From contig NZ_JALJCJ010000001.1 of assembly GCF_022899935.1 (NCBI RefSeq), forward strand, positions 1,076,053-1,140,052: a stretch of DNA of 64,000 nt, written 5' to 3'. The translations under genes were made by a program, and so were the position numbers. Position 1 is the stretch's first letter, and each line of letters opens with the position of its first letter. The notes under the pieces are model-generated. The model had not been told where the DNA came from and ran no database searches. It saw only the letters and a program-made list of their open reading frames with translations. This DNA is from Shinella curvata (GTDB taxonomy: Bacteria; Pseudomonadota; Alphaproteobacteria; Rhizobiales; Rhizobiaceae). Positions 1 through 64,000 of this stretch are shown here, piece by piece.

Positions 1-437
1 ACGTGCACTATCCGGAACTCGCCGCCGAACGGCAGATCCTGCTCGAAACCACCGGCGTGCACGAAGCCCATGCAGAGGCAGCCATCACCGCGGCCCGCCT
101 CATCGAGATCCAGACCCTCATCCGCCAGATGCCGGTCAGCGAAAAGGTGCTCGACGCGATCCTGTCGCTGGTACGCTCGGCGCGTCCCGGCAATGGTGTG
201 GCCTCCACCGACAAGCACGTCGCCTGGGGTCCCGGCCCGCGCGCCGGCCAGGCCATGATGCTCTGCGCCCGCGCCCGCGCGCTCTACGAGGGCCGCCTCG
301 CGCCCTCCGTCGACGACGTGCTGGCGCTTGCCGAGCCGATCCTCCAGCATCGCATGGCGCTGACCTTCGGTGCCCGCGCCGAAGGCATGTCGGTGCGCGA
401 TGTCATTGCAGGCCTCGTCCGGCAGGCGGGCGGCTGA
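1..437 (+). CDS. MoxR-family AAA+ ATPase, C-terminal part (gene cut by window start)
   Basis: The reading frame is open from the first bases and ends at 437, so only about the last 144 residues are visible. They correspond to the C-terminal helical lid of a MoxR-type AAA+ ATPase: short helices, an STDKHVAWGPGPRAGQAM stretch typical of the family (SPR/GPRA motif) and a final helix ending LVRQAGG. Walker A and B would lie upstream of the window. MoxR ATPases act as chaperones for VWA-domain partners, and the next three genes (DUF58, BatA-like/DUF4159, large membrane protein) are the usual partners. The gap to the DUF58 gene is 13 nt, so this is the leading or second gene of that operon. Confidence 0.88.
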   Translation, partial: VHYPELAAERQILLETTGVHEAHAEAAITAARLIEIQTLIRQMPVSEKVLDAILSLVRSARPGNGVASTDKHVAWGPGPRAGQAMMLCARARALYEGRLAPSVDDVLALAEPILQHRMALTFGARAEGMSVRDVIAGLVRQAGG

Positions 438-450
438 TTAAGGAAAGCGC

Positions 451-1371
451 ATGGCATCCGTCGGCCAGATCGTCGCGCCAACCCCGACCCGCGAGGTGCT
501 TTCGCGGGCGCAGGCGCGTGCGGCCCTCATTCCCGATTGCATGGTCGAAGCCCAGCGCCTCGCCAACACCGTGATTGCCGGTTGGCACGGCCGCCGCAAG
601 CGCGGCATCGGCGAGAATTTCTGGCAGTTCCGCCCCTATGTCGACGGCGAAAGCCTGTCGCGCATCGACTGGCGCCGTTCGGCGCGCGACGACCATACCT
701 ATGTCCGCGACCGCGAATGGGAAGCCGCCCACACCGTCTGGATCTGGGCCGATCTCTCGCCGTCGATGATGTACAAATCCACGCTCGGCAGCGTCTCGAA
801 GGAAAGCCGCGCGCTGGTGCTAATGCTGGCGCTTGCCGAAATCCTCGCCCGCTCGGGCGAGCGCATCGGCTGCCCCGGCATCATGGAGCCGATCGCCGCG
901 CGCAACGCCGCCGAGCGGCTCGCCACCGCGCTGATGCACAACGGCACGACCGGCGGCCTGCCGGAGACCGGCATGATCCGCGGCAACAGCGATATCGTGC
1001 TGATCGGCGATTTCCTCGATCCCGTCGAGGACGTCATGAACCGTCTCGGTCCGCTTGCCCGCCGCGGCCTGCGCGGCCATGTCGTGGAGATCGCAGATCC
1101 GGCAGAGGAAACCTTCCCCTATGCCGGCCGCACCGAATTCACCGATCCCGAAAGCGGCCGGAAGCTGACCGCCGGCCGCGCCGAGACGCTGAAGGACGAC
1201 TATGCCCGCGCCTATACAGCGCGCCGCGAAACGCTCGCGGATAACCTTCGCCATCTCGGCTGGAGCTTCGTGCCGCATCGCACCGATCGGCTTGCCTCCG
1301 AGGCGCTGGTCGCCGTGCACATGTATCTCTCCGGCATGCCGGCGATGAAAACGGAGGGCCGCGGCCGATGA
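451..1371 (+). CDS. DUF58 domain-containing protein
   Basis: The 306-residue product carries the DUF58 core near residues 45-90, seen as GENFWQFRPYVDGESLSRID followed by WRRSARDDHTYVRDREWE. DUF58 proteins are VWA-like partners of MoxR ATPases, found in alphaproteobacterial clusters with BatA-type membrane proteins. The rest of the protein looks like a VWA-type fold with a DLSPSMMY segment near residue 105, which resembles a MIDAS-like DxSxS. The ATG at 451 has AAGGAA upstream. The stop overlaps the next start by 4 nt (ATGA), so translation is probably coupled. The molecular function in this group is not known. Confidence 0.88.
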   Translation: MASVGQIVAPTPTREVLSRAQARAALIPDCMVEAQRLANTVIAGWHGRRKRGIGENFWQFRPYVDGESLSRIDWRRSARDDHTYVRDREWEAAHTVWIWADLSPSMMYKSTLGSVSKESRALVLMLALAEILARSGERIGCPGIMEPIAARNAAERLATALMHNGTTGGLPETGMIRGNSDIVLIGDFLDPVEDVMNRLGPLARRGLRGHVVEIADPAEETFPYAGRTEFTDPESGRKLTAGRAETLKDDYARAYTARRETLADNLRHLGWSFVPHRTDRLASEALVAVHMYLSGMPAMKTEGRGR

Positions 1372-4175
1372 GCGCCTTTGCCTTCGCCTTCCCCGCAGTG
1401 CTGACGACGCTGGTGCTTCTGCCCGTCATCTGGTGGCTGCTGCGCCTCACGCCGCCGAAGCCGCTCGTCGAAGTCTTCCCGCCCTTCGCCATCCTTGCCT
1501 CCATCCTGAAGCGCGAGGAGACGCCGGCGCAAAGCCCCTGGTGGCTGACGCTGCTGCGCATGCTGATGGCCGCCGCCGTCATCTTCGCCATCGCCGATCC
1601 GGTCTTCAACCCGCGCACCAACACGCTGGCCTCCAGCGGCCCGCTCGTCCTCGTCGTCGACAACACCTGGGCATCGGCCACCGACTGGCCGCGCCGCGTC
1701 GAGACCGCCACCGCACTGATCGACGACGCCGAAAGCCGCGATGTGCCGATTGCGCTGGTCCTCACCGCCGATCGCCAGCATGACGCCGTGCCCGTCGACG
1801 CCATCACCGCCCGCAACCGCCTCGCCGCCGCCGAACCGCGCCCGCTGCCGGCAGACCGCAACGCGGCCGTCGCGTCGCTGCGCACCGCACTCGACGGCAC
1901 CGCGCCCGGCACGATCGCCTTCATCAGCGACGGCATGGCGAACGGCGGAACGGACGAGACGGTTACGGCTCTCAAGGCGTTGTCTCCCGCCGAATTCCGC
2001 CTGATCGAGAACGACGGCGCATCTGCCGTTGCGATCACCGCCGCCAATAACGGCGCCGATGCCCTCTCCGTCACCCTCACCCGCCTCGATGGCCGCGCGC
2101 CGCGCAGCCTGTCGTTGACCGCGCATGATTCGCGCGGCCGGCCGATCGCGACCGGCGCCGCCGAATTCGCCGCCGGTGCGACCACCACAACCGGCACGAT
2201 CACCGCACCCTTCGAGCTGCGCAACGATTTCGCGCGCCTCACCATCGACAGCCTCGCCAATGCCGGCGGCACCTATCTGCTCGACGATGGCTTCCGCCGC
2301 CGCCGAGTCGCCTTCCTGTCGGGCGAGGTGGTGGATGCCAGCCAGCCGCTGCTCTCGCCGCTGCACTATATCAATCGGGCGCTTGCCCCCTATGCCGACC
2401 TGCTCGAACCGAGTGTTGCCGATCTCTCGGTGGCGGTGCCCGAGCTCATCGAACAGAACCCCTCCGTGCTGATCATGGCCGATATCGGCCGCCTGCCGGA
2501 GGATGTGCAGGCCGAGGTGAAGCGCTGGGTGGAAGCCGGCGGCATGCTGATCCGCTTTGCCGGTCCGCGCCTCGCCGCCGCCCCCGCCGACGATCCGCTG
2601 GTGCCGGTGCTGCTGCGCAAGGGTGAGCGCGCGCTTGGCGGTGCACTCTCCTGGTCCGAGCCGCAGCCGCTGTCGGCCTATCCGGCAAACAGCCCGTTCT
2701 TCGGCATGCGCGCGCCCGACAATATCCTGATCAAGCGCCAGGTTCTGGCCGAACCGACGCCGGATCTCGCCGAGCGCACCTGGGCGAGCCTTGCCGACGG
2801 CACGCCGCTGGTGACGACAGGTCCGCTCGGTTCCGGCCGCATCGTGCTCTTCCATATCAGCGCGGAAACCGGCTGGTCGAACCTGCCGCTGTCGGGCGAT
2901 TTCGTCGAAATGCTTCGCCGCACCGTGCAGCTATCGCGCGGCGGCGGCGTGTCATCGAAGGGTGGCGAGGCGCAGCGCCTGCCGCCCTATCGCCTGATGA
3001 CCGCCAACGGCACGCTGGCCGCCGCCACCGGCGAGGCCAAGCCGCTGGCCGCCAGCGATGGCGCCAAGGCGATCGCCACCTTCGACAACCCGCCCGGCCT
3101 CTACGGCACCGAGGACGGCTATGTCGCGCACAACCTCTTCCCAGCCGGCCATGAAATCCGCCCGCTCGCCGTCGCCGAAGGTGCCGGCGTGTTGCGCGAG
3201 CCGCTCGCCGGCAAGGAGACCTGGTCGCTGAAACCGCATCTCTTCACGCTGGCCGCCCTGCTGCTGCTCGCCGACTGCGCCATCGTGCTCTTCATGGGCG
3301 GCGCCTTTGCTGCGGCCGCCCGCCGCGTTCCGAGCCGCGGTGCAGCTGCCGCCGTGCTGCTGGCGCTGATGGCGGGTTCATTGATCACTCTGCCCGGCGA
3401 AAGCCGCGCGGACGATGCCAAGCCCGGCGACGACACGATCCTCTCGCGGCTCGACACGACGCATATCGCCTATGTTGTGACCGGCGAAGGCGAGGTTGAC
3501 CGCATCTCCGAGCGCGGCCTTGCCGGCCTCACCGAATTTCTCACCTACCGCACCACGCTGGAGCCGGGCGAACCCGTCGGTGTCGACATTTCCAAGGACG
3601 AGCTGTCGCTCTACCCGATCATCTATTGGCCGGTGAGTGCCTCGGCGGAAATGCCCTCCAGCGCCGCGATCAGCCGCATCGATGCCTATATGCGCAATGG
3701 CGGCACCGTGCTGTTCGACACGCGCGACCAGTTCGTCTCGCTCGACGGCAACTCGACGAGCCCCAACACCGAGCGCCTGCAGGCGATCCTCGCCAATCTC
3801 GACATTCCGCCGCTGGAACCCGTCCCGGCCGATCACGTCCTGACCAAGGCCTTCTATCTGCTCGCCAATTTCCCCGGCCGCTATGCCGGAAGCCCGCTCT
3901 GGGTGGAGGCCGAACTCGACCGCAAAGAAGACCCGTCGCGCCCGGCCCGTGCGGGCGACGGCGTGTCGCCGATCATGATCACCGGCAACGACTTCGCCGG
4001 CGCCTGGGCGGTCGATGCCAATGGCATGGCGCTCCTGCCGACCGTGCCGCCGGACGAGGTGCAGCGCGAGCACGCCTTCCGCTCCGGCGTCAACATCATG
4101 ATGTACATGCTCACCGGCAACTACAAGGCGGACCAGGTCCACGTGCCCGCCCTCCTCGAGCGGCTGGGGCAGTGA
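1368..4175 (+). CDS. BatA-like / DUF4159 domain membrane protein
   Basis: A 935-residue protein. The N terminus has two membrane segments (about residues 5-23 and 60-80) with the arrangement of the aerotolerance BatA N-terminal domain. A VWA-like region follows (LVLVVDNTWASATDW near residue 95). A further hydrophobic pair lies near residues 625-680, and the last 240 residues (from DDTILSRLDTTHIAYV) match the DUF4159 domain. The start overlaps the DUF58 stop as ATGA. The family is nearly always found beside MoxR and DUF58 genes in alphaproteobacteria, which suggests an envelope-associated MoxR/VWA complex. No direct function is known. Confidence 0.85.
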   Translation: MSAFAFAFPAVLTTLVLLPVIWWLLRLTPPKPLVEVFPPFAILASILKREETPAQSPWWLTLLRMLMAAAVIFAIADPVFNPRTNTLASSGPLVLVVDNTWASATDWPRRVETATALIDDAESRDVPIALVLTADRQHDAVPVDAITARNRLAAAEPRPLPADRNAAVASLRTALDGTAPGTIAFISDGMANGGTDETVTALKALSPAEFRLIENDGASAVAITAANNGADALSVTLTRLDGRAPRSLSLTAHDSRGRPIATGAAEFAAGATTTTGTITAPFELRNDFARLTIDSLANAGGTYLLDDGFRRRRVAFLSGEVVDASQPLLSPLHYINRALAPYADLLEPSVADLSVAVPELIEQNPSVLIMADIGRLPEDVQAEVKRWVEAGGMLIRFAGPRLAAAPADDPLVPVLLRKGERALGGALSWSEPQPLSAYPANSPFFGMRAPDNILIKRQVLAEPTPDLAERTWASLADGTPLVTTGPLGSGRIVLFHISAETGWSNLPLSGDFVEMLRRTVQLSRGGGVSSKGGEAQRLPPYRLMTANGTLAAATGEAKPLAASDGAKAIATFDNPPGLYGTEDGYVAHNLFPAGHEIRPLAVAEGAGVLREPLAGKETWSLKPHLFTLAALLLLADCAIVLFMGGAFAAAARRVPSRGAAAAVLLALMAGSLITLPGESRADDAKPGDDTILSRLDTTHIAYVVTGEGEVDRISERGLAGLTEFLTYRTTLEPGEPVGVDISKDELSLYPIIYWPVSASAEMPSSAAISRIDAYMRNGGTVLFDTRDQFVSLDGNSTSPNTERLQAILANLDIPPLEPVPADHVLTKAFYLLANFPGRYAGSPLWVEAELDRKEDPSRPARAGDGVSPIMITGNDFAGAWAVDANGMALLPTVPPDEVQREHAFRSGVNIMMYMLTGNYKADQVHVPALLERLGQ

Positions 4176-4176
4176 C

Positions 4177-6249
4177 ATGACCATACAGTTCTCCCCCTTC
4201 CTGCCCTGGATTGCCATCGCCCTCATCGGCCTCTTCGGCCTCGTGCTGGCCGCTCTCGGTCTCTGGCGCGGCCTGCGCGGCGCGCTGGTGCGCGCCTTCG
4301 CCCTTGCCCTGCTCGTGCTGGCGCTCGCCAATCCCGTGCTGATGCAGGAGGATCGCGAGGCGTTGTCGACCGTCGTGCCGGTCATCGTCGACCGCAGCCA
4401 AAGCCAGGACAGCGCCGAGCGCACAGCCGAGACGGATGCAGCGCTTGCCGGTCTCAAGGAGCGCTTCTCCCGTTACCCGCGCATCGAGCCGCGCATCGTC
4501 GAGGCGGGCGACGACGGCACGTCGGACACGCCCTCAACCCGCCTTTTTGACGCCCTTAACTCGGCGATTGCCGACGTGCCGCGCTCGCGCGTCGGCGGCG
4601 CGATCTTCATCACCGACGGCCAGGTGCACGACATTCCCGAGGTCGGCGCTTTCTCCGGCTTCGACGCGCCCATCCATGCCCTCGTCACAGGGCGGCCGGA
4701 TGAATTCGACCGCCGCATCGAGGTGGTCAGCGCCCCGCGCTTCGGCATCGTCGGCGAGGCGCAGGAGCTGAAATTCCGCGTGGTGGACGACGGCGCCGGC
4801 CCAGGCGGCACGGCGCGTGTGACCGTGCGCCTCAACGGCAACGAGATCGCCTCCGAGATCACCGAGCCCGGCACCGAACAACCGCTCGGCTTCACCGTCC
4901 CGCGCGGCGGCAACAATATCCTCGAATTCGAGGTGGAGCCCGTTCAGGGCGAGATCACGACGGCGAACAACCGCGCCGTCCATGTCATCGAAGGCATCCG
5001 CGAGAACCTGCGCGTGCTGCTCGTCTCCGGCGAGCCGCATGCCGGCGAGCGCGCCTGGCGCAATCTCCTGAAGTCGGACACCGCCATCGACCTCGTGCAT
5101 TTCACCATTCTGCGCCCGCCGGAAAAGCAGGACGGCACGCCGATCAACGAACTCTCGCTGATCGCGTTTCCGACGCGCGAACTCTTCGTCGACAAGATCA
5201 ACGAATTCGATCTGATCATCTTCGACCGCTATCAGCACCGCGGCGTGCTGCCGATCCTCTACTACGACAACATCGCGCAATATGTCGAAAACGGCGGCGC
5301 GCTGCTGATCGCGGCGGGACCGGAACATGCGGGCAACGATTCGATTGCCGGCACGCCGCTCTCCGTCGTGCTGCCCGCGAACCCGACCGGCGAGATGAAT
5401 GTCGCGCCCTTCTATCCGCGGCTGTCCGACCAGGGCAAGAAGCATCCGGTCACACGCGGCCTCGAAGGCGCCGATTCGGAGCCGCCGCATTGGGGCCGCT
5501 GGTTCCGCACGGTCGACGTGCAGCGCCCGCAGGGCAATGTCGTGATGGAGGCCAATGACGGCAAGCCGCTCCTGGTACTGAATCGCGCCGGCAAGGGCCG
5601 CGTCGCCATGCTGCTCTCCGACCAGGGCTGGCTCTGGGCGCGCGGTTTCGAAGGCGGCGGGCCGCATGTCTCGCTTTACCGGCGCACGGCGCATTGGCTG
5701 ATGCAGGAACCGGCGCTGGAGGAAGAGGCCCTGACGGCCCGTACCTTCGGACGCACCCTGCAGATCAACCGCCAGACGATCGGTGACGCGCCGGGCGAGG
5801 CCACCCTGAAGCTGCCTTCCGGCAAGACGGAGCAAGTGAAGCTCACGGAAGCCGAACCCGGCCTCTACCGCGCGGAAATCCCGACGACAGAGACCGGCCT
5901 CTACGAAATCACCAACGACAATCTCAGTGCGCTGGTGCATGTCGGGGCCGTCGATGCGCCGGAATTCAAGGCGACGATCTCGACGACGGAGACCCTGAAG
6001 CCGCTCGCCGGCGCCACCCGTGGCACGGTGCGCCGGCTGGTCGACGAGAGCGGAAATGCCGTCTCGCTGCCGCCACTTCTGCCGGTTTCCGGCCAGGTCC
6101 GCACGGTGGACGAGAACAGGCTGTCGCTGCGCATGACGGATGAGACCGTGCTCAAGGGCATCAATTCGCTGCCGCTCTTCGCCGGCTTCGCCGGTGTCGG
6201 TCTGCTGCTCCTCGCCTTCTCCGCCACCTGGTATCGCGAAGGCCGATAG
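4177..6249 (+). CDS. Large membrane protein of the MoxR/DUF58 operon (VWA- and glutamine-amidotransferase-like)
   Basis: A 690-residue protein that begins one base after the DUF4159 stop. Two N-terminal membrane helices (about 10-28 and 35-55) are followed by a VWA-like segment with VPVIVDRSQSQDSAE (DxSxS-like). The centre (about 330-470) resembles a class I glutamine-amidotransferase fold (LLIAAGPEHAG), without an obvious catalytic triad that I can assign. A final helix near 665-685 is followed by WYREGR. This architecture is the regular fourth member of the operon in Rhizobiales. A clear hairpin terminator follows at 6256, so the operon ends here. Confidence 0.8.
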   Translation: MTIQFSPFLPWIAIALIGLFGLVLAALGLWRGLRGALVRAFALALLVLALANPVLMQEDREALSTVVPVIVDRSQSQDSAERTAETDAALAGLKERFSRYPRIEPRIVEAGDDGTSDTPSTRLFDALNSAIADVPRSRVGGAIFITDGQVHDIPEVGAFSGFDAPIHALVTGRPDEFDRRIEVVSAPRFGIVGEAQELKFRVVDDGAGPGGTARVTVRLNGNEIASEITEPGTEQPLGFTVPRGGNNILEFEVEPVQGEITTANNRAVHVIEGIRENLRVLLVSGEPHAGERAWRNLLKSDTAIDLVHFTILRPPEKQDGTPINELSLIAFPTRELFVDKINEFDLIIFDRYQHRGVLPILYYDNIAQYVENGGALLIAAGPEHAGNDSIAGTPLSVVLPANPTGEMNVAPFYPRLSDQGKKHPVTRGLEGADSEPPHWGRWFRTVDVQRPQGNVVMEANDGKPLLVLNRAGKGRVAMLLSDQGWLWARGFEGGGPHVSLYRRTAHWLMQEPALEEEALTARTFGRTLQINRQTIGDAPGEATLKLPSGKTEQVKLTEAEPGLYRAEIPTTETGLYEITNDNLSALVHVGAVDAPEFKATISTTETLKPLAGATRGTVRRLVDESGNAVSLPPLLPVSGQVRTVDENRLSLRMTDETVLKGINSLPLFAGFAGVGLLLLAFSATWYREGR

Positions 6250-6255
6250 GCGGTC

Positions 6256-6281
6256 GGGAAGGCAATTTGGCCTTCCCTTTT
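6256..6281 (+). terminator. Rho-independent terminator of the MoxR operon
   Basis: An 8-bp perfect stem (GGGAAGGC, 6256-6263, with GCCTTCCC, 6270-6277), a 6-nt loop, and TTTT directly after it. It lies 7 nt after the stop of the last operon gene. Confidence 0.8.
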
Positions 6282-6347
6282 CACCCTCGGAAAACCCCGC
6301 TGAATCCCTTGGAAATCCGGCCGCTTCCCGCGTGCCGGACGACAGCG

Positions 6348-6385
6348 CCTGTAACTACAGGCTCAGGCAAGCTCACCCCTGTAAC
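6348..6385. promoter_or_regulatory. Palindrome and direct repeat upstream of the giant repeat gene
   Basis: CCTGTAACTACAGG at 6348-6361 is a perfect 14-bp palindrome. Its left half, CCTGTAAC, recurs at 6378-6385, exactly 30 bp later (about three helical turns). Both lie 60-100 bp before the start of the repeat gene, in the only non-coding stretch between two terminated units. This looks like an operator for a dimeric regulator with a second half-site. The regulator is not known, and I could not place a convincing -35/-10 pair. Confidence 0.4.
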
Positions 6386-6448
6386 GCATAGACTGACCGA
6401 TAGTGGATTTCGTCTGTTCTTTCGTCTCATTTTCTCAGGATTTTGCCT

Positions 6449-9400
6449 ATGACGTCGATCGTTTCCTCCTTGAGCATCAGCCAGATCAAGGCGCTTTCGA
6501 CAGCAGCCATCCAGAGCTGGTCGACCGAGGACGTCGCCTCGCTGACGACCTCGCAGCTCAATGCATTCTCCTCCAAACAGATCGCGGCGCTCGAAGCGGA
6601 AGACATTGAAGTTCTCGGCTCGCGCCAGCTGAGTGCCATCTCGCGGACCGCCATCATCGGCCTGACGCTGGAGCAGCTCGGCGCGCTGGACCGGGCGATC
6701 AGCAGCCTCACGCCCACCCAAATCGCGGCCCTCAGCACTACTCAGGTGAAGGCGCTGACGGAGGATCAGTCCGAGGCGTTGACCTCGGCGCAGGTTCGCG
6801 TCCTGAGCGCCGCTCAGCTTGCCGTCTTCGAGCCTGAAGAGATTGCCACCTTCTCCACCGAGGACATGGCGGCCATCAGCTACAAGGCGGTCCAGGGCCT
6901 CAGCACGGCGGCCATCGCGCTGCTTTCGGACGAGCAGATCGGCGCACTGAACAAGCAGGCGCTCGCCGGCTTCTCCAATGCGCAGATGAACGCGCTCACG
7001 CCCGAGCAGATCGCCGCCCTCTCCACTGAACAGGTCGCCCAGCTGAAGCCGGCGCAGATCGCCGCGCTTTCGACCGCCGCCGTAGCCGCTTTCACCGAGA
7101 CCCAGATCCCCGCTCTCAGCGCAAGCGCCATTACAGGTTTCAGCGCGCTGCAGATCCGTGCGCTCGGCAACGACCAGATCGAGGCACTGACGCCGGCCCA
7201 GACAAAAATGCTGACGGCCGCGCAGCTGAGCGCCATGGGTTCGGACGGCGTGCTCACCTTTTCCTCGGCCGATATCGCAGCCATTTCCGCCGGCGCGCTT
7301 TCCGGCATCAGCACCGATGCGATCGCCGCCCTGTCCGACGAACAGGTCGCCGGTCTCACCGCAAAGACCATCGCGGGACTGACCGCCACGCAAATCGGCG
7401 CCCTGACCTCCGACCAGATCGGCAGCCTGACGTCCACGCAGGTCCGCGCCCTCAGCTCCACCCAGCTCGCAGCGCTGTCCTCCGAAGACGTTGCAGCCCT
7501 TTCCAGCGAGAACATTGGCGCGATCGCTGGCAAGGCATTGAAGGGTTTCGGCACCGCTGCCATCGCAGCCCTGTCCGACGATCAGATCGCGGCGCTGACG
7601 ACCGCACAGATCAACGCACTCGAGGCCTGGCAGATCGCAGCTCTCGGGACGGATGGCATTTCGGATCTCGGCACAGCCCAGATCGCCGCCATCAGCCCGA
7701 GCGCGATCGCCGGCCTCACCTCCGCGCAGATCGCCGTCCTCGACATGGACCAGCTGGAAGCCTTCACGCCGATCCAGGCGAAGGCGTTCAATTCCAGGCA
7801 GCTCTCCGTGCTCGACGCCGACACGATCGAAGCCTTCTCGACGATGGACATCGCCGCCTTCTCCGCGACGGCCATCGCCGGCCTCAATACGGCAGCGATA
7901 TCGGGCCTGTCCTCCGACCAGGTCGCCGCACTGAACGCCAAGACCATATCGAGCCTGACGACAGCCCAGATCAGCACGCTGTCAGCCGAACAGGCCGAAG
8001 CCCTCACCGTCGTGCAGATTCGCGCCCTGACCGCCGCCCAGGTCGGCGCGATCGACCCATACACGTTCGAGGCCTTTACCAGCACGAAGATCGCGGCCCT
8101 CCAGCCGGCAGCGCTCTCCGGCCTTGGGACGGATGCGCTTGCCGCGCTCACCACCGCACAGATCGCAGCGCTGGCACCGAGCCAGATCGCATCCTTCAAG
8201 CCTTGGCAGCTCGGTGCGCTCGATGCCGATCAGGCCGAAGCGCTGACGCCGGCACAGCTTCGCCTGCTGAGCGCCACACAGCTGGCGGGTTTCGGCGCGG
8301 AAGCGCTTGAAACCTTCTCCACTGCCGATATCGCAGCGCTCGCCAACAAGTCCGTGGCCGGCCTCACAACGGATGCCGTCGCAGCCCTGTCGACTGCCCA
8401 GATCGCCGCACTCGGCGCCGCCGCCTTCTCCAGCCTGACGGGCGCACAGGTCGGCGCCCTCAGCACCGAGCAAATCGGCGCGCTTTCGACGCTGCAGGTC
8501 GCCGCACTCGGCGCCACGCAGCTGCGCGCACTGGATCCGGAAGGTTTCGAGTCCCTCACGTCGGCCCACATCGCCGCCATCAACAGCAAGGCAATGTCGG
8601 CGCTTGGCACCGATGCGATCGCCAATCTGTCCACCGACCAGATCGCGGCCCTCAGCACCGGCACCATTGCAAGTCTCACCGCCAAGCAGCTCGGCGTGAT
8701 GACCACGGCCCAGGCCGAAGCCCTGACCTCGGCGCAGGTGCGCGCCCTGACCTCGAGCCAGCTTTACGCGCTTGGCGACGACAATATCGCGACCTTCTCT
8801 ATCGAAGACCTTGCCGCGATCCACAGCAGGGCCGTCTCCGGTCTTCCAACCGGCGCGCTGGCCGCCCTTTCGAGCAGCCAGATTGCAGTCCTGACAACCG
8901 CCCAGATCGTCGGCCTCACCACCGCGCAGCTGGCGGCCATGAATCCGGAATTTGTGGGATCGTTGACCACCGCCCAGATCGCGGCGCTCAGCACCAGCGT
9001 CATCGCCAGCCTCTCCACGGCGCAGATCGCCGAACTCGATGCCGCGCAGGCCGAGGCGCTCACCTCCGCACAGGTGCGCGTCCTCACTTCGGATCAGCTT
9101 GCCGAATTCACGTCGCAGGAGATCGCGACGTTCTCCACGGCCGATATCGCGGCTATCACGAAAGCCATCCTCGGCCTCAGCGACGACGCGATCACAGGTC
9201 TTTCCACCGCCCAGGCGGCAGCGCTCAGCCGCAATGCGCTGGCCAGTATGACGGCGGCGCAGATCGAGGCACTGACGACCGCCCAGATCGCGGCCTTCAC
9301 GACGGCGCAGATCGGTGCCCTCACCTCCATCCAGGTCGCAGCGCTCGAACCGGAGGACGTCCAGGCTCTCTCCACGACCCAGATCGCGGCACTTGCAAAC

Positions 9401-12400
9401 CGTGCCCTTTCGGGCTTCACGCCGGGCACCATTGCCGGCCTCAGTTCCGACCAGATCGCGGCCATCAGCACCATCGCCATTTCCGGCCTCACCACCGATC
9501 AGATCGACGCCCTGAATTCCACCCAGGTCAGCAGGCTTTCCAACGGACAGATCAAGGCACTGACCGCAACCCAGGTCGCAGCGCTCGGCGAAGACCTTGC
9601 GGTGCTCTCCAGCGCGCAGATCGCAAGCCTCAACACGACAGCCATTCCCGGCATGACCACCGGCCAGATCGATGCGCTCACCGCCGAGCAGATCGCCGCG
9701 CTTTCCACCGCGCAGGTCGGCATGCTGACCGCCCAGCAGATCGGCGCCTTCAGCACGGCCGAAATCGCAGCCTTCACAACGGCTCAGATCGCGGCGCTGG
9801 GCGTCACGGGCATTCCGGGTCTCACCGGCGACCAGATCGAAGTCCTCAGCACCGGTCAGGTCGCGGCGCTTTCCAGCCGCCAGATGGGGGCTCTCACCTC
9901 CGCGCAGCTCGGCGCTATGGGCACGGAGAACCTGGCGGCTCTCACCACCGGCCAGATCGCAGGGCTCAATGCGGCAAGCATTCCCGGCCTCACATCCCAA
10001 CAGCTCGCCGTGCTCAGCACCAGCCAGGTCGAAGCGCTGCACGAAGCGCAGGTCGGCGTTCTCACCTCCGAGCAGATCAGCGAACTCGGCACTGAAGACA
10101 TCGCCACCTTCTCCACAAAGGACATCGCCGCCATCACCGCCAGTGCCATTGCCGGCCTGTCCGCGGCCAAGATCGCCTCGCTCTCCACCGCCCAGATCGC
10201 AGCGCTCAGCACGGCGGCAATCGCCGCGATGACGACAACCCAGATCGCAGCGCTTTCCACCGGCCAGGCGGAAGCGCTCACGAGCAACCAGGTCGCGGCG
10301 CTCGGCTCCACGCAGCTTGCGGCGCTCGGCGCGGACGATATCGCCACTTTCTCTTCCAGGGACCTGGCGGCCATCCGCTCGGATGCGATCGGCGGCCTCT
10401 CGACCTCGACGCTTGCCGCCCTTTCGACCGCCCAGATCGCAGCCTTCGGGTCGGCCGGCATCAGCGGGCTGACTGCCCGCCAGCTCGCTGCACTTGGCAC
10501 GGCGCAGGCCGAGGCGCTGACCAGCACCCAGATCGCCGCCCTGTCCTCCACCCAGCTTGCCGCCCTCTCCTCCGATGCGATCGCCACCTTCTCGACGCGG
10601 GAAATGTCGGTCATCGGCTCCGATGCGGTGGCAGGTCTTTCGACCGCCTCGATTGCCGCCCTCTCCACCGGACAGGTCGCGGCGCTTAGCTCCCTGGCCA
10701 TCGGCAGCCTGCTGCCGCGTCAGATCGCGGCGCTCAGTAGCGACCAGCTCGATGCCATGACGCCAGCGCAGATGCGCGCACTCGGCGCACGCCAGATCGC
10801 CTCGCTCGGCACTGAATATATCGCGGCGCTTTCGACGGCGCAGATCGCCGCCCTTTCGACGGCCGCGATTTCAGGCCTTTCCGCGGAGCAAGTCGCCGCC
10901 ATGACCACGGCGCAGGCCGAAGCGCTCACAAGCACGCAGGTCGGCGCCCTGACCTCGCGCCAGATCGCCGCTCTCGGCATGGACGACCTCGACACGTTCT
11001 CGGTCGCCGACATGGCCGCGATCAGCTCCAGCGCCATGTCCGGCCTGTCGACCGGCATGCTCGCCTCGCTGACGACGAGCCAGATCGCCGCGCTCGGCCC
11101 GGCCGGCCTTTCCGGCATGACGAGCGAGCAGATCGGCGCGCTCAGCAGCACCCAGGTCGCAGCCCTTACCACGGCGCAGATCGCCGGCCTTGGTTCCCGA
11201 CAGGTGGCCGGCCTCGCGATGGAAGACATTGCAGCACTTTCCCCCGCGCAGATCGCCGCGCTCGGTACCGGCGGCATTGCCGGCCTGACGACCGCGCAGA
11301 TCGCTACGCTTTCGACCGCGCAGGCGGAAGCACTGACCAGCACGCAGATCGCCGCGTTCAAATCGACGCAGATCGGCGCCTTCCACACCGAGGCGATCGA
11401 GACCTTTTCCGCGCATGAGATGAGCATGATCAGCTCCAGCGCGGTCGCCGGCCTCTCGACGGCGATGATCACGATACTGACCACGGCCCAGATCGCCGCC
11501 CTCGACGGCGCGGGCCTGACCAGCGCACAGGTCAATGCGCTGAGCTCCAACCAGCTGGAAGCGCTGACCACCGCCCAGCTCGCCGCTTTCGGCTCCATCC
11601 AGGTCGGCGCGCTCGGCACCGATGACATCGCGCTGCTTTCGGCCACACAGATCGCCGCCATCGGCACGGCCGGCGTCGCCGCGCTCTCGGCAAACCAGAT
11701 CGTGGCGCTGACGCCGGATCAGGCCGAGGCACTGACCAGCACGCAGGTCGCAGCGCTCAGTTCCACGCAGATCGGTGCACTGAGCACGGACGACCTCGCC
11801 CTGTTCTCGACCGCCGACATGGCCGCGATCAGCTCGCGCGCCGTTTCCGGCCTTTCGACATCGGCGCTCCATGCCCTGACCGAGAGCCAAATTGCGGCGA
11901 TGAGCCCGGCAGGCATTTCCGGCCTTGTCAGCGACCAGATCGCCGCACTCAGCATCGATCAGGTCGAGGCGCTGACCAGCGCGCAGGTGGGCGCGCTCAC
12001 CGCACGCCAGCTTTCCGCCTTCACCGCCGATCAGTTGAGCACCTTCTCGACCGCCGACATGGGCGCGATCAGCTCGATCGCCATGTCGGGCCTGCCGGCT
12101 TCGATCCTGTCAGGCTTCACTGCCGAGCAGATCGCGGCACTCAGCCCGGCCGGTTTCTCCGGTCTTTCGACCAGCCAGATCGGCGCCCTGAGCACGAGCC
12201 AGATCGCCAGCCTTTCCACGGCACAGATCGCAGCTCTCGGCTCGCGCCAGATCGGGGCGCTCGGCGTCGATGACATTACGGCCCTGACCGCGGCACAGAT
12301 CGCCGCCTTCAGTGCAAGCGGCATTGCCGGCCTCACCGGCGCACAGGCGGCTGCGCTCACCGTGGAACAGGCCGAAGCGCTTTCCTCGACGCAGGTCGCC

Positions 12401-13213
12401 TCGCTCGGCTCCACCGCGCTGGCCGGCCTCTCGACGCAAGCGCTCGACACGTTCTCGCTGGACAAGCTGTCGGCCATCGGCTCCTCCGCCATCCGCGGTC
12501 TGCCGGCCAACTATCTCGCGACGCTGTCAGACGCGGAAATTGCAGCCCTTGGCACGGCGGCAATCTCCGGGCTCACCAGCACCCAGATCGGCGCGCTCAG
12601 CGTCGAGCAGCTGGAAGCCTTCTCGGTCGCGCAGATCGGCGCTCTCAGCATCTCCGGCCTCGCGGGCCTGACGACCGCGCAGATGCAGACCATCTCCGCC
12701 GAAGAACTGGCCGCCATCACTCCGGCGGCCATCAAGGGCCTCTCCTCCGCCGCGATGGGTTCGCTGTCGACGGAGAGCGTTGCCACCCTGAGCAAGACCC
12801 AGCTTGCCGCGCTGAGCTACAGCCAGATGGCCGCGCTGAGCGCCACCCAGATCGGCGCGCTCTCGGCCGATCAGGTCGGCGCCCTGACGGCGACGCAGGC
12901 GGCCGCGCTGGGTGCCGACGATTTCGGCAGCTTCTCGGTCGACCATATCCTGGCGCTCAGCTCGAACGCCATTTCCGGCCTCAGCACGGCAACGCTGGCC
13001 GGCCTGACCTCCGAGCAGGCCAATGCCTTCACGCCCGGCCAGCTCGCCGCGATGACATCATCGCAGATCAGCGCCCTGTCGCAGGCGGGTTCCGGCGGGG
13101 CTTCGGTCCAGAGCTTCTCGTTCTCCGATACATCTGGCGCATCGGCGGGCACGGAGAGCGGTTCGGGCGATGACGAGATCGCGTCGATCATCTCGTCCTA
13201 CCTCGCGATCTGA
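6449..13213 (+). CDS. Giant octapeptide-repeat protein (2254 aa), candidate secreted or surface protein
   Basis: I do not recognise a named family. Nearly the whole protein (about residues 3-2210) is tandem octads of consensus L-[ST]-[ST]-x-Q-[IVL]-x-A, roughly 270 copies. S/T plus the Q three residues later form a helix-capping box, so a solenoid of very short helices is likely. Octads are grouped into modules of 7 (168 bp) and 10 (240 bp), marked by a recurring ATFSTxD[IM]AAI. I see no Cys and only three Trp. There is no N-terminal signal peptide. The last 44 residues change to Gly/Ser-rich, acidic sequence (GSGDDE) ending in hydrophobic IASIISSYLAI, which resembles type I secretion tails. 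The chosen ATG has AGGA 8 nt upstream; a TTG two codons earlier lacks such spacing. The gene stands alone between terminators, and no secretion genes are adjacent. Confidence 0.85.
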   Translation: MTSIVSSLSISQIKALSTAAIQSWSTEDVASLTTSQLNAFSSKQIAALEAEDIEVLGSRQLSAISRTAIIGLTLEQLGALDRAISSLTPTQIAALSTTQVKALTEDQSEALTSAQVRVLSAAQLAVFEPEEIATFSTEDMAAISYKAVQGLSTAAIALLSDEQIGALNKQALAGFSNAQMNALTPEQIAALSTEQVAQLKPAQIAALSTAAVAAFTETQIPALSASAITGFSALQIRALGNDQIEALTPAQTKMLTAAQLSAMGSDGVLTFSSADIAAISAGALSGISTDAIAALSDEQVAGLTAKTIAGLTATQIGALTSDQIGSLTSTQVRALSSTQLAALSSEDVAALSSENIGAIAGKALKGFGTAAIAALSDDQIAALTTAQINALEAWQIAALGTDGISDLGTAQIAAISPSAIAGLTSAQIAVLDMDQLEAFTPIQAKAFNSRQLSVLDADTIEAFSTMDIAAFSATAIAGLNTAAISGLSSDQVAALNAKTISSLTTAQISTLSAEQAEALTVVQIRALTAAQVGAIDPYTFEAFTSTKIAALQPAALSGLGTDALAALTTAQIAALAPSQIASFKPWQLGALDADQAEALTPAQLRLLSATQLAGFGAEALETFSTADIAALANKSVAGLTTDAVAALSTAQIAALGAAAFSSLTGAQVGALSTEQIGALSTLQVAALGATQLRALDPEGFESLTSAHIAAINSKAMSALGTDAIANLSTDQIAALSTGTIASLTAKQLGVMTTAQAEALTSAQVRALTSSQLYALGDDNIATFSIEDLAAIHSRAVSGLPTGALAALSSSQIAVLTTAQIVGLTTAQLAAMNPEFVGSLTTAQIAALSTSVIASLSTAQIAELDAAQAEALTSAQVRVLTSDQLAEFTSQEIATFSTADIAAITKAILGLSDDAITGLSTAQAAALSRNALASMTAAQIEALTTAQIAAFTTAQIGALTSIQVAALEPEDVQALSTTQIAALANRALSGFTPGTIAGLSSDQIAAISTIAISGLTTDQIDALNSTQVSRLSNGQIKALTATQVAALGEDLAVLSSAQIASLNTTAIPGMTTGQIDALTAEQIAALSTAQVGMLTAQQIGAFSTAEIAAFTTAQIAALGVTGIPGLTGDQIEVLSTGQVAALSSRQMGALTSAQLGAMGTENLAALTTGQIAGLNAASIPGLTSQQLAVLSTSQVEALHEAQVGVLTSEQISELGTEDIATFSTKDIAAITASAIAGLSAAKIASLSTAQIAALSTAAIAAMTTTQIAALSTGQAEALTSNQVAALGSTQLAALGADDIATFSSRDLAAIRSDAIGGLSTSTLAALSTAQIAAFGSAGISGLTARQLAALGTAQAEALTSTQIAALSSTQLAALSSDAIATFSTREMSVIGSDAVAGLSTASIAALSTGQVAALSSLAIGSLLPRQIAALSSDQLDAMTPAQMRALGARQIASLGTEYIAALSTAQIAALSTAAISGLSAEQVAAMTTAQAEALTSTQVGALTSRQIAALGMDDLDTFSVADMAAISSSAMSGLSTGMLASLTTSQIAALGPAGLSGMTSEQIGALSSTQVAALTTAQIAGLGSRQVAGLAMEDIAALSPAQIAALGTGGIAGLTTAQIATLSTAQAEALTSTQIAAFKSTQIGAFHTEAIETFSAHEMSMISSSAVAGLSTAMITILTTAQIAALDGAGLTSAQVNALSSNQLEALTTAQLAAFGSIQVGALGTDDIALLSATQIAAIGTAGVAALSANQIVALTPDQAEALTSTQVAALSSTQIGALSTDDLALFSTADMAAISSRAVSGLSTSALHALTESQIAAMSPAGISGLVSDQIAALSIDQVEALTSAQVGALTARQLSAFTADQLSTFSTADMGAISSIAMSGLPASILSGFTAEQIAALSPAGFSGLSTSQIGALSTSQIASLSTAQIAALGSRQIGALGVDDITALTAAQIAAFSASGIAGLTGAQAAALTVEQAEALSSTQVASLGSTALAGLSTQALDTFSLDKLSAIGSSAIRGLPANYLATLSDAEIAALGTAAISGLTSTQIGALSVEQLEAFSVAQIGALSISGLAGLTTAQMQTISAEELAAITPAAIKGLSSAAMGSLSTESVATLSKTQLAALSYSQMAALSATQIGALSADQVGALTATQAAALGADDFGSFSVDHILALSSNAISGLSTATLAGLTSEQANAFTPGQLAAMTSSQISALSQAGSGGASVQSFSFSDTSGASAGTESGSGDDEIASIISSYLAI
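6470..13080 (+). repeat. Coding tandem repeat: 24-bp octads in 168-bp and 240-bp modules
   Basis: The base unit is 24 bp. I tracked the codon for the Phe/Leu in the recurring xTFSxxD motif at 6851, 7259, 7499, 7835, 8075, 8315, 8555, 8795, 9131, 9368, 9605, 9941, 10109, 10349, 10589, 10829, 10997, 11237, 11405, 11636, 11804, 12044, 12284 and 12452. Almost all gaps are 168, 240 or simple sums of these (336, 408). The exceptions are 237, 237 and 231, which reflect loss of one or three codons. Copies differ at many third positions, so the array is old rather than freshly expanded. Confidence 0.85.
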
Positions 13214-13238
13214 CGCCTTCTGACTGATTGAAAACCGG

Positions 13239-13273
13239 AAAAGGCCGCCCTCGGTGTTCGAGGGCGGCCTTTT
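13239..13273 (+). terminator. Strong terminator after the giant repeat gene
   Basis: A perfect 15-bp stem (13239-13253 with 13259-13273) and a 5-nt loop. The stem carries AAAA on its left and TTTT on its right, so it can work in both directions. It serves the repeat gene on the plus strand and the small lipoprotein gene at 13295 on the minus strand. Confidence 0.88.
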
Positions 13274-13294
13274 CGTTTGATGTAAGCCTTCCGA

Positions 13295-13552
13295 TCAGGA
13301 CGGATCGTAGGTCGGGAAGCCACTGCATTTGCCGGCGACGGCCGACCGGCAATCCCGCGGGCGATAGAGCCGCTTGTAACCACCTTGTTCGGCGCGCAGC
13401 CGCTGCTTGCGCTGATGGGCGCGCAATTGCGCTTCAGAGCTGGAAGAGTGGACACCGGTCTCCCGTGGCGGGGCCGTCGTGCAGCCGGCCAGGACGAAAG
13501 CCCCAGCCATCACCATCACGACACCGGTGAGAAAAGCTCTATTCCTGCGCAT
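13295..13552 (-). CDS. Small lipoprotein (85 aa)
   Basis: Begins MRRNRAFLTGVVMV and has a signal peptide ending in the lipobox VLAGC, so Cys is expected near residue 23 after cleavage. The mature part is short, basic and Ser-rich, with two further Cys residues (RPRDCRSAVAGKCSGFP) that could form a disulphide. I chose the ATG at 13552 because GGAGGG sits just upstream. A longer reading frame would put 24 unneeded residues before the signal peptide. No family name is evident. Confidence 0.75.
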   Translation of the reverse strand: MRRNRAFLTGVVMVMAGAFVLAGCTTAPPRETGVHSSSSEAQLRAHQRKQRLRAEQGGYKRLYRPRDCRSAVAGKCSGFPTYDPS

Positions 13553-13797
13553 CCGATCCCTCCGTGCGAAGGTCTTGCATAGCACACGCGCCGCTTTCGA
13601 TGAATGACAGAAGCGACTTTTCAAAGCGCCTTTCCCTGCGCTATAGTTTCAGTACGGCCGGAGGCGGCCGGCAGACCCGCGCCTTTCGAAGGCATGGCGA
13701 ACGCCTCCCAGAAAACCTTTCTCCACCGTTCATCGTGGGCGAAGGCGTCGGCAATGCGGGCACTGACGAAGACTTCGCCGTAACGAAAGGAACGGAC

Positions 13798-14334
13798 ATG
13801 CGCGATTATCGCGATGCCAAAGCCATGGCAAAAGCCCTGCGCGAATCTCTTGCAGCCCGCAACACCGAGATCAGTCACAGCGAAGCGCTGGAAATCGTCG
13901 CCCGCCAGTTCGGCGCCGATACCTGGAACATCCTGTCGGCAAAGATCGAGGCGAAACCCGAACCGGCCGGTGTGGTCTTCGAGCTTGCCGTGCCGATCAT
14001 GCGCATTTTCGACGTCGCGAAGGCGCACGAATTCTATCTCGGCTTCCTGGGCTTCTCGGTCGACTGGGAGCATCGCTATGGCGACAATTTCCCGCTCTAT
14101 ACGCAGGTCTCCCGCGCCGGGCTGCGCCTGCATCTTTCCGAACATGCGGGTGATGCGACACCCGGCAGCACCGTGGTCGTCTACATGAAAGGCATCCGCG
14201 CCTTCCAGAAGGAACTGATCGGCAAGGACTACCGCTATATGAAGCCCGGCCTCGAAGACGAGGGCTCGCGGCTGGAAGTGACGGTCATAGACCCTTTCCA
14301 GAACCGCATCCGCTTCATGGAACTGAAGGACTGA
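13798..14334 (+). CDS. Glyoxalase-superfamily (VOC) protein with N-terminal glyoxalase-related domain
   Basis: A 178-residue protein. Residues 1-50 (MRDYRDAKAMAKALRESLAA ... ALEIVARQFGADTWNILSAK) form the small helical 'glyoxalase-related' domain found before some VOC folds. Residues from about 60 (ELAVPIMRIFDVAKAHEFYL) form a bleomycin-resistance-like VOC half, with a final FRIRFMELKD-type strand. The ATG at 13798 follows AAAGGA. The open frame extends further upstream, but that part lacks conserved features. VOC proteins of this type are annotated as glyoxalase or bleomycin resistance; the substrate is unknown. Confidence 0.85.
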   Translation: MRDYRDAKAMAKALRESLAARNTEISHSEALEIVARQFGADTWNILSAKIEAKPEPAGVVFELAVPIMRIFDVAKAHEFYLGFLGFSVDWEHRYGDNFPLYTQVSRAGLRLHLSEHAGDATPGSTVVVYMKGIRAFQKELIGKDYRYMKPGLEDEGSRLEVTVIDPFQNRIRFMELKD

Positions 14335-14364
14335 AGTCCTCTCCGACGAGGGGCTTGCCCCTCG

Positions 14365-14874
14365 TCACTCCGCCCGCCAGGCGATGACGCCCTTCAGCCG
14401 CTCGTGCGTGTCTTCCGCGAAAGGCATGACGAGCACGCGGGCGGGATCGACCGGGCCGGGGAAGGCCAGCGCATTCCAAGCAACCTTTTCGAAGCCGAGC
14501 GGGCCGTAGTACGGCGGATCGCCGACGAGCACGACGGCTTCAGAGCCCTTCCGCTTGGCGGCGGCGCAGGCGATGGCGAGCAATTCACGGCCGATGCCGC
14601 GGTTCTTGTGCGAAGGCCGGACCGCGAGCGGACCGAGCAGATGCGCCTTCACCCCGCCGGCCAGAACCGGCGTCATCCGCACCGAGGCGATCGTCTCGCC
14701 GTCATCCGTGCAGACGAAGGAGAGCGACAGGTCGTGCGGCCCCTGCTCACGAATGCGGGCTGCGGCACGCACATGCCGACCGGGACCGAAGGCTTCTTCG
14801 TTGATGTGTTCGATGGCCGCGTCGTGGGAGGCATCTTCCGTCAGGTAGACGATGTCGTGCTTGAGCATGTTCAT
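14365..14874 (-). CDS. GNAT-family N-acetyltransferase
   Basis: A 169-residue single-domain GNAT. The acetyl-CoA loop is visible as RPSHKNRGIGRELL (R/Q-x-x-G-x-G/A type) near residues 86-99. It is preceded by the LLGPLAV strand and followed by VVLVGDPPYYGPLGFEKV, a signature of the YhbS-like subgroup. Substrate unknown. It converges with the VOC gene, with 30 nt between the stops. Confidence 0.88.
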   Translation of the reverse strand: MNMLKHDIVYLTEDASHDAAIEHINEEAFGPGRHVRAAARIREQGPHDLSLSFVCTDDGETIASVRMTPVLAGGVKAHLLGPLAVRPSHKNRGIGRELLAIACAAAKRKGSEAVVLVGDPPYYGPLGFEKVAWNALAFPGPVDPARVLVMPFAEDTHERLKGVIAWRAE

Positions 14875-15157
14875 GGAGATCAGGAAACCGGATACGAAGC
14901 TAGGGATGCGGGTTATCGCGCCGCCGCCGAAAGGGGCGCAGCAGGAGCATCAGCGTCGTCGTGGGTTTCCGATATAGAACATGCGGTCGTCTTCCTCGCC
15001 GGCTTGAGCGCCGGTGCTGATCTGCGCGGATAGCAGAAATTTTCGTTCTGTCAAAGAGCAAAACGCACCGTTCACTAAAAAGCGCCTATCCAGCCAATGC
15101 CCATGCGCTATCTATGAACCCAGGTTCAGGCCGCGACCGGCCACAAAGGAGATCATC

Positions 15158-16144
15158 ATGGGCATGCTCGTTGACGGCGTCTGGCATGACGTCTGGTACG
15201 ATACCAAGGCGACGAAGGGTCATTTCAAACGGTCCGTCTCGCAGTTCCGCAACTGGATCACGCCGGATGGCGAACCGGGCCCGACCGGTGAAGGCGGCTT
15301 TGCGGCCGAGGCCGGCCGCTATCACCTCTATGTGTCGCTCGCCTGTCCCTGGGCGCACCGCACGCTGATCTTCCGTAAACTGAAAAAGCTGGAAGATCTG
15401 ATCACCGTCTCGGTCGTCGATCCCCTGATGCTGGCGAAGGGCTGGGAATTCAAGGGCGAAAACGGCGGCACACTCGATCCGCTGTTCAACGCCTCGGCCC
15501 TCTATGAGGTCTATCTCAAGGCCGATCCACACTATTCCGGCCGCGTGACGGTGCCCGTGCTGTGGGACAAAAAACAGAACCGCATGGTCTCCAACGAATC
15601 GGCCGAGATCATCCGCATGTTCAACTCGGCCTTCGACGGCCTCACCGGCTCGCGCGACGACTACTACCCGGAGATCCTGCGCGCCGAGATTGATGCGCTG
15701 AACGACAGGATCTACGACACCGTCAACAACGGCGTCTACAAGGCCGGCTTTGCAACGACGCAGGAGGCCTATGAGGACAGCATCACCAAACTCTTCGAGA
15801 TGCTGGACAGCCTGGAAGAGCGGCTTGCGACGAAGCGCTACCTTACCGGCGACCGGATCACCGAGGCCGACTGGCGGCTCTTCACCACGCTGGTGCGCTT
15901 CGATCCCGTCTATGTCGGCCACTTCAAGTGCAACATCCGCCGCATCGCCGACTATCCGAACCTCTATGGCTATCTGCGCGAACTCTACCAAGTGCCGGGC
16001 GTCGGCGGGACGGTCAACATGCGCCATATCAAGGAGCACTATTACCGCAGCCACACGATGATCAATCCGACCGGCATCGTGCCCGTTGGCCCTGATATCC
16101 ACCTGGCAACGCCGCATGGCCGCGACAGGTTGAAAGCGGCCTGA
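15158..16144 (+). CDS. Glutathionyl-hydroquinone reductase (GST xi class, YqjG/Ecm4-like)
   Basis: A 328-residue GST-fold protein. The catalytic motif SLACPWAHRTLIF (C-P-W-A-H-R) near residue 65 is diagnostic for glutathionyl-hydroquinone reductases, which use glutathione to reduce glutathionylated quinols. The N-terminal GVWHDVWYDT and the C-terminal HIKEHYYRSHTMINPTGIVP are also characteristic. The ATG at 15158 has AAAGGAG upstream; the open frame before it is not conserved-looking. The 283 bases before the start hold no gene that I can support and presumably contain the promoter. Confidence 0.92.
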   Translation: MGMLVDGVWHDVWYDTKATKGHFKRSVSQFRNWITPDGEPGPTGEGGFAAEAGRYHLYVSLACPWAHRTLIFRKLKKLEDLITVSVVDPLMLAKGWEFKGENGGTLDPLFNASALYEVYLKADPHYSGRVTVPVLWDKKQNRMVSNESAEIIRMFNSAFDGLTGSRDDYYPEILRAEIDALNDRIYDTVNNGVYKAGFATTQEAYEDSITKLFEMLDSLEERLATKRYLTGDRITEADWRLFTTLVRFDPVYVGHFKCNIRRIADYPNLYGYLRELYQVPGVGGTVNMRHIKEHYYRSHTMINPTGIVPVGPDIHLATPHGRDRLKAA

Positions 16145-16147
16145 CCT

Positions 16148-16651
16148 CTACCAGAAATCCGCGAAGGTGGCCCGCCCGGCGATTTCCTCCAGCCGCCGGC
16201 GGGTCGCCGCGGTGGTGGCCGCCGGCAAGGCATCGAGCGTGAAAAAGCCGGCCTCGACGATTTCGCGATCCTTCAGACGCGGCGCGGTCTGCGTGACGCC
16301 ATCGCAGCGATAGAGCAGGACGTGATCGCGCCTGCTCGTCTGCTTGTTGAAATAGACATGCAGAAGCCGCGGTGGCGCACCGAGCGCCAGATTGCCTTCC
16401 TCGCGGATTTCCTTGGCGACGGCCTCCAGTGCCGTTTCGCCCCGCTCGATGCCGCCGCCCGGCAGATGCCAGCCCGGCACGTAGCTGTGGCGGACGAGGA
16501 AAACCCGTCCGGCGTCGTCGAAACAGGCCGCACGCACGCCCATCGTCATGCCGCGAGACAGCGCAAAATACTGATGCACGAGACCCGTCAGCAGGCGCGC
16601 CAAAACGCTGCGGGTCGGCGGGGAAGCGGGCTGTGGCCTATCCTGTTCCAT
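16148..16651 (-). CDS. Nudix hydrolase
   Basis: The Nudix box is complete: GGGIERGETALEAVAKEIRE followed by EGNL, matching Gx5Ex7(R/K)EUxEExGU. It precedes a DHVLLYRCDG strand. The substrate is probably a nucleoside diphosphate derivative, but it cannot be told from sequence. The start is uncertain. ATG at 16651 gives 167 residues; another ATG at 16703-16705 would add 18. Neither has a good ribosome-binding site, and a 7-bp hairpin (16651-16669) overlaps the nearer start. The stop lies 3 nt from that of the GST gene. Confidence 0.85.
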   Translation of the reverse strand: MEQDRPQPASPPTRSVLARLLTGLVHQYFALSRGMTMGVRAACFDDAGRVFLVRHSYVPGWHLPGGGIERGETALEAVAKEIREEGNLALGAPPRLLHVYFNKQTSRRDHVLLYRCDGVTQTAPRLKDREIVEAGFFTLDALPAATTAATRRRLEEIAGRATFADFW

Positions 16652-16762
16652 TCCGGCACTTCGCCGGAACCTTTCGGGCAAATCAAGCCTTGCAGGTCGA
16701 AGCATCGGGAATATCCACGCGCTTCACGTTTCCCTGCACGGCCTTATGCTCTAAGGAGGGGT

Positions 16763-17665
16763 ATGTTCAGACTTGCCCACATATCGGACGTTCATCTCGG
16801 TCCGTTGCCAGCCCTCACCTTTCTCGAGCTTTTTTCCAAGCGGATCACCGGTTTCGTCAATTGGCACCGCAACCGTCGGCGCCATCTCTTTGCCAATACG
16901 CTGGACATCGTGCTCGACGATATCGAGCGGCGCGATCCCGATCATCTGGCGATCACCGGCGACCTCGTGAACCTCGCCTCGTCCCTGGAAATCTCGGCGG
17001 TCAAGAAATGGCTGCCGGAAGCCGGCACGCCGGAACACGTCTCGGTCGTGCCGGGCAATCATGACGCCTATGTGCGCGGCGCCTATGAGAAGACGACGCG
17101 GGCCTGGTATCCCTATATGCGCGGCGATGCAGCACCGGCCGAATGGGAAGAAGACAGGCATGTCTTCCCCTATATGCGCATCCGCGGGCAGGTCGCGATC
17201 ATCGGTTGCTCGACGGCCGTCGCCACGCCGCCCTTTTCCGCATCGGGCTATTTTGGCAGCCGGCAGGCGCGTGAGACGGTCAACCTGCTGCGGGCGGCCG
17301 GCGAGGCCGGGCTCTTCCGCGTCGTGATGATCCACCACCCGCCGATCCGCGGCGCGACCTCCTTCCACAAACGCATGATCGGCATCCGCCGCTTCGCCGC
17401 AACGATTTCCACTGGCGGCGCCGAACTCGTGCTGCACGGCCATACCCACCTCAACACCGTGCACTGGCTGCCGGGCCAGACGAAGCAGGTGCCGGTGGTC
17501 GGTATCGCCTCGGCCTCCCAGGGACCGGGCGGTCACAAACCGCCGGCGGGCTACAATCTCTTCACAATTGCGGGCACGCCCGGAAACTGGAACCTCATGC
17601 GCGAGCGCTACGCGCTGACGCCGGACGGCCTTGCGCTGACGCTTGCGGAAACCACGCGTTTCTGA
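16763..17665 (+). CDS. Calcineurin-like metallophosphoesterase
   Basis: A 300-residue protein with all metal-binding motifs of the family in order: ISDVHLG (D-x-H) at residue 7, ITGDLVN (GD), VVPGNHD (GNHD), VMIHHPP and LHGHTH. The layout fits class III cyclic-nucleotide phosphodiesterase-like enzymes; the substrate is unknown. The ATG at 16763 has a near-perfect AAGGAGG just upstream, so the long open frame before it is a shadow. Confidence 0.9.
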   Translation: MFRLAHISDVHLGPLPALTFLELFSKRITGFVNWHRNRRRHLFANTLDIVLDDIERRDPDHLAITGDLVNLASSLEISAVKKWLPEAGTPEHVSVVPGNHDAYVRGAYEKTTRAWYPYMRGDAAPAEWEEDRHVFPYMRIRGQVAIIGCSTAVATPPFSASGYFGSRQARETVNLLRAAGEAGLFRVVMIHHPPIRGATSFHKRMIGIRRFAATISTGGAELVLHGHTHLNTVHWLPGQTKQVPVVGIASASQGPGGHKPPAGYNLFTIAGTPGNWNLMRERYALTPDGLALTLAETTRF

Positions 17666-17781
17666 CGCTTTTCAGCGAATAAACCCCCTCGCCCATCCGT
17701 ACTTCCCTCTCAGAGTGGCCTGCCGAAAGCAGGCCGTTCAAGACGGCCCGCGTCCGGCAGATTCCGATCGAGAGGGAACCC

Positions 17782-18417
17782 ATGACCATGCTCCGCCACA
17801 CCATGCTGCTTTCATTCTGCGCCGCCGTCTCTTTCACGGCGCTTTCGGCTGCACGCGCCGCCGATTCCGACACCACCACGCCGCCGGTCGCCACGGAAAC
17901 GACGACGACCTGCACGGACGGCAAGATCTGGAACGAGGAAAAGAAGGAATGCGTCGCGCCCGAGGACATGAAACCCGCCGAAACCACGCCCGCCGAGGGC
18001 ACAACGCCGGCAGACGACAAGGCCAAGACGGAAGAACAGAAGAAGACGGAGCGCGAGATCGACGACAAGCTCTACACAGCGGCGCGTGAATTCGCCTATG
18101 CCGGCCAGCATGAGAATGCGCTGCGGGCGCTGCGCGCCGCCTACAATCAGGAAGACCCGCGCATCCTCAACTATATGGGCTACAACACCCGCAAGCTCGG
18201 CAACATCAAGCTCGGAATGACCTACTACAAGCGCGCGCTGCAGAAGGACGAGAACTATATCCTCGCCCGCTCCTATATGGGCCAGGCCCTGATCGACCAG
18301 GGCGACATCGAGGGTGCCCGCGTCCAGCTCGTCGAAATCCGCGACCGCGGCGGTGAGAACACCTGGGCCTACCGCGCGCTTCTCCAGTCGCTCGGCGGCG
18401 AGCGGACCACCTATTAA
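17782..18417 (+). CDS. Exported TPR-repeat protein
   Basis: A 211-residue protein. Residues 1-27 form a signal peptide ending ALSAARAAD. A Thr/Glu/Lys-rich linker with a Cys pair (CTDGKIWNEEKKECV) follows. From residue 95 come about three TPR units (YAGQHENALRALRAA; YMGYNTRKLGNIKLGMTYYK; ARSYMGQALIDQGDIEGAR). It is probably periplasmic, with a scaffolding role. The start is preceded by GAGAGGGAA; ATG at 17788 is an alternative. Confidence 0.82.
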   Translation: MTMLRHTMLLSFCAAVSFTALSAARAADSDTTTPPVATETTTTCTDGKIWNEEKKECVAPEDMKPAETTPAEGTTPADDKAKTEEQKKTEREIDDKLYTAAREFAYAGQHENALRALRAAYNQEDPRILNYMGYNTRKLGNIKLGMTYYKRALQKDENYILARSYMGQALIDQGDIEGARVQLVEIRDRGGENTWAYRALLQSLGGERTTY

Positions 18418-18427
18418 CAGGCCATCA

Positions 18428-18454
18428 GGCGCCGTCCGAGAATGGGACGGCGCC
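18428..18454 (+). terminator. Possible terminator after the TPR gene
   Basis: A 10-bp GC-rich stem (GGCGCCGTCC, 18428-18437, with 18445-18454) and a 7-nt loop, 10 nt after the stop. There is no T-tract, so it may only stabilise the 3' end. Confidence 0.45.
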
Positions 18455-18486
18455 GGCCATATCAAGATCAATCGTTGAGGAACGCG

Positions 18487-18511
18487 GGAAACTGCGCTCC
18501 GGGATGCCGTT
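18487..18511 (+). promoter_or_regulatory. Candidate ECF-type promoter before the sigma factor gene
   Basis: GGAAA (18487-18491) and CGTT (18508-18511) are separated by 16 bp. This is close to the GGAAC-N16/17-CGTT form recognised by EcfG-type general stress sigma factors in Alphaproteobacteria. It lies about 100 bp before the ECF gene. One mismatch and a long leader make this tentative. Confidence 0.3.
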
Positions 18512-18610
18512 CATGCTTGCAGACCCTAGGAAGAATGTTTCATATCAAGCGGTCGCATCCGCTCAGGAAGCGAATAGAGTTTTGATCCCGAACGTTTCCT
18601 TGGAAAAGCA

Positions 18611-19129
18611 ATGCGTCCGACGGCAGAATCGAATGAGTTCCGGCGAGAATTGGTCAATTTGCTGCCGAAGTTGCGCCGTTTTGCCATGACGCTGACGCGC
18701 AACAGCAGCGATGCAGACGATCTCGTGCAGGAGGCTTGCGAACGCGCCATCACGCGGAGTCATCTCTGGAACGGGGAAGGCCGGCTGGAAAGCTGGATTT
18801 ATGCCATGACGCGCAATCTGTGGGTGGACGAAATCCGCAAGCGAAAGGTCCGCACAGGGTCAGGCACGGTAGATGTCGCCGAGCAGGATACTCTTCACAT
18901 CGAGGCGTCGGCCGACAAGGCCGTCTATGCCAAGCAGTTGCACAAGTTGATCATGACCATGCCCGAGGGCCTTTCCAGCGTCTTCCTTCTGGTGAATGTG
19001 GAAGGCCACAGCTATCGCGAAGCCGCCGACATTCTCGGCATTCCCATCGGCACGGTGATGAGCCGGCTTTCGGCGGCCCGTATCCGGCTCGCGGCCATGA
19101 TCTCGGAACAGACGGAAAGGAGGGCCTGA
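18611..19129 (+). CDS. ECF-family RNA polymerase sigma factor
   Basis: A 172-residue two-domain sigma factor. Region 2 covers about residues 15-85 (DADDLVQEACERAI, then ESWIYAMTRNLWVDEIRKRK). Region 4 covers about 115-165, with the helix-turn-helix HSYREAADILGIPIGTVMSR. The cognate anti-sigma factor follows 2 nt after the stop. The ATG at 18611 is preceded by GGAAAAG. The stimulus is not evident from the context. Confidence 0.92.
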   Translation: MRPTAESNEFRRELVNLLPKLRRFAMTLTRNSSDADDLVQEACERAITRSHLWNGEGRLESWIYAMTRNLWVDEIRKRKVRTGSGTVDVAEQDTLHIEASADKAVYAKQLHKLIMTMPEGLSSVFLLVNVEGHSYREAADILGIPIGTVMSRLSAARIRLAAMISEQTERRA

Positions 19130-19131
19130 CA

Positions 19132-19980
19132 GTGGAAAGCACACAGGGTCTCCCCATCGAAGTGCGGCTGTCCGCCTATCTCGACGGCCAGCTGCCGCGC
19201 TCGGAAATGAACGAAATCGACGAGATTCTCGCGCAGGACGACGATGCGCGTGAGGTGTTCGAGAAATTGAAGCTCGGCAGCGAATTCGGCGCCCGCGCCT
19301 TCGAGAGGATGCTGCAGGAGCCGATTCCGCTCGATCTCGTGCGCAATATCAAGGAAGCCCGTGCCAGCGAGGACGACGCGCCGAAACTCGGCATTGCCGG
19401 TGTTCCCGTCGCCGCAGCGCCCGCAGCGCGGCGCAGCACGTTCTGGCCTCAGGCGCTTGCCGCGTCGCTGGCGATTTTCATGGCAGGCGGCGTCGCCGGG
19501 TATCTCATCTCGGAACAGCAGGACACCGACGCACCACTTCAGATCGCTGCCGCACCCCGCACCTGGCTGGACGACATCGCGGACTATCATCGCATCTATG
19601 CGCGCCAGACGCGCCATCTCGTGGAAGTGCCGGCGAGCGACAAGGAGCACATCGTGGAGTGGCTGTCGGCCAGCACCGGTGTTGCCTTCACCCTGCCCGA
19701 TCTTACCGCACAGAACCTCACCTTCGAGGGCGCGCGCCTGCTGGTCGCCGGCGGCAAGCCGACGGCACAGCTGCTCTACCGCGATGCCGAAAACGAGATC
19801 TTCGCCATCTGTTTCCTCCAGAGCGAACCGGTCGAGGGCAAGACGACGCTTGCCGAGAGCATGCGCAACGACATCGGCCTCGTTTCCTGGCAGCGGGGCA
19901 ACGCCTCCTTCGTCGTGGTAGGCCCGTCGGCAGACCCGAACCTGGAACGCATCGCCGAAGTGGTCTCCACGACCATTTAG
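19132..19980 (+). CDS. Membrane-anchored anti-sigma factor
   Basis: Starts at GTG 19132 behind a perfect AAGGAGG, giving 282 residues. The longer open frame upstream overlaps the sigma gene in another frame and is a shadow. The N-terminal RLSAYLDGQLPRSEMNEIDE is the usual anti-sigma sigma-binding helix pair, without a zinc-binding His/Cys set. One membrane helix lies near residues 105-125 (FWPQALAASLAIFMAGGVAG). The C-terminal 155 residues are then periplasmic, a likely sensor domain. Paired with the ECF gene in one operon. Confidence 0.88.
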   Translation: MESTQGLPIEVRLSAYLDGQLPRSEMNEIDEILAQDDDAREVFEKLKLGSEFGARAFERMLQEPIPLDLVRNIKEARASEDDAPKLGIAGVPVAAAPAARRSTFWPQALAASLAIFMAGGVAGYLISEQQDTDAPLQIAAAPRTWLDDIADYHRIYARQTRHLVEVPASDKEHIVEWLSASTGVAFTLPDLTAQNLTFEGARLLVAGGKPTAQLLYRDAENEIFAICFLQSEPVEGKTTLAESMRNDIGLVSWQRGNASFVVVGPSADPNLERIAEVVSTTI

Positions 19981-20149
19981 CCCTTCACAAGCTACGCAGA
20001 CCGGCCGCGGCGACGCCACGGCCATGTCCTTCCTTCGCTCCCTCGTTCCCAACATTGGCCAGCCATGAAGGCACATGCGGGCTTCACCGCCTCTTGTGGG
20101 TCCCGCGTCGAATCGGCGAAGAGGGACTCGCACATTTCGGGAGAGTTCG

Positions 20150-20716
20150 ATGAGCGACGCGTTCGGCTTCATGTTCGCCTTTTACGGGCTGCTGCTCGGC
20201 CTCGCCGTCGTCGAAGTCGTCTCCGGTTTCTCGCGCGCCTATGACGAACGGCAGCAGCGTCGGATCGGCATCGTCGCCCCCCTCTTCGGCCTTATGCTTC
20301 TGGTGGATCTCGTCACGTTCTGGATGAACGCCTGGGCCTATCGCGAGATGGCCGACATCAACCACATGATCGCCTATGCCGTGGCGGTGGTCGCCCTGCT
20401 CTATTATTTCGCCGCCACCCAGGTTTTCCCGAAGGCGACGGAAAAGGATACGCTCGACAACCACATCATGGAGCACCGGCGCGTGGTGGTGTATTGCGTG
20501 CTCGGCAGCAACCTCATGACCCAGATCCCGCCGGCGATCTCCGCTTTCACCACGCCGTGGCCCCTGCAGGATTTTACGCTCTGGATCACCCTCAACCTGA
20601 TCTACTACGCGCTGCTGCTCACCGCCGCCTTCGCGAAAAGCAAAACCGTCGTGATCGCGGCCGTCGCCACGGCCGTCATCTACGTTCTCGGGGCAACGGC
20701 CATCTTCGCCGGGTAA
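20150..20716 (+). CDS. Polytopic membrane protein of unknown function
   Basis: A 188-residue protein with about five to six hydrophobic segments: 5-25, 42-62, 75-95, 110-130, 145-160 and 165-185. I recognise no family. It starts at ATG 20150 behind GGGAGAG. It follows the anti-sigma gene by 169 nt, a stretch in which I see no other gene, so it is probably an independent unit. Confidence 0.72.
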   Translation: MSDAFGFMFAFYGLLLGLAVVEVVSGFSRAYDERQQRRIGIVAPLFGLMLLVDLVTFWMNAWAYREMADINHMIAYAVAVVALLYYFAATQVFPKATEKDTLDNHIMEHRRVVVYCVLGSNLMTQIPPAISAFTTPWPLQDFTLWITLNLIYYALLLTAAFAKSKTVVIAAVATAVIYVLGATAIFAG

Positions 20717-20741
20717 GGCACGCCACGCGCCAAAAGAAAAA

Positions 20742-20763
20742 GCCCGGCAAGATGCTGCCGGGC
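20742..20763 (-). terminator. Terminator of leuA
   Basis: An 8-bp perfect stem (GCCCGGCA / TGCCGGGC) with a 6-nt loop. Read on the minus strand it is followed by CTTTTTCTTTTG, so it mainly ends leuA transcription. On the plus strand the tail is only CTCTCCT. Confidence 0.8.
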
Positions 20764-20787
20764 CTCTCCTGCGGATCTGCAGACCGA

Positions 20788-22497
20788 TCAGCCGCGCGTT
20801 GCGAGCACGCGGTTGGCCGCCGAGACGATGGCCTCGAGTGAGGCCGTCACGATGTTGGTGTTGATGCCGACGCCGAACAGCTTGCCGCCGGGATGCACCA
20901 CCTCGACATAGGCGATGGCCGCCGCGTTCGAGCCCTGCTGGAGCGAATGCTCGGAATAGTCGGCGACCGACATCGGGATGCCGAGATAGATCGACAGCGC
21001 GTTGATGAAGCCGTCGATCGGGCCGGTGCCCTTGCCTTCGATGCGCTTCGTCTCGCCGCCATCGGTCACCTCGGCGGCGACGATGCGCGAGCCCTTCTGG
21101 CCGCTTTCGTCCGGATAGGTATGGTGATCGACGAAGCGGATGCGCGTGCCGGGCTGGGTGACGTACCGCTCCATGAAGCTCTCATGAATGCGCTTGGTCG
21201 GCAGCTCGACACCCTCTTCGTCCGTGATGCGCTGGATCTCGTCGCGGAACTCGACTTGCAGGTTGCGCGGCAGGTTGATGCCGTAGTCTTCCTGCAGAAT
21301 GTAAGCGATGCCGCCTTTGCCGGATTGCGAGTTGATGCGGATGATCGCCTCGTAGGAACGGCCGACGTCCTGCGGGTCGATCGGCAGATAGGGCACTTCC
21401 CAGAGCGGCTTGTTGGCCTTCTTGATGGCCTTCATGCCCTTGTTGATGGCGTCCTGGTGCGAGCCCGAGAAGGCCGTGTAGACCAGCTCGCCGACATAGG
21501 GATGACGTTCCGGAATGGCCATCTCGTTGGAATATTCATAGACCGACTTGATGCGCTCGATATCCGAGCAGTCGAGCTTGGGATCGACGCCCTGCGTGTA
21601 CATGTTGAGCGCAAGCGTGACGACATCGACATTGCCGGTGCGCTCGCCATTGCCGAACAGCGTGCCTTCGACGCGGTCGGCACCGGCCATCAGGCCGAGT
21701 TCCGTCGCAGCGATACCCGTACCGCGGTCGTTGTGCGGGTGCAGCGAGATGATGACGTTCTCACGGTTGTCGATGTTGCGGCACATCCATTCGATCTGGT
21801 CGGCATAGATGTTCGGCGTCGCCATCTCGACGGTGGAGGGCAGGTTCAGTATCAGCTTGTTGTCGGCCGTCGGCTTCACGATCTCGACGACCGCGTTGCA
21901 GATCTCCAGCGCCACTTCCAGCTCGGTGCCGGTAAAGCTCTCCGGCGAATATTCGAAGCGATAGCCACCGCCGGCCTTGGCGGCCATGTCGGTGATCAAC
22001 TTGGCGGCGTCGGTAGCGATCTGCTTGATGCCATGGACATCCTTGGCGAACACCACGCGGCGCTGCAATTCGCTGGTCGAATTGTAGAAATGGATGATCG
22101 GGTTATGCGCGCCTTCCAGCGCCTCGAAGGTGCGGGTGATCAGTTCGGGGCGGCATTGCACCAGAACCTGCAAGGACACGTCCTCGGGCACATTGCCCTC
22201 TTCGACGCACCAGCGGGCGAAGTCGAAATCGGTCTGCGAGGCGGAAGGGAAACCGATCTCGATTTCCTTGAAGCCCATGTCGAGCAACAGCTGGAACATG
22301 CGGGCCTTGCGGTCGTGGCCCATCGGGTTGATCAGCGACTGGTTGCCGTCGCGCAGGTCAACCGAACACCAGATCGGCGCCTTGTCGATGACCTTGCCCG
22401 GCCATGTGCGGTCGGGAATGTTGATGGTCGGATAGGCCTGATACTTGGCGGCGGCCTCGGGCATGCCCTGCTTGGGAGAATGGGTCTTCAAAATCAT
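20788..22497 (-). CDS. leuA: 2-isopropylmalate synthase (type 2 LeuA)
   Basis: A 569-residue enzyme that condenses acetyl-CoA with 2-ketoisovalerate in the first committed step of leucine synthesis. The N-terminal TIM barrel shows WCSVDLRDGNQSL (catalytic R-D with metal-binding D) near residue 43, and LHPHNDRGTG (H-x-H) near residue 248. A linker and the C-terminal LeuA regulatory dimer domain follow, from about residue 440, where leucine binds for feedback control. The length and the N-terminal extension are typical of the long actinobacterial/rhizobial form. Transcription probably starts far upstream at a leucine-rich leader ORF (22634-22759), so attenuation is likely. Confidence 0.96.
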   Translation of the reverse strand: MILKTHSPKQGMPEAAAKYQAYPTINIPDRTWPGKVIDKAPIWCSVDLRDGNQSLINPMGHDRKARMFQLLLDMGFKEIEIGFPSASQTDFDFARWCVEEGNVPEDVSLQVLVQCRPELITRTFEALEGAHNPIIHFYNSTSELQRRVVFAKDVHGIKQIATDAAKLITDMAAKAGGGYRFEYSPESFTGTELEVALEICNAVVEIVKPTADNKLILNLPSTVEMATPNIYADQIEWMCRNIDNRENVIISLHPHNDRGTGIAATELGLMAGADRVEGTLFGNGERTGNVDVVTLALNMYTQGVDPKLDCSDIERIKSVYEYSNEMAIPERHPYVGELVYTAFSGSHQDAINKGMKAIKKANKPLWEVPYLPIDPQDVGRSYEAIIRINSQSGKGGIAYILQEDYGINLPRNLQVEFRDEIQRITDEEGVELPTKRIHESFMERYVTQPGTRIRFVDHHTYPDESGQKGSRIVAAEVTDGGETKRIEGKGTGPIDGFINALSIYLGIPMSVADYSEHSLQQGSNAAAIAYVEVVHPGGKLFGVGINTNIVTASLEAIVSAANRVLATRG

Positions 22498-22589
22498 TGC
22501 TTCGTCTCTTCGTCATCCCGGCATTCGCGAAAGCGTCATAGCGCCTAACGAGCACGAATGCATCGGAATTCATACACTGGGGGTGAAAC

Positions 22590-22650
22590 GAGGAGCTATT
22601 GCCGGGCGGGCTTTGTCGGCCGCCGGGCGCTCCTCAGCGAACCCGGCAAC
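22590..22650 (-). promoter_or_regulatory. Candidate leu attenuator: mutually exclusive stems
   Basis: On the minus strand the end of the leader ORF contains TTGCCGGG (22649-22642) and GAGGAGC (22635-22629). Downstream, CCCGGCAA (22606-22599) and GCTCCTC (22596-22590) are exact complements of these two, in the same order. Nested pairing of both is therefore impossible and the stems compete. A third CCCGGC (22627-22622) adds another partner. This is what attenuation needs. The terminator-like form has only a weak U-tract (GTTTC), so the exact termination point is unclear. Confidence 0.5.
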
Positions 22651-22759
22651 CGCGCGTAAGGCCGAGAAGAAGAAGCGAGGAGAAGCCGCGCGAACGCTCG
22701 ACGACGGCAGTGCTGCCGCGCGAAACGCGTTCGATGATCTGTGCGCTGGTCTTCAACAT
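22634..22759 (-). CDS. Candidate leucine leader peptide of leuA
   Basis: A 41-codon ORF starting at ATG (MLKTSAQIIERV) and containing SSLLLLGLTRGC shortly before its stop, that is, five Leu in six codons. It lies between a good promoter and leuA on the same strand, and the Leu run is immediately followed by competing stem sequences. This is the layout of an amino-acid attenuator. It is longer than classic leader peptides (15-30 residues). With the predicted transcription start at the A of the ATG, the mRNA would be leaderless. Confidence 0.55.
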   Translation of the reverse strand: MLKTSAQIIERVSRGSTAVVERSRGFSSLLLLGLTRGCRVR

Positions 22760-22765
22760 AGGCCG

Positions 22766-22794
22766 TCTATACCGGCGGGCTGGCCAAAGCGCAA
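22766..22794 (-). promoter_or_regulatory. Predicted leuA promoter
   Basis: On the minus strand: TTGCGC (-35, 22794-22789), a 17-bp spacer, TATAGA (-10, 22771-22766), then 6 nt to the ATG of the leader ORF at 22759. This puts the likely start of transcription on the A of the ATG. The same TTGCGC-N17 arrangement precedes trpL. Confidence 0.6.
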
Positions 22795-22888
22795 GCACCC
22801 GCCACCTGAAACTTTGATACCGGCCGCACCGTTCATCAAAAGACACAATTGACGCGGACACTCGAAGCATAGAGCTTAGGCGACAATC

Positions 22889-23083
22889 ATGAAGTATCTT
22901 TCCCTCATCCCCCTCGCGCTCCTTGCCGGATGCATGACGCCGCCCTCGCCCCAGACGATCGAGGACAATGCCTATTGCACCCGCCTCTACGGCGCCATCA
23001 GCGACTACAAGATCCAGTGCCTTTACGAGCGCTCGATCGGCAACAACGATCCGCGCGATCCGTTCTCGCGCCGCAAGCGATAA
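22889..23083 (+). CDS. Small lipoprotein (64 aa)
   Basis: MKYLSLIPLALLAGC is a complete lipoprotein signal with lipobox LLAGC (Cys 15). The mature part is about 50 residues, with two more Cys (DNAYCTRLYG and DYKIQCLYER) and a basic C terminus. The short length and the position between leuA's promoter region and a terminator support a real gene. No family name is evident. Confidence 0.72.
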   Translation: MKYLSLIPLALLAGCMTPPSPQTIEDNAYCTRLYGAISDYKIQCLYERSIGNNDPRDPFSRRKR

Positions 23084-23085
23084 AA

Positions 23086-23110
23086 AACCCTCCGCCGATG
23101 GCGGAGGGTT
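23086..23110 (-). terminator. Bidirectional terminator between lipoprotein and clpP
   Basis: A perfect 11-bp stem (AACCCTCCGCC with GGCGGAGGGTT) and a 3-nt loop. On the minus strand it is followed by TTTTA and serves clpP; on the plus strand it ends the lipoprotein gene, with a weaker tail. Confidence 0.82.
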
Positions 23111-23135
23111 CTCAATTCAGCGAAAGCGCGTCCGC

Positions 23136-23714
23136 TCAGATATCGGCCTGCGAAGTCACGATGCGCGAAACGAGGCCGTAGCCCTTTGCTTCCTCGGCGG
23201 AGAGCCAGTAGTCGCGGTCCGTGTCCTTGGCGATCTTCTCGATCGGCTGGCCGGTGGCGTCGGCGAAGATCTTATTTAGGCGCTCGTTCATCTTGATGAT
23301 TTCACGGGCCTGGATCTCGATGTCCGATGCCATGCCCCGGGTGCCGCCCGACGGTTGATGCAGCAGGAAGCGGGTGTTGGGCAGGCAAAGGCGCTGCTCC
23401 TTCGGTGCCGCGACGTAGATCAGCGCACCGGCGGAGGCGACCCAGCCCGTACCGATCATCCAGACCTTCGGCTTGATGAACTTGATCATGTCATGGATCG
23501 AATCGCCCGATTCGACATGGCCGCCCGGCGAATTGACGTAGATGCGGATGTCTTCGTCGCTGGCGGCGGCAAGCGCCACGAGCTGCGAGCAGACCTTCTG
23601 CGCCAGTTCCTGGTTGATCGGCCCGTAGATGAAGATCGAACGCGACTTGAAAAGGTTCGCCTCCGTTTCCTTGCCCAGGGGCAGTTCCGTCTTCTTGTCG
23701 TCCTCGTCGCTCAT
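23136..23714 (-). CDS. clpP: ATP-dependent Clp protease proteolytic subunit (ClpP paralogue)
   Basis: A 192-residue serine peptidase of the ClpP family. The catalytic residues appear intact: Ser94 in GWVASAGA, His119 in FLLHQPSGG, and the Asp of [17 protein letters not shown] near 164-168. The nucleophile loop reads VASAGA instead of the usual AASMGA, which fits one of the extra ClpP copies of rhizobia rather than the copy beside clpX. No clpX or clpA is adjacent. CGGAG lies just upstream of the ATG. Confidence 0.88.
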
Positions 23715-23966
23715 CCAAAGTCTCCGGATTTATCGTCAGAATAGTCTTGGTCGCTGTCAGATAATGCGACTCACTGGCCAAGACAATGCAACAAAACCGA
23801 TAGAGGGCGATAGAGCCCCGCCCGTGCCTCCGGAAAACACGGTAAATGCGCCTCTCACACAACGCCTGCGCGAATTGCGTATGGACTCGCCGCCATCATC
23901 GTTCCTAGTATGCAGTTTTCCACAAAACGCCGTACCCTGCTTGCAGGCGGCGAACAGGAGGGTGCC

Positions 23967-24545
23967 ATGATCAGACGCTTCATGCTGGTAATTGCCGCAC
24001 TGGCCACCACGACCGCTCCGGCTTTTGCCCATCTCAATCCCGAAGAACACGGCTCCTTCATGGCCGGTTTTTCGCATCCGCTGTTCGGGCTCGATCATAT
24101 CCTCGTTATGGTCGCCGTCGGCCTCTGGGCCGCACAAATCGGCGGCAGGGCGCTCTGGGTGGTGCCAAGCGCCTTCGTCGGCACGATGGCGCTCGGCTTC
24201 GGACTTGCCCTCGCCGGCATCGGCCTGCCCTTCGTGGAACCGGCGATCCTTGCTTCTGTCGTTGCTCTCGGCCTGCTGGTCGCGATGGCCGTAAAGCTCG
24301 ACACCGTGGCCTCCGCCGCCATCGTCGCCGTCTTCGCTCTCTTCCATGGCCATGCCCATGGCGGCGAGCTCGGCTCGGCCGGCGCCTTCCAGTTTGGCGT
24401 CGGTTTCGTCATCGCGACGGCTCTGCTGCATGTCGCGGGCATCGCGCTCGGTCTTGGTATCGCCCGCGCATCAGGCGGCGCGGTGGTTTCGCGCATCATC
24501 GGCGGCCTGACTGCGGCCGCCGGCCTGCTCCTCGCCTTCGGCTGA
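23967..24545 (+). CDS. HupE/UreJ-family membrane protein
   Basis: A 192-residue protein with a cleavable signal (ATTTAPAFAHLN) and about six membrane helices. The family signature GFSHPLFGLDHILVM is near residue 32, and a second His cluster, FHGHAHGGELG, is near 130. HupE/UreJ proteins are nickel or cobalt permeases linked to hydrogenase or urease; no such genes are visible here, so the substrate is open. I chose ATG 23967 because CAGGAGGG precedes it. Confidence 0.88.
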   Translation: MIRRFMLVIAALATTTAPAFAHLNPEEHGSFMAGFSHPLFGLDHILVMVAVGLWAAQIGGRALWVVPSAFVGTMALGFGLALAGIGLPFVEPAILASVVALGLLVAMAVKLDTVASAAIVAVFALFHGHAHGGELGSAGAFQFGVGFVIATALLHVAGIALGLGIARASGGAVVSRIIGGLTAAAGLLLAFG

Positions 24546-24554
24546 TCCCCTCGG

Positions 24555-24585
24555 GCTGGCGGGGCTTCTCGACCCGCCAGCTTTT
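24555..24585 (+). terminator. Terminator of the HupE/UreJ gene
   Basis: A 9-bp perfect stem (GCTGGCGGG, 24555-24563, with CCCGCCAGC, 24573-24581) followed by TTTT, 9 nt after the stop. Confidence 0.8.
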
Positions 24586-24611
24586 CGCGACGGCGCGCCG
24601 TTCCATCCTGC

Positions 24612-25529
24612 CTATCGGGGGATCCTTTCGATCCTGACCTTGATGCCGTGCGCCTTTTCGGTTTCCGGCTCGACATGGATGGCGATCTGCGCGCCGGGCT
24701 GCACCGCGACGATCGCCTCCTCCAGCCGGTCGCAGATTTCGTGCGCCTTGCCGACCGGCATCGCCGCCGGCACGACGAGGTGGAAATCGACGAACGTGGC
24801 CGAGCCGGCGCGTCGTGTCTTCAAGTCGTGTACGCCAAGCGACCCCGTGCCGTTGGCGGCGATGGCGGCCTGAATCGCCTCCGCCTCGCTCGGCTCGACC
24901 GCATGATCCATCAGGCCGTCGACAGAATGGGCGATGACCTTCCAGCCCTGGTAGAGGATGTTGAGCGCGACGAGCACGGCCAGCAAGGGATCGAGCACCG
25001 CATAGCCTGTCACAATCGCCAGGACGAGACCGACGAGCACGCCGGCCGAGGTGACAACGTCGGAGAGGATGTGCTGCCCATCCGCGGACAGGGCCGGCGA
25101 ACGGTAGCGCCGGCCGGCGCGGATCAGTACATAGGCCCAGAGCGCATTGATCGCGCCAGCCAGGAAGTTGATCGCAAGGCCGAGCACCGGCGCTTCCATC
25201 GCCGTCGGCGCAAAGACGGCCGGCAGGGCCTCCTTCACGATGAGCAGCGCCGCCACGACGATCAGCACGCCCTCCAGAACCGCCGAAAGATATTCTGCCT
25301 TGTGATGGCCGAATGGATGGGTCGTATCGGCGGGCTTCGCCGCATAGCTGATCGCCGCGAAGGCAACGATGGCCGCGACAACGTTGACGCTCGATTCCAT
25401 GCCGTCGGACAGAAGCGCGACCGAGCCGGTCACCCACCAGGCCACAAGCTTCAGCCCCATCACACCCAGCGACAAGGGGATGCTCCAAAGCGCCAGCCGC
25501 TTGACCGTACCGCTATGTGAATTTTCCAT
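24612..25529 (-). CDS. Cation diffusion facilitator (CDF) transporter
   Basis: A 305-residue metal/proton antiporter. About six membrane helices (15-205) carry SVALLSDGMESSVNVVAA in helix 2, the HPFGHHKAEY loop, and HILSDVVTS (H-x3-D) in helix 5. A C-terminal cytoplasmic CDF dimer domain begins near residue 215. The metal is probably Zn, Fe or Mn and cannot be assigned from this alone. The start at MENSHSG (25529) has GGAGAG 5 nt upstream and is preferred over three nearby upstream ATGs. Confidence 0.9.
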   Translation of the reverse strand: MENSHSGTVKRLALWSIPLSLGVMGLKLVAWWVTGSVALLSDGMESSVNVVAAIVAFAAISYAAKPADTTHPFGHHKAEYLSAVLEGVLIVVAALLIVKEALPAVFAPTAMEAPVLGLAINFLAGAINALWAYVLIRAGRRYRSPALSADGQHILSDVVTSAGVLVGLVLAIVTGYAVLDPLLAVLVALNILYQGWKVIAHSVDGLMDHAVEPSEAEAIQAAIAANGTGSLGVHDLKTRRAGSATFVDFHLVVPAAMPVGKAHEICDRLEEAIVAVQPGAQIAIHVEPETEKAHGIKVRIERIPR

Positions 25530-25582
25530 AAAGCTCTCCATGCGCATGCAAACGAGTTGCAAAAAGCCTGGCCCATCAACGC

Positions 25583-25616
25583 AAAACCGCGCGCACGGGG
25601 ACGTGCACGCGGTTTT
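25583..25616 (-). terminator. Likely terminator of trpE(G), bidirectional
   Basis: A long imperfect hairpin: AAAACCGCG (25583-25591) pairs with CGCGGTTTT (25608-25616), with an inner GCACG/CGTGC stem. It has T-runs on both strands and lies 45 nt beyond the trpE(G) stop, before the start of the CDF gene. Confidence 0.6.
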
Positions 25617-25660
25617 CTCTTGAGGTCCCTATCGGCCAGTTCGGCCGTTTTGTCAAAGCC

Positions 25661-27850
25661 TCAGGCGGCTTTTACCTTGGCTTTTTTGGAGAGGTGCGCC
25701 ACCACGTTCTCGATCATGCGCATGCCGGCGTCCTGACCGAGCGTCATGATGGATTCGGGATGGAACTGCACAGCGGCCACGGGCTCGCTTGAATGTTCGA
25801 TGCCCATGATCGTGCCGTCCTCGCTCTCCGCCGTGATGATGAAATCACGCGGCAATGTCGCGGGATCGGCGAAGATCGAATGGTAGCGGCCGACCGTCAC
25901 TTCCTTGCCGAGACCAGAGAAGACGATACCGGGCTCCAACACGCGGATGCGCGACGGCTTGCCATGCATGGGGATGGCAAGCTGGCGCAGATCGCCGCCA
26001 TAGGCTTCCGCCAGTGCTTGCAGGCCGAGGCAGACGCCGAAGATCGGCAGGCTGCGGGCGCGCGCCTTCTTGATCGTCGCCTTGCAGTCGAAATCCTTCG
26101 GGCTGCCGGGGCCAGGCGAAAGCACGACGAGATCAGGCTTGATCCGGTCGAAAATCTCCTCCGGCACGGGTGTGCGCACCGTCGTCACGTCTGCGCCGGT
26201 CTGGCGGAAATAGTTGGCGAGCGTGTGGACGAAGCTGTCTTCGTGATCGACCAGCAGGATCTTGACGCCCGCACCGACCGACGCGACGTCGCGCTGGACC
26301 TTGGAGGAGTTGCCGGACTTGGCGTCGCGGATGGCTGCGATCATGGCGGAGGCCTTCAGTTCGGTTTCGGCTTCTTCTTCTTCCGGGTTGGAATCGTAAA
26401 GCAGGGTCGCGCCGGCGCGCACCTCGGCAATGCCGTCCTTGATGCGGATGGTGCGCAGCGTAAGCCCTGTGTTCATGTCACCATTGAAGCCGACCATGCC
26501 GATCGCCCCACCATACCATGCGCGCGGGCTCTTCTCATGCGCCTCAATGAAGCGCATCGCCCAGAGCTTCGGCGCGCCGGTGACGGTGACGGCCCAGGCA
26601 TGCGACAGGAAGCCGTCGAAGGCATCCATGTCGTCACGAAGACGGCCTTCGATATGATCGACCGTGTGGATGAGGCGTGAATACATCTCGATCTGCCGGC
26701 GACCGATGACCTTGACCGAACCGGGCTCGCAGACGCGGCTCTTGTCGTTGCGGTCGACGTCCGAGCACATGGTCAGCTCGGATTCGTCCTTCTTGGAGTT
26801 CAGAAGCTTCAGGATCTGCTCGCTGTCGGCGATCGGGTCGTCACCGCGCTTGATCGTACCGGAGATCGGGCAGGTTTCGATGCGGCGGCCTGACACGCGC
26901 ACAAACATTTCCGGCGAGGCGCCGACGAGATATTCCTGGTTGCCGAGATTGATGAAGAACGAATAGGGCGACGGGTTGATCGCCTTGAGACGGCGCGAGA
27001 TTTCCGACGGCTTGCTTTCGCAGCGCTCGAAGAATTTCTGGCCGGGCACGACTTCGAAGAGGTCGCCACGGCGGAAACTTTCCTTGGCCTTGACGACCAG
27101 CTCGGCATATTCGCCGGGACGGTGATCGCCATGCGGCGGAATGACGTCGACGGTCTGGAACGGCTCGGAACCGATGGTCTCGCCCTTGCCTTCCGTCGAA
27201 AGCCCGTCCTTTGCAAAGTCGTAGCGGTCGATCCACGCTTTGGCGGCATAGTGGTCGACGACGAGGATTTCATCCGGCAGGAAGAGCACCATGTCACGCT
27301 GGTCGTCCGGCCGCTTCAGCTTGAGTTCGATGGCATCGAACTGGAAGGCGAGATCGTAGCCGAAGGCGCCGTAGAGGCCGAGGCTGGCATCCTGATCGGA
27401 ATGGAACAGGTCCGTCACGGCGCGCAGCACGGTGAAGACCGTCGGCATCTTGGAGCGTTCTTCCTCGGTAAAGACCCGGTCGGGCAGCTTCACGTCGAGA
27501 TCGAGACGCGTGGAGGTGTGCGCACCGAGCTGCAGTTCCGGCACGGACGCGAGACGCTCCACAATGAACTCCAGCAGCACCTCGCCGCGGCCATTGTACG
27601 CTTCGATCCAGACGGAGCGGCCGAAGGAGGAGATGGCGAGCGGCGGATCGACGACGGCGGTATCCCAGCGCGTGTAGCGGCCCGGATATTCGTAGTTCGA
27701 GGAGAAGACGGCACCGCGTCGCTCGTCGAGTTTGTCGACATAGGCGGAAATCGCGTTTGTATAATCCGCCGCGCGGCGGCGGCGGGTGACGGTCACGCCG
27801 CCCTTGGTTTCATAGGCTTCGCCGCTGTCTTCCAGTATTCTCGTCGCCAT
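25661..27850 (-). CDS. trpE(G): Anthranilate synthase, fused TrpE-TrpG
   Basis: A 729-residue fusion, the form typical of Rhizobiaceae, making anthranilate from chorismate and glutamine in tryptophan synthesis. The synthase half (about 1-510) shows [20 protein letters not shown] and the [12 protein letters not shown] signature of chorismate-utilising enzymes. The amidotransferase half (about 530-725) shows LSPGPGSP, the catalytic Cys in FGVCLGLQA and the His in QFHPES. The ATG at 27850 is preceded by GGAG; the longer frame runs into the attenuator and is not used. It is controlled by the trpL attenuator upstream. Confidence 0.97.
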
Positions 27851-27890
27851 TCCCCAACTCCGTTTCAGGCCCGGTCTTCGGAAGGCGGCC

Positions 27891-27930
27891 AAAAACAAAA
27901 AAGCCGCCTCGAAGGTTCCGGGCGGCTTGT
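27891..27930 (-). terminator. trp attenuator terminator hairpin
   Basis: On the minus strand AAGCCGCC (27928-27921) pairs with GGCGGCTT (27908-27901), followed by a TTTTGTTTTT tract. It sits between trpL and trpE(G). In Sinorhizobium this hairpin ends transcription when tryptophan is plentiful and releases the short trpL RNA. Confidence 0.88.
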
Positions 27931-27963
27931 CGTCTCAATCACGCATGACTGGTCAAGGCCGCC

Positions 27964-28008
27964 TCAGCGAACCCACCACCAACCAGCGATGTTGATCATC
28001 TTTTCCAT
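27964..28008 (-). CDS. trpL: trpL leader peptide (14 aa)
   Basis: Encodes MEKMINIAGWWWVR, with three consecutive Trp codons just before the stop, followed by the attenuator hairpin and trpE(G). In Sinorhizobium meliloti the equivalent leader is leaderless, and both the RNA (rnTrpL) and the peptide act in trans. Here the predicted transcription start also falls on the ATG. Confidence 0.93.
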   Translation of the reverse strand: MEKMINIAGWWWVR

Positions 28009-28016
28009 GGGCGGAA

Positions 28017-28045
28017 GTGTTAGCGTGAAGTGCGCCGCCGCGCAA
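28017..28045 (-). promoter_or_regulatory. Predicted trpL-trpE(G) promoter
   Basis: On the minus strand: TTGCGC (-35, 28045-28040), 17-bp spacer, TAACAC (-10, 28022-28017), and 8 nt to the trpL ATG at 28008. The -10 is weak, but the spacing matches the leaderless arrangement known for rhizobial trpL. Confidence 0.55.
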
Positions 28046-28241
28046 GGGCGATTGCGGGAATGGGCTCACTTGCGGAAAATTGCGGCCGAAGCGCTTTGAA
28101 GTTTGCCAATCCTGCGTGCTTCGAGATCAACAAGCAACAATTTGTCAAGTTCGCGAAATTCGCCATATCCGGGGATTTGCCCATTCTATGAGCATGTGCT
28201 AACTCCCCCGGCTTGGAACATTAGAATCAAGGCAAATACCC

Positions 28242-28550
28242 ATGGTCGCCATCATGGTCGAAGAATTCCGCGAAATGCAGCGCCAGCTCGCGGGCACATT
28301 GGAAGACTACGAAACCCCCGAGTTCAAGCGGCTCGACGGTCAGATCGCGCATGTCTTCGATGCGATCTACCAGCACGAACCACAGACGGCAGAGGAAGCC
28401 CGCACCATGGCCGGCTTCTTCCTCGACCTCATCGGCGACAACGATGCGGGGGATAATATTCACCTGATCGAGAAGGTGCGCACCATCGTCGAAGACTGTT
28501 CGGCGCGCAGCGATCTGCCGATGGAAATCGTGCACGGCGCCGGCATCTAG
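28242..28550 (+). CDS. Small acidic protein of unknown function (102 aa)
   Basis: A 102-residue protein rich in Glu and Asp and predicted all-helical (EEFREMQRQLAGTLEDYETP; LIEKVRTIVEDCSARSD), with no signal peptide. I recognise no family. The start at ATG 28242 has AAGG about 10 nt upstream; the ATG at 28254 is an alternative. The 230 bp before it contain only the divergent trp promoter region. Confidence 0.65.
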   Translation: MVAIMVEEFREMQRQLAGTLEDYETPEFKRLDGQIAHVFDAIYQHEPQTAEEARTMAGFFLDLIGDNDAGDNIHLIEKVRTIVEDCSARSDLPMEIVHGAGI

Positions 28551-28619
28551 CAGGCCAGCGGCAACCAATTTCGTCGAACGGCGTTTCCCCGCTGACCTTG
28601 TCAGCCGGGAGACCGACCC

Positions 28620-29435
28620 ATCGCACACCGCCGCGCCCTCCTCCTCATCCTCGCCATTCCGCTTCTCGCCGGGGCTGCCGACCTGCCGAAGGACGGCCCC
28701 CTGCCCGTGTCCCGGCCCGAGCAGAAGGCTGAGGACAAAGCGAACAAGGATGCCGAAACAGCGCCGGATGCCTCGGTGAAAGAGGATGCCGGGCGCCAGG
28801 CACAGGAAGACGCCAAGGCGGAAGCAGACAAGAAGGCCAAGGCGGAGGCTGAGAAGGCGGCGCAGCGCCCGCACGAGGACGCGAAGGCGGAAGCGGCCTG
28901 CCGGACGGAATTGAAAACCCTCGGCGTGACCTTCGAGGAGGCACCGGTCGTCAATGACGGCGCGGCCTGCGGCATCGACAAACCCGTTTTGCTCAAGGGG
29001 CTTCCCGGCGGCGTGAAGGTCGAGCCGGAAGCGACGGTGCGCTGCGAGGCGGCCTTGCAGGTCACGCGCTGGCTGGATGCATCGGTCAAACCCTCGCTGG
29101 AAGCCGCGATGCCCGGCGAAACGATCACAGTGCTCTCGCAGGCTTCGGCCTATGTCTGCAAGAACCGCAACGGTGCCGAAGAAGGCAAGATTTCCGAACA
29201 CGCTTTCGGCAATGCGCTCGATATTGCCGGCTTCACGCTGAAGAGCGGCAAGACGATCACCATCCGCCCCGCGGATAAGGAGCCCACGCTGGAGGGCGCC
29301 TTCCAGCGCGCCATCACCGAGGCCGCGTGCCTCTATTTCACGACGGTGCTCGACCCCGGCAGCGACGCCGCCCACCAGAACCATCTGCATCTCGACGTGA
29401 AAGAACGGCGCGGCGGCTATCGCTACTGCTGGTAA
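28620..29435 (+). CDS. Extensin-like family protein, probable ATC start
   Basis: The C-terminal 175 residues match the bacterial extensin-like domain: CRTELKTLGVTF, CGIDKPV, VRCEAALQVTRWL, SEHAFGNALDIAGF (conserved H and D) and NHLHLDVKERR. A Glu/Ala/Lys-rich helical linker precedes it. An ATG/GTG/TTG start is first available at GTG 28707, which would give a 242-residue protein with no signal peptide. The in-frame codons before that read AHRRALLLILAIPLLAGAA, a textbook signal sequence. It begins at ATC 28620, seven bases after GGGAGA, and no standard start lies between it and the upstream stop at 28593. I therefore place the start at ATC 28620 (271 residues), with 28707 as the conventional alternative. 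Confidence 0.75.
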   Translation: MAHRRALLLILAIPLLAGAADLPKDGPLPVSRPEQKAEDKANKDAETAPDASVKEDAGRQAQEDAKAEADKKAKAEAEKAAQRPHEDAKAEAACRTELKTLGVTFEEAPVVNDGAACGIDKPVLLKGLPGGVKVEPEATVRCEAALQVTRWLDASVKPSLEAAMPGETITVLSQASAYVCKNRNGAEEGKISEHAFGNALDIAGFTLKSGKTITIRPADKEPTLEGAFQRAITEAACLYFTTVLDPGSDAAHQNHLHLDVKERRGGYRYCW

Positions 29436-29499
29436 GCCGCCACGTCGCTTCCTATCTGTAGCGCGGCATTCGCCGCGTCATCCTCCAAAGGACCCTTCC

Positions 29500-30006
29500 A
29501 TGTCGATTTCCGCCTACGAACTCACCATCCCCACCCTCCAGCGCGGTTTTGCCGTGCTCACCAAGCTGCTCGACAAGGCCGAGGCTTTTGCCGAGGAGAA
29601 GAAGATCAAGCCGGAAATCCTCGTCAATGCACGCCTCGCGCCCGACATGCTCTCGCTTGCCGGCCAGATCCAGCGCCTCAGCGACACCGCCAAGGCCGCA
29701 GCAGGCCGCCTCACCGGCACGGAAGCGCCGAGCTTCGCCGATGAGGAGGTGACGCTCGCCGACCTGCGCGCCCGCATCCAGAAGACGACGGACTACCTCG
29801 CCGCCGTGCAGGAGCCCGCCTTCGAGGGCGCGGCAGAGCGCATCGTGACGGTGAAGACGCGTGGCGGCGAACTCAGCTCCTCCGGCAAGGAATACATCCT
29901 CACCTTCGTCCTGCCGAATTTCTACTTCCACCTGAGCCTGGCCTACGCGATCCTGCGCCACAACGGCGTCGCTGTCGGCAAGCTGGACTTTTTGGGCCGG
30001 GCGTAA
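29500..30006 (+). CDS. DUF1993 family protein
   Basis: A 168-residue helical protein that matches DUF1993 over its full length: start MSISAYELTIPTLQRGFAVL, middle LAPDMLSLAGQIQRLSDTAK, end NFYFHLSLAYAILRHNGVAV. The last segment with its conserved His residues suggests a DinB-like metal-binding four-helix bundle. The function is not established. ATG 29500 is preceded by AAAGGA. Confidence 0.87.
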   Translation: MSISAYELTIPTLQRGFAVLTKLLDKAEAFAEEKKIKPEILVNARLAPDMLSLAGQIQRLSDTAKAAAGRLTGTEAPSFADEEVTLADLRARIQKTTDYLAAVQEPAFEGAAERIVTVKTRGGELSSSGKEYILTFVLPNFYFHLSLAYAILRHNGVAVGKLDFLGRA

Positions 30007-30068
30007 GCGCGGCTATGCCAATCTTGGAGGTGGCGACCATCGATCAAAAAGCCCTCCTCCCCACTGAC

Positions 30069-30147
30069 GTCATCCTCGGGCTTGACCCGAGGATCCACCG
30101 CCGCACTCGGAGCGTGGATGGTCGGGTCAAGCCCGACCATTACGGAG
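30069..30147. repeat. Intergenic palindromic repeat, two inverted copies
   Basis: CTCGGGCTTGACCCGAG (about 30075-30091) and GTCGGGTCAAGCCCGAC (about 30121-30137) are each palindromes around a TTGA/TCAA centre. They face each other with matching flanks (ATCCAC at about 30092 and GTGGAT at about 30114). The whole unit can fold into one long hairpin. This 'CGGGCTTGACCCG' element is dispersed in many Rhizobiales genomes and gives spurious ORFs containing DPRVKPEDD. It fills most of the gap between the DUF1993 gene and fhs. Confidence 0.8.
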
Positions 30148-30255
30148 GAGAGGGAGTAGACGAACTCAGCGGGCACAGGAACAGGCACTCAAGGCAGCGC
30201 CTCACCAGCACCAGACAGCAGTTACGGGCCGACCAGGCTCCGCGCTACGCTAACC

Positions 30256-31935
30256 TCAGAACAGCCCCTCAATGTACCCCTGCTCGTTGAGAAAAATCTT
30301 CTCCGACGACGGCACCTTCGGCAGGCCGGGCATGGTCATGATTTCCCCGGTGATGACGACGACGAAGCCGGCGCCGGCCGATAGCCGGACTTCGCGTACC
30401 GGCACCGTGTGGCCTGAGGGCGCGCCGCGCAGGTTTGGATCGGTTGAGAACGAATATTGGGTCTTGGCCATACAGACCGGCAGGTTGCCATAGCCCTGAT
30501 CCTCCCAGACGCGCAGCTGGTCGCGCACCGCCTTGTCGGCGATGACTTCGCCGGCATGGTAGATATCCTTGGCGATCGTCTCGATCTTCTGGAACAGGGG
30601 CATCGCATCCGGATAGAGCGGCGAAAACTGCGAGAGGCCGGATTCGGCAAGCTCGACGATTTTGTGCGCGAGATCCTCGATGCCGGCGGAGCCCTGCGCC
30701 CAGTGCCTGCAGAGAATAGCCTCCGCGCCGAGCGTCGCGACATAGTCCTTCACCGCCTGGATCTCGGCATCCGTATCGGAAATGAAGTGATTGATCGCGA
30801 CGACGACGGGCACGCCGAATTTCTTGACGTTCTGCACATGGCGGCCGAGATTCGCGCATCCCTTCTTCACCGCATCGACATTCTCCTTGCCGAGCTCGTC
30901 CTTCTTGATGCCGCCATTCATTTTCATGGCGCGTACCGTTGCGACGATGACGGCCGCGTCCGGCTTCAGTCCAGCCTTGCGGCACTTGATATCGAAGAAT
31001 TTTTCAGCCCCGAGATCCGCGCCGAAACCAGCCTCCGTCACCACATAGTCGGCCAGCTTCAGGGCCGTCGTGGTGGCGATGACGGAATTGCAGCCGTGGG
31101 CGATGTTGGCGAAGGGACCGCCATGCACGAAGGCCGGATTGTTTTCCAGCGTCTGCACGAGGTTCGGCTGCATGGCGTCTTTCAGAAGCACCGTCATCGC
31201 GCCGTCGGCCTTGATGTCGCGGGCAAAAACCGGCGACTTGTCGCGACGATAGCCGATGATGATATTTCCGAGGCGCTTTTCGAGATCTTTCAAATCCGTC
31301 GATAGACAGAGGATCGCCATCACCTCGGAGGCGACCGTGATATCGAAACCGGTCTCGCGCGGATAGCCATTGGCAACGCCGCCTAGGGAGGCCACGATGT
31401 GGCGCAGCGCCCGGTCGTTCATGTCCATCACGCGCCGCCAGGCAATGCGCCGGATATCGATATTCTGCTCGTTGCCCCAGTAGATGTGGTTGTCGATCAG
31501 CGCCGACAGCAGATTATGCGCCGAGGTGATGGCGTGGAAGTCGCCGGTGAAATGGAGGTTCATGTCCTCCATCGGCACGACCTGCGCATAACCGCCGCCG
31601 GCTGCTCCGCCTTTCACCCCGAAGCAGGGGCCGAGCGAAGCTTCGCGAATGCAGGTGATCGCCTTCTTACCGATCCGGTTGAGGCCGTCGCCGAGGCCGA
31701 CCGTCGTCGTCGTCTTTCCCTCGCCGGCCGGTGTCGGGTTGATCGCGGTGACGAGGATCAGCTTGCCGTTCTTCCTGTCCTTCTGCGCCGCGATGAATTC
31801 GGCGCCGATCTTCGCCTTGTCATGGCCGTAGGGCAGCAGATGTTCGGCGGGAATGCCGAGTTTTGCACCGATCTCAAGGATCGGTTTCTTCTTGGCGGCG
31901 CGGGCAATTTCGATATCGGACTTCACGTCGGCCAT
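30256..31935 (-). CDS. fhs: Formate-tetrahydrofolate ligase
   Basis: A 559-residue enzyme that makes 10-formyl-THF from formate, ATP and THF, feeding one-carbon metabolism. The ATP-binding motif [15 protein letters not shown] is near residue 70. Family signatures [20 protein letters not shown] and [17 protein letters not shown] are also present, and the length is the family norm. The [12 protein letters not shown] start is typical. It is a single-gene unit. The next 220 bp upstream show no gene. Confidence 0.96.
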
Positions 31936-32107
31936 GCGGTGTCGCTCCCTCTTTAGCGCGTTTCTACCGCAATCGGGCTCCTCTCCCGAAGGCGGCGCTT
32001 TCTTGTCTTACAACGCCATTTCAGCGTGAAGCGGCCCGCAACGCCACGTCGTAATTTGCCGCCCGATACGCCAGACGCGACATTTGCCGATTAATTTGCG
32101 CCCGAAG

Positions 32108-32135
32108 CGAAAACGGCGCGCATCCGAAGATACGC
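32108..32135 (-). terminator. Candidate terminator of the AAA+ operon
   Basis: On the minus strand GCGTATC (32135-32129) pairs with GATGCGC (32124-32118, one G-U) across a TTCG tetraloop, followed by GCCGTTTTCG. It lies about 25 nt after the stop of the DUF2333 gene. The T-tract is short. Confidence 0.45.
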
Positions 32136-32158
32136 ACCGACTCAAAATTGCTGCGGGA

Positions 32159-33310
32159 TCAGCGTGCCAGGACGTCGCGCATCTCCACGAGGTTGGAGCG
32201 CACGCGCAGGATATAGAAGCCCATCGTGGCAAGGTGCGTCGGCATGATCCAGCCATCCTCGCGGCCGTTCGAGATGATCGCCGGCTGGATTTTCAGTGCC
32301 GAACGAAGCTGCTTCATGGTTTCGATCCATAGCGGCTCGATACCGCGCGCCTTGATGACCGCGTCGAAATCCGCTCCGGCTGCCGAGAGGATGCCGTAAT
32401 AACCATAGAGCTGGCCAAAGGCGAACCAGAAGCGATCATCGGCCCGCGTATCGAACCAGCCGCCATTGTGGAACTCCGAACGCTCGCGGATGATCGCGGA
32501 GGTGGAACCGATGTCATTGGCGATGCGGTCGAGGAACTCGATCAGGTTGTCCGAACGACCGTCGAAGATCGCATCGCAGGCTTCCAGCGAAGCGTTGAAC
32601 TTGCGCAGGTCCGCCATGGCCGTGCGGTAATAGTTCGGCGTCGGCGTCTTCGGCAGCAGTGAATCCGAGCCGAAATACCAGGTTTCCTCATCGAACTGCA
32701 TGTTGCCACGGGCGCGCTGCAGGTCGGCGTTGATGCCGGAGGTGCCGCGCACGCGACCGAGCGCGTCGACCAACTCCACCGCCGTGCGGCGGATCGTCTG
32801 GTTCACGCCGCGCTGGAAGGCCGCCTTGTTGTCCATCCAGGGCGTCTTGTCCCATTCAACTCCGAAAAGGCCGACCTTGTAGAGCAGCATGGAGGAAATC
32901 CACGCATTCTGGTTGACGTTGAAATCGATCAGGTCCGCGGTTACGTCGACGATGGCCGAACGCACACAGGTCTTCGGTTCCGGTTCGGCGGCATCGCCGG
33001 CAGCCGATGTCGTCGCCGCGCCACCCGAAGTGGCGCCACCCGCATCCTGCTTGCGCTGGGCGAGATTGTAGCTGTTGACGTAATCCGGGTTGAAGCCGCT
33101 CCAGACCTGCGTTTGCCAGATGAAATAGGCGTAGAAGCCGACGAGCAGGAGAAGGCCGATGCCGATCGGCCCCTTGATGATCCAGCTGCGGGCCTTGTAC
33201 CAGTTCGTGGCCGTGATGAACGGCCAGAGGATCCAAGCGATCACGAGGCCGATGCCCCGGCCGATGGCCGCGAAGATGCGTTGGAAAAACGCGACGATCG
33301 GGTCAAGCAT
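32159..33310 (-). CDS. DUF2333 family membrane protein
   Basis: A 383-residue protein. It begins with MLDPIVAFFQRIFAAIGRGI, followed by hydrophobic segments near 15-35 and 50-70 (GPIGIGLLLLVGFYAYFIW). A low-complexity Ala/Gly linker (AGGATSGGAATTSAAGDAAE) leads to a conserved periplasmic domain with VDVTADLIDFNVNQNAWISS. This matches DUF2333, which has no known function. The start overlaps the preceding gene by 8 nt, so it is the last gene of the minus-strand operon that begins at 39381. Confidence 0.85.
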   Translation of the reverse strand: MLDPIVAFFQRIFAAIGRGIGLVIAWILWPFITATNWYKARSWIIKGPIGIGLLLLVGFYAYFIWQTQVWSGFNPDYVNSYNLAQRKQDAGGATSGGAATTSAAGDAAEPEPKTCVRSAIVDVTADLIDFNVNQNAWISSMLLYKVGLFGVEWDKTPWMDNKAAFQRGVNQTIRRTAVELVDALGRVRGTSGINADLQRARGNMQFDEETWYFGSDSLLPKTPTPNYYRTAMADLRKFNASLEACDAIFDGRSDNLIEFLDRIANDIGSTSAIIRERSEFHNGGWFDTRADDRFWFAFGQLYGYYGILSAAGADFDAVIKARGIEPLWIETMKQLRSALKIQPAIISNGREDGWIMPTHLATMGFYILRVRSNLVEMRDVLAR

Positions 33311-34604
33311 TGGCGTCGTCCTCTCTGATACCGAACAGTTTCCTGCGGAAAGCAGCCTTGTCTTGCAGATAGGTCCGCGTCAACGTCGCAACAACATAGG
33401 CGCGGAACTTTTCGCTATATTGCTCGTAAGCGGCGTAGAAACCCTGCTTGTCGAAAACGAAGCGCGACACGAAATCGTAGGGAACCATCTGTGAAATCAG
33501 GCGGTTGACCAACCACTGATCGGGGTGGTCCGGGGCGGCGCGCACCAGCAGGAAGCGCTTGTCGGCCGGGACCTCGTTGATCTTGATCTCGCCGGTCGCA
33601 GCCACCGTGCGGATCGCCTCCTGCAGGAAGGGATAGGTGCCGTCGCGGGCGACGAGATCCGCGTTGCGGTGCATCCAGGTCTGCAGCCAGATGCGGTCCG
33701 CCTTTTCGATATCCGTGGTCGGGTCGCCCTGGTTGACGAGATTGACCACCGTCATATCCGCGCGATGCTGGAAGAGGCCGGACTGTTCCACCCAAGAGGC
33801 GCGCGGCAGTTCCAGCCGCTTGGTCGAGACGAGAAACTCAAAGATGCGCTTGGGATCGTCGAGCGCGATGTAGCTCACCTGCCAGGGCCGCGAACGTCGG
33901 AAACCCGGCACGGTCGGATCGCAGATGACGGTTGTCGTCTTGTCGTCGAGAAAGACATAGACCCCGCCGAAATGGTTCGCCCAATAGGCCTCGTGCCGGA
34001 AGACCAGCTGGTCCGGAACCAACGCGTTCTGTCGGATATCGCCGGTCTGCTTGGCGAGATCCACCATGCGGTTCAGCATGGCGTCGTCCGCCCAGGCATT
34101 CGGCACCGTCTTCAGCCGATCGACGAGCGTGCGCAGTTCACCCGCCTTGCCGAGCATATTCTCGGCCGACAGCACCTTGAAGCGCACCTCGTTGATCGAG
34201 AGCAGGTCGTCGATATCGTTGACGACGGAAACGGAATCCTCGATCTCGCCATAGAGCGCATCGCGGATGGTGATCGCGTTGATGGCGCGGGCGTTCGCCG
34301 AGAAGAACTCGTGCATCAACGCGGCCGTGTTGGAAAAACTCGTGTGCACGACCGGCAGGTTCACCTGCTCCGGCGTCATGATGACGAAGCGGCGGTTGAC
34401 GCGGTTCGGATCGAGATAGTCCCGGTCGCCAAGTTCGTCGGCGATCTCGGGCGAGAAGCCGGTCATGTCGATGCGAAAGCTGGTGAGTGCCGTACGCTTG
34501 ATACCAAAACCGTCGAGCGCCTTGTTGTAGCGCTCGACCAGGTGCGGCTCGTCCACCGGCAAAAGCCGGCCATAGATCAGTTCGGCTTCGAGGAGGCGTT
34601 TCAT
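33303..34604 (-). CDS. DUF6638-type protein of unknown function
   Basis: A 433-residue soluble protein, beginning MKRLLEAELIYGRLLPVDEP and with no signal or membrane segment. It is rich in aromatic and charged residues (EAYWANHFGGVYVFLDDKTT; RIWLQTWMHRNADLVARDGT). I believe this is the family called DUF6638, but I cannot verify the number. Catalytic motifs are not evident. It overlaps the DUF2333 gene by 8 nt. Upstream is a toxin-antitoxin pair, then the AAA+ ATPase. The tight link to the ATPase in one operon suggests a partner or substrate of it. Confidence 0.7.
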   Translation of the reverse strand: MKRLLEAELIYGRLLPVDEPHLVERYNKALDGFGIKRTALTSFRIDMTGFSPEIADELGDRDYLDPNRVNRRFVIMTPEQVNLPVVHTSFSNTAALMHEFFSANARAINAITIRDALYGEIEDSVSVVNDIDDLLSINEVRFKVLSAENMLGKAGELRTLVDRLKTVPNAWADDAMLNRMVDLAKQTGDIRQNALVPDQLVFRHEAYWANHFGGVYVFLDDKTTTVICDPTVPGFRRSRPWQVSYIALDDPKRIFEFLVSTKRLELPRASWVEQSGLFQHRADMTVVNLVNQGDPTTDIEKADRIWLQTWMHRNADLVARDGTYPFLQEAIRTVAATGEIKINEVPADKRFLLVRAAPDHPDQWLVNRLISQMVPYDFVSRFVFDKQGFYAAYEQYSEKFRAYVVATLTRTYLQDKAAFRRKLFGIREDDANA

Positions 34605-34622
34605 ACCGAGACACCGGAGACT

Positions 34623-34892
34623 TCAGGAATATATTTCACGCCGATGTCCTACACGAACGACGACCACGACAAGCCTGTTGTCCTGGATGTCACAAATAAT
34701 CCGGTAGTCGCCGATGCGGTACCGCCAATAGCTTCCCAACCGCGCCCCTTGCAAAGCGCTTCCCAGCAGACGAGGATTTTCCGACGGAGCAAGCTTCGAA
34801 ACTAGAAAATTGCGAATGCGCTTTGCTTCTACATGGCCGAGTTTATCGAGTTCTTTCTTAGCCCCTTCAGTGATCTCAATCTCCCAGGCCAA
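34623..34892 (-). CDS. RelE/ParE-family toxin
   Basis: A compact RelE fold of 89 residues: [18 protein letters not shown] at the N terminus, [18 protein letters not shown] in the middle and [16 protein letters not shown] at the end. The last segment holds the R/H and Y residues expected of the mRNA-cleavage site. I prefer TTG 34892, which has GAGG 6 nt upstream and overlaps the antitoxin by 17 nt. TTG 34904 touches the AAGGAGG directly and is unlikely. Paired with the gene just upstream. Confidence 0.87.
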
Positions 34893-35109
34893 GCTCGTCC
34901 TCAACCTCCTTCAGCGAATAGACGCGGCTTTCGCCACGCCGCACACGCTCGAGTTCCTGCTCCGCAAGGTAGATATCCTCGAGATCTTCGATATGCTGCT
35001 CGATGGCCTCCCGGATATAATAGGTTGCCGTCCGCCCTGTCCGCGCAGCCAACGTCTGAAGGCGCTCATAGGTCTCGTCGGGAAGTCGGATTGCCGTCTG
35101 TCTCGCCAT
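34876..35109 (-). CDS. RelB-like ribbon-helix-helix antitoxin
   Basis: A 77-residue protein: [20 protein letters not shown] is a ribbon-helix-helix DNA-binding N terminus, continued by [20 protein letters not shown]. The acidic C-terminal part ([16 protein letters not shown] ... DELGLGD) should wrap the RelE toxin. The ATG at 35109 has AAGGAGG upstream. It overlaps the toxin start, so the two are co-translated. Confidence 0.87.
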
Positions 35110-35122
35110 GCCAGCCCTCCTT

Positions 35123-35150
35123 GGGGTACGCGTATCCCAACCATATAACA
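35123..35150 (-). promoter_or_regulatory. Candidate operator/promoter of the RelBE pair
   Basis: GGGGTACGCGTATCCC (35123-35138) is a 16-bp near-perfect inverted repeat with core TACGCGTA, directly before the antitoxin's ribosome-binding site. A TTATATGG -10-like element lies just upstream of it on the minus strand (35149-35142). This fits autoregulation by the RHH antitoxin and would give the module its own promoter inside the operon. Confidence 0.5.
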
Positions 35151-35179
35151 TCTGAGCCAAGCGATTTCCAGCAAGGCCG

Positions 35180-37090
35180 CTACCAGCGCCCCTCGGCCTT
35201 CATCGTCTCCATCTCGCGGATCGCCTTCTCGCGCTGGCGTTCGCGGCGGATGATATCGGAGACGGCGGCATCGTCGGATTTGTCGGTATAGCGGAATTCC
35301 GAGTCGGCATAGCGGTTGATCTCCTGCAACACCATCTCCATCGAGATCGGACCGCGCAGCTCCTCGATCATCGCCTTCTTCTCATCGTAGCCCTTGTGCA
35401 TGAAGGCGCCGGCATTGGCGAACCAGTCGTCCGGCAACTCCACATCCATGGCGCGCATCTTGATGGCATCGGTGATGTTCTTGATGGCGCGGCCGGTGAA
35501 GCGCGGCTCGGCGAGCTTGATGCGGTGCAGGTAAGCGCCGACATCGGCGATCGACTGGATTGCGCCGTGCTCCTTTTCCTGGCGCTCCCAGACGGCGAGC
35601 AGGCCATCCTCCTGCGGCTTGGCGTGCTGCTCGTAAGACGTCGAGACGGCACGCTTGATCTCCTGGCCCGCAAACAGCTTGTGATCGCCGAGCGGGATCG
35701 CATGGTTCTTGCCGACCAGCATGGCGAAGATGTCAATGTAATCGTCCTCGGTCTGCGGTCCGTCCACCAGCCAGCGAGCGCCGGCACGCTGGCGCAGCGC
35801 ATCGTCGACATTCTCCGGATAATTGGAGAACATGCCGAAGGTGCAGTTGCCGCGGATGACCGTAGAGGCACCAGCGAAACTCTCCATCAGCACCGCCGTC
35901 ACCTCGTGCTGGCCGGCAGATGCCCGGTCGTCGGAGCGTTTTGCGGCGACCTGATCGACATCATCGATCGTGCCGAAGCCGATCGCCTTGGGATTGATGA
36001 CGTTGTTTACGAATTCCTTGCAGTTCTGGCCCGATTTGCCCTGATAGGAGGAAATCTGGTCGACGCCGAAATTCTCGTAGTGGAAGGCGTAGCCGGCGAT
36101 CTGGCAGTAATCGTTGACGAGGCCCGCAAGCATCTGGATGAGGATCGTCTTGCCGGTACCCGGCATGCCGTCGCCGATGAAGGTAAAGAGGAAGCCGCCG
36201 AGTTCGACGAAGGGGTTGAGCTGCCGCTCGAAATCATAGGCGACCAGCATCTTGGCAAGCTTCATCGCCTGGTATTTGGCGATGTGGTTGCCGATGATCT
36301 CTTCCGGCTTCTTGAAGGTCATGACCAGCGGTTTGCGCTTCTGGCCCGGCGCGACGTCGAAGCCCGAAAGCGTGAAATCATCCTGCTCGATGCGGATATG
36401 CGCATTCTCGAAGCCGGCAAGGCCCGTGAAACGGGCACGGCGCGAAACAAGCCCCTCGATGGCGACACGCGAGAAGGCACGCGCCCGGCTGATCAGAGCG
36501 GCATCGTCAGGCGCACCGGCCAAGGTGCGGTCGAGGCCCGAGACCATGCTTTTGAGCGCATCCTGCGGCGTATCGAAAAGATAATCCGGCTCCCCGCCAT
36601 CCTCCACCGGCTCACCCTCGCCCGGCAGCGTCGCCCCGAGATAGGCGGCGAAAGTGAAGGCAGCAATGTAGGCCGAAGCCGCCAAGAGCGCCTTGAACTG
36701 GTTGGCCTCGTCACCGGCGAGCGGCGACGCGAGATTGCGCGCCTGAAGACCTTCCAGATTGGTCTGCCGTGAAAATACGCCCGAGACCGCCGATGCCACC
36801 TGCAGTCCTCGGCGCGAGCGAAACAGCACCGCATGCTGCTGCGGCGACAGCATCGGATCGGCCGCATGCACGGACTGGATGGTCTTGGCCAGTTCAACCT
36901 CGCGCGTGCGTCGCGCGCCGGCAGTCGAGACCGTCGAGACGAACCGCCTGTTGGTGCCGGCCAGCGCCGTGCCGCTCCTGTTGTCATCGCTTTCGAGGAT
37001 GACAAGTTTGGTGACGAGGGTCTGCGCCATCGCCTGATGCTTGGCGATGTCGTCCTCGTGGATCGTCGTCAGTCCGGCATTGAGGCTCAT
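35180..37090 (-). CDS. AAA+ ATPase of an uncharacterised five-gene operon
   Basis: A 636-residue protein. The first 310 residues are mostly helical, with a hydrophobic stretch near 137-153 ([20 protein letters not shown]). The AAA+ core begins near residue 318 with Walker [11 protein letters not shown], then Walker B-like [12 protein letters not shown] sensor-1 region, [11 protein letters not shown], and a possible arginine finger, RQRAGARW, follow. The C-terminal lid is charged. I do not recognise a named family. Its ATG comes one base after the stop of the upstream gene, so translation is coupled. Hydrolysis-competent motifs suggest remodelling of a partner made in the same operon. Confidence 0.8.
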
Positions 37091-37091
37091 G

Positions 37092-38246
37092 TCACCCCTC
37101 GCTGATTACCTGGTTTCCTGAGATAACGTGCACCTTGTAGGCGCCGAAAATGCCCTGCGTCTCACCGGCGGCGTAGAGTGCCTGATAGGCATCATGCGGC
37201 ACGAGCGCATGTTTTTCGTAGGCGCTGACGCCCATGCGGGCAGCTTCGAGGTCGTCTGTCTCGATGTGGAACTCTTCCTGGGCAGGGGTGGAACTCCAAA
37301 AACCCTTCTGCGCCGGACGCTCGGCCTTGGAGAAGACCTCCTGCACCGTCCAGGTGAGCAGCCAGGCATTCTCCGGCTTGCGCACCTTGGACAGGATGTC
37401 GTTGACCCGCTCGTTGTTTTCCGTGATGCCGGCCGAATAGAACGGGCCGAGCACGATGCGCCGCAGCTGCTTGGGATGCAGTGTGGGAAAATCCTTGTCG
37501 AGATTGGTGGCGATCGTCACCGGTGTCAGCGAATAGGCGCTGTTCTTCAACGTGAAATCGTCGAAGCGGCTGGCAAGTTCCGGATTGAGCAGGCCGCCCA
37601 CGGGCAACGGAATGTCCACGTCCGGATTGAGCTTGCCGTCCGGCCCGACCAGCATCTTCAGGATGTTGTCGCTCGAATCCTCGATCGTCGCCATGTAGAT
37701 CATCGGCAGCGTCGCGGTGCCGTCGAAGGCTCCCCAGCAGACGATATAGTAAGGCCGCATGGTTTTGGGATTGACCGCCACGCGGATCGTCTCCGGCAGC
37801 ACGAAGGGCGAGAAAATGTCGCCCTTGCCGATCTGCTCCAGATAGAGCCGCTCGGCCATGCGGGTCTGGAGATCCGTAGGGAAGGCCTTCTGGCGGAGAA
37901 TGAAGTCCGCCATTTCCCCGCGCAGCTGGTCGGCATTCGGGATGGCCGCCAGGCGCTTTTCAGCGCTTTGCCGATCGTTCTCCAGCTCCAGCACGTTCTG
38001 GAAGACCGGAAAACCGCTTTCCGCGCGCGAGACGCGGAACTGCTGAACGAAGCCGATGCGGTTCTCCCAGCAGGCAAAAGAGGCCTTCAACCGGGCGAGA
38101 TAGGGCATGACGACCTCGCCTACCACGGAATTGCGGTAGAGCGGGGAATTGCGGTCGCCCAGAAAGATTTCGAGACCACCCAGCGCAGCGCGGATGGTCG
38201 AGAAATATTGCGCAACGGCGCTGTCTGCCGGTGCGTTCATGGGCAT
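37092..38246 (-). CDS. Protein of unknown function, AAA+ operon second gene
   Basis: A 384-residue soluble protein without a signal peptide. Recognisable stretches are QYFSTIRAALGGLEIFLGDR near the N terminus, YYIVCWGAFDGTATLPMIYM in the middle and LLTWTVQEVFSKAERPAQKG near residue 300. I know no family for it. It is followed at once by the AAA+ gene (TGA-C-ATG) and preceded by the coiled-coil gene with a 46-nt gap, so it belongs to the same transcript. Confidence 0.72.
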   Translation of the reverse strand: MPMNAPADSAVAQYFSTIRAALGGLEIFLGDRNSPLYRNSVVGEVVMPYLARLKASFACWENRIGFVQQFRVSRAESGFPVFQNVLELENDRQSAEKRLAAIPNADQLRGEMADFILRQKAFPTDLQTRMAERLYLEQIGKGDIFSPFVLPETIRVAVNPKTMRPYYIVCWGAFDGTATLPMIYMATIEDSSDNILKMLVGPDGKLNPDVDIPLPVGGLLNPELASRFDDFTLKNSAYSLTPVTIATNLDKDFPTLHPKQLRRIVLGPFYSAGITENNERVNDILSKVRKPENAWLLTWTVQEVFSKAERPAQKGFWSSTPAQEEFHIETDDLEAARMGVSAYEKHALVPHDAYQALYAAGETQGIFGAYKVHVISGNQVISEG

Positions 38247-38292
38247 CGCGCCCGTTGAGAAACGGCAAGCGCACGATGGGGCATGCGGACCA

Positions 38293-39381
38293 TCACTGCT
38301 TCACATAGTTCGCGGTGTTGTGCTTTTCCATCACGGCCTGGAAGCGGCGGGCGAAGGCATCGTCGGCGAGCTTCTTGCGGCGCTGGATGTCCTGCGTCGA
38401 CAGCATGTTCTTCTCGTGCATTTCCAGGAGGTCGCCGATATGGCGCTGCGCGGCCGAGCCGATACCGGCCATGGTCTCCTCCGCAGCCGTATCGACCTGA
38501 GAGCCGAGCGTGTTGATCTTGTGCGCCACGTCCTGCTGGGCCGCCGTCTTCAACGAATCCTCCAGCGCCTTGTAGAGCACGATGCGCTGCTCGGTATCGA
38601 TGGTCAGCTTGTTGATCAGCGTGTTCTGCGCGGCAATCTGGTTGTTGAGCGAATCCACGAAGGTCTGGAACATAGACGTGTAGCGCTCGAGCGTCTGGCT
38701 TTCTGCCAGAAGCTCCTGCTCCTTCGCCTGCATCATGTTATATTCGGTCGCCAGCGCCGAGCGCTCGCCTTCAAGCTCCGTGCGGCTCTTTTGGTCCGTC
38801 GAGGCGGCGATGCGGTTTTCGAGGTCCATGAGAAGCGGGTTCAGCTCCTCGATGCGCTTCTGGGTCGCTTCCAGATTGGTCATCGTGCCCTTGCGGCGCT
38901 CGATCACCTGCACGAGGCTGGCCTCGGAGGTCTTGTAGCGCTGGTCGAGGATCGACTTCTGCTCCTTCAGGATGCCGACGATGGTGTCGGATTTGGAGAG
39001 CAGTTCCTGAAGATTGCCGGCCAGCGACATGTTGCGCACGCGATCGGTGCGCATGCGTTGCATCTTCTGCTTGGAGAAGATGCCAATGAACTTTTCGTAG
39101 CCCGTATAGCTCTTCATGCTCTCGAATTCGGTGCCGAAGATGTTCGTCGCATCTTCCAGGCCGATGATGAGATCGGCGATATTGCCTTCCATCACCTTCT
39201 GCTGGTTGATGACGTCGGAGATCCGGGCGTTCTCGATATCGAAATTGACGTCGCCGAGCTTGGTGTCCGCCTTGGCGAACTGGTCGAGCACGGTGCTCGA
39301 CTGCTCCATCTTGCTGCGCATCTGGTTGACGACACTGCGGGTCTTTTCGATTTCCGCGTCGAAGTTCTGAAGTGTGGCCAT
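38293..39381 (-). CDS. Coiled-coil protein, TelA/PspA-like in layout, first gene of the AAA+ operon
   Basis: A 362-residue, almost wholly helical protein, starting MATLQNFDAEIEKTRSVVNQ behind AAGGGG at 39381. Long heptad-like runs cover about 130-300 (EASLVQVIERRKGTMTNLEA; LEGERSALATEYNMMQAKEQ). The segment QNTLINKLTIDTEQRIVLYK and the long helices recall the TelA (toxic anion resistance) and PspA families. That is a resemblance in layout, not a confirmed match. No membrane segment is seen. Confidence 0.7.
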   Translation of the reverse strand: MATLQNFDAEIEKTRSVVNQMRSKMEQSSTVLDQFAKADTKLGDVNFDIENARISDVINQQKVMEGNIADLIIGLEDATNIFGTEFESMKSYTGYEKFIGIFSKQKMQRMRTDRVRNMSLAGNLQELLSKSDTIVGILKEQKSILDQRYKTSEASLVQVIERRKGTMTNLEATQKRIEELNPLLMDLENRIAASTDQKSRTELEGERSALATEYNMMQAKEQELLAESQTLERYTSMFQTFVDSLNNQIAAQNTLINKLTIDTEQRIVLYKALEDSLKTAAQQDVAHKINTLGSQVDTAAEETMAGIGSAAQRHIGDLLEMHEKNMLSTQDIQRRKKLADDAFARRFQAVMEKHNTANYVKQ

Positions 39382-39544
39382 GCCTTGTCCCCTTACGTTC
39401 TCCACGGCAGACGTCTTCGTCGCCCGATTTATTCCATCGCGGCAACACTATACGAATTCAGACAGATAGGAACCTGCCCCGCGAGAACATGTGGGACACG
39501 GCGGGCGCACCGCAAGATGGCGGCGGCAAATTTTCTGCCGATCG

Positions 39545-39919
39545 TCAGTAGCCGGCCGGCGCCTTCAGATAGGCGATGAGATTGGCGATGTCCTCGATCT
39601 TCTTCAGGCCGGCAAAGGTCATGCGCGTGCCAGGCACCATGGCCTTGGGCGACATCAGATATTCGGCGATCTGCGCCTCGCTCCACACCTTGCCATCCTC
39701 CCCGAAGGCCCGCATGGCCGGAGAATAGCCGTAGTCCTCGATCGCCGCGACCGGCCGCCCGATAATGCCCGACAGCGTCGGCCCAACGCGATTAACCTGC
39801 TCCACGGAATGGCATGGCGCACATTTCTTGAAGACGGTTTTTCCCGCGACCGCATCGCCCTCCGCAAAAGCGGGGGCGGCAAGACAGAGGAAAATGGCAA
39901 ATGTCGAAAGCGGTTTCAT
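39545..39919 (-). CDS. Class I c-type cytochrome
   Basis: A 124-residue exported cytochrome c. The signal peptide MKPLSTFAIFLCLAAPAFAE is followed by one haem site, CAPCH (FKKCAPCHSVE). The distal Met is probably in MVPGTRMTFAGLKK, and the C terminus has the usual LIAYLK helix. It resembles mitochondrial-type cytochrome c552. ATG 39919 follows ACGAAGG. It lies 25 nt downstream of tdk and may be cotranscribed. Confidence 0.9.
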   Translation of the reverse strand: MKPLSTFAIFLCLAAPAFAEGDAVAGKTVFKKCAPCHSVEQVNRVGPTLSGIIGRPVAAIEDYGYSPAMRAFGEDGKVWSEAQIAEYLMSPKAMVPGTRMTFAGLKKIEDIANLIAYLKAPAGY

Positions 39920-39944
39920 CCTTCGTCCCCTTCGCCGTCTCGCC

Positions 39945-40532
39945 TCACTCAGCATTCATGATGTCGTCCCAATGGCGGCGGCAGTAGGAAACGTACTTGT
40001 CATTGCCGCCGATTTCCACCTGCGCGCCCGACTTCGCCACCTTGCCGTCGGCGCCGAGGCGCACGACCATAGTCGCCTTGCGGCCGCAATGGCAGATGGT
40101 GCGCACCTCGCGCATTTCATCGGCGATGGCGAGCAGCGCCTTCGAGCCGGGAAACAGCTTGCCCTGGAAATCCGTGCGCAGGCCATAGGCCATGACGGGA
40201 ATGGAGAGCCGGTCGGCGACCCGGGCGAGCTGCCAGACCTGCTCTTCGGAGAGGAACTGCGCCTCGTCGACGAAGACGCAGGCAATCGCGCCACTGCCGT
40301 CGCCGTTCAAGTCCTCGATATGGCGGTAGAGGTCGTCGGTGTGGTCGAAGGCGATGGCATCGGAGGAGAGCCCGATGCGTGAGGAGATGCGGCCGGCGCC
40401 AGCGCGGTCGTCGAAGGAGGCGATGAAGATCGCCGTGCGCATGCCGCGTTCCTGATAGTTGTAGGACGCCTGCAAAAGCAGCGTCGACTTGCCCGCGTTC
40501 ATCGTCGCGTAACTGAAATAGAGCTTGGCCAT
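39945..40532 (-). CDS. tdk: Thymidine kinase (type II)
   Basis: A 195-residue salvage enzyme that phosphorylates thymidine. Start MAKLYFSYATMNAGKSTLLL contains the P-loop (NAGKST). CVFVDEAQFL carries the catalytic Glu. Structural zinc ligands are in CHCGRKAT and YCRRHW. The lasso loop is seen around VKVR-equivalent positions. GGAG lies upstream of the ATG. Confidence 0.95.
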   Translation of the reverse strand: MAKLYFSYATMNAGKSTLLLQASYNYQERGMRTAIFIASFDDRAGAGRISSRIGLSSDAIAFDHTDDLYRHIEDLNGDGSGAIACVFVDEAQFLSEEQVWQLARVADRLSIPVMAYGLRTDFQGKLFPGSKALLAIADEMREVRTICHCGRKATMVVRLGADGKVAKSGAQVEIGGNDKYVSYCRRHWDDIMNAE

Positions 40533-40761
40533 GATTTTCTCCGTTCCCGCGTCATGGCTCGGCAAGGCGCGATTTTCCAGCCGAAAAGGGTCGAAAACCA
40601 CAGAAATCAGCGCGGCCCGTCCTTTGCGACATCCATGTGCGAAATTGCGAACCGGTGCGAAATTAATTGGACGATTCAGGGTGTTCCGGTTACGCCAAGG
40701 TGCTTGAAAGCATATCGTTTTGATGATTGGCTAAACTACCAGTTATAAGGGGAGCAAAAAT

Positions 40762-41721
40762 ATGAAGACTGCATCACCATTGAAGACCCTGCTTGCCGCC
40801 GCCGTATCCGTTATCGCGCTCGGCGTGGCCGGTGCCTCGGCCGCGGAAGCCGAAAGCTGTGGCAAGGTTCGGTTCTCGGATGTCGGCTGGACGGACGTGA
40901 CCTCCACGACCGCAACCGCAAGTGTCATCCTGAAGGGCCTCGGCTACGAGACGGAAGTTACCGTTCTCTCGGTTCCGGTCACCTACACCTCGCTCAGCAA
41001 CAAGGACATCGATGTCTTCCTCGGCAACTGGATGCCGACCCAGGAAGCCGACATCAAGCCGTTCCGTGAAGACGGCTCGGTCGAGACCGTGCGCGAAAAC
41101 CTCGAGGGCGCGAAGTACACGCTCGCGACCAATGCCAAGGGCGCCGAGCTCGGCATCAAGGATTTCGCCGACATCGCCAAGCAGAAGGACGCGCTCGGCT
41201 CCAAGATCTACGGCATCGAGCCCGGCAATGACGGCAACCGCCTGATCATCGACATGGTCTCGGGCAACAAGTTCGACCTGACCGGCTTCGAGGTCGTCGA
41301 ATCCTCCGAACAGGGCATGCTGGCCGAAGTCGCGCGTGCTGAAGGCGACGGTTCGCCGATCGTCTTCCTCGGCTGGGAACCCCACCCGATGAACGCCAAC
41401 TTCAAGCTGACCTATCTGACCGGCGGCGACGACATCTTCGGACCCAACTTCGGCGGCGCGACGGTCTACACCAACGTGCGCAAGGGCTACGTCACCGAGT
41501 GCCCGAATGTCGGAAAATTCCTGCAGAACCTCAAGTTCTCGCTGGAAATGGAAAACCAGATCATGGGCAAGATCCTGAACGACGGTCAGGACCCGGAAGC
41601 CGCAGCGACCGACTGGATCAAGGCGAACCCGGCCGCCATCGAGCCATGGCTCGCAGGCGTGACCACCAAGGACGGCAGCGGCGAAGCCCTGCCGGCGGTC
41701 AAAACCGCGCTTGGTCTCTAA
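40762..41721 (+). CDS. choX: Choline ABC transporter substrate-binding protein
   Basis: A 319-residue periplasmic protein with a signal peptide (SVIALGVAGASAAEAE). The mature part matches ChoX of rhizobia: CGKVRFSDVGWTDVTSTT, the aromatic FLGNWMPTQE and IVFLGWEPHPMN segments that form the choline-binding aromatic box, and NFGGATVYTNV. Aggregate context is decisive: permease and ATPase follow (choW, choV). Choline is taken up as a carbon/nitrogen source and glycine-betaine precursor. A strong AAGGGGA precedes the ATG. Confidence 0.95.
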   Translation: MKTASPLKTLLAAAVSVIALGVAGASAAEAESCGKVRFSDVGWTDVTSTTATASVILKGLGYETEVTVLSVPVTYTSLSNKDIDVFLGNWMPTQEADIKPFREDGSVETVRENLEGAKYTLATNAKGAELGIKDFADIAKQKDALGSKIYGIEPGNDGNRLIIDMVSGNKFDLTGFEVVESSEQGMLAEVARAEGDGSPIVFLGWEPHPMNANFKLTYLTGGDDIFGPNFGGATVYTNVRKGYVTECPNVGKFLQNLKFSLEMENQIMGKILNDGQDPEAAATDWIKANPAAIEPWLAGVTTKDGSGEALPAVKTALGL

Positions 41722-41733
41722 CAGGCAAGAATA

Positions 41734-41758
41734 GGGCGGGAAGGAAACTTTCCCGCCC
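41734..41758 (+). terminator. Intercistronic hairpin between choX and choW
   Basis: A 9-bp stem, GGGCGGGAA (41734-41742) with TTCCCGCCC (41750-41758), then TTCTTCTCTCC. It may act as a partial terminator or an RNA-stabilising structure, giving more binding protein than permease. Confidence 0.65.
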
Positions 41759-41870
41759 TTCTTCTCTCCGGATAGTGCACCTCCCGCAAAATTGCCGGGC
41801 GGCTTGATGTCCGGAATTGCGAAACGCTTGTTGCATATCGTCGTCAACCTCCAGACTGGGGCTCGCTGCC

Positions 41871-42740
41871 GTGGATTGGCTCACCGTCTCTAAAATTCCG
41901 ATCGGTCCGATCGCCAAGGAAGCCGTCAGCTGGCTGACGACGAATGGCAAGGGCCTGTTCGATTTCCTGAAGGTCTTCCTGCAGGCCGGCATCGATGCCG
42001 TGCTCTTTCTGCTTCAAGGCCCCTTCTCGTCGGCCGGCGGCAAGTTCGGTTACGCCATCGCTCTCATCCTGCTCGTCACGGGCGCCAGCTGGTATTTCCG
42101 CCGCTCGCTCGGTGTGGCCATCTTCACCTTTCTCGGCCTGCTGCTCATCGTGAACCAGGGGTACTGGAAGGAAACGACGGAAACGCTGGCCCTCGTGCTC
42201 GCGGCTACCGGCGTCAGCATGGTCGTCGGCATCCCGCTCGGCATCGCCGCCGCCCGCCGCCCGTGGTTCTACTCGATCCTGCGCCCCGCGCTCGACCTGA
42301 TGCAGACGATCCCAACCTTCGTGTATCTCATTCCGGCGCTCATCCTCTTCGGCCTCGGCATGGTGCCGGGCCTGATCGCGACCGTGATCTTCGCCATCCC
42401 CGCGCCGATCCGCCTCACCCGCCTCGGCATCATCTCGACGCCACCCTCGCTGGTCGAAGCCGCCCAGGCTTTTGGTGCGACGCCGAGCCAGGTGCTGCGC
42501 AAGGTCGAGCTGCCCTTCGCCACACCGCAGATCATGGCCGGCCTCACTCAGACCATCATGCTCTCGCTGTCGATGGTGGTCATCGCCGCCCTCGTCGGCG
42601 CCAAGGGCCTTGGCGTTCCCGTGGTTCGCGCGCTCAACACCGTGAACATCTCCATGGGCTTCGAGGCCGGCCTCTGTATCGTCATTCTGGCGATCATCCT
42701 CGACCGCCTCTTCCGCTCTTCCGATGATGGAGACGCATGA
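41871..42740 (+). CDS. choW: Choline ABC transporter permease
   Basis: A 289-residue membrane protein of the ProW type. About six helices and the EAA loop (LVEAAQAFGATPSQVLRKVE) are visible, followed by MAGLTQTIMLSLSMVVIAAL. I chose GTG 41871 (MDWLTVSKIPIGPI), which matches the N terminus expected for ChoW. An open frame runs 18 codons further upstream, without conserved features. The stop overlaps the choV start as ATGA. Confidence 0.92.
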   Translation: MDWLTVSKIPIGPIAKEAVSWLTTNGKGLFDFLKVFLQAGIDAVLFLLQGPFSSAGGKFGYAIALILLVTGASWYFRRSLGVAIFTFLGLLLIVNQGYWKETTETLALVLAATGVSMVVGIPLGIAAARRPWFYSILRPALDLMQTIPTFVYLIPALILFGLGMVPGLIATVIFAIPAPIRLTRLGIISTPPSLVEAAQAFGATPSQVLRKVELPFATPQIMAGLTQTIMLSLSMVVIAALVGAKGLGVPVVRALNTVNISMGFEAGLCIVILAIILDRLFRSSDDGDA

Positions 42741-43780
42741 TGACCGAATCCGTCGTCTTCAAGAACGTCTCCATCATCTTCGGCGACAATCCGCAGCGGG
42801 CGCTTGCACTGGCCGATGCCGGCAAGTCGCGTGACGAGATCGGTGCGGAAACCGGCCTCGTGCTCGGCGTGGCGGATGCCACGCTGTCGATCACCGAGGG
42901 CGAGATCCTCGTGCTGATGGGCCTTTCCGGCTCCGGCAAATCGACGCTGCTGCGCGCCGTCAACGGGCTTGCGCCCGTGGTGCGCGGCGATGTGCAGGTG
43001 AAGGCCGGCGGCGGCAGCGTGAACCCGTACACGGCCACGCCCAAGGCGCTGCGCGACTTCCGCATGCACACCGTCTCCATGGTGTTCCAGCAATTCGCGC
43101 TCCTGCCCTGGCGCACCGTCGCCGACAATGTCGGCTTCGGCCTCGAGCTCGCCAATGTGCCGGAAGCCGAGCGCAAGGCGCGCGTCGCCGAACAGCTCGA
43201 ACTCGTTAACCTCACCAAGTGGGCTGAGCGCAAGGTGAACGAACTCTCGGGCGGCATGCAGCAACGCGTCGGCCTCGCCCGCGCCTTTGCGACCGGCGCG
43301 CCGATCCTGCTCATGGACGAGCCGTTCTCGGCGCTCGACCCGCTGATCCGCACACGCCTGCAGGACGAGCTTCTCGAGTTCCAGCGCCGGCTGAAGAAGA
43401 CGATCCTTTTCGTCAGCCACGATCTCGACGAGGCCTTCCGCATCGGCAACCGCATTGCCATCATGGAAGGCGGGCGCATCATCCAGTGCGGCACGCCGCA
43501 GGAGATCGTGAAGAACCCGGCCAACCAGTATGTCGCGGATTTCGTGCAGAACATGAACCCGATCAACATGCTGACCGCCGGCGACGTCATGCAGCACGGC
43601 GCGTCCAGCAGCGGTGGCGTGACCGCGACGGCGACCGTCCAGACCCCGCTCGTCGACATTCTCGACGCCATGTCGCGCACGCCTGGCAATGTTGGCATCG
43701 TCGACAACGGCACGGTCATCGGCACGATCAACGCACAGGATATCGTGAACGGATTGACGCGGCACCGGCGCCGCGGCTGA
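42737..43780 (+). CDS. choV: Choline ABC transporter ATP-binding protein
   Basis: A 347-residue ProV-like ATPase. Walker A is GLSGSGKSTLL, the Q-loop is VFQQFALLPWRT, the signature is LSGGMQQRVGLARA and Walker B is ILLMDEPFSALDPL. The C-terminal part after about residue 260 is a shortened CBS-like segment ending VIGTINAQDIVNGL. ATG 42737 or 42740 can start the protein. It completes the choXWV operon; a terminator follows. Confidence 0.95.
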   Translation: MMTESVVFKNVSIIFGDNPQRALALADAGKSRDEIGAETGLVLGVADATLSITEGEILVLMGLSGSGKSTLLRAVNGLAPVVRGDVQVKAGGGSVNPYTATPKALRDFRMHTVSMVFQQFALLPWRTVADNVGFGLELANVPEAERKARVAEQLELVNLTKWAERKVNELSGGMQQRVGLARAFATGAPILLMDEPFSALDPLIRTRLQDELLEFQRRLKKTILFVSHDLDEAFRIGNRIAIMEGGRIIQCGTPQEIVKNPANQYVADFVQNMNPINMLTAGDVMQHGASSSGGVTATATVQTPLVDILDAMSRTPGNVGIVDNGTVIGTINAQDIVNGLTRHRRRG

Positions 43781-43805
43781 CAGCCGGCTTTGTTCGGATT
43801 AGATA

Positions 43806-43837
43806 GGGCAGCGCTCCAAAACGGGCGCTGCCTTTTT
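43806..43837 (+). terminator. Terminator of choXWV
   Basis: Stem GGCAGCGC (43807-43814) with GCGCTGCC (43825-43832), then TTTTT, 26 nt after the choV stop. Confidence 0.88.
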
Positions 43838-43862
43838 CATTGGGAATGACCGGGAGAACGAG

Positions 43863-44627
43863 ATGACCGAGAAGGACAAGCCGAGCGTGCTACGCGAAAC
43901 GGACGACGAGGCCCGCCGCCTCGCCCGCACCCTGCTGCGCTCCGCCCGCAGTTGCGCGCTCGCGGTGCTCGAACCGGAAACCGGCACCCCCTTCGCCAGC
44001 CGCACACTCACCGGCACCGATACGGACGGCACCCCCGTCATCCTTGTCTCGGCGCTGTCCGTGCACACCCAGGCGCTGCGCGCCGACCCGCGCGCCTCGC
44101 TACTCGCCGGCGAACCCGGCAAGGGCGATCCGCTTGCCCATCCGCGCCTCACGGTGATCTGCGAAGCCAAGGAGGTTGCCCGTGACAGCGATGCCCATGC
44201 GGCGCTGCGCGAACGCTTCGTGCGCCGCCATCCCAAGGCAAAGCTCTATGTCGATTTCCCCGACTTCGCCTTCTTCCGCCTCGTGCTGATGCGCGCCCAT
44301 CTCAACGGCGGCTTCGGCAAGGCCTTCGTTCTGACGGCCGACGATCTGTTGATTCGCTCCGCTGCCCGGGGCGCGCTCGCCGAGATGGAAAGCGGCGCCG
44401 TCGAGCATATGAACAGCGACCATGCGGAAGCCGCCGGCATCTACGCCCGCCACTATTGCGGTGCCAGGGACGGCGACTGGATCATCGTCGGCCTCGACGC
44501 GGCCGGCATCGACCTTGCGAGCGGCGACAAACTGAAGCGGCTGGAGTTTTCACGCGAACTTGATCAGGCCTCGGAACTACGCGGAGAGCTTGCGCGTTTG
44601 CTTCGCGAAGCAAGGGCGATGGGCTGA
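43863..44627 (+). CDS. HugZ/HutZ-family haem-utilisation protein
   Basis: A 254-residue protein. The N-terminal 150 residues are an FMN-binding split-barrel of the pyridoxamine-phosphate-oxidase type (SCALAVLEPETGTPFASRTL). The C-terminal DUF2470-like part has EHMNSDHAEAAGIYARHYCG. This two-domain layout is that of HugZ/HutZ proteins, which bind and degrade haem. Split-barrel flavoproteins of other function share it, so the haem role is inferred. GGGAGAACGAG precedes the ATG. Confidence 0.82.
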   Translation: MTEKDKPSVLRETDDEARRLARTLLRSARSCALAVLEPETGTPFASRTLTGTDTDGTPVILVSALSVHTQALRADPRASLLAGEPGKGDPLAHPRLTVICEAKEVARDSDAHAALRERFVRRHPKAKLYVDFPDFAFFRLVLMRAHLNGGFGKAFVLTADDLLIRSAARGALAEMESGAVEHMNSDHAEAAGIYARHYCGARDGDWIIVGLDAAGIDLASGDKLKRLEFSRELDQASELRGELARLLREARAMG

Positions 44628-44722
44628 ATATCAGGCATTTCCCGATCCGTCCGCCTGGACGCTTTCCGCGATGACAAGAGGTCTTCTATCGCCATGCGTG
44701 CACATACCCCCATTTCTTGCAA

Positions 44723-44750
44723 TTGATGAGAGGTATTTTGCTTATATGCT
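44723..44750 (+). promoter_or_regulatory. Candidate nolR promoter
   Basis: TTGATG (44723-44728), a 16-bp spacer and TATGCT (44745-44750) lie in an A+T-rich stretch 60 bp before the nolR start. I could not find a clean NolR box here, although NolR represses itself in Sinorhizobium. Confidence 0.35.
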
Positions 44751-44810
44751 AACAAGCGGATTCACATAAAATCACATGTTTTGAAGCGGAAACGCCCAAA
44801 GGAGTTTCAG

Positions 44811-45149
44811 ATGAACAAGATTTCAGACGCAGAACACGCGCAGGCCGAAGTCGCATCCGACTTTCTTTCCGCCATGGCGAATCCAAAACGCCTGCTGATT
44901 CTCAAGGTTCTGGTCGAAGGCGAGATCGCCGTTGGCGCGCTTGCGACGCATGTCGGCCTCAGCCAGTCAGCGCTGTCGCAGCACCTGTCGAAATTGCGCG
45001 CGCAGAACCTCGTGACCACCCGCCGCGACGCCCAGACCATCTATTATTCCAGCAAGTCGGACGCCGTCCTGACCGTGCTCGATGCGCTTGAACGCATTTA
45101 CAAGACCCCCGGCAACGGCGCTTCGGAAAAGAAATTGCGCATCGCCTGA
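44811..45149 (+). CDS. nolR: NolR-like ArsR-family transcriptional regulator
   Basis: A 112-residue winged-helix protein. The central stretch ASDFLSAMANPKRLLILKVL, then VGALATHVGLSQSALSQHLS and LRAQNLVTTRRDAQTIYYSS, agrees almost residue for residue with my memory of NolR from Rhizobium/Sinorhizobium, the global repressor of nod and other genes. ArsR metal-binding Cys are absent, as in NolR. ATG 44811 has GGAG 7 nt upstream. Confidence 0.9.
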   Translation: MNKISDAEHAQAEVASDFLSAMANPKRLLILKVLVEGEIAVGALATHVGLSQSALSQHLSKLRAQNLVTTRRDAQTIYYSSKSDAVLTVLDALERIYKTPGNGASEKKLRIA

Positions 45150-45174
45150 ATTGCCATACTCTGTTGCTTCTCAG

Positions 45175-45207
45175 CGCCCCGGACGATTATCCGGGGCGTT
45201 TCGTTTT
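45175..45207 (+). terminator. Terminator of nolR
   Basis: A 9-bp GC-rich stem (CGCCCCGGA, 45175-45183, with TCCGGGGCG, 45190-45198) followed by TTTCGTTTT, 25 nt after the nolR stop. Confidence 0.85.
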
Positions 45208-45226
45208 GGTGCGCGGGAGCAGGGCT

Positions 45227-45445
45227 TTGAACAAATCCCACAACGAGATGGACGAAATCATCCGGCAGATCGCCGATGAACCGAAGCGCGACAACCGCTG
45301 GTATCTGACGGCCGTTGCCAAGGCTCGGGATGCCGTCGCCCAGGCAGAGGCGCATTTCGGCGCGCCCGTAAAAGTCACGGCGAAAACCAAAACGAAGGCC
45401 AACGGGAAATTCGTGGTGAAACTGACGTTCGAGAAAGCCGATTGA
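45227..45445 (+). CDS. Small conserved-looking protein, TTG start (72 aa)
   Basis: The frame between the nolR terminator and the aminotransferase reads NKSHNEMDEIIRQIADEPKR, then WYLTAVAKARDAVAQAEAHF, and ends KFVVKLTFEKAD. TTG 45227 has GGGAGCAGG upstream and starts just past the terminator; ATG 45248 is a shorter choice. Sequence quality (charged, balanced, no low complexity) suggests a real gene. I know no family. Confidence 0.6.
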   Translation: MNKSHNEMDEIIRQIADEPKRDNRWYLTAVAKARDAVAQAEAHFGAPVKVTAKTKTKANGKFVVKLTFEKAD

Positions 45446-45565
45446 GCGGCCCCGGACGGTTGCATGAACGGCGCTTGACGCCCTTCGGCGTGTTGATAAT
45501 TTGACCAGCGGGTAAAAATCATCATCCGGGCTGGCCCCACATTCCAAGCATCATGGAGAGACCGC

Positions 45566-46891
45566 ATGTCCAACCGCCTCAACACACCCAACGATCTGCG
45601 CGCCTTCTGGATGCCGTTCACGGCAAACCGGCAGTTCAAGAAGGAACCGCGGCTCTTCGTCGGCGCCAAGGACATGTATTACACCACCCATGACGGCCGT
45701 CAGGTGCTGGACGGCACGGCGGGCTTGTGGTGTGTCAACGCCGGTCACTGTCGCCCGAAGATCACCGAAGCGATCCGCGAACAGGCCGGCGAGCTCGACT
45801 ATGCACCCGCCTTCCAGCTCGGCCATCCCAAGGCCTTCGAGCTGGCCAATCGTCTCGTCGACATCGCGCCCGAAGGCATGAACCACGTGCTCTACACCAA
45901 TTCCGGCTCGGAATCGGTCGAGACCGCGCTGAAGGTGGCGCTCGCCTATCACCGCGCCAAGGGCGAGGGTTCGCGCTTCCGCCTCATCGGCCGCGAGCGT
46001 GGCTATCACGGCGTCAATTTCGGTGGCATCTCCGTCGGCGGCATCGTCTCCAACCGCAAGATGTTCGGCACGCTTCTGACCGGCGTCGACCACATGCCGC
46101 ACACCCACTTCCCGGACAAGAACGCGTTTTCGCGCGGCGAGCCGGAGCATGGCGGCGATATCGCCAGCGAATTGCGGCGCATCATCACCCTGCATGACGC
46201 CTCCACCATCGCCGCCGTCATCGTCGAGCCGGTCGCCGGCTCTACAGGCGTGCTCATTCCGCCGAAGGGCTATCTGCAGAAGCTGCGCGAAATCTGCACG
46301 CAGCACGGCATCCTGCTGATCTTCGACGAGGTCATCACCGGTTTCGGCCGCCTCGGCGCGCCCTTTGCCGCGCAGTATTTCGATGTGAAGCCCGACATCA
46401 TCACCACCGCCAAGGGCCTGACCAACGGCGTGATCCCGATGGGCGCCGTCTTCGTGACGTCGGAAATCCACGACACGTTCATGAACGGCCCGGAACACAT
46501 GATCGAGTTCTTCCATGGCTACACCTATTCCGGCAACCCGATCGCCTGCGCCGCCGCACTCGGCACGCTCGACACCTACAAGGAAGAAGGCCTGCTGACC
46601 CGCGCCGCCGAACTCGCCTCCTACTGGGAAGACGGCCTGCATTCGCTGCGCGACTGCCCCAATGTCATCGACGTCCGAAATGTCGGCCTGATCGGCGCCA
46701 TCGAGCTCTCGCCGATTGCCGGCGAGCCGACCAAGCGTGCCTTCAATGCCTTCCTCAAGGCCTATGAGAAGGGCCTGCTCATCCGCACGACGGGCGACAT
46801 CATCGCGCTCTCGCCGCCGCTGATCATCGAAAAACCGCAGATCGACGAGCTGTTCGGCAAGCTGCGCGACGTGCTTCAGAACAACATCTGA
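45566..46891 (+). CDS. Class III (omega) aminotransferase, beta-alanine/pyruvate type
   Basis: A 441-residue PLP enzyme. Family marks: YTNSGSESVETALKVALAYH (phosphate-binding), RERGYHGVNFGG, LLIFDEVITGFGR (Asp that pairs with the pyridine nitrogen), TTAKGLTNGVIP (Schiff-base Lys) and the YTYSGNPIACAAAL motif. The start DLRAFWMPFTANRQFKKEPR is characteristic of omega-amino acid:pyruvate aminotransferases. The exact amine donor is not determined. Confidence 0.9.
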   Translation: MSNRLNTPNDLRAFWMPFTANRQFKKEPRLFVGAKDMYYTTHDGRQVLDGTAGLWCVNAGHCRPKITEAIREQAGELDYAPAFQLGHPKAFELANRLVDIAPEGMNHVLYTNSGSESVETALKVALAYHRAKGEGSRFRLIGRERGYHGVNFGGISVGGIVSNRKMFGTLLTGVDHMPHTHFPDKNAFSRGEPEHGGDIASELRRIITLHDASTIAAVIVEPVAGSTGVLIPPKGYLQKLREICTQHGILLIFDEVITGFGRLGAPFAAQYFDVKPDIITTAKGLTNGVIPMGAVFVTSEIHDTFMNGPEHMIEFFHGYTYSGNPIACAAALGTLDTYKEEGLLTRAAELASYWEDGLHSLRDCPNVIDVRNVGLIGAIELSPIAGEPTKRAFNAFLKAYEKGLLIRTTGDIIALSPPLIIEKPQIDELFGKLRDVLQNNI

Positions 46892-46914
46892 TCCGGCCTA
46901 TTCAGATCAGGGAC

Positions 46915-46942
46915 ATGGCGGCTCCGGCCGCCATTTTCGTTT
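46915..46942 (+). terminator. Terminator of the aminotransferase gene
   Basis: ATGGCGGC (46915-46922) pairs with GCCGCCAT (46927-46934) over a TCCG loop, then TTTCGTTT, 24 nt after the stop. Confidence 0.8.
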
Positions 46943-46947
46943 GGGGA

Positions 46948-48569
46948 TCAAAGCCGGCGCAGGTGGCCGGAATAGTGCACGACGGTGCCGATGCCGGGCA
47001 GAGCGATCGGCACGTCGAAGCAGAACTCCTCGCCCTCCGCCCATTCCCGTGCCTCGCTCTTCGGCGCAAGCCGGAGCGGCATGGGAATGCCTAGGACGGA
47101 CCAGCCGCGCATCACCATCGTCAGGCCGTTTGCGTCGGACGGCAGATCGAAGGAAAACCGCATAGGTCCGAAGCGTTCAACGAGGCACCCACCGGACTGG
47201 CTGAGTTCGCTGGAAAAGGTGTTGCCCGCGAAATCCCGCGTCCAGCGCTCGACCCCGTCACGCTCCTCGAAGGCGACATGCAGATCATGCTCGCCCGCCG
47301 GCGGAAAGCGCATCACGGCGCAGACCAGCCGGGCCAGCAACGAGCGGCCACGCCGGACCCGCCCGCGCCCGGCAGCGCCGCCATCCCCGATGACATCATG
47401 CATCCCGCGGACCGGCTCCGGCAGACGGTCGTAGGCCGGGCCGATCACGCGGCGGTAAAGCGGCACATAGGGCCTGTCCTCCACCGCATGGGCGATCGCC
47501 AGCCGCGAAAAATGCGGCTCGAAATCCTCCAGCGCAACCGCCCCCGCCGCATGGCGCGCACCCGGCGCGGGCGTCCCCGTGGCAAGGACATTGGCCAGCA
47601 CATGGGCGGCGATGGTGGGGATTTCCGGCCCGTCCCCTCTTCAGCAATCAGCGTCCAGCGCCGAACGCGCGCACCGTCCTCGCCCCACCCTTTCACTTCG
47701 ATCGCCATGGCGGACCGGTCCGAACCGAGGCGCGCGCTCAGGCCTTGCAGCGGCAGGAGCCATTTCGCAAAGGGTGACAGCGATGCGAGCCAGCGCCATT
47801 TCACCGGCCAACTGAGCAGCCAAAGCGTGAGAAGCTGGAAGGAAAATTCCGGCCCCGCGCGAAAAATCGTCGCCGGACGGCCGGAAACGGTTTCCGGCAC
47901 GATCGTATGATCCGGCACATCGGCAAGCGCCACCAGCCGGCGGATCGGCTTGCGGCCCGGCACTTCAAAACGCTCCCGCCGCAGCCGATGCCAGCCGGTC
48001 TCCTCAAGCCAGCGGCCGGCGCGCCAGAGACGGAGCGGCTTTCCGACATAACTCAGGATCGCCGAAGCGACCGAGGCCCCCGCCGTCGCGCGGTTCGAGG
48101 CACTGATCGCCATCTCGATGGAGCGCACCTCCGTCAAGTCCTTGCTGAGCGCGGCGATGACGGCGCCGGAAAGCGCCGGAACGCTCGATCCGCCGGAGAT
48201 GACGACGACATTCGCCGCCCGCGCCACCGAATCCAGCCTAGCGATACCGCTGACGAAATCTCGCGCATCGGCAAGATCGACATAATGCACGCCGCAGGCA
48301 ATACAGGCTTCAACGACGCTATAGCTGCCGCCCTGAAACGGCCCGGCAGCATCGATGAGGAGAAAGGGACGATGCGCCACGAGCAAGGGCCGCAGGTCGC
48401 CATTCCGGTCGGCCACAAGCGCACGGGCGTTGGGTAATTCCGCCGCGAGGCGCTCCGCGGTGTCGCGGTTGCGCCCAGCCACCAGCACCACCCAGCCATC
48501 CGCCGCCAACCGTCGGCAAAGGCGCGCGCCGAACCCGCCGTAACCGCCGAGAACAACGACGCTTCTCAA
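46948..48569 (-). pseudogene. Saccharopine dehydrogenase-like / DUF4166 protein, one frameshift
   Basis: The N-terminal half starts at TTG 48569 and has a Rossmann motif, VVVLGGYGGFGARL, then AADGWVVLVAGRNRDTAERL and HYVDLADARDFV, as in saccharopine dehydrogenase-like NADP-binding proteins. In frame it runs to RRWTLIAEEGTG and then into nonsense. The continuation, GPEIPTIAAHVLANVLATG and a DUF4166 domain to HYSGHLRRL, lies in another frame. Adding one base to the C-run at 47634-47637 (a G-run in the gene) restores EEGDGPEIPTIAAH and gives a 540-residue product. Both halves look otherwise intact, so this is either a recent mutation or a homopolymer sequencing error. The start overlaps the DCC stop (TTGA). 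Confidence 0.82.
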
Positions 48570-48976
48570 AGCACGCGATCTGCATCGCCGGGCGACGGCA
48601 CCCAGCAGGTCTCGCGTCGCCCGAAGAAGCGGTAGCGATTGCGCGCCAGCCAGCGATAGGCGGGATCGCGCAGAAAGCGGGGAATGAACCGCAGCACGGC
48701 AATAGTTTTCCAGGGCCATCCGAGGCCGGCATAGATCGCCAGCACCGCATCGCTGTCCTTCAGCACGGCATCGCCATCGACGATGATCAGGCTTTCCGGA
48801 TTGGCGGGATCGATGCCGAAACGGCGATAGAGCGCTGCCCCCGTGGCCTTCTGCATGGAGGCGAGGCGGAAGCGGCGGGCGTGATCGTGCCGCAGCACGA
48901 ATTGCGCATTGGCCGAGCAGAGAATGCACTCTGCATCAAAAACGATGATCGGCCCCGCCTGGTCGTCCTGTTTCAT
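48566..48976 (-). CDS. DCC-family (DUF393) thiol-disulphide oxidoreductase-like protein
   Basis: A 136-residue protein with the family signature FDAECILCSANAQFVLR (C-x-x-C at about 17-20) and the C-terminal RNRYRFFGRRETCWVP. DCC proteins have a thioredoxin-like fold; the redox partner is unknown. The stop overlaps the TTG start of the following dehydrogenase/DUF4166 gene, so the two form a unit. Confidence 0.86.
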   Translation of the reverse strand: MKQDDQAGPIIVFDAECILCSANAQFVLRHDHARRFRLASMQKATGAALYRRFGIDPANPESLIIVDGDAVLKDSDAVLAIYAGLGWPWKTIAVLRFIPRFLRDPAYRWLARNRYRFFGRRETCWVPSPGDADRVL

Positions 48977-49089
48977 GCCGTCATCCTATTTCGGCGCTCC
49001 GGTGCTATCAACCGAATTCACCCGCAGCCGGCGCGCAAAACCCGGCGATCCGCGCTAGACTGGGACACTGTTCCGTGAAAGGAGATTCG

Positions 49090-49959
49090 ATGCCGAGCCT
49101 CACCCGCATTGCCAATACAGACCTTTCGGTCGACGTCTCCTCGCTTGGCGCCGAAGTGCAGTCGATCACCACGACGGACGGCAAGGCCTGGCTCTGGAAC
49201 GGCGACGCCGCCTTCTGGACGGGGCGCTCGCCGGTGCTCTTCCCCATCGTCGGCAAGGCGCCCGATGACACGGTCATGATCGACGGGACGCCCTATGCGA
49301 TGGCCCAGCACGGCTTTGCCCGGCGGCGGGAATTCGCGCTCGAAAGCACGACGGCCACCGCCTGCCGCTACCGGCTCGAAGCCTCCGACGACACGCGCGC
49401 CGTCTATCCCTTCGACTTCGGGCTCACCGTGGAGCACAGCCTCGATGGCCGGACGCTGACCGTGGCCTCCACGGTGGAAAACCGCGGCGACACACCCATG
49501 CCCTTCGGTTTCGGCTATCATCCGGCTTTCCTCTGGCCGCTGCCCGGTGGCGCGGGACAACCCCATACGGTGACGCTCGACAATGCCGGCGAGCCGAAGC
49601 GCCAGCCGCTGGAAAAGGGATTGCTCTCGACGAGCCGGACACCCTCCCCCTTCGACAAGGGCCGGATCGTGCTGACGCAGGATCAGTTCCTCGATGATGC
49701 GATGGTCTTTCCCGAAGGCGCCGGTGACGGCCTGACCTATGCCGCCGAGGGTGGACCGGCGCTGAAGTTCCATTTCGAAAATCTGCCGAACCTCGCGCTC
49801 TGGACGAAACCCGGCGCGCCCTTCCTCTGCATCGAGCCCTGGCATGGCACGGCGGCGGAATTCGGCGGGTCGCGCGAATTGCGCGATCGCCCCTTCACGA
49901 CCGTGCTTCTCCCCGAAGAAAGCCGCCGTTTCGCCTTCTCCGTCACCTTTCCCGGCTGA
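49090..49959 (+). CDS. Aldose 1-epimerase family protein
   Basis: A 289-residue galactose-mutarotase-fold protein. Seen are WLWNGDAAFWTGRSPVLFPI, the conserved HGFARRREF (catalytic-type His), FGFGYHPAFLWP (second His) and FLCIEPWHGTAAEFG (conserved Glu). It is the LacX-like subgroup. The ATG at 49090 has AAAGGAG upstream and is preferred to an earlier in-frame ATG. Diverges from the DCC gene. Confidence 0.88.
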   Translation: MPSLTRIANTDLSVDVSSLGAEVQSITTTDGKAWLWNGDAAFWTGRSPVLFPIVGKAPDDTVMIDGTPYAMAQHGFARRREFALESTTATACRYRLEASDDTRAVYPFDFGLTVEHSLDGRTLTVASTVENRGDTPMPFGFGYHPAFLWPLPGGAGQPHTVTLDNAGEPKRQPLEKGLLSTSRTPSPFDKGRIVLTQDQFLDDAMVFPEGAGDGLTYAAEGGPALKFHFENLPNLALWTKPGAPFLCIEPWHGTAAEFGGSRELRDRPFTTVLLPEESRRFAFSVTFPG

Positions 49960-50021
49960 TCGGCCTTTCTTCTCGTCGCGACGTCGCTAGAGTCTCCTGA
50001 AAGGATTCGGGAGACATCGCC

Positions 50022-51716
50022 ATGGCCGACTTGGAACGCTACATCGATCAGGGAACCGGCCGGGAGCCCGCCGACATCGTGCTCAAGGGCGGGCAATTCT
50101 TCGATCTCGTGACAGGTGAGCTCGTTGCCTCCGACATCGCAATTTCGGGCGAGCGCATCGTCGGCACCTGCGGTCCTTACAAGGGCCGCACGGAGATCGA
50201 CATCACCGGCCGCATCGTCGTGCCCGGCTTCATCGATACGCATCTGCACATCGAATCCTCGCTGGTCACGCCGCATGAATTCGATCGCTGCGTGCTGCCC
50301 TATGGCGTGACGACCGTCATCTGCGATCCGCACGAGATCGCCAATGTGCTCGGCAGCGAAGGCATCGAATTCTTCCTCGACAGCGCGCTGGAAACCATCA
50401 TGGATATCCGCGTGCAACTGTCGAGCTGCGTGCCGGCGACGCATCTGGAAACATCGGGCGCCGACTTGCCGATCGAGCGCCTCTTGCCCTTCCGCAATCA
50501 TCCGAAGGTCATCGGCCTTGCCGAATTCATGAATTTTCCGGGTGTCATCCACAAGGATCCCGTCTGTCTCGCGAAGCTCGAAGCCTTCCAGGACGGCCAT
50601 ATCGACGGCCATGCGCCGCTGCTGTCCGGCAACGACCTCAACGGCTACCTTTCCGCCGGCATCCGCACCGAGCATGAATGCACGAGTGCCGAGGAGGCGC
50701 TGGAGAAGATCCGCAAGGGCATGCATATCCTCGTGCGCGAAGGCTCGGTCTCCAAGGACCTGCACGCCCTCATGCCCATCCTCACAGAGCGCCTCTCGCC
50801 TTTCATCGCGCTCTGCACGGATGACCGCAACCCGCTCGACATCGCCGAACAGGGCCATCTCGACTATATGATCCGCACCGCGATCGGCCACGGCCGCGCG
50901 CCACTCGCCGTCTATCGCGCCGCCTCCATCTCCGCCGCCAAGGCCTTCGGCCTCCGGGATCGCGGCCTTGTCGCTCCGGGCTGGCGGGCCGACCTCGTCG
51001 TCATCGACACGCTGGAGAACTGCAAGGCCGAGATGGTGTTCTCCGCCGGCCGCAAGGTGGACGATGCGCTCTTCGCCACCCGCAAGCCAGTCGCGCCCGT
51101 CGGGCTCGACAGCGTGAAGGCGCGGCCCGTCAATGCCGCGCATTTCGCCGTGCCCGTCACCGACGGCGAAACACCCGTCATCGGCGTACTGCCGGGCAAG
51201 ATCATCACCGAACACCGTCGCTATCGCCTGCCGGCGCGCGGCAATCAGACATCGGTCGATCTCGCGCAAGATATCATCAAGGTCGCCGTCATCGAGCGCC
51301 ACGGCAAGAACGGCAACCATGCCAACGGCTTCGTGCAGGGCTTCGGGTTGAAGAAGGGCGCCATCGCCTCCACCGTCGGCCATGACAGCCACAATATCTG
51401 CGTCGTCGGCGTCGATGAGGACGACATGGCGCTCGCTGCCAATCGCCTCGGCGAGATCAAGGGCGGCTTCGTGGTGGTGGAAGACGGCAAGGTCACCGGC
51501 GAGATCGCGCTCCCCGTCGCCGGCCTGATGAGCCTCGAGCCCTATGAGAGCGTGCGCGACACCCTGCACCACCTCCGCCAAGCCGCCTTCGCACTGGGCG
51601 CCACACTGGAAGAACCCTTCCTCCAGCTCGCCTTCCTGCCACTACCCGTCATTCCGCATCTGAAGATTTCGGACAGAGGCATGGTGGATGTGGACAAGTT
51701 TGCGCTGATCGGGTGA
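50022..51716 (+). CDS. ade: Adenine deaminase
   Basis: A 564-residue amidohydrolase that converts adenine to hypoxanthine in purine salvage. Metal-binding motif [16 protein letters not shown] near residue 70, [20 protein letters not shown], and [12 protein letters not shown] (catalytic Asp pair) are present. The C-terminal adenine deaminase domain begins near residue 400 with [11 protein letters not shown] and [10 protein letters not shown]. The length is the family norm. Its stop lies 2 nt from the convergent toxin gene. Confidence 0.95.
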
Positions 51717-51718
51717 GA

Positions 51719-52018
51719 TCACGCCGTGCCGAAGTCGCTCTCATCGATATCGAGATAGCGACTTAGAACACGCACGATCACCAGTTCAGTGGGCGTAGCG
51801 CTGTAAAACAGAACGTAGTTTCCAATGAGAAAACTGCGCATGCCGGCTGCCAGTTCAGGGCGCAATCGGCCGGCCTCAGGATGGCTTGCGAGTTTGCGTG
51901 CGACGTCCGCGAACCGATCGAGAAGACGGTCGGCGGCCATTTCGTTATCATCTGCGATATATCGCCAGATCTGCACGAGGTCTTCTTCCGCCCGCGGAAG
52001 ACGACCGACCTTACGCAC
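51719..52018 (-). CDS. ParE-family toxin
   Basis: A 99-residue ParE/RelE fold: LPRAEEDLVQIWRYIADDNE, then RLLDRFADVARKLASHPEAG, and the C-terminal MRSFLIGNYVLFYSATPTEL with VIVRVLSRYLDID. ParE toxins poison gyrase. GTG 52018 (AAAGG upstream, 8-nt overlap with the antitoxin stop) is preferred to ATG 52033. Confidence 0.88.
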   Translation of the reverse strand: MRKVGRLPRAEEDLVQIWRYIADDNEMAADRLLDRFADVARKLASHPEAGRLRPELAAGMRSFLIGNYVLFYSATPTELVIVRVLSRYLDIDESDFGTA

Positions 52019-52274
52019 GGCCGGCCTTTGCACGCTCCGCCCGCGCTCGGGCCTTAATCGCCTCCATATCGAGCGGAGCCGCCGGGCCGCTTTTCAGCCC
52101 TTCCTGAATAGCATCCCTCAAAGCAGCAACCTTGGCTTCGCGCTGCTTCTCACGGTCTTCCAGCAGGCGCAGACCGTCACGCAACACCTCACTCGCACTG
52201 GCATAACGGCCGCTGGCGAGGAGATCGCGCACAAAGGATTCATAGTGACTGCCGAGCGTATAGCTGGATGCCAT
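52011..52274 (-). CDS. ParD-family antitoxin
   Basis: An 87-residue protein with an N-terminal ribbon-helix-helix, HYESFVRDLLASGRYASASE followed by VLRDGLRLLEDRE, which is the classic ParD signature. A charged C-terminal tail binds the toxin. It is translated first and overlaps the toxin gene. Confidence 0.9.
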   Translation of the reverse strand: MASSYTLGSHYESFVRDLLASGRYASASEVLRDGLRLLEDREKQREAKVAALRDAIQEGLKSGPAAPLDMEAIKARARAERAKAGRA

Positions 52275-52290
52275 GGCAAGACTCCGAGAA

Positions 52291-52310
52291 TATCACTTTA
52301 TGATACTATC
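52291..52310 (-). promoter_or_regulatory. Candidate ParD operator
   Basis: TATCACTTTATGATA (52291-52305) is an inverted repeat with TATCA/TGATA arms, and overlapping GATACTATC (52302-52310) is a second one. They lie 17 bp before the antitoxin ATG, in an A+T-rich stretch, as expected of an autorepressed toxin-antitoxin promoter. Confidence 0.5.
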
Positions 52311-52330
52311 GAGCTTGGAAACCCGCAACC

Positions 52331-53974
52331 TCACAGCCGCACGCACGCCATATCCAGCCCATCCAGCTCGATAGCCCCGTTTTTCAGCTTCGCGCCAAAG
52401 CCCGGCACGGGCAGAGGCTCGCCGAGCTTCAACGATTTCGAGGGGACGAATTCGGCCTTTTCCCGCGTCAGGTTGAAGACGAAGAGCAGTTTTTCGCCGC
52501 CCTTTTCGCGGGTGAAAGCGAGGATGTCCTGGTTGGAATGTACGAAGGACATGTCGCCGTCATAAAGCGCGTCGTGCTCCTTCCGGAAGGCGATTGTCGC
52601 GCGGTAGTGATTGAGCACGGAGCCGGCGATCTTTTCCTGGGTATCGACGGCATGGCGGGCGTGGTCTTCCGGCACCGGTAGCCAGGGTTTTCCCGTGCTG
52701 AAGCCGGCATGCGCCTCGCCGTGGTTCCAGGGCATCGGCGTGCGGCACCCATCGCGGCCCTTGAACGCCGGCCAGAAGCGAATGCCATAGGGATCGCGCA
52801 GATCCTCGAAGGCGAGATCCGCCTCGGTCAGGCCGAGCTCTTCGCCCTGGTAGAGGCAGATCGAGCCGCGCAGCGTGGAAAGCAGCGTGATGGCGAGCTT
52901 GGCGACGCGCTCGCGCTCTTCCGGCACCTGGATGAAGCGGCTGACATGGCGGTTCACGTCATGGTTGGAAAAGGCCCAGCAGACCCAGCCGTCCGTCACC
53001 GCGCGCTGGAAGCTCTGCACGCATTTGCGCACATGCTCGGCCGTAAAATCCGGCCCGAGCAAGTCGAACGTGTAGCACATGTTGAGCTTGTCACCGCCGC
53101 TGGTGTATTCGGCGACCGTCTTCAGCGAGCGCGCACCATCCCCCACTTCGCCGACCGTCATGCGATCCTTGTATTCGTCCAGCAGTGACCGGAAACGCTT
53201 GAGGAAAGCGATGTTTTCCGGCTGCGTCTTGTCGTAGCGATGCGTCTGCATGCCGTAGGGGTTCACGTCGGGCGCATCGAGGCCGATGCCATCGGGATCC
53301 GGTTCGTGCGGCGGGTTGTCCCGAAGCTTCTTGTCGTGGAAATAAAAGTTCACGGTGTCGAGCCGGAAGCCGTCCACGCCGCGGTCGAGCCAGAAGCGCA
53401 CGGTCTTCAAGAGCGCGTCCTGCACATCCGGATTATGGAAATTGAGATCCGGCTGCGACATGAGGAAGTTGTGCATGTAATATTGCTTGCGCACACCATC
53501 CCATTCCCAGCCCGGCCCGCCGAAGATCGACAGCCAGTTGTTCGGCGCGGTGCCATCCGGCTTGGGATCGGCCCAGACATACCAATCCGCTTTGGAATTG
53601 GACCGGCTGGACCGGCTCTCGACGAACCAGGGATGCTGGTCGGAAGTGTGCGAGATCACCTGGTCGATGATGATCTTGATGCCAAGCTTGTGCGCCTGCG
53701 CCAGCATGGCGTCGAAATCGGCAAGCGTGCCGAACATCGGATCGACGTCGCAATAGTCCGAGACGTCATAGCCCATATCGCCCATCGGCGACTTGAAGAA
53801 CGGCGAAAGCCAGATCGCATCGACGCCGAGCGAGGCGATGTGGTCGAGCCGCTTGGTGATGCCCCTGAGATCCCCCATGCCATCGCCGGTCGTGTCCTGA
53901 AACGAGCGCGGATAAACTTGGTAGATAACCGCGCCGCGCCACCAGTCGTCGGCCTTCTTGGGGGACTTCGCCAT
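52331..53974 (-). CDS. Alpha-glucosidase, glycoside hydrolase family 13
   Basis: A 547-residue GH13 enzyme. Start MAKSPKKADDWWRGAVIYQV; conserved regions are IIIDQVISHTSDQHPW (I), DGFRLDTVNF (II, nucleophile Asp), VGEVGDG (III, acid/base Glu) and FSNHDVNRH (IV, third Asp). The overall sequence resembles oligo-1,6-glucosidase / AglA of rhizobia, acting on sucrose, trehalose or maltose. It stands alone, without the aglEFG transporter genes, so I give no symbol. GGAGCAG precedes the ATG. Confidence 0.92.
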   Translation of the reverse strand: MAKSPKKADDWWRGAVIYQVYPRSFQDTTGDGMGDLRGITKRLDHIASLGVDAIWLSPFFKSPMGDMGYDVSDYCDVDPMFGTLADFDAMLAQAHKLGIKIIIDQVISHTSDQHPWFVESRSSRSNSKADWYVWADPKPDGTAPNNWLSIFGGPGWEWDGVRKQYYMHNFLMSQPDLNFHNPDVQDALLKTVRFWLDRGVDGFRLDTVNFYFHDKKLRDNPPHEPDPDGIGLDAPDVNPYGMQTHRYDKTQPENIAFLKRFRSLLDEYKDRMTVGEVGDGARSLKTVAEYTSGGDKLNMCYTFDLLGPDFTAEHVRKCVQSFQRAVTDGWVCWAFSNHDVNRHVSRFIQVPEERERVAKLAITLLSTLRGSICLYQGEELGLTEADLAFEDLRDPYGIRFWPAFKGRDGCRTPMPWNHGEAHAGFSTGKPWLPVPEDHARHAVDTQEKIAGSVLNHYRATIAFRKEHDALYDGDMSFVHSNQDILAFTREKGGEKLLFVFNLTREKAEFVPSKSLKLGEPLPVPGFGAKLKNGAIELDGLDMACVRL

Positions 53975-54124
53975 GTCGTGCTGCTCCGTTTTCCGATGCG
54001 TCCTGCGAAGATGTAACGCGGGGGCATGGGGGCGTAAACGGCCGTCGCCCTGATTTTTCGAAGGTTGACGAAGCAGGCCTGCGTCTGAATGATGCCGGCA
54101 AATTCCATAGAGAAGGTTGATCGC

Positions 54125-55129
54125 ATGGCCGATGACGTCACCCTGTCCACGCGCGAAGCAATCGAGCTGGCGAAGACCGCGCTGATGCGCGTCGGCATGG
54201 CCGAACCGGCCGCGATCGCGCTGGCACAGGCGACCGTCGCGGCCGAGGCGGCGGGCAAGCCGGTGATCGGTTTTGCGCACCTGACCGACTATCTCCGAAG
54301 CCTCGTGGACGGCCGGATTGCCGGAAAGGCCGAACCGCTTCTCACGTCTCCGGTCCCGGCCGTAATGAAATGCGATGCGATGGGCGGGGTCGCGCAGCAC
54401 GGCTTTTCCATTGCGCGGGAAGAGCTGGCGTCCAAGGCGAAAACCTTCGGTATCGCGGTCTTCACCGTGTGCAACAGCTATACGACCGGCGAACTCGGCT
54501 GGTATGCTGCAAGCCTCGCGAACGACGGCCTCGTTGCGATTGCCGCGACCAACAGCCATGCCGTGCTGGCCGGTGCGGGCAGCCGCAGCCCGGTTTATGG
54601 CACCAATCCGCTCGCCTTCGCCGCCCCGCTCGAGGGAGACGACATCCTGCTGATCGACCAGTCGTCGAGCGCGACGGCTCTGGTCAATGTCCGCGATGCG
54701 GCCGCCCGTGGCGCCAGCATCCCGGACAGCTGGGCCATCGATCAGGACGGGCAGCCGACGACCGATCCCTTCGCCGCCATGCAGGGCGCGCTTGTCGCCT
54801 TCGGCGGCAGCCGCGGCGCCAATATCGCGCTCATGGTCGAAGTGCTCGCCGCCGGTCTCACCGGCGGCAATTGGTCGCTCGATGCCGCAGATTTCCAGGC
54901 GGGTGAGAGCTCACCGGGTGTCGGGCTCTTTGTTCTGGCGCTCTCGCCGCAGCTCTTTGCCGACCATTTCTCGACGCGGCTTTCCGAGCAGACCGGGCGG
55001 CTTTCGTCAGACTACAACGTCCACGTTCCCGGCCTGGACCGCATGAAACGGCAGCGGGCTGCGGAAAGCGCAGGCATCCGCTTGCCCCGTCAACTCTTTG
55101 ACAGTATTTCGTCTTTCCGGCGGAATTAG
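54125..55129 (+). CDS. Ldh-family (malate/L-sulfolactate/L-lactate type) oxidoreductase
   Basis: A 334-residue NAD(P)H-dependent dehydrogenase of the atypical Ldh2 fold. MGGVAQHGFSIAREELASKA holds the catalytic His, followed by NSYTTGELGWYAASLANDGL and TNPLAFAAPLEG. Known members include delta1-piperideine-2-carboxylate/pyrroline reductases and sulfolactate dehydrogenase; the substrate here is open. GAAGG lies upstream of ATG 54125. The kdgK gene follows 16 nt downstream, suggesting cotranscription. Confidence 0.87.
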   Translation: MADDVTLSTREAIELAKTALMRVGMAEPAAIALAQATVAAEAAGKPVIGFAHLTDYLRSLVDGRIAGKAEPLLTSPVPAVMKCDAMGGVAQHGFSIAREELASKAKTFGIAVFTVCNSYTTGELGWYAASLANDGLVAIAATNSHAVLAGAGSRSPVYGTNPLAFAAPLEGDDILLIDQSSSATALVNVRDAAARGASIPDSWAIDQDGQPTTDPFAAMQGALVAFGGSRGANIALMVEVLAAGLTGGNWSLDAADFQAGESSPGVGLFVLALSPQLFADHFSTRLSEQTGRLSSDYNVHVPGLDRMKRQRAAESAGIRLPRQLFDSISSFRRN

Positions 55130-55145
55130 CCGGGAGGATTTCGAT

Positions 55146-56060
55146 ATGGCAGGACGGTTGCTCTCGATCGGCGAGTGCATGGTGGAACTGATGCAGGCCG
55201 AGGGCGGTCTGATGCGCAAGAGCTTCGCTGGCGACACCTTCAACACCGCCTATTACGCCCGCCAGTACCTGCCAGCCGATTGGCATGTCGACTATTTCTC
55301 CGCCATCGGCGTCGACAGGATTTCCGAGGAGATGCGCGCCTTCATCGCCGGCCATGGCATCGGCACGGAGACCATTGCCGGCATCGAGGGCCGCTCGCCC
55401 GGCCTCTACATGATCCATCTCGACAAGGGCGAGCGCAGCTTCTCCTACTGGCGCTCCGTTTCGGCCGCAAAGCTTCTGGCACGCGATGGCGACCGGCTGC
55501 GTGCTGCCATCGAGGCTTCCGACATCATCGTCTTCTCCGGCATCACGCTCGCGATCCTGCCGGCAGAGGATGTCGAGACGCTGCTTGCGGAACTGCGCCG
55601 CGCAAAAGCTGCCGGAAAACGCGTCGTCTTCGATCCCAACATCCGCCCCCGCCTTTGGGACGATGCGGATTACATGCGCACGACGATTACCGAGGGCGCG
55701 CGGACCGCAACGCTCGTCATGCCGAGCCTCGACGACGAGACCACGCATTTCGGCGATACCACGCTGGAAGACACGATCGCCCGCTACCGCGCGCTCGGTG
55801 TCGACGGGCTGGTGGTGAAGGACGGCAGCAAAGGCGCGACGCTCGTCTTCGGTGATACGCGCAGCCATGTCCCCTCCGCAGAAGTGAAAACGATCGTCGA
55901 CACGACCAGCGCCGGCGACAGTTTCAACGGCGCGTTCCTCGCCCATCTGGCAACGGAGAACAACCCGGAGGCAGCCGCCCGCTTTGCCGCCGACGTTGCC
56001 GCCGCCGTCATCCAGCACCACGGCGCGCTGGTTTCGAAGGACAAACTGCCGAAAGGCTGA
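55146..56060 (+). CDS. kdgK: 2-keto-3-deoxygluconate kinase (PfkB family)
   Basis: A 304-residue sugar kinase. It matches KdgK: LLSIGECMVELMQAEGG, FAGDTFNTAYYARQYLP, RSPGLYMIHLDKGERSFSYW, VVFDPNIRPRLW and the PfkB end motif DTTSAGDSFNGAFLAHL (catalytic Asp). It makes KDPG from KDG for the Entner-Doudoroff pathway. GGGAGGA precedes ATG 55146. Confidence 0.9.
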   Translation: MAGRLLSIGECMVELMQAEGGLMRKSFAGDTFNTAYYARQYLPADWHVDYFSAIGVDRISEEMRAFIAGHGIGTETIAGIEGRSPGLYMIHLDKGERSFSYWRSVSAAKLLARDGDRLRAAIEASDIIVFSGITLAILPAEDVETLLAELRRAKAAGKRVVFDPNIRPRLWDDADYMRTTITEGARTATLVMPSLDDETTHFGDTTLEDTIARYRALGVDGLVVKDGSKGATLVFGDTRSHVPSAEVKTIVDTTSAGDSFNGAFLAHLATENNPEAAARFAADVAAAVIQHHGALVSKDKLPKG

Positions 56061-56157
56061 TTGATCGGATCGGCGCCAAAATCGATCGGCTGCGCGCCGA
56101 CATCGACAGAAATCCATCCTAATCTTTCCCTGCCTCTCATTGAAGACAGGAAAGATC

Positions 56158-56709
56158 ATGCCCCCGTCACGCCTCATCGCGGCCTTGGCCGCCACCCTCT
56201 CGCTTTGCCCGCTCACGGCGCAGGCGGCCGATTTCACCGTCACCAGCAACGCCTTCGCCTCCGGCACGGTCCAGCCCGCACAGTTCTCCGACATCATGGG
56301 CTGCACGGGCAAAAACCTCTCGCCCGATATCCGCTGGTCGAATGCGCCAGAGGGCACCAAGAGCTTCGTCGTCACGGTCTATGACAAGGATGCGCCGACC
56401 GGCTCCGGTTGGTGGCACTGGGTGGTGATCGATCTGCCGGCCGATGCGAATTCGCTCGCCGCCGGTGTCGGCAATGGCAAGGCGAAGCTGCCCGACGGGG
56501 CGCGCATGACGCCGACGGATATGGGCGCACCCGGCTTCCTCGGGGCCTGCCCGCCGGAAGGGCCGGAGCATGACTATACGATCACCGTGAAGGCACTCGG
56601 CATCGACAAGCTGCCGGTGCCGGACAACGCCACCCCCGCCATGGTCGGCTTTGTCAGCAATATGAACGCGCTCGCCACCGCGACGATCTCGGCAAAGGGC
56701 AAACGCTGA
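56158..56709 (+). CDS. Exported PEBP-like protein (YbhB/YbcL family)
   Basis: A 183-residue protein with a signal peptide (LSLCPLTAQAADF). The PEBP fold shows CTGKNLSPDIRWSNAPEGTK, VTVYDKDAPTGSGWWHWVVI (conserved DxDAP and His) and HDYTITVKALGIDKLPV. This is the Raf-kinase-inhibitor-like family; it is exported here, with unknown ligand. AGGAAAG lies just upstream of ATG 56158. Confidence 0.9.
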   Translation: MPPSRLIAALAATLSLCPLTAQAADFTVTSNAFASGTVQPAQFSDIMGCTGKNLSPDIRWSNAPEGTKSFVVTVYDKDAPTGSGWWHWVVIDLPADANSLAAGVGNGKAKLPDGARMTPTDMGAPGFLGACPPEGPEHDYTITVKALGIDKLPVPDNATPAMVGFVSNMNALATATISAKGKR

Positions 56710-56777
56710 CCACCGCAAATGTCTTGTCCGGGCCTGCCCCGAAAGGATAGGCTCGGACGAGACAGGGATTGGACCGC

Positions 56778-57635
56778 ATGAACATCGCCATACGCCCCGA
56801 TATCGGCGCTTCGGCCCGCATCGTGCAGTATAACCGGCTGCGCTATTCCAACATCACCATCAACAGGCCCGTTCTCATTCTGGTCGAGGGCGGCACGAAG
56901 ATCCTGCGGCGCGGTGACGAGGAATGGATCGTGCCGGCGGGCGGCTGTATCGCGCTTGCGCAAGGTGAGGTGTTCGACGTGATCAACGCGTCGGATGGAA
57001 CCGGCCTCTACGAGGCGCGCTGGATCGCCTTCGAGCCGGACACCGTCGCCGCTTTCTCCAACCAACCGGGCAAAGGCGCGCCCTTCGAGCGCGCCTTCAT
57101 CATTCACCGCCCGCATCAGGGCTTCCATCACGCTTTCGCGGATTGCACCCAGGCAATCGTCGAGCCCGGCAGCATTCCCGATGAGATCGCACGCCACCGG
57201 CTCGGCGAGTTGCTGCTCTGGCTCGATCTGGCCGGCGGACGCTTCGCCGCCCCGAGGCCCGCAAGCTTCAGCGCGCGCGTGCGCGACCTCTTCTCCGCCA
57301 ATCCTCAGGCTGACTGGGCGAGCGCGCATCTCTGCGACACTCTCGGCGTCAGCGAGGCGACGTTACGGCGCAAATTGGCGGCTGAAGACTGGTCATTCCA
57401 GACGCTTCTGATCGATGTGCGCATGTCGACCGCCATGCAGCTTCTGCAGTCCACCGACCTGTCGATCCTGCGCATCGCCGAGGCAATCGGCTACGAATCA
57501 CAATCTCGATTCGCGGCGCGGTTCCGCGCACGCTTCGGCTTTGCGCCAAGCGCAATCCGCGGGCACATCCGGCCTGGTCCTGAGATCAGCGCTTCTTCTT
57601 CGCCTTCGAGGCAAACGGGTTGTCCGTCGCCTTGA
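56778..57635 (+). CDS. AraC-family transcriptional regulator
   Basis: A 285-residue regulator. The N-terminal part is a cupin-like sensing domain; the C-terminal AraC DNA-binding domain spans about 170-270 with two HTHs: [20 protein letters not shown] and [20 protein letters not shown] ([12 protein letters not shown]). Its last 50 nt overlap the 3' end of der on the other strand, and the final 15 residues ([15 protein letters not shown]) are low-quality tail. Confidence 0.9.
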
Positions 57636-59016
57636 AGTGGATGCGGATCGGCACGCCCGGCAGGTTGAAGTCGTTGCGCAGGCCGTTGGTGAGGTAGCGG
57701 ATATAGGATTCAGGCAGCGCGTCCGGGCGTGTGCACGACACCATGAAGCCCGGTGGACGGGCCTTCACCTGCGTCATGTATTTCAGCTTCAGGCGGCGGC
57801 CGGAAACGGCCGGTGGCGGATGCTGCGTCTGCTGCGCATCGAGCCAGCGATTGAGCTTGGCGGTCGAGATGCGGCGGTTCCAGGTGCGGTCCGTATCGAT
57901 CACCGACTGCATCAACTTGTCGAGGCCCCGCCCCGTCTGGCCGGACACCGGCACGGCGCGAATGCCGCGCGCCTGCGGCAGCAGACGTTCGGTCTTTTCG
58001 CGCAGATCGGCGAGCACGGCCTGCGGATCATCGATCAGGTCCCACTTGTTGAAAGCGAGCACGGCAGCGCGGCCTTCGCGCAGCACGAGATCGACGATCT
58101 GCAAGTCCTGCTTTTCGAAGGGAATGGTCGCGTCGAAGACGATGACGACAGTCTCGGCGAAGCGGATGGCGCGCAGGCCATCGGCGACAGAAAGCTTTTC
58201 CAGCTTCTCCTGCACCTTGGCCTTGCGGCGCATGCCGGCCGTATCGAACATCTTGATCGTGCGGCCTTTCCAGTCCCATTCGACGGAAATCGAGTCGCGC
58301 GTGATACCGGCTTCCGGGCCGGTCAGAAGACGGTCTTCGCCGAGGAAGCGGTTGATCAGCGTGGACTTGCCGGCATTCGGGCGGCCGACGATGGCGACGC
58401 GCAGCGGCTTCGTCTCGTCATATTCCGGCTCGAAATCCTCGTCCTCTTCCGCCGCGTCCGCCAGTTCGGCGCGCACGTCGATATCGGTGACGGCCTCGTC
58501 GTCTTCCGGGTAGGCACGCTCCTCGCCGATCGCCGCGACGATGGCGTCGCGCAAGTCGAGCATGCCCTGGCCGTGTTCGGCGGAGATCGGCGTCGGTTCG
58601 CCCAGGCCGAGCGTGTAGGCATCATAAAAACCGCCGTCGGAACCCTTGGCTTCCGACTTGTTGGCGACGAGCACGACGGGCTTGCCCTTGCGGCGCAGCA
58701 TGTCGGCCAGCGCCGTATCGATAGGCGTCAGGCCCGTCTTGGCATCGACCACGAAGAGCGAAAGATCCGCCTCGTCGATTGCCGCTTCCGTCTGGGCGCG
58801 CATGCGCCCCTGCAGCGTCTCGGGTGCAGCCTCTTCGAGTCCCGCCGTGTCGATGATGTGGAATTTCAGGTCGATGAGCTTGGCTTCGCCCGGCCGGCGG
58901 TCACGGGTAACGCCGGGCGTGTCGTCGACGAGCGCAAGCTTCTTGCCCACGAGCCTATTGAACAGGGTGGACTTGCCGACATTCGGGCGTCCGACAATGG
59001 CGACGGTGAAGCTCAT
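57586..59016 (-). CDS. der: Ribosome-biogenesis GTPase Der (EngA)
   Basis: A 476-residue protein with two tandem GTPase domains: G1 [12 protein letters not shown] near residue 8 and [12 protein letters not shown] near 205, DTAGLEE and DTAGMRR (G3), and NKSE and NKWD (G4). A C-terminal KH-like domain ends KAKKKR. Acts in 50S assembly. The start at [12 protein letters not shown] (59016) is the family's usual N terminus. Confidence 0.97.
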
Positions 59017-59053
59017 GGACGTGTTCCGTTTCGTGACCGGCGAAAGACCGGTT

Positions 59054-59725
59054 TTAGGAGGACAGCTTGCCGCTTGCAGCAATCAGGTCAAGCAGCATCT
59101 GCGCGCGGTTTGCGACGTTGCGCGGGCTCTCGCTGTCGTTGATGATGGCCTCGAACCATTCCTTGGCGCGGGCATAGTCCTCGTGCTTGTAGGCGGAGAG
59201 GCCCAGAACCTCGCGGGCGGAGTGGCGAAGCGCACTCTGCGGCGTGGCGAGCTGTTCGGCTTCCGCCGAGACCTGCTCATAGGTGCCGGTATCAACCAGC
59301 AGATAGGCGGCGCGCAGGCGGGCGGCATCGCGCAGCGCTTCCGGCACGGAAGCATCCTTGGCAATCGCCGTGAAGGCGTTGACGGCGCCCTGCGCGTCGG
59401 TTGCAGCGAGAAGCGAGGCCGAGCGCATGCGGGCCAGCACTGGATAGGAGCCGAAGCCATCCTTTTCGAGCGCGGTCAGCGCGGCAAGCGCCTCTTCGTT
59501 CTTGCCTTCCCGGGCAAGGGTCAGCGCGCCGAGGAAGCTGTCGCCGGCGGCGGACGCCTCGCTGTCGCGCCAATATTCGTAGCTCACCTTGCCGATCGTG
59601 CCGAGAACCACGAGGACGGCGAGGCCGATGAGGATGCGGCCAAAACGCTTCCAGACCAGACGCATCTGGTCGGAGCGAAGTTCCTCGTTCACCTCGCGGA
59701 TAAAGCTGTCGTCCTGATTTACCAT
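59054..59725 (-). CDS. YfgM-like TPR membrane protein
   Basis: A 223-residue protein with a short cytoplasmic N terminus ([20 protein letters not shown]), one membrane helix (about 29-45), and a periplasmic TPR-like region. This fits the SecYEG-ancillary YfgM/TPR_21 family. Position directly before der, 37 nt apart, parallels the yfgM-bamB-der order in other proteobacteria. Confidence 0.85.
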
Positions 59726-59816
59726 TCCCTGCCCGGCTCTTGCTGACGATTGGAGTTCGCGCCTTCTACCCCATTTTCACCGCGTTGTAAGGGGGCAGGC
59801 GCGAAAACGCAGGGGA

Positions 59817-60401
59817 TCAGGGCAGCGGAGCGACGCCGATCACCAATTCGTGCAGCTTGAGCACGATTGCGGCGTAGATCGCGAGGCCGATGACGACGGC
59901 GATCAGGTCGTATTTCGCCGAAACGAAAACCGGCAGCTTGGTCTCGCCGGCGGCGATACGCTTCTTCAGCGAAATGCGCAGGATGACGGCCCAGGCGAGG
60001 ATCGTGACGAACAGCAGCACCGAATAGCTCTCGCCGTTCGCCAGCAGATGGGCGAGCGCCCAGATCTTGATGGCGACGAGGATCGGGAACTTCAGCTTCG
60101 TGCGGATATGGCCGGCCGGCAGGAAGCCGGCGACGAGACAGATCGAGGCGATCAGCATCAGCGTCAGCGCGATATGCGACAGGAAGGTCGGCGGGAAATA
60201 CAGCATCTCGCCGCCGTTTTCCCGCGCATCGACGAAGCCATAGGCGATGAGCGCGAGGCTAAGCAGCGAGACGATGCCGTGGATCGCCATCCAGGCCGGC
60301 TTGCCGAGGGCGGCAATGCCAGCATTGCGCAGGCCCGGCGCAAAGGGGCGCAGAAGATGGGTGGCGATGAAGAGAACGAGACCGGCAATCAGCAACGTCA
60401 T
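59817..60401 (-). CDS. NnrU family membrane protein
   Basis: A 194-residue protein with about six helices. It starts MTLLIAGLVLFIATHLLRPF and has the NnrU-type HLLRPF and IKIWALAHLLANGE motifs. NnrU is linked to nitrite/nitric-oxide metabolism in denitrifiers, but the family is wider and no nir/nor genes are visible here. AAGGGA precedes ATG 60401. Confidence 0.87.
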   Translation of the reverse strand: MTLLIAGLVLFIATHLLRPFAPGLRNAGIAALGKPAWMAIHGIVSLLSLALIAYGFVDARENGGEMLYFPPTFLSHIALTLMLIASICLVAGFLPAGHIRTKLKFPILVAIKIWALAHLLANGESYSVLLFVTILAWAVILRISLKKRIAAGETKLPVFVSAKYDLIAVVIGLAIYAAIVLKLHELVIGVAPLP

Positions 60402-60541
60402 GGAAATTTCCCTTGAATAAAGGCCGGCCCGATAGCCGTTTCCATTGGAATAGCCGTCACGGCGCGACAATTCCAGCCCGATCAAAGGATTGCCGCATTC
60501 CGAAACGATGACAGACCCTTTGCAAATTGTCGCGGGTAGCC

Positions 60542-61543
60542 ATGTTGTCTCGATTTCTCCTCCTCCCCCTCGCCGCCGTGCTTGCCGCAAGCCCGGTTCT
60601 CGCCAAGGACGATGCGATCGAGCCGGCCAAACGCAAGCAGCTCGTCATCGTCTCCTTCGACGGCGCGCACGACAATCTGCTGTGGGAAAAGAGCCGGGCC
60701 ATGGCCAAGCGCACCGGCGCGCATTTCACCTATTTCCTGTCCTGCACCTTCCTCTTCCCCAAATCGGAACGCGCGCAATACCAGGCGCCGCATGAAAAAC
60801 GCGGCCGCTCCAATGTCGGATTCTCGCCCGACAAGGAGGACACGATCCTGCGGCTTGGCGAAATCTGGCTGGCGAAGCTTGAGGGTCACGACATCGGCAG
60901 CCATGCCTGCGGCCATTTCGACGGCGGCAAATGGAGCGCTGAGGACTGGAAGGCTGAATTCACCTTCTTCCAGCAGGCGCTGAAGACGGCGTGGCAGAAT
61001 GCCGGCGTCGGCGAACGCGAACCCGCGGGCTGGCAGGATTTTGCCGAAAAGGACATCAAGGGATTCCGCGCACCCTATCTTTCGGCCGGTAGCGGCCTGG
61101 TCAAGGCGCTGGAAGCGAGCGGCTTCACCTATGATGCCAGCCTCGTGACCAAGGGGCCGGCCATGCCCGTCGCCAGCGGCGAGATCCAGCGCTTCGGCTT
61201 GCCGCTGATTCCCGAGGGCACCGCGCAGCGCCCGGTCATCGCCATGGACTACAATCTCTATGTCCGCCACTCCAAGGGCAAGGAGAAGCCGGAAAAGAGT
61301 GCCGCCTTCGAGGAAAGCACGCTCGCCGCCTACCGCGCCGCTTTCGACAAGCAATATGCCGGCGAACGCATTCCCCTCCAGCTTGGCTTCCATTTCGTGG
61401 AAATGAATGCCGGCGCCTATTGGCGCGCGCTCGATACGTTTCTCACGGAAACCTGCGGCAAGAGCGATGTCGCCTGCGTCAGCTACGCCGAAGCCCTCGA
61501 CATCCTCGCCAAAGAGAAAAGGGCGACCGAAGCCGCCCTCTGA
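60542..61543 (+). CDS. Exported polysaccharide deacetylase-family protein
   Basis: A 333-residue protein with a signal peptide (LLPLAAVLAASPVLAKDD). NodB-homology motifs: IVSFDGAHDN (D-D pair), GHDIGSHACGHFDGG (H-x3-H metal site) and FRAPYLSAGSG (R-x-P-Y). Probably acts on periplasmic or surface glycans. ATG 60542 is preferred to TTG 60527. It converges on bacA with a 9-nt gap. Confidence 0.88.
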   Translation: MLSRFLLLPLAAVLAASPVLAKDDAIEPAKRKQLVIVSFDGAHDNLLWEKSRAMAKRTGAHFTYFLSCTFLFPKSERAQYQAPHEKRGRSNVGFSPDKEDTILRLGEIWLAKLEGHDIGSHACGHFDGGKWSAEDWKAEFTFFQQALKTAWQNAGVGEREPAGWQDFAEKDIKGFRAPYLSAGSGLVKALEASGFTYDASLVTKGPAMPVASGEIQRFGLPLIPEGTAQRPVIAMDYNLYVRHSKGKEKPEKSAAFEESTLAAYRAAFDKQYAGERIPLQLGFHFVEMNAGAYWRALDTFLTETCGKSDVACVSYAEALDILAKEKRATEAAL

Positions 61544-61552
61544 CACCGGGAT

Positions 61553-62818
61553 TTACTTCGCCAGCTCTTCATTGCCGCCGACTTCAACGAACTGCCGGTC
61601 GATGCTCGGCAGTTCCTGACCTTCGATCGCCGCTTCGAAGGCGCGCAGGCGCTTGTGGATCGATTGCAACTCGATGATCGTCGACCAGGAGTTCACCAGG
61701 TACTGGAACGAGCTGGACACCTGGCCAAAGGCCGTCAGGATCTGCTGCAGGATACCATAGGTGATCTTGCCGCCGACGATGGTCGGCACGAGGATGAAGT
61801 AGACGAAGAGGTTGTCCGCCTGGATGTAAAACATGCGGGCGACGTTGAAATAAAGATAGTGGAAATAGAGCCGGAAATAGTTCGACCGGACGTTGTCGAA
61901 GAGTTCCCGCACCGTCGGCGGCTGGGCCCGGGTGGCGTCGTCTTCTCCGTAGACCAGCTCCTTGCGATAGGCGGCTTCCACACGCTGGTTGCGGAACTCC
62001 AGGCCCGGCAATTTGATGCCGACAAAGGCGAGCAGGAACGTACCGAACGCCGACCAGAGGATTGCCGCCCAGAACAGCGCATGGGGAATTTCACCGATGA
62101 AGGGCATCGGCCCGATATGCACGGAGAGTGCAAACAGCACGGGCAGGAAGGCGACCAGCGTCATCACGGCGTCGATCAGGCTGACGCCGAGACCCTCCGT
62201 AATCGACGCGAAGCGCATCGTGTCTTCCTGCACACGCTGCGAAGCGCCTTCGATATGGCGCACGCGTGTCCAGAGCGACATGTAGTAATTGTTCATCGCC
62301 GAGCGCCAGCGGAAGACATAGTGGCTGACGAAAAACCGGGTGATGACGTAGACAAAGACGCTGATGAAGGCGATCTGGCAGAAGATCAACATCAGATCGA
62401 AGAAGTTTTCGACCTTGACCGTGCTGTTTGGCTGAAAGGCGCCCATCAGCGTATCGCCGAACGGGCGACGCCAATTGTTGATGGCAAGCGAGACCTGAAC
62501 GCTGAAATAGGTCGAGAAGATGATGAAGGCAGAACCCCAGATCGACCAGTTCGTCCACGGATTGTCCTTCGCCTTCACCTGCCAGAACACACCGAAGATA
62601 ACGGTGCAGAGCAGGAAGTAGGTGTAGAACCAGATATTGTCGGGCGTGATGAAATAACCGAGCCCGACGGGCGGATCCGTTCCCTCGGGCAGCGGCGGCA
62701 GGCCGATCAGCGCACCGAAATTGGCGCCCACCGTGTACCAGACCCCAATCGCCAGCAGCGTCCAGACGACAAGGGAAGAAAAGAACAGCTTAGGCTGCGG
62801 GAAGAAGGAATGGAACAA
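61553..62818 (-). CDS. bacA: BacA/SbmA-type peptide transporter
   Basis: A 421-residue membrane protein of the length and sequence of rhizobial BacA: MFHSFFPQPKLFFSSLVVWT, FQPNSTVKVENFFDLMLIFC, FRWRSAMNNYYMSLWTRVRH, RVQEDTMRFASITEGLGVSL, YGILQQILTAFGQVSSSFQY. About seven to eight helices; no ATPase domain, so it is SbmA-like, driven by proton motive force. BacA imports antimicrobial and nodule-specific peptides and is needed for symbiosis or intracellular survival in several rhizobia and Brucella. Confidence 0.94.
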   Translation of the reverse strand: MFHSFFPQPKLFFSSLVVWTLLAIGVWYTVGANFGALIGLPPLPEGTDPPVGLGYFITPDNIWFYTYFLLCTVIFGVFWQVKAKDNPWTNWSIWGSAFIIFSTYFSVQVSLAINNWRRPFGDTLMGAFQPNSTVKVENFFDLMLIFCQIAFISVFVYVITRFFVSHYVFRWRSAMNNYYMSLWTRVRHIEGASQRVQEDTMRFASITEGLGVSLIDAVMTLVAFLPVLFALSVHIGPMPFIGEIPHALFWAAILWSAFGTFLLAFVGIKLPGLEFRNQRVEAAYRKELVYGEDDATRAQPPTVRELFDNVRSNYFRLYFHYLYFNVARMFYIQADNLFVYFILVPTIVGGKITYGILQQILTAFGQVSSSFQYLVNSWSTIIELQSIHKRLRAFEAAIEGQELPSIDRQFVEVGGNEELAK

Positions 62819-62913
62819 GGCGCGGAACTTTCATTTTCTGAGGGCAGCAGCGCCGCCGGTTCGCGCCGAACCTAGAGGAGTTTGCGAAAGGCAACAATCG
62901 CCAAGCGCCCGGA

Positions 62914-64000
62914 TTACCGAGATTTAATGGAAAGCGCTCCCCCTATCACAAAGGTCACGGCGGCAAGGAGCAGGATCGCTGCGGCAGCGAGACTGGGCAG
63001 GACATAGCTGCCGGTGCGTGCAGCAAGGAAACCCGCGCCGAGCGGTCCCAGGATCTGCCCGACGCCGAAGGCGGCCGTCATCAGCGCGAGGACCTGGCGC
63101 GGGCTTTCACTCGCCAGAACCCTGCCGAGTTGCAGACCGTAGGCGGTGATGACGATGAAGGTAAGGCCGAGCAGAACGCCGCCAATGAGCGCCGAGGCGG
63201 GGAATGGCAGCGTGACGGTGACGGCAACCCCGACCACCTCGACGAGCAGCGCCGCCAGATAGGCCGTCGCCACCCCATAGCGCCGCTCCATCGGTTTCCA
63301 GGCGATGACGGAAATTGCCGCGGACGCACCCGTGACCAGCCAGGTGAGGCATTCGAGCAGCGGGCTCTGCGCACCCTCCCGCGCGATGGCGACGATGAAG
63401 GTGGCGGTAACGACATAGCCGATGCCGAACAGACCGTAGCTCAGCGTCAGCGCGACGAGCGGCCGCGTCCAGACGATGGCGGGCTCCCGCCGCCCACCCG
63501 TGTGACCTTCCGGGCGCGGCAGAAGCCGAACAACCGCCGCAAGGCCGGCGGCACCGAGCAGTGCCCCGGCAAGCCAGTCGATGCGCCAGGTCGGGATCGC
63601 GAAGGGACCGGCGAGCGACAGAAGATAGACCAGGAGGGCAGAGACCGCGATGCCGCAGCCCACGCCCGAAAAATGCGCCATCTGCACACGCGGGTCGCCG
63701 TGACGGAGACCAATGGACAGTACGATGCCGGAGGTGAAGATCATGGCGAACGCGCTGGCAAGGCCGGCCAGGAAGCGCACGACGGACAGCGCGGCAACGC
63801 CCGAAAGCAGCCCCATGGCGACGAGCAGCACGACGGTGGATGCCAATGCGCCCAGGGCGATGCGCCGTTCGAGGCCTGCCGCCCAGCCGTAGGCGGCCAG
63901 CACCGCACCGAGCAGATAACCCGCGAAATTGGCGGCCGCGATGATGCCGGCATCGGCGGCGTTGAGCCCGAGGCCCGCCATCATGCCCGGCAACACGGGC
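62914..64000 (-). CDS. MFS transporter, YbfB/YjiJ type (gene cut by window end)
   Basis: At least 360 residues with about eleven helices are visible. LLPGMMAGLGLNAADAGIIAAANFAGYLLG matches the start of the YbfB/YjiJ family about 20-30 residues in, so the true start lies beyond 64000. The rest (GIVLSIGLRHGDPRVQMAHF; SGVGCGIAVSALLVYLLSLA) fits a 12-helix major facilitator. The substrate is not known. Confidence 0.85.
   Translation of the reverse strand, partial: PVLPGMMAGLGLNAADAGIIAAANFAGYLLGAVLAAYGWAAGLERRIALGALASTVVLLVAMGLLSGVAALSVVRFLAGLASAFAMIFTSGIVLSIGLRHGDPRVQMAHFSGVGCGIAVSALLVYLLSLAGPFAIPTWRIDWLAGALLGAAGLAAVVRLLPRPEGHTGGRREPAIVWTRPLVALTLSYGLFGIGYVVTATFIVAIAREGAQSPLLECLTWLVTGASAAISVIAWKPMERRYGVATAYLAALLVEVVGVAVTVTLPFPASALIGGVLLGLTFIVITAYGLQLGRVLASESPRQVLALMTAAFGVGQILGPLGAGFLAARTGSYVLPSLAAAAILLLAAVTFVIGGALSIKSR

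Follow-up and report, generated by a model that had tools for sequence, protein, structure and literature searches.

Repeat lengths consistent with whole solenoid turns in a giant ALTTAQ-repeat protein of Shinella curvata, and the linkage of its relatives to GT41 glycosyltransferases

Introduction

What kind of molecule is specified by a bacterial gene that encodes 2254 amino acids, nearly all of them belonging to one helical octad repeat, and why should its octads be grouped in modules of 7 and 10? The soil bacterium Shinella curvata carries such an open reading frame at positions 6449-13213 (forward strand, ATG at 6449) of the window, the term used here for the whole 64,000-nucleotide stretch of DNA that was analysed (contig NZ_JALJCJ010000001.1, positions 1,076,053 to 1,140,052). 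A first-pass annotation, made from the letters alone, described the octads and their modules, proposed a helical solenoid in which the module marks a surface or a turn, and recognised no family. The present analysis confirms that the octad order and its periodicities are real and finds that the repeat family was already known; new are an explanation of the modules by turn number and the observation that relatives of the gene are linked to a specialised clade of GT41 glycosyltransferases and, in part, to type I secretion (T1SS) genes. Genomes, contigs and fetched loci are denoted below by the letters G, C and L, respectively.

Results

The gene and its octad array

The encoded protein is acidic (164 Asp + Glu and 55 Lys + Arg), contains no Cys, consists of Ser and Thr to 23%, and begins with MTSIVSSLSISQIKALS, an N-terminus that by eye is unlike a signal peptide. 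Its first seven residues, MTSIVSS (6449-6469), stand outside the octad pattern and are common to a paralogue in the same genome and to many relatives. The octad array follows at 6470-13075 (residues 8-2209), and the remainder (13076-13210) comprises a Gly/Ser-rich tail of low model confidence and a C-terminal helix, DDEIASIISSYLAI, which is a putative uncleaved type I secretion signal; all features given here lie on the forward strand. A weak terminator-like hairpin is found 5' of the gene (6252-6272), where such sites are not above those in shuffled sequence, and a 17-pair terminator-like hairpin 3' of it (13238-13274), such sites numbering 2 against a shuffle mean of 2.8. An Rfam scan of 4000-15000 found no RNA.

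A PSSM/Viterbi parse gave 276 full-length octad slots, of which the last four fall in the non-repeat tail, leaving 272; four more octads within the array are short, namely 7-mers at residues 80-86, 903-909 (ITKAILG, 9155-9175) and 1046-1052 (LGEDLAV, 9584-9604) and a 5-mer at residues 1685-1689 (LDGAG, 11501-11515). The array therefore amounts to about 276 octads, in 7-, 10- and 17-octad blocks, and the octad repeat over some 2200 residues that had been described from the letters alone is real. Its consensus is L (72%), S/T (73%), S/T (57%), x, Q (56%), I/L/V (86%), x, A/G/S.

Identity between octads is raised at lags of 7, 10, 17, 20, 27 and 34 octads (z 4.7, 7.6, 6.3, 4.6, 6.1 and 4.1, respectively, against 1000 shuffles of octad order over lags 1 to 40) and depleted at lag 4 (z -4.4), and none of the other lags from 1 to 40 octads rises above z 2.8. 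The self-similarity at 56 and 80 residues that the first-pass annotation had named as the mark of its modules is thus present (lags 7 and 10), together with a further off-diagonal at 136 residues (lag 17). Its series of anchor motifs is borne out in spacing and curtailed in number: the strict anchor xTFSxxx occurs in 12 copies (nt 6845-12446), fewer than in the earlier series, which must take in degenerate copies. Nine of the 11 strict spacings (408, 1056, 480, 336, 240, 240, 408, 408 and 408) can be composed of 168- and 240-nt units, and counting the short octads that they contain turns the remaining spacings of 978 and 639 into 984 and 648, which can be composed likewise. The three spacings that had been noted as deviant (237, 237 and 231) match exactly the short octads at residues 903, 1046 and 1685, the sources of two 3-nt deviations and one 9-nt deviation, respectively. 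There are no exact DNA repeats of 30 nt or longer within the gene, and its repeats are consequently old.

Family membership and predicted fold

The statement that no family could be recognised does not hold, since Pfam PF20080 (ALTTAQ repeat) covers the protein, with a score of 1098.2 bits against a cut-off of 26.4 and 85 stretches that pass. A described repeat family is therefore at hand, but no known structure and function come with it, because the literature searched is without mention of the family and the one solved match is a 120-residue, apparently designed protein. In fact, a literature search found neither the name ALTTAQ nor PF20080, and no function for the family in the literature searched; further searches, on octapeptide solenoids and on 'heme utilization protein' with secretion, returned nothing on the family in the titles and the opening parts of the abstracts. 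The solved match, HeliScrew4 (PDB 9zem), is the sole PDB-sequence match at E < 0.001 (E 6.4e-15 over 109 residues); its apparent design is judged from its name and sequence, and a search on HeliScrew or 9ZEM found no paper.

Plasmid-borne PF20080 relatives are often annotated as 'hypothetical protein' and some as 'heme utilization protein', an annotation that we reject, as nothing in the analysis supports heme use. An NCBIfam search of the protein gave no match. In PHROGs the protein matched one unnamed family strongly (phrog_15773, E 3.8e-42) and two others weakly; despite this, a phage-borne protein was rejected, as tblastn of the first 1000 residues against the phage collection gave no match. 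Pfam matches to LRR, CAAP1 and DUF4351 are low-complexity cross-hits, none of which has a stretch passing alone. A leucine-rich repeat protein was likewise rejected (LRR_EndoS and LRR_8 with 0 stretches passing alone; helices and no strand by DSSP in both models described below), as were an RTX protein (no HemolysinCabind match at E up to 1) and membership of the mesothelin family (no mesothelin model among the Pfam matches at E up to 1).

AF2 models of both ends, calculated from an alignment of the window protein with three orthologues (L027, L028 and L029), have pLDDT 91.2 and pTM 0.71 for residues 1-560 and pLDDT 88.4 and pTM 0.71 for residues 1720-2254, and in both predictions DSSP assigns a short helix to almost every octad but no strands, with a low-confidence tail and a final helix at the end of the protein. 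Ranked by E-value, the Foldseek matches are headed by a trypanosomal RNA-editing complex chain (rmsd 27.9 Å); mesothelin chains stand near the top with probability 1.00, but with a TM-score by query of only 0.15-0.24. Mesothelin has been described as a right-handed solenoid whose short helices form repeats of 27-37 residues, every one of them a full circle (PMC10035497). The predicted helix per octad at both ends, together with the solved octad-repeat match, supports the proposal of the first-pass annotation that the window protein is a helical solenoid.

Linkage of relatives to GT41 glycosyltransferases

The genome of the window (G000) contains a second ALTTAQ gene (contig C13), encoding 1143 aa in which a 17-octad period is strong (z 23), and 187 bp after this paralogue lies a TPR-GT41 gene, followed by genes for a Methyltransf_FA-domain protein and a UDP-galactopyranose mutase (GLF). 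Within the genus Shinella, ALTTAQ is found in 20 of 21 genomes and a GT41 orthologue (67-100% identity) in the same 20, the sole genome without ALTTAQ (G006) having only a 36% GT41 relative. The two genes adjoin in 18 of the 20 positive genomes (10 read in fetched stretches, at most about 2.1 kb apart, and 8 by match coordinates, less than 1 kb apart); in G003 and G020 the GT41 gene has no ALTTAQ gene nearby. The GT41 relatives at L087 8319-10340 and L088 950-3058, from G006 and G003, are of another type, 36% identical to the linked one. In G006 this other type adjoins flagellin genes in a cluster from which ALTTAQ is missing, and the genus therefore has two kinds of GT41 in the vicinity of flagellin genes.

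Outside the genus, a GT41 gene is present in the fetched stretch for 13 of 22 records with ALTTAQ (G023, G031, G034, G046, G235, G263, G331, G775, G532, G479, G758 and plasmids of Cereibacter and Pseudomonas) and was not found in the fetched stretch of the other nine, where several records were read at more than one locus, one linked locus sufficing to count, where the ORF filter flagged no ALTTAQ gene in the stretches of G201, G515 and G613, and where several of the 22 stretches stop at contig ends. These records, a part of those found, are 20 genomes (nine that were all the positives of two screens and 11 of the 19 from a further screen) and the two plasmids, which had been chosen by their 'heme utilization' annotation before the GT41 link was known. 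By our estimate, a genome that carries a few GT41 genes in 4-6 Mb would by chance show one within a stretch of this kind a few percent of the time.

At class level GT41 occurs in 136 of 385 genomes and in five of the six with ALTTAQ at E 1e-8 (G201 being without it), a co-occurrence that alone is weak evidence. Among closer comparisons, GT41 is present in 28 of 29 ALTTAQ-positive genomes versus 7 of 26 ALTTAQ-negative relatives, the latter taken from 37 by leaving out mostly small or incomplete genomes.

In a tree of GT41 sequences, 23 rows labelled linked and 35 unlinked rows separate with one change (support 62/100), the former in subclades of 19 and 4 rows (support 100/100 and 95/99); 21 of the 23 are truly adjacent, no ALTTAQ gene having been found in the stretches of L079 and L122. 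A second tree, made by a quick method with SH-aLRT support only and with six linked genus loci and four long-branch unlinked rows left out, holds a clade (SH-aLRT 99) of all 17 linked rows kept and four of six held-out GT41s, with no unlinked row; the two held-out sequences outside it are L133 and one of the three in L140. Judged from these trees, the linked transferases mostly form one clade. The linked GT41 aligns with the structures of OGT, XcOGT and SPINDLY. At L063 and L064, two GT41 genes adjoin, one per linked subclade, beside one ALTTAQ gene and T1SS genes. Among 14 controls, Caulobacter vibrioides, the host of FlmG, alone has PF20080 (found at E 1e-3 and 1e-7 but absent at 1e-8 and 1e-9), and it shares the presence of GT41 with one other control genome.

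The setting of these pairs within the genus admits a different, somewhat unlikely, reading, according to which the Shinella GT41 is an FlmG-like flagellin glycosyltransferase and the ALTTAQ protein a flagellum-associated or co-regulated surface protein that is not its substrate. FlmG of Caulobacter is described as an enzyme whose N-terminal TPR part binds and sets the substrate and whose C-terminal GT-B part O-glycosylates Ser/Thr in the cytoplasm before export, and which acts on flagellins (PMC7591256). In G000, flagellin and motB-like genes surround the short paralogue, GT41 and GLF; GT41 shares its stretch with flagellin genes at 11 of 12 fetched genus loci, and could act on flagellin there; G003 and G020 keep GT41 and GLF in a flagellin cluster from which ALTTAQ is absent; and in G006, which has no ALTTAQ, another GT41 lies beside flagellin genes. 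However, G006 has flagellins yet is without the ALTTAQ-type GT41, G016 of the genus has no flagellin in its 20 kb stretch (L123), and in all 13 linked non-genus records, several of them with T1SS genes, no flagellin match was found in the stretch with the ALTTAQ-GT41 pair. We favour the ALTTAQ protein itself as the candidate substrate of the linked transferase.

The Ser/Thr content of the octads bears on the candidate acceptor sites. At octad position 3 the mean S/T fraction is 0.69 in 25 linked versus 0.53 in 21 unlinked proteins, with the linked rows L139 and L140 being the ends of one gene and the Shinella rows being related to each other; the window copy has 0.58 and its linked paralogue 0.84. 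The linked copy is the richer one in eight genomes (G000, G002, G008, G012, G013, G018, G235 and G758), G263 gives both outcomes (0.64 and 0.70 against 0.65), and the opposite is seen in G001, G009 and G019, where the linked short copy has 0.13-0.18 and a piece of the long copy 0.57-0.59. Because of these three counter-examples, position 3 is not used as a main argument. S/T at position 2 may be purely structural. The short ALTTAQ genes at L119, L120 and L121 (about 720 aa) are oriented opposite to GT41 and are poor in S/T at position 3, and in this they differ from the short copies of the other genomes read.

Repeat lengths and turns of the solenoid

The raised lags of the window protein (7, 10, 17, 20, 27 and 34) lie near 2, 3, 5, 6, 8 and 10 times 3.4, and a period fitted on this protein alone gave T = 3.39 octads. 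At this period, the three strongest lags (in 5-40, chosen automatically) of the longest protein of each of 14 other genera or plasmid hosts have a mean cosine of 0.784, which was reached by 0 of 5000 null sets under either null (maxima 0.33 for independent lags and 0.37 for additive triples), although the 14 genera share ancestry and the 0/5000 figure overstates their independence. The preferred lengths in these 14 are mostly 7, 10, 14, 17, 24, 31 and 34 octads. A free scan of periods from 2.2 to 12 placed the best at T 3.42 (cosine 0.829), and the best outside 3.2-3.6 at 2.41 (0.713).

Over all 29 proteins of the lag test the mean cosine is 0.66, the poorest fits being proteins of genus g396, in many of which a 2-octad alternation dominates, and those of G775 and the Pseudomonas plasmid, where a 5-octad lag occurs. 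The single best period falls between 3.3 and 3.55 in 27 of 43 proteins (the window genus included), and the rest either have a best period close to 8.5 or 2.44, both of them fractions of the 17-octad block length, or show a poor fit. The 5-octad lag of the ALTTAQ proteins of L030 (Pseudomonas plasmid) and L129 (G775) is an extra one, off the 3.42 comb. The g396 loci (L130-L138) hold several giant ALTTAQ-like ORFs per genome, including an open frame of 6436 aa listed for G543, and most of their proteins are off the comb with a strong 2-octad alternation.

From these lags we infer that about 3.42 octads (27 residues) would make one turn of the solenoid, at about 105 degrees per octad modulo 360, integer lags being blind to its hand, and that blocks of 7, 10, 17, 24 and 31 octads would correspond to 2, 3, 5, 7 and 9 turns. 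The earlier idea of a module marking a surface or turn is thereby supported in a sharper form, in which the preferred repeat lengths fit whole turns. An unlikely explanation is that the 7- and 10-octad modules are mere traces of tandem duplication, silent on the fold: sums of two block sizes automatically yield 17, 24, 27 and 34, and related proteins share block sizes by descent, the 14 genera not being fully independent. Yet lineages differ in their basic blocks (7/10/17, 10/14/24 or 7/24/31) and all lie near multiples of one period, the null that includes sums never attains the observed cosine, and the blocks of the window gene are highly diverged at the DNA level. If blocks do correspond to whole turns, the pitch of the solenoid could be read from sequence alone by way of the comb of permitted repeat lengths, which also predicts the insertions that such a protein would tolerate.

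Conservation, neighbourhood and export

The window protein is 89, 87 and 64% identical to its orthologues at L027, L028 and L029, and outside the tail it is colinear with them, without any indel relative to the first two and with two one-residue indels relative to L029. With dN/dS values of 0.14, 0.12 and 0.34, respectively, the gene is under purifying selection. Because the array neither grows nor shrinks as its copies diverge, selection probably maintains both its length and its register.

Nine neighbours of the gene (451-6249 and 13804-18417) were scanned, which encode DUF58, BatA/DUF4159, a weakly matched 690-aa protein, glyoxalase, GNAT, GST, NUDIX, metallophosphatase and TPR proteins, and among these there is no GT41 and no T1SS (ABC/HlyD/TolC) gene. 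A GT41 gene adjoins the paralogue on contig C13 instead, and this gene, on another contig than the window, is the sole GT41 gene of the genome. The genes at 451-6249 (DUF58, BatA/DUF4159 and the 690-aa gene) are also found 5' in L027, L028 and L080 (L080 and L027 being seemingly one genome) and were not found beside the long ALTTAQ gene at seven other loci checked, which suggests that this gene has changed its position in the course of the genus's history. At L078 (G003:C1:471001-491000), the long gene extends over two overlapping frames (5388-13768) and looks frameshifted, unless this is a sequencing error.

Type I secretion genes occur in 7 of the 22 non-genus records (G235, G331, G775, G479, G508 and both plasmids), a tally in which weak ABC-ATPase matches elsewhere are uncounted. 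A Calx-beta/RTX protein (L032 12349-15435) is encoded beside the Cereibacter ALTTAQ gene and is likely a second T1SS substrate. Giant proteins that are exported are usually acidic and free of Cys. Among the T1SS substrates of R. leguminosarum, none is recognisable as ALTTAQ in the accessible part of the paper that describes them (PMC2275737). That the protein is instead a cytoplasmic scaffold or molecular ruler, neither exported nor glycosylated, with its fixed length as its function, accords with the lack of an evident signal peptide, the strict conservation of length among the four orthologues and the lack of a secretion gene among the nine neighbours, but is made quite improbable by the repeated linkage of relatives to T1SS genes and by a composition of the kind usual for export.

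Discussion

The reading that we favour, with a probability only slightly better than even (about 0.55), is that ALTTAQ proteins are exported helical rods or spacers of the cell surface, built in turns of about 3.42 octads and glycosylated on Ser/Thr in the copies linked to GT41. Each octad would form one short helix of a very long and thin solenoid, in which the Ser/Thr residues at positions 2 and 3 would cap the N-terminus, and so the start, of each helix and the Leu, Ile/Leu/Val and Ala residues would pack into a continuous core. Those duplications that survive would be the ones that add whole turns and keep the faces of the solenoid in register. Export would proceed without a signal peptide, most likely through a type I system that reads the C-terminus, and outside the cell the protein would act as an elongated rod on the surface or as a spacer resembling an adhesin. 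In the copies encoded beside a TPR-GT41 gene, the Ser/Thr residues of the octads would be glycosylated in the cytoplasm before export, much as FlmG acts on flagellin. Whether the window copy is itself glycosylated is uncertain, because neither a GT41 nor a T1SS gene adjoins it; if it is modified, the GT41 encoded on contig C13 must act in trans.

A broader proposal, for which we would give somewhat less than even odds, is that ALTTAQ proteins are the dedicated cargo of a hitherto undescribed glycosylation-export module. In it a specialised TPR-GT41 clade would modify Ser/Thr along the screw-like solenoid in the cytoplasm, a type I system would export the product, and the turn of about 3.42 octads would oblige repeat numbers to change by whole turns, which would together yield giant glycoprotein rods of set length with a set pattern of faces. 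Through its linkage to the GT41 clade, the ALTTAQ family becomes a proposed substrate of bacterial Ser/Thr glycosyltransferases, and it may represent a helical counterpart to giant adhesins that are glycosylated.

Comparison with known systems

HeliScrew4 (9zem) has an octad repeat of the same pattern as the window protein, but is 120 residues long and contains many TPEQ- and SPDK-type octads. Mesothelin and the ARM/HEAT-like solenoids resemble the ALTTAQ models in being solenoids of short helices, with a repeat that, in mesothelin, has a length of 27-37 residues; in contrast, mesothelin is a eukaryotic, GPI-anchored protein, and its TM-score over the whole ALTTAQ model is low.

For the linked GT41, FlmG provides the precedent of a cytoplasmic O-glycosyltransferase composed of TPR and GT-B parts, with the difference that its substrate is flagellin. 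The HMW1A/HMW1B/HMW1C system of Haemophilus follows a similar logic of a large exported adhesin with a partner glycosyltransferase, and HMW1C is reportedly a GT41 member that acts in the cytoplasm. However, HMW1 is glycosylated on Asn and exported by a two-partner route, whereas on the ALTTAQ side the transferase is an OGT-like TPR-GT41, for which homology indicates Ser/Thr, and some of the relatives have T1SS genes next to them. The giant RTX/T1SS adhesins, finally, share with the window protein its great size, its acidic and Cys-free composition and an expected C-terminal signal, but the ALTTAQ protein is without calcium-binding nonapeptide repeats and is helical rather than beta in the models.
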